Both the position numbers and the translations under genes were made by a program. From Phycisphaerales bacterium UBA1910 (GTDB lineage Bacteria; Planctomycetota; Phycisphaerae; Phycisphaerales; UBA1924), in contig DDGE01000049.1 in assembly GCA_002337545.1 (NCBI GenBank), positions 33,359 through 60,354 on the forward strand: a DNA stretch of 26,996 nt. Reading direction: 5' to 3'. The notes below the pieces were generated by a model. The model was not told where the DNA came from. It worked only from the letters and a program-made list of their open reading frames with translations, and did not search any database. Of the stretch, positions 1 through 26,996 are shown piece by piece. The first letter of the stretch is position 1. Every line of letters starts with the position of its first letter.

Positions 1-18
1 AGCCGGGGGGAATCGAAC
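1..18 (-). repeat. Left attachment site (attL): 3' end of a tRNA/tmRNA
   Basis: The 18 bases are identical to the last 18 bases of the window. Read on the minus strand they give GTTCGATTCCCCCCGGCT, that is a T-loop (TTCGATT), the 3' side of a C-rich T-stem and part of a 3' acceptor strand. At the left end the sequence continues with the complementary G-rich T-stem half (19-24), so the real duplicated core may be longer than the 18 bases visible at both ends. No complete tRNA body follows on the right, so this copy is a 3' fragment and the intact gene should lie beyond the right end. An integrase gene lies about 600 bases inside, as expected for an island border. Confidence 0.8.
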
Positions 19-67
19 CCCCGGATTTTCGGGGTTCTTGGGTCTCCAGTGGGGGTGGTCTCTCCTC

Positions 68-80
68 TGCGCTCTCTTGG
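68..80 (+). repeat. Candidate integrase arm-site repeat, left copy
   Basis: The 13 bases TGCGCTCTCTTGG recur exactly at 26825-26837, near the other end of the island, with a partial copy (GCGCTCTCTT) at 26814-26823. The positions, about 50 bases inside the left core and about 140-165 bases inside the right core, fit arm-type binding sites of a tyrosine integrase. This is inference; chance sharing of 13 bases is unlikely but not excluded. Confidence 0.4.
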
Positions 81-142
81 ATTGCATCCGAGGTTCTTTC
101 AAACCTCAAATACGGGTTGGTGGTTTTTGTCGAGTCTTTGGT

Positions 143-622
143 TTACGCACTCGCTCGCGTATCTCCACGAAGCATGTTCGTAAAAACAATCTGACCCGTA
201 AGTTCGGGACGAAAATCCTTGAGTATGTAGCTGGACCAATCAGATTGCTCGTTGGATGAATTTGGATTGTCAAAGTGTGCACTCCACCGATTGTTCCTGG
301 TCCAGGCATTGTCAATTAATCCCCGATATCTCGGTATTTCACCATTAGGAATCGACAGCATGCCGTGCCAGTGGGGGTGGTTCCGCTGCTTTCCGTGCTC
401 GAGCACGAAGACTCCATTCATCCTCACGGAATCAGGTTTTTTCGACCACCGGCGGCCCAGTGTCCTTCGAGCAACATAGGCATCCAGTTTCCGCAGTTTC
501 GAGAGCATCGTTTCATTAGAGATCTCGCACCCTGGATATGTTGTAAGCGTGACAAAGAGGTCGGCTTCTATGTCACAGAACATCGAGTGGAACGCTCTTC
601 GAAGCTGGATGTACTCATTCAT
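143..622 (-). CDS. Small HUH-type Rep/relaxase-like protein
   Basis: A 159-residue protein with the three motifs of HUH single-strand nickases in the right order. These are motif I FVTLT (residues 23-27), a histidine motif HPHWHG with H84-W-H86 (residues 82-87), and a YxxK-type nickase motif YILK (Y132, K135). Known HUH proteins nick DNA and form a 5' phosphotyrosine link to start rolling-circle replication or transfer. There is no helicase domain, so host helicase would be needed. The ATG overlaps the stop of the integrase gene as ATGA (619-622), implying translational coupling and a job in the same mobility programme, perhaps replication of the excised circle. The family assignment rests on motifs only; an exact family name is not claimed. 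Confidence 0.65.
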   Translation of the reverse strand: MNEYIQLRRAFHSMFCDIEADLFVTLTTYPGCEISNETMLSKLRKLDAYVARRTLGRRWSKKPDSVRMNGVFVLEHGKQRNHPHWHGMLSIPNGEIPRYRGLIDNAWTRNNRWSAHFDNPNSSNEQSDWSSYILKDFRPELTGQIVFTNMLRGDTRASA

Positions 623-1779
623 GTAGCCACCTCCCGATTATCTGTAGCATCAGAAGCATTCTCGTCTAAATTCGAGTTTTGATCTTCTGGGACCATGTCG
701 GGTAGCTTCACAAGCAGATCGTGGTAGTTAAGGGCCTTCCGGTCAGTGTAGAGGGCATCCGACATCTGAACTGAGGTGTGGCGAGCCAGTTGACGCTTCG
801 TTGCGTCCGAATCCGTAAGCTGATGGATCATGGTCACGAAGGTCTTGCGAAGGGAGTGCATCGTGATACGCGAGCCATCGAAACGTACTTTCTCAATCCC
901 AGCACGCTCGAGATCCTTCCGAAATGTCGCTCGCGTTGGTCTGCCCTTCGGCAGGAGCTTGGCATTCTGATTTCTGCCAGCGATCAGACGCTCTATCACA
1001 ATGATCAGCTGGCTCGGTATCTCGATGTACTCGAATCTCCGAGCCTTTGACTCATCCTCCTTGAGGCAGATCCAGCTTCGTCCTTTCTCGTCAGTGGTAA
1101 TGCTGTCAACCTTGAGTCGGCTGACCTCAATCGCTCGCAACCCAGTGCAAAGCATGATCGCGTAGAAATCGCTCCGGTACTCCGGACAGGATTGGAGGAG
1201 GCATTTGGCTTCCTCTGCAGTGAGTGCTCCTGGTGGCACAGACGGTGTATTCGTATTGCGGATACGCCTCAGATTTGTGAGCGGGATTTCCTCTGTATAT
1301 CCCTCATCAAAGAGCCAGCGACAAAAAGATTTAAAAGTAGTTTGATAGTGACTCTGGGTCTTTGGCGACCATTGTTGTTTGCTTCGCATCCATTCCTGGT
1401 ACTCGGCTCGATTAATGTGACTGAGCTTCGTCCAATTGAGCTCTGCCAAGCCATCCGAGAGTCTCTGGCGTACCTTCCGGTAGTGTTCTCGGATTGTTCC
1501 CTTCTCAATCAGAAATTCGATGTATTCATCAGCATAACCCGTGAGCTCACGTGCACCGATGGATCGTTCTCGATCGGTGACATAGAGCCCAGAGCGTTTT
1601 TTCTCTTCATTTCTGATGTAGTCTTTGGCTCGTGTCTCGGCGGTTCGCTTATCAGCGGTACCAAGTGTGATTTCGACAGGCTTTTCATCACCTTCGAATC
1701 GATGCTTCAGGTAATAGTTCTTTGATAGCAAAGACTTGCCAGTTCGAGGGCATTTTCTCTTTTTCTTGTTGATGCTCAT
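619..1779 (-). CDS. Tyrosine recombinase / phage-type integrase
   Basis: A site-specific recombinase of the lambda integrase family that would insert and excise the island at the tRNA-like end. Counting from the chosen start (386 residues), the catalytic set is visible: R215 in CTGLRAIEV, H308 and R311 in MHSLRKT, H334 in ARHTS and nucleophile Y344 in DALYTD. Residues about 80-165 form a SAM-like core-binding domain. The start ATG at 1779 is preferred over one 21 bases upstream because GGAGGTG sits just before it and it overlaps the excisionase stop as ATGA. All catalytic residues are present, so it is probably active. It lies next to the left attachment site, the usual arrangement. Confidence 0.95.
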   Translation of the reverse strand: MSINKKKRKCPRTGKSLLSKNYYLKHRFEGDEKPVEITLGTADKRTAETRAKDYIRNEEKKRSGLYVTDRERSIGARELTGYADEYIEFLIEKGTIREHYRKVRQRLSDGLAELNWTKLSHINRAEYQEWMRSKQQWSPKTQSHYQTTFKSFCRWLFDEGYTEEIPLTNLRRIRNTNTPSVPPGALTAEEAKCLLQSCPEYRSDFYAIMLCTGLRAIEVSRLKVDSITTDEKGRSWICLKEDESKARRFEYIEIPSQLIIVIERLIAGRNQNAKLLPKGRPTRATFRKDLERAGIEKVRFDGSRITMHSLRKTFVTMIHQLTDSDATKRQLARHTSVQMSDALYTDRKALNYHDLLVKLPDMVPEDQNSNLDENASDATDNREVAT

Positions 1780-1991
1780 CCCGCACCTCCGATCGACCAA
1801 GTGCCGTGAGCGATGAAGTGCTCAATGGCTGACGTCGGGATGAGTCTGCGTCCTCCCAGTTTCCATGACGGGATAGTTCCTTCTTCTATCCTTCTATGCA
1901 CAGTACGGGAGCTGATGCCGAGATATTGAGCAGTGTCGGCAACACTGATTGTGGCGGAACCTCGCCAGGGATATACGTTTGATTTAATCAT
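1776..1991 (-). CDS. Excisionase-like helix-turn-helix protein
   Basis: A 71-residue basic protein with a MerR/AlpA-type winged helix motif: VADTAQYLGISSRTVHRRI followed by the wing WKLGGRRLIP. Such proteins bind DNA to direct excision or regulate the integrase gene. An AAGGAG ribosome site lies six bases before the ATG. The stop overlaps the integrase start (ATGA), so it leads a coupled three-gene set with the integrase and the HUH protein. Its upstream region carries inverted repeats that could be its own binding sites. It could be only a repressor of integrase expression; the fold call is firm, the excisionase role is inferred from context. Confidence 0.85.
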   Translation of the reverse strand: MIKSNVYPWRGSATISVADTAQYLGISSRTVHRRIEEGTIPSWKLGGRRLIPTSAIEHFIAHGTWSIGGAG

Positions 1992-2001
1992 AACTACTCC
2001 T

Positions 2002-2045
2002 TATTGAATATGTAATACATCTACATATATTTATTTGATTCAATA
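2002..2045. promoter_or_regulatory. Candidate operator: nested inverted repeats upstream of the excisionase
   Basis: TATTGAAT (2002-2009) is the exact inverted complement of ATTCAATA (2038-2045). Between them lies an odd palindrome ATGTA-A-TACAT (2010-2020) with a further half-copy, CTACAT (2021-2026). The block is AT-rich and sits just before the ribosome site of the minus-strand HTH gene, so it is where its promoter and a regulator site would be. No binding has been shown. Confidence 0.45.
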
Positions 2046-2223
2046 GCAGGCAGGTATACCCTCCAAGCAAAAAATGCACAAATTCCACTTTTGAAAAGTC
2101 GTCGTGTTTTGTGTCGAGATTTCACTCGGAAAAATGTCATTTCTTCTGCCATGAGCGGTGCTGCACGGCAAAAATGGCATGCCAATACGCAGTCTTTGGA
2201 CTGTGCATCTGCATGGTTTTCCA

Positions 2224-2229
2224 TATAAT
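2224..2229 (+). promoter_or_regulatory. Possible -10 element upstream of hsdM
   Basis: A perfect TATAAT lies 32 bases before the hsdM start codon. No convincing -35 element is seen at 16-18 bases upstream, so this is only suggestive of a promoter for the type I restriction operon. Confidence 0.3.
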
Positions 2230-2261
2230 GGGTTGGGTTATTTTTGGAGAGTAATTGCTCA

Positions 2262-3875
2262 ATGGCGAAGAAGAAAACAAAAAAAAAGAAGTCGAAGCCA
2301 CAAGCGACTCTCGGCTTTGAAGAAAAACTCTGGCTCGCGGCAGACAAACTACGTGGATCTATCGATGCCGCGGAGTACAAGCATGTGGTGCTCGGGCTGC
2401 TCTTCCTGAAGTACATCTCCGACGCCTTCCAGGCTCGCCGGGAGGAGCTTGAGGCCCTGACCACCGACCCCAATTCCGACTACTTCACTGACGGCGACAA
2501 GGACTGGGCGAACCAGACCCTCGAAGACCGAGACGAGTACGCATCGAAGAATGTCTTCTGGGTGCCGCCAGAGGCTCGTTGGAAACAACTCCAAGCTCAA
2601 GCCAAGCGTCCTGATATCGCCAAGCTTATAGATGACGGCATGTACGCCATCGAGCGGGACAACCCCCGCCTCAAGAACGTCCTACCCCGTGACTACGCCC
2701 GCCGTGGCATCCCCGCCGAACGCCTCGGCGAACTCATCGACCTGATCTCCGGCATCGGGCTCGGTGACAAGGAGTCGAGGGCCAAGGACATCCTCGGGCG
2801 GGTCTACGAGTACTTCCTCGGCAAGTTCGCCGCCGCTGAAGGCAAACTGGGTGGCGAGTTCTACACGCCCCGCAGCATCGTCAAGCTCTTGGTCGAAATG
2901 ATCGAGCCGTTCAAGGGGAGGGTCTATGACCCCGCTTGCGGCTCGGGTGGGATGTTCGTGCAGGCCGAGCGATTCGTCGAGGCCCACGAGGGCAAGGCGA
3001 CCGACATCTCCATCTACGGCCAGGAGTCCAACCCGACGACCTGGAAGCTCGCCAACATGAACCTGGCCCTTCGGGGCATCGAGGCTCACCTCGGCGAGAA
3101 GCACGCCGACACCTTCCACAACGATTTGCACAAAGATCTGAAGGCCGACTTCATCCTCGCCAACCCGCCGTTCAACGTCTCCGACTGGGGCGGCGAACGA
3201 CGCCGGGAGGATGTCCGCTGGAAGTACGGCACGCCGCCGGTCGGCAACGCCAACTACGCCTGGATCCAGCACTTCATCCATCACCTCGCCCCCAACGGTA
3301 TCGCCGGGTTCGTCATGGCGAACGGCTCGATGTCCTCCAACTCGGGCGGCGAGGGCGACATCCGCAAGGCCCTCGTTGAGAACGACCTCGTCGATTGCAT
3401 GATCGCCCTGCCCGGCCAGTTGTTCTTCACGACCGGCATCCCCGTCTGCCTCTGGTTCGTGACCCGCAGCAAGGCGGGCGGCACGCTCGGTGGCAAGAAG
3501 CTGCGGGACCGCCGCAAACAGACGCTCTTCATCGACGCCCGTAAGCTCGGCTCGCTCGTCACTCGGACACTCCGTGACTTCTCCGAAGAGGAGATCGCCC
3601 GCATCGCCGAGACCTACCACGCCTGGCGAGGCGAGGACGGCAAGTACGAGGACATCGCCGGATTCTGCAAGTCGGCAACGGCTAAGGAGATCGATAGTCA
3701 CGGCTTCGTGCTGACGCCCGGTCGGTATGTCGGAGCTGAAGATGTCGAAGACGACGGCGAGCCGTTTGAGGAGAAGATGGCTCGGCTGACGGCAACTCTT
3801 CGAGAGCAGTTTGACCAATCAAACCGGCTACAGGAAACGATCTCGCATCATCTGATGGATCTGACAAATGGATGA
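2262..3875 (+). CDS. hsdM: Type I restriction-modification DNA methyltransferase subunit HsdM
   Basis: N6-adenine methyltransferase subunit of a type I system, which protects host DNA at the sequence chosen by HsdS and joins the restriction complex. The N-terminal HsdM helical domain is seen at about residues 20-160. The AdoMet-binding motif [10 protein letters not shown] starts at D223 and the catalytic NPPF is at N301. The ATG at 2262 is preferred (537 residues) because a GGAGAG lies ten bases upstream and an upstream TTG start has no ribosome site. The first residues are a lysine-rich tail. The end overlaps hsdS by eight bases. GC content in the body is clearly higher than in the flanking integrase and lipoprotein genes, which suggests a separate origin. 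Confidence 0.97.
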
Positions 3876-5136
3876 TGCGTTCCCTTCAGAATGGGATGCC
3901 CGTCCTGTTGCTGACTGCATGTCGGCAATTATCGACTACCGAGGAAAGACTCCAAAGAAGTCGCCGGTCGGGATTCCGCTGATCACTGCGAAGATCGTCA
4001 AGGGTGGGCGAATTCTAGATGTGTCTGAGTTCATTCCTCCCGAAGACTACGACAGTTGGATGAGGCGGGGACTTCCTGAGCCAGGCGATATCGTGGTGAC
4101 TACCGAGGCACCGCTCGGCGAGGTTGCTCAGCTTGACGGTCGGAAAGTAGCACTCGCTCAGCGAATCGTGACCCTCCGAGGAGAGTATGGTGTTCTCGAC
4201 AATGACTACCTGAAATTCGCAATGCAGTCAGCCTTTGTGCAAGGGCAACTGCTGGCGAGAGCGACGGGTACGACCGTCGTCGGCATCAAACAGCGGGAGT
4301 TGCGGCAGGTTCTCATCCCACTCCCGCCAATCGAAGAGCAGCGAGCCATCGCCTTGGTCCTTGGCTCGCTCGACGACAAGATCGAGTTGAACCGGCGGAT
4401 GAACCGCACGCTGGAGCAGATGGCGGCGGCGATCTTCAAGGCGTGGTTCGTGGACTTCGAGCCCGTCCGAGCCAAGGCCAGCGGGGCCGCCTCCTTCCCC
4501 GGCATGCCCCAGCCCGTCTTCGACGCCCTCCCCGCCACCTTCGCCGACTCCGAGCTTGGGCCGATTCCGGAGGGGTGGAATTTAAAGCCGCTGAAGGATG
4601 CCACATGCCTCACTATGGGCCAGTCACCCAAGTCGGAGTTCTACAACACGACGGGCGATGGACTGCCGTTCCATCAAGGCGTTACGAACTATGGGGAACG
4701 CTTCCCAGTTCACAAGACGTACTGCACTGTCGAGAAACGGGTTGCCGAACCTGGCGACATTCTCTTCTCCGTGCGAGCGCCTGTTGGTCGCATCAATGTC
4801 GCCGATGAACGCTTGATCGTAGGACGGGGGCTCGCCGCTATTCGGCACAACCAAGACTGGCAGTCGTTCATGCTCTACGCCCTTAAGCATCAGTTTGCCG
4901 AAGAAGACTCGATCGGGGATGGCACGATTTTTACGGCAGTGACGAAGAAGGACATGGAAGGCATCCGGATTGTCGAGCCGACAGAAGCCATTGGAATTGG
5001 CTACGAAAAGCTGGCATCCGCCATCGACCAGCAGATCGGGCTTAACGATAGGGAGTCACGGACGCTCACCGAAACTCGGGATGCTCTGCTGCCGAAGCTG
5101 CTGTCGGGCGAGGTGCGGGTTAATCCAGAACAATGA
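3868..5136 (+). CDS. hsdS: Type I restriction-modification specificity subunit HsdS
   Basis: DNA-recognition subunit of 422 residues with the usual two target-recognition domains. TRD1 is about residues 1-150; the central conserved helical spacer includes [23 protein letters not shown] and [16 protein letters not shown] (about 152-205). TRD2 starts at [11 protein letters not shown] (about 232) and ends with the terminal repeat [14 protein letters not shown]. Both TRDs look intact, so a bipartite target is expected, though it cannot be read from the sequence. The start codon overlaps the end of hsdM. The central spacer is much more GC-rich than TRD2, which suggests domain exchange by recombination. 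Confidence 0.96.
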
Positions 5137-5150
5137 TAAAAGGTGAAAAC

Positions 5151-5654
5151 ATGCGTATGAGATCATATATCTTGGCTTACTTATCTTTATCAATCCTATT
5201 GCTCACCAGCGGATGCGAGGTTTACCCTGGGAATTATGCAGGGAGTTCGAGCGGAATATACAGCAATCCGTACTCCGCTCCCACTAGTCGCACTGCGACA
5301 ATCATGATCTCATCAGAAATCACTGACGGCACACGAAGTACAGATGAAAACGGTCAGTCGACTGTTGAGCTCACTGTTTATGTAAAGGGCGAAGGCGAGC
5401 CGCTGGGTTATTACCAAAGCTCAACCCTGTATCTGAATTCGTATGGCATTGGGGTAGCTGAAGATAGTAGTACCTGGTTTAATATCTCAGGCATCTCAGA
5501 TGGCTGGCCGTCGAGCTATCTTGTTTCTGCTGAGTATGTCGATTACGGCTCTCATGGCGGCGAAGTGCTTGTCAAAGTAAAGATCGATGATGTAAGCCAT
5601 AGGCGCTATGGTGAGCATGTGTATTCTCAGAGCCACTCATTGAGTTGGGAGTAG
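5151..5654 (+). CDS. Small lipoprotein of unknown function
   Basis: Not recognised as a known family. The N-terminus is a lipoprotein signal: positively charged start, hydrophobic stretch and lipobox LTSGC with the lipidated Cys at residue 22. The mature part is Ser/Gly/Tyr-rich, then a likely all-beta domain. The ATG at 5151 is chosen for the AAGGTG six bases upstream. An ATG at 5133 overlaps the hsdS stop (ATGA) and is in the same frame, so translational coupling is possible either way. A membrane lipoprotein inside a type I restriction operon is odd; it is less GC-rich than hsdM and may be an inserted passenger gene. Confidence 0.75.
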   Translation: MRMRSYILAYLSLSILLLTSGCEVYPGNYAGSSSGIYSNPYSAPTSRTATIMISSEITDGTRSTDENGQSTVELTVYVKGEGEPLGYYQSSTLYLNSYGIGVAEDSSTWFNISGISDGWPSSYLVSAEYVDYGSHGGEVLVKVKIDDVSHRRYGEHVYSQSHSLSWE

Positions 5655-5719
5655 CATTCAACATCTGAATCTCACATCAACTTATGGACATCATTTCCAC
5701 TAGTACCTAGGCGGTTTAT

Positions 5720-6184
5720 ATGGAGTATCACGATCTTGTAAAAGATTTCGCTGACCGTACACGAAGCAACTTACAACTCGTAAGAGAACGTGCTGAATCC
5801 GGAGGCAAGGCTTACGAGGTAACGCAGCTCATCAACTCCATGCTTGGACTTCTCGTCTTTCCTCAGCAGCGGTACTATCAGAATGTTCCAAAGTGGACCA
5901 TGGAGCAACTTAGACAAAAGGGCTGGCCGGAACCCGTTCTGACTGGTGACATTGGCAAGCCCAATGATCTTCAAGAGCTGTTTCGCTATCTCCGAAATGG
6001 GATCACCCACTTCAACATGAAGTTCACAGATAGCGGAGGGGTACTCGATGGGGTCGTGATATGGAATCATGAAGGTGGTAGTTCCAAGAATCCAAAGAAC
6101 TGGCAGGTGACACTTCACCTTGATGAACTCGCTGACATCACGGATAGGTTTGTTCAACTGATGCTGGGAAGTTCGCAGCCGTGA
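5720..6184 (+). CDS. HEPN-domain protein (probable RNase toxin/accessory)
   Basis: A 154-residue mostly helical protein with the HEPN signature Rx4H as RNGITH (R92, H97) in [16 protein letters not shown] proteins with this motif are metal-independent RNases found as toxins and as accessories in type I restriction and CRISPR loci. It resembles the pEK499_p136-type HEPN group that accompanies restriction genes. Its stop overlaps the hsdR GTG start (GTGA), so it is translated with hsdR. Likely role (inference): RNA cleavage or growth arrest when restriction fails. No separate antitoxin is seen nearby. Confidence 0.75.
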
Positions 6185-9100
6185 TACAGAAGCTAAACGA
6201 GTTAGTAGTCGAGAATGCTGCCCTTGAGTGGTTCGAGGGACTCGGCTATTCCATTGTACACGGGCCAGAGATTGCCCCCGATGCTGCAGGATCTGAGCGA
6301 GCAAGCTACGCCGATGTCCTGCTCGTTCATCGCCTCCGAAACGTCCTCTTCAAGCTGAACCCTGACATCCCCTCCGAGTGTCTTGAAGAGGTCATTAAAC
6401 GGCTCCAACGCCCTGAGCTCCCGACCCTGATCGAGAATAACCGTACGTTTCACTCACTGCTTCGAGATGGAGTGGATGTCGAGTACCGTCTCCCCGATGG
6501 CTCATCCAAGGGTGACAAAGTCTGGCTGTTCGACTTTGAAAACCCCGATCGCAACGATTGGCTCGCCGTAAACCAGTTCACAGTCTTAGAGAAGATCGGT
6601 GCCAACCAGCACGACCGCCGCCCTGATGTCGTCGTATTCGTCAACGGCATCCCGCTGGCCGTCATTGAGTTGAAGAACGCCGCCGATGAGGATGCTGACA
6701 TCTGGACCGCCTACAAGCAGCTCCAGACCTACAAAGCAGAGATCCCGAGCCTGTTCGTATCGAACTCATTGCTGCTCGTCAGCGACGGTCTCGATGCCCG
6801 TATCGGTTCACTGACAGCGGGCAAAGACCGATTCACGCCTTGGCGCACTGCGGATGGCGAGGAGACCGCCCCAAAGACCCAGCCGCAACTCGATGTAGCA
6901 ATCAAGGGCATCTTCGACCGACGCTGGTTCCTCGACTACATCCGCAACTACACTGTCTTTGAAACGAGTGACGAGAAGGTCATCAAGAAGATTGCCGCCT
7001 ATCACCAGTTCCATGCTGTGCGGAAGGCCGTCGGGGCAACGGTCACGGCTTCACAGCCGAGCGGAGACAAGCGTGCTGGTGTCATCTGGCACACCCAAGG
7101 GTCCGGCAAAAGTCTGACGATGCTGTTCTACGCTGGGCGGCTCATCGAGCAGTCCGAGCTAGAGAACCCGACTGTGGTTGTCTTGACTGACCGTAATGAT
7201 CTTGACGGTCAGTTGTTCTCAACCTTCGCAGAGGGAAAGGCGATCCTCAGACAGACTCCGGATCAAGCGGCCGATCGGACAAGCCTTCGAGATCTGCTGA
7301 AGCGAGCGAGCGGCGGCGTCATCTTCACGACGATACAGAAGTTCCTCCCTGACGAACGAGCAAGCGAGCACCCACTGCTTTCTGACCGGAGAAACATCAT
7401 CGTGATCGCCGACGAGGCGCACCGCAGCCAGTATGGATTCAAGGCGAAGATCGACAAAGAGACTGGGCAGATTGGCTATGGCTTCGCCAAGTATTGCCGA
7501 GACGCCCTTCCCAACGCCACATTCATTGCCTTTACAGGAACTCCTGTTGAACGCACAGATGTCAGCACACGAGGGGTCTTCGGTAACGAGATTGATGTCT
7601 ACGACATCGAGCAGGCTATCGAGGACAACGCCACCGTCCCCATCTACTACGAGGGTCGCCTGGTCAAGCTCGGACTCGACGCAGCCGCTGCGGATTCGCT
7701 CGATGAGGAACTTGAGGAGCTGACCGAGGGTGAAGAGGACACCTCCAAAGAGAAGCTCAAGACCAGGTGGGCGGCGTTGGAGGCGATCGTCGGCTCGGAT
7801 GAGCGGATCAAGCAGGTGGCCGAGGACATCGTGGCGCACTTCGAGGATCGACAGTCCGCGATGGAGGGCAAGGCAATGGTCGTTGCCATGTCTCGCCGGA
7901 TATGTATGGCCCTTCACGATGCCATCGTCGAACTCCGCCCGGACTGGTACCACGACGATGACGACAAGGGGGCCATCAAAGTCGTGATGACGGGCAACGC
8001 CAGCGAAGGCCCAGAGATCGCCAAGCATGCCCGCAACAAGTCGCGTCGAGAAGATCTCGCCAAGCGGTTTAAAGACCCCAACGACCCGCTCAAACTCGTG
8101 ATCGTCCGAGACATGTGGCTGACTGGCTTCGATTGTCCGTGCATGCACACGCTCTATATCGATAAGCCAATGCGTGGTCACGGCCTGATGCAGGCAATTG
8201 CGAGAGTGAACCGGGTGTTCCGAGACAAGCCCGGCGGTCTTGTGGTTGACTACATCGGTATCGCCGACCAACTCAAGAAAGCCCTCTCGACGTACACCGA
8301 GAGCGGCGGTCAGGGCCGCACCACGGTTGATCAAGATGAAGCTGTGGCCATCATGCAGGAGAAGTACGAGGTCGTGGTTTCCATGTACCACGGCTTCGAC
8401 CACAGCCGGTTCTTCTCTAACAAGGCCTCAGAACGGATGGCGGTTATTCCGGAAGCCATTGAACACGTCTTTGCCTTGGAAGACGGTAAGTCACGCTACC
8501 TTCAGGCTGTTCTTGAACTCTCGAAGGCGTTTGCCCTCGCAGTCCCGCACGAAAAGGCGCTCGCCATTCGTGACGATGTCGGATTCTTCCAAGCCGTGAG
8601 AGCAGGCATAGTGAAAGCAACCGTTCCAGGCAGTAAATCACCAGAAGATCTGGATACAGCCGTGCGGCAGATCGTATCGAAGGCTGTAGCTTCGCAAGGG
8701 GTTGTGGACATCTTCGCCTCTGCGGGGCTAAAGAACCCTGACATCTCGATCTTGTCAGATGAGTTCTTGGCTGATGTCCAGAACATGCCCCAGAAGAACC
8801 TCGCATTGGAGATGCTTCGCAAGCTCATCAATGACGAGATCAAAGTCCGAAGCCGCAAGAACATCGTCCAAGCTCGTTCTTTCAGAGAGATGCTCGAAGG
8901 CTCAATCAAGAAGTACCAGAATCGCGGAATCGAAACTGCAGAAGTTCTTCAAGAACTCATCGATCTTGCTCAACGAATGCAGGAAGCGAAGCAAAGAGGC
9001 GAGCAGCTTGGGCTCAATGAGTCAGAAGAGGCGTTCTACGATGCATTGGCAAACAATAAGAGTGCTGTCGAAGACCTCGGAGACGACACGCTGAAGACGA

Positions 9101-9300
9101 TCGCTCGCGAGCTTGCGGAGCGTATCCGGAAGAGTGCAACGATAGATTGGACAATTAAAGAGACCGTTCGAGCCGAGATGCGAGCAATGGTCCGACGATT
9201 GCTCCGGAAGTATAAGTATCCACCAGATCAACAAGACGCGGCAACTGAGCTCGTCTTGCAGCAAGCGGAGACTCTTGCTGGGGATATCGCAAGAGATTAA
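6181..9300 (+). CDS. hsdR: Type I restriction endonuclease / translocase subunit HsdR
   Basis: The 1039-residue motor and nuclease subunit, of normal length. The N-terminal PD-(D/E)xK nuclease shows D149 (RRPDVVVF) and E163-L-K165 (VIELKNA). The SF2 helicase follows: Walker A TQGSGKS (K310), DEAH box at 411-414, AFTGTP motif III near 450, and motif [10 protein letters not shown] at 671-678. A C-terminal helical domain would contact HsdM. The start is GTG overlapping the HEPN stop, with GGGAAG eight bases upstream. All catalytic motifs are present, so with hsdM and hsdS the system is probably complete and able to cut unmodified foreign DNA. Confidence 0.97.
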
Positions 9301-9461
9301 TTCTTCAGCATCTAGGACAAGAACAGCCGGACATATTGCTCGACAGAGGTGCTAAGAATAAAAATTTGACGACTCATGTCAGACTGTGGTTTCGCATCGA
9401 ATCACTATGTAGATTTTCTCTACGGCGAATGGCCTGACAAAGTGAAAATATAGGGGTAGTC

Positions 9462-11024
9462 ATGATCATGCGACGGGCGGTTCAGGTGAGATCATTCCAG
9501 CACAAGATCTGGGTTTTGAACTTTGTGGTTCTGCTGCTAACAGCGAGTGCAACTTCAACAGTTACGGGTAGGGAAGTCGGTAGGCTTATCTCTCTCGAAC
9601 CGGACGAGATGCCAGACCGCCTAGATCCAGGGATACTGAGGTTGATGAGCGCGGTCAACCATGGAACTGCGGAGGAAGTTCAGGCAGCGATAGATCGTGG
9701 TGTTGATTTAGAGCTTAGCTTGTACCACGATCGGACTCCACTTCTTGAGGCAGTAGTCAAAAGACGAGAGCTGGATGTCATCTGTGTACTGCTTGATGCT
9801 GGAGCAAGTGTGCATGCTCGCGATGAAATGGAGATGACTCCGCTCATGTACGCAGCAATGAGAAGCCAGGATCCGGAACTAATCATGATGCTTGTTGATG
9901 CGGGCAGTGATGTGCATGCTCAATGGATTGACGGTGCAACTGCACTCGGGATCGCAGCAGCAGCGAATCCCAATCCCGAAATATTGAAGCGTCTCATTTT
10001 GGTTGGGTCCGACCTTGAGCATCAAGACCAGTATGGCCGTACTCCTCTAGCACGAGCTGCGAGAGATGATCAGGGAGTACCAGTTATCAGGGCATTGATT
10101 CAGGCAGGTGCAGACGTTCAATCAGGCTCATCGTATGGATCAAGGGCGATTGATTACGCCGTGCACTTTTCTTCTGACCCTGAAGTAGTCTCGATACTGC
10201 TTGAACGCACGGATGAACCGAATTTCAGTAAACTACTACGATCGGCTGCAGCACACAACCCCTCTGTTCCAATCATTGAGAAACTCATTCAGGAAGGAGC
10301 AGATGTAAATGGGCAGCCAGGATTGATTCGATTGCCACTACATGCTGCGTGCATGAGTAACTCGAATCATGCGATCACGGAGGCGCTGATCAGGGCAGGT
10401 GCTGACATTGAAACAGAAGGGTACAATGGCCTCACGCCTTTGTATGCAGCAGCAGGCTACAACAAGAATGCTGATCACATTCGTGTTCTCTTAAGTCATG
10501 GTGCAAATCGAGAGAATCCGCCGAACAAGACATTTTCGGCTCTCTCATTCGCCATTAGGAACAAGCAACCAGTCGAAGTCATTCGAGCGTTATTGGATGG
10601 TGGATATGACGCGAATGAGCGAACTGAAGGCAATGCCACGCCGCTGATTGAGGCGGCTTATTACGACTCTGATCCAGAGATTTTTACATTACTCATTGAA
10701 CGGGGAGCTGAAGTAGATGCTCGGGGCGGGAAGCACTTGATGACTCCGCTCATGGTTGCGGTAAGAAAGTGCTCATCAGTTACGCCAGTCCAGGTATTGC
10801 TTGACTCGGGAGCAAATATTGAAGCGAAATGCTCTATGGGGCGTACGCCGCTGATTTACTGTGCGATTGAGTGCAAGAACCCGAGTATTCTCAAACTACT
10901 GTTTGATGGGGGGGCGGATTCAAGGGTCACGGACCAAGAGGGTAACAGAGCGATTGACTACGCCAAAAAGAACGAAGTTTTACAGCAGTTTGCTCGGAAG
11001 TACTTGCTTGAGGAAGAGCAATAG
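9462..11024 (+). CDS. Exported ankyrin-repeat protein
   Basis: A 520-residue protein with an N-terminal hydrophobic segment (about residues 16-34, FVVLLLTASATS) that looks like a signal peptide. Then come roughly 12-14 ankyrin repeats, recognisable by TPLxxA helices and LLxxGAD/N turns (for example RTPLLEAV, MTPLMYAA, RTPLARAA, LTPLYAAA, ATPLIEAA, RTPLIYCA). The period is about 35-37 residues, a little longer than the standard 33, with an extra NPE/DPE turn in many repeats. Ankyrin repeats bind proteins; no catalytic domain is seen. The AGGGG before the ATG at 9462 supports this start. It is transcribed toward the minus-strand sigma factor. Partner unknown. Confidence 0.88.
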   Translation: MIMRRAVQVRSFQHKIWVLNFVVLLLTASATSTVTGREVGRLISLEPDEMPDRLDPGILRLMSAVNHGTAEEVQAAIDRGVDLELSLYHDRTPLLEAVVKRRELDVICVLLDAGASVHARDEMEMTPLMYAAMRSQDPELIMMLVDAGSDVHAQWIDGATALGIAAAANPNPEILKRLILVGSDLEHQDQYGRTPLARAARDDQGVPVIRALIQAGADVQSGSSYGSRAIDYAVHFSSDPEVVSILLERTDEPNFSKLLRSAAAHNPSVPIIEKLIQEGADVNGQPGLIRLPLHAACMSNSNHAITEALIRAGADIETEGYNGLTPLYAAAGYNKNADHIRVLLSHGANRENPPNKTFSALSFAIRNKQPVEVIRALLDGGYDANERTEGNATPLIEAAYYDSDPEIFTLLIERGAEVDARGGKHLMTPLMVAVRKCSSVTPVQVLLDSGANIEAKCSMGRTPLIYCAIECKNPSILKLLFDGGADSRVTDQEGNRAIDYAKKNEVLQQFARKYLLEEEQ

Positions 11025-11104
11025 CAGCTCATTCAAGATCGATGGAGATTAGCGAAGGATTTGCAGAATCGGTGTCAGGCTCGAATGTGCCAATCGAATC
11101 CCTT

Positions 11105-11743
11105 TCAGGATGACTGATCGCTTGTAGACCCTTTGGGGCCATTATTCGTGTCAGGATTCTCTGCTTCAGATCTCAATCTGGAGTAGTTCTTTTCAACGAT
11201 TGACCTTATTCTGCTCTTGCTCTGATAAACGTTATCAATGGACATTCCAAGGATCTTGGCGACTTCCTTCGCGGGAACGGATGAATGTGAGGTGAGCTCA
11301 AAAGCCTGGAACGAGTCTGGATTAACGCTCTCAGCGGCTTCAGAAAGAGCCTGTTTCATAAGCCCCTCATGCCACGCTCTATCCCAGTGTTCATCTTGGG
11401 ATTCTGTGGGATTAGATTGGAGTTTCTCTTTAAACTCGGCTTCACGATAATGTCGTCGCATCAGGTCGAAGCAGCGTCGCCTCACAATGGTTCTCAGAAT
11501 CGACCGGAAACTGCCACGCTCAGGATCAATGCTCAGAGTAGGAAGAAGTGCTACGAGCTCAAGTAGAACAGTTTGGCGTAGATCTTCAGCATGATCTCTA
11601 CGAAGTCCGGCACTAAGAGCATACTGCACGATGACCAGCTCATATCGATGAACAAACTGCTCCCAGGATTCCTCACTCCCATCGGTCTGTACACGACGAA
11701 TAATGGTGGTGGTTCCAGGGTGTTTACCGTTATTTTGATTCAA
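11105..11743 (-). CDS. ECF-type RNA polymerase sigma factor
   Basis: A 212-residue sigma-70 family protein. Region 2 spans about residues 25-100 (EQFVHRYELVIVQYAL, then RDHAEDLRQTVLLEL, then RSILRTIVRRRCFDLMRRHYRE). Region 4 is about 143-195, with the HTH VPAKEVAKILGMSIDNVYQSKSRI. Region 3 is missing, as in ECF sigmas. The only fitting start is TTG at 11743, preceded by GGAG; an upstream ATG is out of frame. It is divergent from the Ser/Thr kinase with just 14 bases between start codons, a pairing common in planctomycetes, so the kinase may control it or share its promoter region. No anti-sigma gene is seen. Confidence 0.88.
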   Translation of the reverse strand: MNQNNGKHPGTTTIIRRVQTDGSEESWEQFVHRYELVIVQYALSAGLRRDHAEDLRQTVLLELVALLPTLSIDPERGSFRSILRTIVRRRCFDLMRRHYREAEFKEKLQSNPTESQDEHWDRAWHEGLMKQALSEAAESVNPDSFQAFELTSHSSVPAKEVAKILGMSIDNVYQSKSRIRSIVEKNYSRLRSEAENPDTNNGPKGSTSDQSS

Positions 11744-11757
11744 TAAAAGATCTCCAT

Positions 11758-13398
11758 ATGAACTCAGATGAACAACAGTATACCGATAGTGATCTGCTGC
11801 AACCCGGGGCGATGCTTGCAGGCCTTCGTCTCGTACGGATCATTGGAGAGGGTGGCTTTGGTCAAGTCTGGCTAGCAATAGATGGGGTGGGTGACTATCA
11901 GGCCGTCAAGGTGGTCTTCAAGCAGCATGGTAATAGTTCGGCGGTACAACGCGAGCAGCGTGCTGCAAGGCTAGTTCGGGAGTCGATATCCGATCATCCA
12001 CATCTGGTGAGGATGCACCATGTTGGAGCGAGTGATGAGTACTTCTACTACACGATGGATCTAGCAGATCCACAAGTAGAATCAGCTCCAGCAGAATCTT
12101 CGAAGTACCGCCCGACGACCCTGCAATCATTGCTGAGTAGCAGGGTGCAAGTTTCCATTGAGGATGCTGCGGAGATAACTCGCTCAATTCTCTTGGGTCT
12201 TGCTCACCTTCACGGATCAGGGGTAGTTCACCGGGATGTAAAGCCTGCGAATGTCCTCAGGGTTGGTGGAGTCTGGATGCTTGCGGATTTTGGAGTTGCG
12301 AGTCTTGACAAGGCTGGTCAGACACTCGTGGGGTCTGTGGGGTACATCACGCCAAATGGAATGCAAGATGCATCTGCAGATCTGTATGCAGTTGGGAAGA
12401 TTCTGTATTGCCTGCTCACAGGGAACCGGGTGGAGGAGTTTCCGAGCATCGCGAGCATGATCAAGGATCCCCTGGATCGGGAGCGTAGATCACAGCTGAT
12501 TCGAGTTGTAAACAGAGCGTGTGCACATGACCCAGTTGATCGGTATCAGAACACATCAGATTTCTTGCTGGATCTTCAAAGAGCAGTCGATTTGTCACGG
12601 ATCCGACGCAGAAAGCGAAATCGCATCGTTGCCGTTGCCTTTGGCCTGTTTGCAGTTCTAGTTGCATCCATATTCGTAGCCTTGAGGCCAAAGCCCATAG
12701 CAGTAGGAGATCTGATTGTGACTATGACGATCCCATCTGTAGTCGATGAGAAAGCCGGAGGAGAAACACTTGGGTTTGTGGTCACGCACACCAAAGTATG
12801 GGAAATAGCTGATGGGGGAAATGGTCACAGATACGTTGCACTAAAACGTGTTCAGGATGTTTCAAAGTGGGGATTAGACGAAGCGATCGAGGTTGCGGAC
12901 CAGCTTGGTGGATACCTAGTTTCGCTTGAGACAGACAAAGAGAATGCGTGGCTGTACTACGAGATAGCAAGCGATCCGAAATTGTGGCAAAGTTTGGTGA
13001 GGAATGCTCCCGAAGCAGACCGAGTTGATCCAGCAACTTCACTACCACGCCTGAGTAACGAAGCGAAACAGTTTTACAGCTTGTATGGAGAAGACATCAA
13101 AGGCTATGGGCAGCCAGATTTCATACCCAAGCCAGCGGCACACGGTCCATTAATTGGAATTCGTGTTGTTGGACCGAACAAAGAGCTTGAGTGGATGAGT
13201 GGGGCAGAAGTCACTGAAAACTCATGGGCACCATACCAGCCATATTTCGAAGCTGGAGAGACGCATATCGCATTTGGATTTGCCAATATGCAGGATGACG
13301 TTCCGGTATCAAACTGGTATCGAAGGAACTACACCAACTATCCAATAGATCAACGCTGGAATCTCACGACATCATTTATCGTAGAAATTCCAAATTGA
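11758..13398 (+). CDS. Transmembrane Ser/Thr protein kinase with C-type-lectin-like outer domain
   Basis: A 546-residue Hanks-type kinase. It has the glycine loop GEGGFG (30-35), Lys51, catalytic loop HRDVKPAN (H158, D160, K162, N165) and DFG at 177-179. The usual APE glutamate after the activation loop is not seen; the place reads GYITPNG. One membrane span lies near residues 290-310. The outer part (about 345-546) has C-type-lectin-fold marks: WGLDEAIEVADQLGGYLVSL, then EWMSGAEVTENSWAPYQP, ending FIVEIPN. This gives an inside kinase coupled to an outside ligand-binding or enzyme domain. It is divergent from the sigma factor. The lectin call is by pattern and is less sure than the kinase. 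Confidence 0.9.
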   Translation: MNSDEQQYTDSDLLQPGAMLAGLRLVRIIGEGGFGQVWLAIDGVGDYQAVKVVFKQHGNSSAVQREQRAARLVRESISDHPHLVRMHHVGASDEYFYYTMDLADPQVESAPAESSKYRPTTLQSLLSSRVQVSIEDAAEITRSILLGLAHLHGSGVVHRDVKPANVLRVGGVWMLADFGVASLDKAGQTLVGSVGYITPNGMQDASADLYAVGKILYCLLTGNRVEEFPSIASMIKDPLDRERRSQLIRVVNRACAHDPVDRYQNTSDFLLDLQRAVDLSRIRRRKRNRIVAVAFGLFAVLVASIFVALRPKPIAVGDLIVTMTIPSVVDEKAGGETLGFVVTHTKVWEIADGGNGHRYVALKRVQDVSKWGLDEAIEVADQLGGYLVSLETDKENAWLYYEIASDPKLWQSLVRNAPEADRVDPATSLPRLSNEAKQFYSLYGEDIKGYGQPDFIPKPAAHGPLIGIRVVGPNKELEWMSGAEVTENSWAPYQPYFEAGETHIAFGFANMQDDVPVSNWYRRNYTNYPIDQRWNLTTSFIVEIPN

Positions 13399-13475
13399 CG
13401 TGGCACTCAGTGTCAGACTCAGCCCCTGATATCGAATCTGGGCGTGTATAGCCATGCACAGATTTAGGGGATGCA

Positions 13476-14240
13476 ATGCATAAGAGTAAGTCATTTCACT
13501 ACGTCGTATCACTTACCCTCTCACTCAGTCTCATTGGAACACCGTCATTAATGGCAGGTGGGTTGCGTACAGTCGCGGCTGATCCATATCCCGAGATGCC
13601 GTTTTATCGAGATCGTGACTATCTCGACATTGGTGCTGAGGCTGTTATTCATAGCCTGCTAGATCAAGACGAGGAGTATTCGTACGAACAACTAATTGAT
13701 TTCGCGATAGCAAACATGCTTCTAGACGAGTTTGCGAAGGCGAGTACCCTTCTTGAAATCGCAGTCCGGGTCGCTCCATCACATGAAGAGCGTGTCTTCG
13801 CAACAATGTGGCTGGGACAGGCGTATCTCGATCATTCGACAGTTACGGAGAGCACGTTTGATGCGAATCGGCTGGCACACAGAGCAGGAAACGCATTCAA
13901 CGTAGCTTCGGAACTTGCTCCGGAGAGTAGTGAAGCCGCAGCTATGCGTGTGATTGCATGGAAGCAGGCGGGTGATAATTTGGAAGTGATGGCTGCGGAA
14001 CACGATCTTCGTAGATTGGGTGTGGATCTCGAAGGTGAGCAAGTCGCGCTCGTGACAGGTACCGCAATATTGGCGTGGACCTTCGCGGGTCTTGCGGCCA
14101 CATACGTCGTGTATCTTTTGCAATCAGATCTTACTGAGGAAGAAAAGCTTGATCGCCTAGAAGGCATCATGAAACTGAATGCCGCCGCGATGTGGGCCTC
14201 AAAGCCAAAAATCCTGGAGAGTGTAGATGTTGAGTATTGA
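13476..14240 (+). CDS. Exported helical-repeat (TPR-like) protein with C-terminal membrane segment
   Basis: A 254-residue protein of unrecognised family. It has a clear signal peptide (about residues 8-27, hydrophobic, with a possible cleavage after SLMAG). Residues about 65-165 form paired helices resembling TPR repeats (FAIANMLLDEFAKASTLLEI, then MWLGQAYLDH). A membrane segment follows at about 192-215 (ALVTGTAILAWTFAGLAA), then a short charged tail. AGGGG lies shortly before the ATG. Its end overlaps the start of the protease gene by 14 bases, so the two are probably co-expressed. Likely role: a membrane-bound scaffold for the protease or the kinase (inference). Confidence 0.75.
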   Translation: MHKSKSFHYVVSLTLSLSLIGTPSLMAGGLRTVAADPYPEMPFYRDRDYLDIGAEAVIHSLLDQDEEYSYEQLIDFAIANMLLDEFAKASTLLEIAVRVAPSHEERVFATMWLGQAYLDHSTVTESTFDANRLAHRAGNAFNVASELAPESSEAAAMRVIAWKQAGDNLEVMAAEHDLRRLGVDLEGEQVALVTGTAILAWTFAGLAATYVVYLLQSDLTEEEKLDRLEGIMKLNAAAMWASKPKILESVDVEY

Positions 14241-15045
14241 GAATATGTATATCAGATTGATGCTGACTGGCTTGGTTCTTCTGGCTACTGGCGGGCTGGT
14301 CTATGCATACGTGGTGAGCTCACAAGAGCAAGCCAATCTATCGGCTGTAGAGAGCAGATGGGCGTCTCAAGTGAATGCGATTCCTGTGTTCCGAGAGTCC
14401 GAGTACAGGATCAAAGCCCCAAGGTATATGGTGCTCACAACGGACAAGAATGTGTTGCTAAGAGCAAGCGGGAGCGGGTTCTTGCTCGAGGTTCGCGATC
14501 AGGTGTATCTCATTACAGCGAAGCACGTCGTTGAGGGCCCAGTTCAGTACAAGCAGCTGCAGATTGGTGAGACAGAATACACAGTGGAGGGAACTTCACA
14601 GAGTTCGATCCTGAAGCTGTCGGATCGTGCCAGGTTTGGAGTGAAGGCAATCGAGCTTGAGCCAGTAGAGTTGAAAGCGGACTCAGATGGAAGCGATGTG
14701 ATGTGTTACAAAGTGGCTGATCCCGAACGATTCCGTGGAGTAGTCCACCAGCCAGCACAGTCAGAGGTTGGCGAGGAAGTGACAGTTCACGGATATCCTC
14801 AGGGTGGTGATGAAAATGATGGCGATTCTCCGCGATCAGTATCAAATATCGCTGTTCTCAACCTGCAGATGACCGCTCAAGAAAATACCTACTTCGTAGT
14901 TCAAGGCGACCAAGAAGTGGGAGCCGGGTTCTCAGGTAGCCCCGTACTGAATCCTGCTGGTGAGGTTGTTGGTATGGTCATTCGATCAAATGGATCGCAG
15001 GCAAGATGTCTTTACATTCAGAATATCATGAAGCAGCTGAGTTGA
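14227..15045 (+). CDS. Membrane-anchored trypsin-like serine protease
   Basis: A 272-residue protein with an N-terminal membrane anchor (residues about 10-30) and a chymotrypsin-fold protease domain. The triad is visible: H100 in LITAKHVVEG, D157 in SDGSDVMCY and S236 in GAGFSGSPV, followed by the usual NPAGEVVGMV strand. There is no PDZ domain, so it is a trypsin_2-type protease rather than a full HtrA. GGAGAG just before the ATG at 14227, inside the end of the upstream gene, supports the start. It should act in the periplasm. Substrate unknown; the neighbouring exported proteins and the outer domain of the kinase are natural candidates. Confidence 0.87.
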   Translation: MLSIENMYIRLMLTGLVLLATGGLVYAYVVSSQEQANLSAVESRWASQVNAIPVFRESEYRIKAPRYMVLTTDKNVLLRASGSGFLLEVRDQVYLITAKHVVEGPVQYKQLQIGETEYTVEGTSQSSILKLSDRARFGVKAIELEPVELKADSDGSDVMCYKVADPERFRGVVHQPAQSEVGEEVTVHGYPQGGDENDGDSPRSVSNIAVLNLQMTAQENTYFVVQGDQEVGAGFSGSPVLNPAGEVVGMVIRSNGSQARCLYIQNIMKQLS

Positions 15046-15085
15046 ATCCCGTTGTTTCCTGCAACAGTGATTTGAGAGGTGTATT

Positions 15086-15745
15086 ATGGCAAAGATAGAC
15101 ATGCTGTTGCTCTCGTTGTTCTTGGTCGGATCATGGTCTAGTGGAGTGTGGGCTCAAGCTCAGACGCATGCTGTCGACCTCCAGGGCATCAGTCACATTG
15201 CTCCACTGAACATCTCGCTGAACCAACGACTTGATATTGATTTGGCTCAGTATGGCGAACGACTGTATCTGAAGTTAGTTTCATTGAATGGCACACTCAT
15301 GACCTTCGCAGGATCTTGGGCAGATGATATTGGTGTATACATCTATTCAGAGAATGCCGTTTCGAATCCGTTCAGTATTTTCCCTGCTCAAGGGCAGTTT
15401 CAATCAGGGCCTGGGATTGGAGTGGGGCCTTACCAAATCACATTCGATCCAGGGTTCAGTCTGTCTTTAGATGGTGGATTGACGCTTGTTTTCTTTGATG
15501 ACTCGTATGATGTAGCTGGTCAACCTGATGCAACTTGGCAATCGGGCCTACTCGAATTTGAAATCCTGAACTGTTTCCCAGCGGATTGGGCAGAGCCATT
15601 CGGCACGCTTGATTTCTTTGATGTAAGCCAGTTTTTGGATCTGTATTTGCAGAACGAGTTATCCGTAGATCTCACAGGAGATGGCAAGCTCAATTTCTTC
15701 GACGTCAGTGCATTCTTGAATGCGTACACAGCAGGGTGTCCATGA
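15086..15745 (+). CDS. Secreted protein with GC-type dockerin-like C-terminal tail
   Basis: A 219-residue secreted protein. It has a signal peptide (residues 1-24, ending GVWAQA), a probable beta-sandwich middle (about 28-155), and a C-terminal pair of calcium-binding-like segments: GTLDFFDVSQFLDLYL and DLTGDGKLNFFDVSAFLNAY, ending GCP. This tail is the GC-type dockerin-like anchor seen in many secreted proteins of Phycisphaera relatives. Its function there is unproven; it may mediate surface attachment. A ribosome site GAGAGGTG precedes the ATG. It is the last gene before a strong terminator, so it closes the kinase-protease group. Confidence 0.85.
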   Translation: MAKIDMLLLSLFLVGSWSSGVWAQAQTHAVDLQGISHIAPLNISLNQRLDIDLAQYGERLYLKLVSLNGTLMTFAGSWADDIGVYIYSENAVSNPFSIFPAQGQFQSGPGIGVGPYQITFDPGFSLSLDGGLTLVFFDDSYDVAGQPDATWQSGLLEFEILNCFPADWAEPFGTLDFFDVSQFLDLYLQNELSVDLTGDGKLNFFDVSAFLNAYTAGCP

Positions 15746-15783
15746 TTTTTCGATTGCGTACGCGATCGATTTGATTTTGCTAC

Positions 15784-15823
15784 AGGCAAGCTTCGGCTGG
15801 GGGGGGGGCGAAGCTTGCCTTTT
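15784..15823 (+). terminator. Intrinsic terminator after the dockerin gene
   Basis: A perfect 12-bp stem, AGGCAAGCTTCG (15784-15795) with CGAAGCTTGCCT (15809-15820), closes a 13-base loop that contains ten consecutive G (15799-15808). It is followed by TTT. The stem is self-complementary enough to act on both strands, but the T tail favours the plus strand. It separates the signalling block from the nuclease block. Confidence 0.85.
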
Positions 15824-15890
15824 ACATGCTCTTATCAAAAAGGAATTACTCCAGAGCTGAACTGTTACGGCTGCGATTACTAGGCTGCAT

Positions 15891-17333
15891 ATGGCAAGAC
15901 AGATGATCAGGAAAGAAGTATTCCTCGCTGCGATCAAGTGTTCGACGCAGGGTTGGTATGTCATGCAGGATCGTGGTGGAGTCCCTACACATGGTGAGAG
16001 ACTACGGATGGATGAAGGCAAAGAGGTCCATGACAGGGCTCGAAGTCTTCATCCCAATGGTGTCTACGCAGGCTCAGTCGAGAAGACCAAGACGCTAGTA
16101 GCCGATCCAAGGCAAGAAGTCATTTTTGAAGCAGAGTTTCAGATCAATGGATATGTAGCTCGTGCAGATTGGATCCGCCGTGTTGAAGGTGGTTGGGTAA
16201 TCGGTGAAGTGAAATCAAGCCTTATTAGTGACGAGAGTCCAAAGGCTGAGCACATCGATGATCTTGCATACACATGCATGGTTCTTCGGCGATCAGGACT
16301 CGCGGTTCAGTCATGTGAGCTTGTGCTCATGAACCGAGATTGGCGTATTGGCCAGCCAGATTCTGAGTTGTTTGTAGTTCTAGATCTCACTGAGAGTGTG
16401 TTTGACAGAGCACAAGGATTCGATCAGAGTTGTGACAAACTGAGATTGTCCTTGCTTGATGATGGCATTCCACCTCCTCATATGTGTTATGCCTGCCGAA
16501 AATGCGAGTTCTTCAGGTCTGATTGTGTTGGAGCAGGTATCAAGGATTCAATCTTCTATCTCCCCAACCTGAGAGAGGGGAAGTTCCACCAGTTGAACTC
16601 GCAAGGCATCGTTTCGATTCATGAGGTCCCCAAGAGTTCTGAGCTTACTGATTATCAGTCAGCTGTTGTCAGAGCGATTCAAACCGGGAAGCCGGTGATT
16701 GATCGTGAAGCAATCCAAGCATGTATGCATAGACTGAGATGGCCTGTGGGCTATCTCGATTTCGAGACTATCAAGGCCGCTATACCTTTGTATCCACGAG
16801 TTGCACCACATGAGCAGGTTGTGACGCAGTACTCGCTACATATTCAAGAGGGCTTGGAGTCAGATCTCGAGCATACTGATTACTTGGCTGATCACAGAAT
16901 GGACTGTAGAGAGCAACTTGCCATGCAGCTTCTTGCTGATACGAAGAGTTGTGAGAGCGTGATCACTTACAGCTCATTCGAGAAGACCACCATCCGAGGT
17001 TTAGCGAAACTGTATCCAGAGCACTCGAATGAGTTGCATATGCTTGAGGACAAGCTCATCGATTTACTGCCGGTAGTGCGTAATGGAGTGGTCCATCCCG
17101 ACTTCATGGGGCGTAGCAGCATTAAAGCTGTGCTACCAGTTCTAGTTCCAGAGATGTCCTACAAAGGGCTTGAAGTAGCTGATGGCGATACTGCCATTGC
17201 CGCATTTGTCAGTCTTGCTTTGGGGAAGGTACAGCCGGATAGAGTGCAAGATATACGTGATTCTCTACTGGAGTACTGCAAACTGGATACTCTTGCGATG
17301 GTCCGAGTTCTTGAGGCACTTAGGCAGTATTAA
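15891..17333 (+). CDS. Cas4-like nuclease fused to DEDD exonuclease (DUF2779 type)
   Basis: A 480-residue protein with two nuclease halves. The N-terminal half is Cas4/RecB-like: D93 in VARADW and E106-V-K108 in GEVKSS form the PD-(D/E)xK site. C17 with C199, C202, C205 and C212 have the spacing of the Cas4/AddB iron-sulphur cluster. The C-terminal half is a DEDD RNase-H-fold exonuclease: D290 and E292 in YLDFETI, SFEKTT in the middle, and D466 in EYCKLDTLAM. This arrangement fits DUF2779-containing proteins. It should trim DNA or RNA from ends. No CRISPR array or cas1/cas2 is present. It lies upstream of the AAA+ and helicase genes on the same strand, separated by 271 bases with a promoter candidate. 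Confidence 0.82.
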   Translation: MARQMIRKEVFLAAIKCSTQGWYVMQDRGGVPTHGERLRMDEGKEVHDRARSLHPNGVYAGSVEKTKTLVADPRQEVIFEAEFQINGYVARADWIRRVEGGWVIGEVKSSLISDESPKAEHIDDLAYTCMVLRRSGLAVQSCELVLMNRDWRIGQPDSELFVVLDLTESVFDRAQGFDQSCDKLRLSLLDDGIPPPHMCYACRKCEFFRSDCVGAGIKDSIFYLPNLREGKFHQLNSQGIVSIHEVPKSSELTDYQSAVVRAIQTGKPVIDREAIQACMHRLRWPVGYLDFETIKAAIPLYPRVAPHEQVVTQYSLHIQEGLESDLEHTDYLADHRMDCREQLAMQLLADTKSCESVITYSSFEKTTIRGLAKLYPEHSNELHMLEDKLIDLLPVVRNGVVHPDFMGRSSIKAVLPVLVPEMSYKGLEVADGDTAIAAFVSLALGKVQPDRVQDIRDSLLEYCKLDTLAMVRVLEALRQY

Positions 17334-17421
17334 GCAGTGGAACTAGGCAAGGTAGTTCAGCACTTCACAGCAGTAGTTGCTGGAGTGTGAAATCGAACTG
17401 ATTGAGTTTGTACGAACGAGC

Positions 17422-17449
17422 TTGACTAATCGAAAGCCAGAAATAAAAT
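17422..17449 (+). promoter_or_regulatory. Sigma-70-type promoter candidate for the AAA+ gene
   Basis: TTGACT (17422-17427) and TAAAAT (17444-17449) are separated by 16 bases. Transcription from here would leave a leader of about 150 bases before the AAA+ start codon. The gap between DUF2779 and AAA+ genes (17334-17604) holds no other convincing feature. Confidence 0.55.
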
Positions 17450-17604
17450 TTTGGCTCGCCGAAGCAAGTCGCATATCAGGATCAGATTGAATGATCCTCT
17501 ACGCAGTCCGGCAGCTTCCGGGTTGATCAGTTTTCAACGAGAAGATGCCTGTGTGTTTAACACGAACACCAGGCTGGGATGTCTACGTACACCAAAGGAG
17601 AAAC

Positions 17605-18882
17605 ATGCATCAAGATCAGATCGTCCCCACAGCCTCACAGAACGACATGGCAACAGAACAGATGAAGTTGCCAGGGAGAGAAAAGCGGCTGAGTTTTTCT
17701 CAAATTCTTGAGATTCAGCGGCACGATCGAGAGCAAATGCGTGTTGTCCATCATTGGACTGGTTCATCACCAGGTAGCGAAGATATCGAGATGAGTATGG
17801 GGGTCGGAAGAGTGGTTGCCGGCAGTATCCCTGACTTTTTCAAGTCCTCTGGGGTGCGAGTGCATTACATCGATGGGATAAGGGGATGCCCACCAAGATA
17901 TCGAAGCGAGTACCGTGACGCATCATGCCATCAGATTCCTCAGGATGTGATCTACTTCGTTGAGGATGCAGATAAGGGCGAGCGATTTGTGTTGGAGGTT
18001 GAGACAGATCGATCTGGAGACATGGAGTTTCGCATCTACTCCTCCGTTGCCTCCATTTGGTTTACTCGAATATTTGAGTTTGTACGAGACAACAACTATC
18101 TGCGAGGAAAGGTTTTCGATCTTGATGGAAAGAAAGCGGATATCGGTGAGATATCACTCGATGATGTAGTCCTCACGCACAAGCAGCAGGAGTTGATACA
18201 GAGACATGTAATCGGGTACGCCCAAAGGCTTGCAGAACTCGTATCACGAGGTGCGAGGGGTCAACGAGGGGTACTCCTAGAGGGTGTGCCAGGGTGCGGC
18301 AAGAGTATGCTGATCAAGGGCATAGCAAACACACTCTCCGAAGTGTCAGTGTGTATCGCTGGTCCGGATCAGATCAGCAGATATGGAAGCGTTGATGCAC
18401 TAGAACAGTTCGTGCGATTGACTGCACCCTGCGTGGTTGTCATCGAAGAGATTGACATCTTTGGTGCAGATCGACGCATTGGTGGTGGAGTCGGGATGGC
18501 GGAGCGAATGCAACTCATGGATGGATTGAGAAGTGTTCAGGGCGTGCTCTGGCTCGCAACAACGAATAGGCCAGAAGTAGTTGAGCAGGCACTCGCGGAT
18601 CGGCCAGGTCGATTTGATCGGCGTGTTAAGTTTGGGCCATTGCCCCTAGGAGAGCGAACGAGACTCATGGAGCAACTCGTAATGCCTTGCGCCCTTTCGG
18701 ATGACGGGCTTGATTTGGCAGTGAAGTTGACTGATGGCATGACCGGTGCACAAATGCGAGAGCTAGCGGAGACGCTACGAATCCTCTTTGAGCGGGATGT
18801 TTATTCAGCGACAGATGTAGAGCAAGCGTGGGAGGATTGGATTTTTGATAGAGGGAGCGTGATTGGCTTTAGCTGTCGATGA
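17605..18882 (+). CDS. AAA+ ATPase (FtsH/Cdc48-type core) with novel N-terminal domain
   Basis: A 425-residue protein. The C-terminal AAA+ core has Walker A GVPGCGKS (G227-S234, K233), Walker B VVVIEEID (277-284), sensor ATTNRP (318-323) and arginine finger region RPGRFDRR (333-340). The lid domain follows (TGAQMRELAETL). The N-terminal 200 residues are not recognised; they contain a likely beta-rich part and read like a substrate- or partner-binding domain. There is no protease domain, so it should remodel or unload a partner. ATG at 17605 is chosen for AAAGGAG five bases upstream. It is followed after 75 bases by the giant helicase gene on the same strand. Confidence 0.88.
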   Translation: MHQDQIVPTASQNDMATEQMKLPGREKRLSFSQILEIQRHDREQMRVVHHWTGSSPGSEDIEMSMGVGRVVAGSIPDFFKSSGVRVHYIDGIRGCPPRYRSEYRDASCHQIPQDVIYFVEDADKGERFVLEVETDRSGDMEFRIYSSVASIWFTRIFEFVRDNNYLRGKVFDLDGKKADIGEISLDDVVLTHKQQELIQRHVIGYAQRLAELVSRGARGQRGVLLEGVPGCGKSMLIKGIANTLSEVSVCIAGPDQISRYGSVDALEQFVRLTAPCVVVIEEIDIFGADRRIGGGVGMAERMQLMDGLRSVQGVLWLATTNRPEVVEQALADRPGRFDRRVKFGPLPLGERTRLMEQLVMPCALSDDGLDLAVKLTDGMTGAQMRELAETLRILFERDVYSATDVEQAWEDWIFDRGSVIGFSCR

Positions 18883-18897
18883 CTGAGATTTCAGCTA

Positions 18898-18926
18898 TTT
18901 ATACCTAGCTCATCATAGTGTATAAT
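18898..18926 (+). promoter_or_regulatory. Promoter candidate overlapping the start of the giant helicase gene
   Basis: TATAAT (18921-18926), preceded by TG, gives an extended -10 (TGTATAAT). TTTATA (18898-18903) lies 17 bases upstream as a weak -35. The first in-frame ATG (18925) falls inside the -10, so transcription from here would start around 18933 and force use of the ATG at 18958. Confidence 0.45.
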
Positions 18927-18957
18927 GAAGGAGGCCAATTTTCATACGGATCGTATC

Positions 18958-21900
18958 ATGACGGACGCCACTACAATCGGTTCTGATGAAGCACGCACTC
19001 GAGTATCGATGTCCATCGATTCTGTGAAAAAAACTACATTTGCTGCAGCCCAGAATGCTGTGCCCATTCTGAACCGAGTTGCAATCCAGAATAATGGCGA
19101 TACTCCCTACAAGAATCTCCGGCTCACCATGCAGCCGCAGCCTGCCTTTTGCAAAGCCAAAGAGTGGGTGATTGACAGAATCCCAGCTCTTGATGAAATC
19201 GATATCACTGATAAGCAAGTGACACTCGATTTCAGTGTGCTTGATCGACTCAACGAAGCAGAACATGGGCAGTTAACCTTCACACTATTCGACGGTGAAG
19301 AGATGCTGATTGAGCAAGTTGTGCCGATTGAGCTTCTTGCACGCGATGAATGGGGCGGCTCGACAGAGATGTCGCAAATCTTGGCAGCATTCGTGTCGCC
19401 AAATCATTCACAAGTATCGCACATTCTAAAAGAAGCCTCGTGGCTGCTCGAAAAAAGTGGGCATAACAGTGCTTTGGATGGCTACGTGTCACGTGATCCA
19501 CGGCGTGCCTACATGCTTTCTGCAGCAATCTGGTCGGCAATCAGCGGTATGGGGCTTTCCTATGCTCAGCCTCCAAGCTCCTTTGAGAAGCAAGGCCAGA
19601 AAATCCGGGATCCAGGGTGCATTGCTAGCACAGGTCTAGCAACTTGCCTGGACTCCTCGCTTCTCCTTGCAGCGGCGTTTGAGGCTATCAAACTGAACCC
19701 CGTCGTGATTTTCACACGTGGCCACGCATTTGTAGGCGTCTGGCTAGTCGACAAGACATTCCCAATGACAGTTGAGCGTGATGTTACAGAAGTCAGAAAA
19801 GCTGTGAGTTCAAGGGAGTTTCTTGTCCTGGAGTCCACATTGCTCACACACCGTCCAACCGTTGGATTTGAGAATGCCAAGGCAAATGCACAAGATCAGC
19901 TTTCGGATGATCGCGACAATGAGTTTGTCATGGCTATCGATGTCGCTCGAGCACGTGCCGCGGGAATTCGCCCAATATCGAATCAGCAGGTATCTACTGT
20001 CGAGGCTGATGACAGTGATTATGCTGTAAAACCAGCTGCGTTGCCGAAGCTTCCGAGCTTTGAAATGATCCCGAGTGAGTTCGCTGAGGAGCTTTCAGCA
20101 ACTCCTTCCGACCGCTTGGATCGATGGCAAAAGAAGCTATTAGACTTATCTCTTCGTAATCGATTGCTAAACTTCTCTGATAGCACCAAGCAAACTCTTA
20201 GGCTGGTTTGTGCTGATGTGCCATCACTAGAGGACGCCCTTGCTGACGGGAAAAAATTCAGAGTTGTTTCCCTGAAAGATGAGAATCCAATCGGTAATCG
20301 GGATCCCAAACTCTACAAACAGCAAACCGGACGCGATATCCAAGAGGAGTTCGCCAATACAGCATTTACTAAAGGCCAAGTATGTGCTGATGAGTCTGGA
20401 AAAGAAATGAAGTCAAGACTCACCACGCTTTACAGGAAAGCCAAGAGTGATCTTGCAGAAGGCGGAACCAACACCCTGTTTATGGCAGTTGGTTTTTTAC
20501 GTTGGAAGAAGGATGAGAAAGATCCTAGAGCGTACAAGGCTCCATTATTGCTTCTCCCCATAAAACTCACGAGGAGATCAGCAAAATCCAGCTACTACAT
20601 TTCTCACCACGAAGACGATGTGGTTTTCAACCAGACACTCCTTGAGTATCTTGAGCAGGAGTTTGGTCTAGCGATTCCCTCACTTAGAGGCGAGCTTCCT
20701 ACAGACCAATCGGGCCTAGACATTCAGTTAATTTTCGAGATGATGAGACAGGCGGTTCGGGATGTTCCCGGCTTTGAAGTGATAGAGAACATCGCTGTTT
20801 CAACCTTCTCGTTTGCAAAATACTTGATGTGGAAAGACTTAGTTGATCGCACCGACAGTCTCAAAAACAACCGGCTTGTTCGACATCTTTTAGAGAATCC
20901 AACGGAGGTCTTTTCTGATGGCAGCGGTGAGTTCCCGACTCCTGATAGCATTGATCAAAAAGTAGATCCAAGTAGCTTGTATACGCCACTACCCGCTGAT
21001 AGCTCTCAGCTTGCAGCTGTGGTTGCAGCAGAGTCTGGCAAAGATTTTGTGATCATCGGTCCACCTGGCACTGGAAAGAGTCAGACGATCGCAAATGTGA
21101 TTGCTCATTGCCTTGCTCATGGGAAGACAGTTCTTTTTGTAGCCGAAAAATCAGCGGCACTGGATGTTGTGTACAGGCGATTGAAAGCTTACGGACTAGC
21201 AGATGCTTGCCTTGAGTTGCATTCAAACAAGACCGATCGCAAGTCAGTAATCTCACAGTTGGGTGCAGCGTGGGATCGATCCTCCCGAGCAGATGAACAA
21301 GAATGGCTCCGCTTAACCAACGATCTAAAGATTCAGCGTGATGAGCTTAATCTGTATGTCAGTGAACTTCACCGTCCGGGGAGTCATGGCTATAGCGTAT
21401 ACGAGGGCATTGGAATACTGTCTGCGAACTCGCCAAGGTTTGAGCTCAATTTCAGGGGAGTAGAGTCACACGATCAAGAAAGTTTTTCTTCACTCATTGA
21501 GCTTGTTGAACGCTTGTCCATCACACATACTGCTGTCGAGAACTGCAGCTCACTACACGGAATTCAAAAGACTGAATGGTCGTTTGAGTGGCAAAAGAAA
21601 CTACTCAAATCAGTATCTGAGTTCCATGATGAAACGGTCGCATTGCTCGCATCGTGTAATCAGCTCAAGGAGAATCTCCTAATCTCTGAGTGTCCAGAGT
21701 GTCCAGGAAAACATCTTTCCGCATTACTGGGACTAGCAAAGTCGATCTGCAAGACTGCTAGTGGAGATTTCGGATTTGCTTTATCTACGGATCTCAGCTC
21801 ATATGCCCAATGCATAGATCTACTTGAGAAGCAAATAGGTGAGTACAAACAGGCTAAGCAAATCATCCAAGCTGAATATGAAGACGATGAAGTTCTTCGC

Positions 21901-24843
21901 ATTCCACTGGAAGATCTCGATAGAGATTGGCGATCTGAATCAGCAAAAATTTGGCCAATGTCAGCACTCGGTAAACGCCGCATACAACGCATTCTTCAGA
22001 GCTATGCATCAAGCGGTGTCGCAAATCCCGAGGTAGATCTCGCGGAACTTCGCAAAATCAAGAGAGTACTGGAATCAGTTGAGAAAAGCATCCTAAGTTC
22101 GATTCCCGGATTCGAGGGTGTTCAATCAAATGTCGCTCAACTCAGGGATCTCGTATTAGTCGCTCTCGAGTTTAACGAGTCTATTTCTACACTCAAATCA
22201 ACGATATCGATTTCGTCGAACATTGAGACCGAACTCAAACGGATCCTTGATCCTGGATCAGATTCATTGGCAGCTGTTTCATCAGCAAAGGAACTCCGTG
22301 AGGCTAAGCGTCGATTCGATCAAGCTGGGAGGTCTTATGTGTCTCTTACAGAGAGCAATCTAGAAGTTCTAACTCTCCAGAGCCTCATCGATGAGCTCAA
22401 GGGAATTGCGGCTCAATCTGATGGGTTGAACAACTGGGTAAAATGGGTAAAAGTTCGTAATGAGGCATCACTGCGAGGCTTGGATCCATTGATTGAGGCA
22501 TTGGAGTCTGGGAGTCTACTGGATGCGAAATCAGAGTTCATGTCGGCATACTTTAGTTGGTGGCTGCCACTCGCTATCGACCAAAGACCGAAGCTTCGCA
22601 GTTTTGCTCACTGGGAACAGGACAATCAAATCGAGACGTTCCGTGAGTTAATCGAGTCTGTTCAGGAGCTCGCAGCAATCCAGGTACGCCGATCGGTCTC
22701 GCATAACCTACCGGCACGTGATGGTGTTCCTCGGAAATCAGAACTCGGTATGCTCAGGCATCAACTTGGACTCCAAAGACCGAGTCAATCAATCCGTGGT
22801 CTGATTGAAGGCATGCCAGATGTGTTCACAAAGCTGACGCCATGTGTGCTGATGTCTCCTCTATCCGTTGCCCAATACCTTCCAAGTGAACAGGCAACAT
22901 TTGATATCGTGATCTTTGATGAAGCCTCCCAAATCACTACCTGGGATGCAGTGGGTGCGATTGCTCGCGGGCGACAGTCAATTATTGTTGGGGATCCTAA
23001 GCAACTTCCTCCTACCAACTTCTTTGGTCGTACCAATGACGAAGAAGAAGAGGAGCTAGCAGCCCATGAACGGGATCTCGCGAGCATTTTGGATGAAGCG
23101 TCAGCGGCAGGTCTACCACTCCATCAATTGAACTGGCACTATCGAAGCCGTGATGAAGATTTGATCGCATTTTCAAATTATCACTACTACGACCAGCGTT
23201 TGGTCACGTTCCCCTCTCCGACCACCGACTCTAAAGCTGTTCAGTTTCACAAAGTTGATGGCATATACGCACGCGGATCTGGGCGTACTAATGAGGTTGA
23301 GGCGAAGAGGGTTGTTCAATACCTCATTGCGAGATTGGAAAAGTGGGTTCAGCTTCCTGAAGAAGACAGACTGTCCATTGGTGTCATCACGTTCAATGCT
23401 CCACAGCAGGAGCTAATTCTTGATCTCTTGGATCTTGAGCGATCAAAACGCCCGGAACTCGAGTGGTTCTTCTCTGACGACAGGGAGGAGCCCGTGATCG
23501 TTAAGAATCTAGAGAATATCCAAGGCGATGAACGCGACGTTATGATCTTTTCAATCACTTTCGGCAAAGATCTTGCCGGCAAACTCCCTATGGATTTTGG
23601 TGCGGTAAACAAGCAAGGTGGTGAGAAGCGATTAAACGTCGCTGTAACGAGAGCCAAATCAGAGTTCCATATATTCTCTTCAATCTCGGCAGAAGAAATC
23701 GACCCAAGTCGAGCAAAGGGGCTTGGTGTTCAGCATCTAAAGAACTACCTTGATTACGCACAACGTGGTGCCGTCGCTCTTCCTGCAATGGATGAAGGGT
23801 CGCTTGGGCCAGCTGAGAATATGTTTGAAGCGTCAGTCGCTGAAGCTTTAAGATCTAGAGGATGGGAAGTTCGCACTCAGATCGGAGTATCAGGTTTTAG
23901 AATCGATCTGGGGGTAGTCCACCCGGATCATGCAGGGGCATTCCTGGCTGGTGTCGAGTGTGATGGGGCGACCTATCACAGCTCAGCAACCGCTCGAGAT
24001 CGTGATCAGATACGTGAAGGTGTGCTTCGACATTTAGGGTGGGAAATTCTCCGTGTGTGGTCAACCGAGTGGTTTATGCATCCACAGCCTGCTTTGCAAA
24101 GACTCGATGAATCACTCAACGAGTTACTCGAACTGAGCAGAGCAGAACAGAAGGATGAGCCAGATTTACAAGATAGCGAATCCGATACAGATTTTGATGA
24201 GGAAACAAACAGACATCAAGAATCATCAATTGATCCTGAGTCTTCACTCAATGAGACCGAACTCGAGCTGGATCTTGATGAGTGTACAGATTCTCAGGAG
24301 CTTCCTCAGTACGCGGCACCATCATCTGGTGCCATTGAGACAGGAACTACACTCAATGCCGAATTGCTTGATGAGTTTCCCATTGATCCTGAGCGCTTCT
24401 TCGAGTGGAACTACACCCAGACACTCAAATCTGTAGTTTCCCGTGTTGTGTCTGAACAAGGACCAATCTCTGAGTCCATGCTCTACAGGGCGATCGCAAA
24501 AATTCATGGATGGCAACGGGCAGGCAAGCGGATTCAGACGCGGGTACATGATTGTCTTGGCGATAACGAGCAGCACGAAGAAAATGGGAATGTATTCATC
24601 TGGGCAGCTGGGACTTACGCTGAATCCATTGCATTCCGGCCCCATATAGAGAGAACGTCTCGAGATATCCCTCGTGCTGAGATCTTTGGTCTCATCAAGG
24701 AACAGCCGCACATACTCAATGCCCCTGATCAAGCAAAAGAACTTGCCAACTTGATTGGGCTTGGGAGGCTTTCTGAGGATACCCGCAAGTATCTGGATTT
24801 ATGCTTGAGCGAATTTGAAGACAAAGACCTTGCAGATGAATAG
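18958..24843 (+). CDS. Giant DUF4011-SF1 helicase-Vsr-like nuclease-DUF3320 protein
   Basis: Numbered from an alternative ATG at 18925 (1972 residues; 1961 from 18958). Residues about 230-310 look transglutaminase-like: C241 in ATCLDSS, H267 in TRGHAFVG and an acidic residue near 301. The DUF4011 signature RWQKKLLDLSLRNRLLNF begins at about 402. The SF1 (Upf1-like) helicase has Walker A GPPGTGKS near 712, DEAS near 1332, VGDPKQLPP near 1355 and NVAVTRAKSE near the end, with a long helical insert between Walker A and B. A Vsr/DUF559-like nuclease spans about 1632-1712 (D1661, E1678-C-D1680, ILRVWSTEWF). After an acidic linker, DUF3320 is at about 1834-1880. Such proteins occur in defence islands. 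No strong ribosome site marks either start. Confidence 0.9.
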   Translation: MTDATTIGSDEARTRVSMSIDSVKKTTFAAAQNAVPILNRVAIQNNGDTPYKNLRLTMQPQPAFCKAKEWVIDRIPALDEIDITDKQVTLDFSVLDRLNEAEHGQLTFTLFDGEEMLIEQVVPIELLARDEWGGSTEMSQILAAFVSPNHSQVSHILKEASWLLEKSGHNSALDGYVSRDPRRAYMLSAAIWSAISGMGLSYAQPPSSFEKQGQKIRDPGCIASTGLATCLDSSLLLAAAFEAIKLNPVVIFTRGHAFVGVWLVDKTFPMTVERDVTEVRKAVSSREFLVLESTLLTHRPTVGFENAKANAQDQLSDDRDNEFVMAIDVARARAAGIRPISNQQVSTVEADDSDYAVKPAALPKLPSFEMIPSEFAEELSATPSDRLDRWQKKLLDLSLRNRLLNFSDSTKQTLRLVCADVPSLEDALADGKKFRVVSLKDENPIGNRDPKLYKQQTGRDIQEEFANTAFTKGQVCADESGKEMKSRLTTLYRKAKSDLAEGGTNTLFMAVGFLRWKKDEKDPRAYKAPLLLLPIKLTRRSAKSSYYISHHEDDVVFNQTLLEYLEQEFGLAIPSLRGELPTDQSGLDIQLIFEMMRQAVRDVPGFEVIENIAVSTFSFAKYLMWKDLVDRTDSLKNNRLVRHLLENPTEVFSDGSGEFPTPDSIDQKVDPSSLYTPLPADSSQLAAVVAAESGKDFVIIGPPGTGKSQTIANVIAHCLAHGKTVLFVAEKSAALDVVYRRLKAYGLADACLELHSNKTDRKSVISQLGAAWDRSSRADEQEWLRLTNDLKIQRDELNLYVSELHRPGSHGYSVYEGIGILSANSPRFELNFRGVESHDQESFSSLIELVERLSITHTAVENCSSLHGIQKTEWSFEWQKKLLKSVSEFHDETVALLASCNQLKENLLISECPECPGKHLSALLGLAKSICKTASGDFGFALSTDLSSYAQCIDLLEKQIGEYKQAKQIIQAEYEDDEVLRIPLEDLDRDWRSESAKIWPMSALGKRRIQRILQSYASSGVANPEVDLAELRKIKRVLESVEKSILSSIPGFEGVQSNVAQLRDLVLVALEFNESISTLKSTISISSNIETELKRILDPGSDSLAAVSSAKELREAKRRFDQAGRSYVSLTESNLEVLTLQSLIDELKGIAAQSDGLNNWVKWVKVRNEASLRGLDPLIEALESGSLLDAKSEFMSAYFSWWLPLAIDQRPKLRSFAHWEQDNQIETFRELIESVQELAAIQVRRSVSHNLPARDGVPRKSELGMLRHQLGLQRPSQSIRGLIEGMPDVFTKLTPCVLMSPLSVAQYLPSEQATFDIVIFDEASQITTWDAVGAIARGRQSIIVGDPKQLPPTNFFGRTNDEEEEELAAHERDLASILDEASAAGLPLHQLNWHYRSRDEDLIAFSNYHYYDQRLVTFPSPTTDSKAVQFHKVDGIYARGSGRTNEVEAKRVVQYLIARLEKWVQLPEEDRLSIGVITFNAPQQELILDLLDLERSKRPELEWFFSDDREEPVIVKNLENIQGDERDVMIFSITFGKDLAGKLPMDFGAVNKQGGEKRLNVAVTRAKSEFHIFSSISAEEIDPSRAKGLGVQHLKNYLDYAQRGAVALPAMDEGSLGPAENMFEASVAEALRSRGWEVRTQIGVSGFRIDLGVVHPDHAGAFLAGVECDGATYHSSATARDRDQIREGVLRHLGWEILRVWSTEWFMHPQPALQRLDESLNELLELSRAEQKDEPDLQDSESDTDFDEETNRHQESSIDPESSLNETELELDLDECTDSQELPQYAAPSSGAIETGTTLNAELLDEFPIDPERFFEWNYTQTLKSVVSRVVSEQGPISESMLYRAIAKIHGWQRAGKRIQTRVHDCLGDNEQHEENGNVFIWAAGTYAESIAFRPHIERTSRDIPRAEIFGLIKEQPHILNAPDQAKELANLIGLGRLSEDTRKYLDLCLSEFEDKDLADE

Positions 24844-25009
24844 ATGATTGAGTAGTTCGTATCTCACTCTCTCGTGGTATTAGCATGCCAGCCGTTTGGG
24901 ACAGCAATGTGTTAGAAACCAGATAAATCACTCCTGTTTATAAACCACACGCTGCGAAGGCACACTTGCTTGGAGTGTTCTGTCTGGCCTGCTACTCATG
25001 ATTCTACAT

Positions 25010-26404
25010 TTACTCGTTTTCGAGTTCATCAAACTTGGCTTTCATCGTCGGATTTTTGTGGCTGAGCTTCTTGATCGTGACATCTTGGGCTTTGTCATTT
25101 GCAAGGCGAAGATTGTTGCCAGATTTCAAAAGTGCATCCTTCGTCTTCTGAAGGTGATTAATTGATTTATTAATTTTATCAATAGCAGTCTGAAATTGAC
25201 GGGAGACAAGATCGTAGTTCCGATTGAAGCCGTCCTTGAATTTCTCAAGTTTCTCTTCAAAGCTTGTGATATCCATATTCTGAGATCGCACAAGTGCAAG
25301 CTCATTATTGTATTCGAGTGACTTCAGCGAAGCATTTCTCAAAAGCGTGATCATCGGGATGAAGAACTGCGGGCGAATAACAAACATTTTGGGGTATCGG
25401 TGGCTGTCGTCGACGATCCCAGTGTTGTAGAGCTCGCTATCTGGCTCTAAAAGTGAAACCAGAATCGCATACTCGCACCCTTTTTCATTTCGGTCTTTGT
25501 CGAGTTCCTTGAAGAAGTCTTCGTTCTTCTTCTTTGTTGAAGTAGTGTCACTTTCATTCTTCATCTCAAACATGATCGAGATGATTTCAGTGCCTTCCTC
25601 ACCGAGATCTCGGAATATGTAATCGCCTTTGCTCCCAGTGGAAGCGTCGTTGTCTTTTTCAAAGTATGCCCTGGGAAAAGCAGTAGTTCTGATGCGGGTA
25701 AACTCGGTTTCGCAATGTTGCTCGAGAGTCTCGCCGACCATCTTCGTCGAGAGTTTCGACTTTAAATCTTTGAGACGTTCAATTGCCTCATCTCTATCCT
25801 TCAGTTGTGTTTCGTATTTGTCTTTGAGTGATTGTTCACTGAGTTGTTTCTTGAGCTCAGCTTCACTGAGGCTGTTTTTTTAGATCATCTCTTTCTTTTT
25901 CAACATTGCTGACAGCTTCTCTCACAGCCAGTTCTTTTGTGGTTTGATTTGCTTGGAGTTCAGCGTTCATCTTTGAATTTCAGCATCCTTTGTCGCAACA
26001 GTTTCTTGTAGTTGTTGTGTAAAGCGAGCTTCAGTCAACTCAAGAGATGTTTGGCGGTCCTGTTCAGACTGCTGAAGCCTATTAATCAGGTCATCCCTTT
26101 CTTTTTCGAGAGACTTCGATGCTTCCGCGATCGCAAGCTGTTGCTCAGTATCACTTGCTTTGAGCTTTGCTTGGAGTTCAAGTATCTCGGCTTCTTTCTC
26201 TGATGCCGCCATTTGCATCGCACTAGCAACTTGGGTCTTTGCTAATTCAACCGCTGCGTCCTTGTCACGCTCAGCGAGTTCAAGACTCTGATTGAGCTGT
26301 TTCTCAAACTCATGATCGCGGACTTGTTTCAGCAAGTCTGCATATCCGGACTCATCGATTTTGAATGCTTTGCCGCAGTGTAGACAGATATTCTCGTTCA
26401 TCAT
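25010..26404 (-). pseudogene. DUF2130-type coiled-coil nuclease-like protein, broken by two frameshifts
   Basis: The front part (26404 down to 25967) codes for a start with a CxxC zinc-ribbon-like motif (CLHCGKAF) and a long coiled coil. The back part, open from about 25879 to 25010, finishes the coiled coil and then a DUF2130 domain. In it GDYIF and EMK ([15 protein letters not shown]) resemble a PD-(D/E)xK core. Between them, at about 25968 to 25882, coiled-coil coding continues in another frame. One base appears lost in an AAA run near 25968 and one gained in an A7 run (25875-25881), so the outer parts share a frame. The full product would be about 464 residues, the normal size. Either a recent pseudogene or two sequencing errors. 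GGAG precedes the ATG. Cellular role is unknown. Confidence 0.75.
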
Positions 26405-26978
26405 TCAGACTCCAAGTCTACAAGGTAGACAACATCTTAATCTCTATTGGTGTGTTTGGGCTTGGCATCACTCAACGAGAGCACCAGGTTGAGTTACACA
26501 GCTTGACTGATTGCATATGGATGCACCGTCGCTATATGCCCTCAAGAGACTTGGTGACATGATTTGAGTTGTTTCGCAATCGAGGCTGAGGCTGCGACGA
26601 AACGCTCGCCTTAAGGGGTTCCTTCTTGCTTTTCACAGATACACACTGGGACATCCCCCGGCAGTCGACCTGTACTAGTAGTTAGGATTTATTGGAGCTT
26701 GGAAGTTCACCGTATGCGGAAATTGGGGCAAAAAAAGAGGGGCTCAGAATGCGGCTGCCCCTGCATTTGCCGTAAAAACCACGAGATCGCGACTCTGGAA
26801 AACACCCAGCTGAGCGCTCTCTTATGCGCTCTCTTGGTTTGTTCTCTCGATGGCAATACTTGGCTTCTGGCGACAACTTCGACTAAGCCTGAAAGAGCGA
26901 TAAATACTATAAATATAGAGATTTATGGCCCTTGATGTCAATGTCTGTCAAAAGGTGTCTAAGTCCCAAAATCAATGG
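26405..26978. other. Right-end region without a convincing gene
   Basis: About 570 bases between the DUF2130 gene and the right attachment site. Open frames here are short (60-80 codons), lack ribosome sites and show no recognisable motif. The region holds the right copies of the GCGCTCTCTT repeat. It may be decayed sequence or the regulatory and recombination end of the island. Confidence 0.5.
26814..26837 (+). repeat. Candidate integrase arm-site repeats, right end (tandem pair)
   Basis: GCGCTCTCTT occurs at 26814-26823 and again at 26826-26835. The second lies within TGCGCTCTCTTGG, an exact match to 68-80 at the left end. A tandem pair at one end and a single copy at the other, all in the same orientation, fits arm-type binding sites of a tyrosine integrase (inference). 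Confidence 0.4.
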
Positions 26979-26996
26979 AGCCGGGGGGAATCGAAC
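26979..26996 (-). repeat. Right attachment site (attR): 3' end of a tRNA/tmRNA
   Basis: Exact repeat of bases 1-18. Just left of it, TGG (26976-26978) completes the minus-strand 3' end as ...GGCTCCA, which has U70 and A73 as in alanine tRNAs and tmRNA. The gene body would continue beyond the window on this side, so this is probably the intact target gene and the island was inserted at its 3' end. Confidence 0.8.

What the first reader, a model, noticed from the sequence alone, without database searches (positions are those of the whole stretch)
15891..24843. Candidate undescribed defence system: double nuclease + AAA+ ATPase + DUF4011 helicase-nuclease
Three same-strand genes encode a Cas4/DEDD nuclease, an AAA+ ATPase with an unrecognised 200-residue N-terminal domain, and a 1.97-kilo-residue helicase with a Vsr-like nuclease. 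Large DUF4011 helicase-nucleases are known from defence islands, but I do not know this three-gene set as a named system. It sits beside a type I restriction system in a mobile island.
Basis: inference. Interest (0 to 1): 0.8.

Follow-up and report, generated by a model that had tools for sequence, protein, structure and literature searches.

The report
Known anti-phage helicase beside unrelated genes
The three neighbouring genes are real, but the big one belongs to an anti-phage helicase-nuclease family that is already named and is found without the other two elsewhere, so this looks like a chance grouping on a mobile DNA island rather than a new three-gene defence system.

Summary
The three genes are real and correctly outlined. 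The 1,972-aa helicase passes NCBI's curated model for the anti-phage protein ProA (2,092 bits, cut-off 1,500) and matches PADLOC's candidate PDC-S37; it is not undescribed. The triplet is not a unit: no other genome among 60 relatives, or among 293 others sampled from the phylum (some shared with the 60), holds all three genes. In 24 of 24 helicase loci read elsewhere, neither the AAA nor the DUF2779 gene lies in the held flanks; five of those helicases were scored and five pass as ProA. The AAA gene belongs to a rare family with a YjoB/Bcs1-like model. The Cas4+DEDD nuclease gene has different neighbours in each of three loci annotated. The window is an island: an 18-bp direct repeat of the ssrA 3' end stands at both ends. 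New detail: ProA's N-terminal region carries conserved Cys-His-(Glu/Asp) in a possibly transglutaminase-like domain. Best reading: ProA works alone as a helicase-nuclease; the other two genes are separate cargo.

The parts
18925..24843 (+). ProA-type anti-phage helicase-nuclease, 1,972 aa
   Evidence: NCBIfam NF058533 antiphage_ProA 2,091.9 bits, cut-off 1,500, residues 39-1947; PADLOC PDC-S37 1,188 bits, residues 395-1968
19003..19335 (+). ProA residues 27-137: Ig-like beta-sandwich (predicted)
19360..19959 (+). ProA residues 146-345: possible transglutaminase/cysteine-protease-like domain (predicted); C241, H267, E303
   Evidence: C241 in 17 of 17 and H267 in 16 of 17 rows; E (14) or D (3) at 303 in 17 rows; Foldseek hits to a putative protease and transglutaminases at E about 1e-4, low TM
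20134..20652 (+). DUF4011, residues 404-576
   Evidence: Pfam E 1.6e-48
20992..23679 (+). SF1 helicase, residues about 690-1585; Walker A 712-721, DEAS 1332-1335
   Evidence: Pfam AAA_11, AAA_12, AAA_30; Walker A and DEAS identical in 8 of 8 rows of A3
23824..24117 (+). Vsr-like nuclease REase_MTES_1575, residues 1634-1731
   Evidence: Pfam E 4.4e-34; E1678 in 8 of 8 rows, D1661 in 7 of 8
24394..24537 (+). DUF3320, residues 1824-1871
   Evidence: Pfam E 4.7e-12
15891..17333 (+). Cas4-like plus DUF2779 (DEDD) nuclease, 480 aa; read as an independent gene
   Evidence: relatives in 4 of 60 related genomes, none with the other two genes in the flanks read
17605..18882 (+). YjoB/Bcs1-like AAA ATPase, 425 aa from the likely start; read as an independent gene
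1..18 (.). left att-like direct repeat = ssrA 3' end
   Evidence: identical to 26979-26996 and to positions 330-347 of the 350-nt tmRNA at C44:32483-32832
26979..26996 (.). right att-like direct repeat = ssrA 3' end
619..1800 (-). tyrosine integrase of the island
   Evidence: Pfam Phage_integrase E 9e-11
2244..9300 (+). type I restriction-modification genes: hsdM 2244-3875, hsdS 3868-5136, 173-aa ORF, HEPN-type ORF 5720-6184, hsdR 6181-9300

Best explanation
The 18925-24843 gene is an ortholog of ProA, a named anti-phage helicase-nuclease. Most likely it acts alone. The SF1 helicase would load on invading or replicating phage DNA and move along it (inferred from motifs); the C-terminal Vsr-like nuclease would cut it (inferred); the N-terminal Ig-like plus possibly transglutaminase-like head would serve as sensor or regulator, and may be a peptidase (inferred). 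The Cas4/DEDD nuclease and the YjoB/Bcs1-like AAA gene are separate cargo of the same island, brought next to it by island turnover. Shown here: family assignment, conserved catalytic residues, occurrence without the other two genes, island end repeats. Inferred: biochemical action, phage target, independence of expression.
For: ProA model passed over the full length. Five helicases from other loci (L033, L034, L035, L051 and a Thioclava plasmid, L195) also pass it, 5 of 5 scored. Of 60 relatives: helicase in 18 at E<=1e-3, AAA family in 5 at E<=1e-80, DUF2779 nuclease in 4 at E<=1e-3; all three in 0. Of 293 other phylum genomes: helicase 67 at E<=1e-100, AAA 1 at E<=1e-35, nuclease 10 at E<=1e-20; all three in 0. 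Where two occur they lie apart: AAA+helicase in G009 (about 16 kb, opposite strands) and G041 (different contigs); nuclease+helicase in G056 (about 74 kb), G083 and G268 (different contigs) and G156 (3.8 Mb along the contig). Flanks read directly: 24 of 24 helicase loci have no AAA or DUF2779 hit at E<=1e-3. The three closest relatives have different defence neighbours: DUF2130 and type I RM (L033), GmrSD (L034) and DUF2130 with an OLD-type nuclease (L035).
Against: AAA and helicase are 42 bp apart on the same strand and may be co-transcribed. Contexts of most of the 31 AAA-family proteins could not be fetched, and four of the five held AAA relatives come from one genus, so a lineage-specific AAA-helicase pairing is not excluded. 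One of the 24 loci (L052) has only 0.6 kb upstream, the side where the two genes lie in the window; the other 23 have 6.0-10.3 kb there. Genome searches score only the best few first-look candidates per genome. No activity was tested, and the paper searches listed no experimental paper on ProA.
Confidence: 0.82

Rival explanations
1. A lineage-specific two- or three-gene system: ProA with the AAA (and the nuclease) as newly acquired accessory genes that modulate it in this planctomycete.
For: Same strand; 42 bp between AAA and helicase; accessory genes are known to be added to existing defence systems (abstract and passages of PMC12799240 seen, about nuclease-protease pairs).
Against: No second occurrence in 60 relatives, 293 phylum genomes or the flanks of 24 helicase loci; terminator-like and promoter-like sites lie between nuclease and AAA (weak).
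Confidence: 0.1
2. The AAA is the core of its own small defence module that goes with varying nucleases: in congeners a 225-aa gene with an RX4H (HEPN-like) motif and a divergent Cas4-like nuclease gene, here the Cas4/DEDD nuclease gene; ProA merely sits downstream.
For: In G008, G009 and G016 a 225-aa gene with RCQL[V/I]H lies next upstream of the AAA (about 0.4 kb) on the same strand, with a 415-aa PDDEXK_1 gene diverging from it; a close relative (E<1e-190) of that nuclease is in just these 3 of 31 genomes, and it too scores weakly on Cas4 models. The AAA part is closest in PADLOC to IetA.
Against: The RX4H reading is by eye; Pfam and PADLOC give no hit for the 225-aa protein. The 415-aa nuclease and the DUF2779 nuclease show no convincing profile similarity (hhalign E 0.094 over 16 columns). 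The three congeners may reflect a single shared arrangement. Two other AAA loci, G041 and G014 (the latter an AAA part without the N-terminal domain), have neither gene.
Confidence: 0.1
3. A seven-gene operon from the Ser/Thr kinase (11758) to the helicase (24843) is one system.
For: All seven genes are on the same strand; kinases occur in defence systems such as MADS (MAD6 model 95 bits, far below its cut-off of 460).
Against: [quoted passage not shown] In the 24 helicase loci the only hit to any of these genes is a 29%-identical kinase beside L112.
Confidence: 0.03

Closest known systems
ProA, NCBIfam NF058533 'anti-phage protein ProA' (possibly the DefenseFinder system Prometheus; that link is my inference, from no call)
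   Same: Full-length match, 2,092 bits against a cut-off of 1,500
   Different: Nothing tested separates it; 31-74% identical to the seven other planctomycete homologues in A3
PDC-S37 (PADLOC phage-defence candidate)
   Same: 1,188 bits over residues 395-1968
   Different: The match does not cover the N-terminal 394 residues
Hhe, NCBIfam NF042953 (DUF4011 anti-phage protein)
   Same: Related helicase-nuclease part; 798 bits
   Different: Far below its cut-off of 2,000; not a member
YjoB of Bacillus subtilis and Bcs1 (for the AAA gene)
   Different: About 20% identity; rmsd about 6 angstrom; TM-scores about 0.5 or less; partner and substrate unknown
IetA of IetAS (AAA gene)
   Same: AAA domain scores 45-50 bits
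   Different: NCBIfam cut-off of 510 is missed by far; no subtilase gene among the window proteins scanned

Membership tests
ProA (NF058533) | score above the curated whole-protein cut-off (1,500 bits) | tested here: met
   2,091.9 bits
ProA (NF058533) | full-length architecture | tested here: met
   residues 39-1947 on profile 2-1902 of 1,903
ProA (NF058533) | intact helicase and nuclease motifs | tested here: met
   Walker A and DEAS identical, motifs III and VI with small changes across 8 rows; nuclease E1678 8 of 8, D1661 7 of 8
ProA (NF058533) | protects cells from phage | not testable with these tools
   no experiment
Hhe (NF042953) | score above 2,000 bits | tested here: not met
   797.9 bits
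IetAS | IetA above the curated cut-off (510 bits) | tested here: not met
   45.5 bits
IetAS | subtilase partner IetS next to IetA | tested here: not met
   neighbours are a DUF2779 nuclease and ProA; the only protease hit among the window proteins scanned is trypsin-like
YjoB/Bcs1-like AAA fold | N-terminal domain plus AAA in the same arrangement | tested here: inconclusive
   best Foldseek and VIA rows, aligned range 43-414, but rmsd 6.2, and the N-terminal domain was not searched alone
   0 of 60 relatives; 0 of 293 phylum genomes (overlapping sets); 0 of 24 helicase loci by flanks
Transglutaminase-like domain in ProA | fold match and Cys-His-Asp/Glu triad | tested here: inconclusive
   conserved residues; Foldseek E about 1e-4 with TM about 0.2; transglutaminase rows in the VIA list align through their beta-sandwich domains to model residues 16-139, not through the core; no Pfam hit

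The most novel reading that the evidence does not exclude
The ProA family is a three-activity single-chain defence protein: a working transglutaminase-type cysteine peptidase head (C241, H267, E303) joined to a helicase-nuclease, so that proteolysis, of itself or of a host or phage protein, is part of how it senses or kills.
Probability: 0.2. Interest if true: 0.55.

Novelty: new member of a known kind. Interest (0 to 1): 0.25.

Why it matters
It keeps a false new three-gene system out of the catalogue, and it places ProA on a 27-kb planctomycete island with defined end repeats. The unannotated Cys-His-(Glu/Asp) head of ProA is a testable feature of a large family (1,688 of the 7,991 candidates scored match at E<=1e-100).

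Tried and rejected
Rejected: the three-gene system (not conserved); a seven-gene kinase-to-helicase operon; Hhe membership (below cut-off); IetAS membership (below cut-off, no subtilase). The nuclease-protease pair of PMC12799240 was considered for the trypsin-like gene at 14227-15045, but in the passages seen that nuclease is an MBL-type hydrolase upstream of a protease fused to a defence enzyme, which is not the layout here.

Led nowhere: the first genome-contig scan, with P0003, confirmed no relative, so the second was used for the AAA family. Of 143 confirmed stretches the best 80 were kept: L113-L116 match N-terminal domain and AAA at 43-59%, L117 the AAA part only (61%), the same five genomes as; L118 matches in part at 32%; the other 74 rows match at 26-37%, nearly all over the AAA part only. 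Viral contigs: six AAA loci at 26-33%, of which one (L199) reaches into the N-terminal domain; none for the nuclease, queried as a single protein. Of four neighbours scanned of the L118 and L199 AAA genes, one gave a Pfam hit, a glycosyltransferase. Rfam: no match in the window. Ten paper searches for ProA, DUF4011, PDC-S37, Prometheus, transglutaminase-like, Bcs1/IetA and DUF3320 listed no paper recognisable as describing ProA; only part of some result lists was shown. Three papers mention Prometheus by name only (passages). PMC10250203: only two DUF4011 passages seen. PMC13092281: the five terms searched were absent. In the VIA list for the ProA N-terminal model no row covers the putative catalytic core; transglutaminases appear there through their beta-sandwich domains. 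My notebook entry 2 names residue 308 for the acidic position; one search corrects this to 303. A weak hit of the congeners' 415-aa nuclease lies in plasmid locus L197 (23% identity, E 6e-5); it was not followed.

Full report
What is there. The window is G000:C44:33359-60354 of a 3.5-Mb, 71-contig assembly, 88% complete; named homologues point to Phycisphaerales, planctomycetes. Three same-strand ORFs stand at the given coordinates. The first encodes a Cas4-like plus DUF2779 nuclease with E106-x-K108, cysteines 17, 202, 205 and 212, D290-x-E292 and D466. The Cas4-type residues are kept in 4 of 4 rows of A2 that cover that part (two of six rows do not), and D-x-E and D466 in 6 of 6 (motif names recalled). 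The second encodes an AAA ATPase; its likely start is 17605, behind AAAGGAG. The third encodes a 1,972-aa DUF4011 helicase with REase_MTES_1575 and DUF3320.

The helicase is a named family. NCBIfam NF058533 'anti-phage protein ProA' matches residues 39-1947 with 2,091.9 bits against a curated cut-off of 1,500; Hhe gives 798 bits against 2,000. PADLOC gives PDC-S37 with 1,188 bits. 1,688 of the 7,991 database candidates scored match at E<=1e-100. 77 plasmid records hold a relative at E<=1e-100, 61 of them over at least 80% of the query. In A3 (8 rows, the window's included) Walker A and DEAS are identical in 8 of 8, motifs GDPKQLPP and NVAVTRAK vary slightly, nuclease E1678 is in 8 of 8 and D1661 in 7 of 8.

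The triplet is not conserved. In 60 relatives plus the own genome, the helicase is found in 18 others at E<=1e-3; the AAA family proper (E<=1e-80) in 5 others: G008, G009, G014, G016, G041; the DUF2779 nuclease in 4 others: G002, G003, G047, G056. The weaker AAA hits (E>=1e-22), many with open frames near 700 aa, were taken as other AAA proteins and not examined. No other genome holds all three. Two together: G009 (AAA about 16 kb from a helicase matching at 41%, opposite strands), G041 (different contigs), G056 (nuclease and helicase about 74 kb apart). In 293 other phylum genomes (the three calls give the same sample size and list the same handles; some of them are among the 60), the counts are helicase 67 (E<=1e-100), AAA 1 (E<=1e-35), nuclease 10 (E<=1e-20); none holds all three. 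Helicase and nuclease co-occur in G083 and G268 (different contigs) and G156 (3.8 Mb apart along the contig). Per genome only the best 2 to 5 first-look candidates were scored in the phylum searches.

Flanks were read with tblastn: 7 loci of relatives (L033-L037, L051, L052), 13 distant loci (L100-L112) and 4 plasmid loci out of 77 records (L195-L198). In one script over all 24, neither the AAA nor the DUF2779 protein has a hit at E<=1e-3. Upstream DNA, where these genes lie in the window, is 6.0-10.3 kb in 23 loci and 0.6 kb in L052; downstream it is 0.35-9.8 kb. Five AAA loci (L038-L042) and five nuclease loci (L043-L047) likewise lack the other two; three of these are short contigs (5.7, 6.1 and 11.0 kb). 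None of the 80 loci of the AAA scan has a helicase or DUF2779 hit at E<=1e-6. Five of the 24 helicases were scored and five pass the ProA cut-off. The three closest relatives (73%, 66% and 64% by tblastn) sit beside DUF2130 and type I RM (L033), GmrSD (L034), and DUF2130 and an OLD-type gene (L035): ProA in defence islands with changing neighbours.

The DUF2779 nuclease gene. Its other homes differ: near a recombinase-type gene and a SNF2 helicase (L043), a C5 methylase (L044), an M78 peptidase and DUF2130 (L045). The own genome has a second, broken copy at C59 with stops inside.

The island. The first 18 and last 18 bases of the window are identical and equal positions 330-347 of the 350-nt tmRNA gene at C44:32483-32832. 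Two N's lie just left of the window start, and the window ends at the contig end. With an integrase at 619-1800, this is best read as an ssrA-targeting island of about 27 kb, or its circular form. Because the N's mark an assembly join, and an intact ssrA copy lies 0.5 kb to the left with its 3' end pointing away, the exact integrated layout is not settled. A 25-bp near-repeat (60-84 and 26817-26841, 22 of 25 identical) has no further copy in the own genome and none in 20 relatives at up to 2 mismatches from the pattern.

Mechanism. Shown by sequence: ProA membership, intact motifs. Inferred: translocation on DNA and cutting by the Vsr-like domain. The N-terminal part models as an Ig-like domain plus an alpha/beta domain (mean pLDDT 87). 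C241 is in 17 of 17 rows, H267 in 16 of 17, and position 303 is E in 14 and D in 3; this order resembles the transglutaminase-type Cys-His-Asp core (recalled). Foldseek's first hits include a putative protease and transglutaminases 2 and 3 at E about 1e-4, with TM about 0.2 and large rmsd. Against it, the VIA list covers only the Ig-like part, and the transglutaminases in it align through their beta-sandwich domains. So the likeness is suggestive, not proven.

Verdict. The ordinary reading is a ProA ortholog among unrelated cargo on an ssrA island.

Noticed in passing
1-18 and 26979-26996: Terminal 18-bp direct repeat equal to the ssrA (tmRNA) 3' end; an intact tmRNA gene lies about 0.5 kb left of the window. 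The window looks like a complete ssrA-targeting island or its circular form.
   Followed up: yes
60-84 and 26817-26841: Subterminal 25-bp near-repeat (22 of 25), no further copy in the own genome; perhaps integrase arm sites.
   Followed up: partly
19003-19959: ProA N-terminal Ig-like plus possibly transglutaminase-like domain with conserved Cys-His-(Glu/Asp), not annotated by Pfam.
   Followed up: partly
25010-26404 (-): DUF2130 gene present as two separate ORFs; L035 and L045 carry one ORF of 476 and 472 aa, so the gene here looks broken. The L035 copy is beside the helicase, the L045 copy beside the DUF2779 nuclease.
   Followed up: partly
[quoted passage not shown]
   Followed up: no
5720-6184: HEPN pEK499_p136-type gene inside the type I RM genes, just before hsdR.
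   Followed up: no
9462-11024: 520-aa ankyrin-repeat protein with a PADLOC PDC-M72A hit (205 bits), between hsdR and the sigma factor.
   Followed up: no
L038:9922-13743: In congeners: 225-aa RX4H (HEPN-like) gene, then the AAA gene, then an HTH gene (HTH seen in L038 and L039), with a divergent Cas4-like PDDEXK_1 gene; a possible separate module.
   Followed up: partly
L197 and L198: 'DNA repair exonuclease' genes annotated next to ProA in Sinorhizobium and Mesorhizobium plasmids, 2 of 4 plasmid loci read.
   Followed up: no
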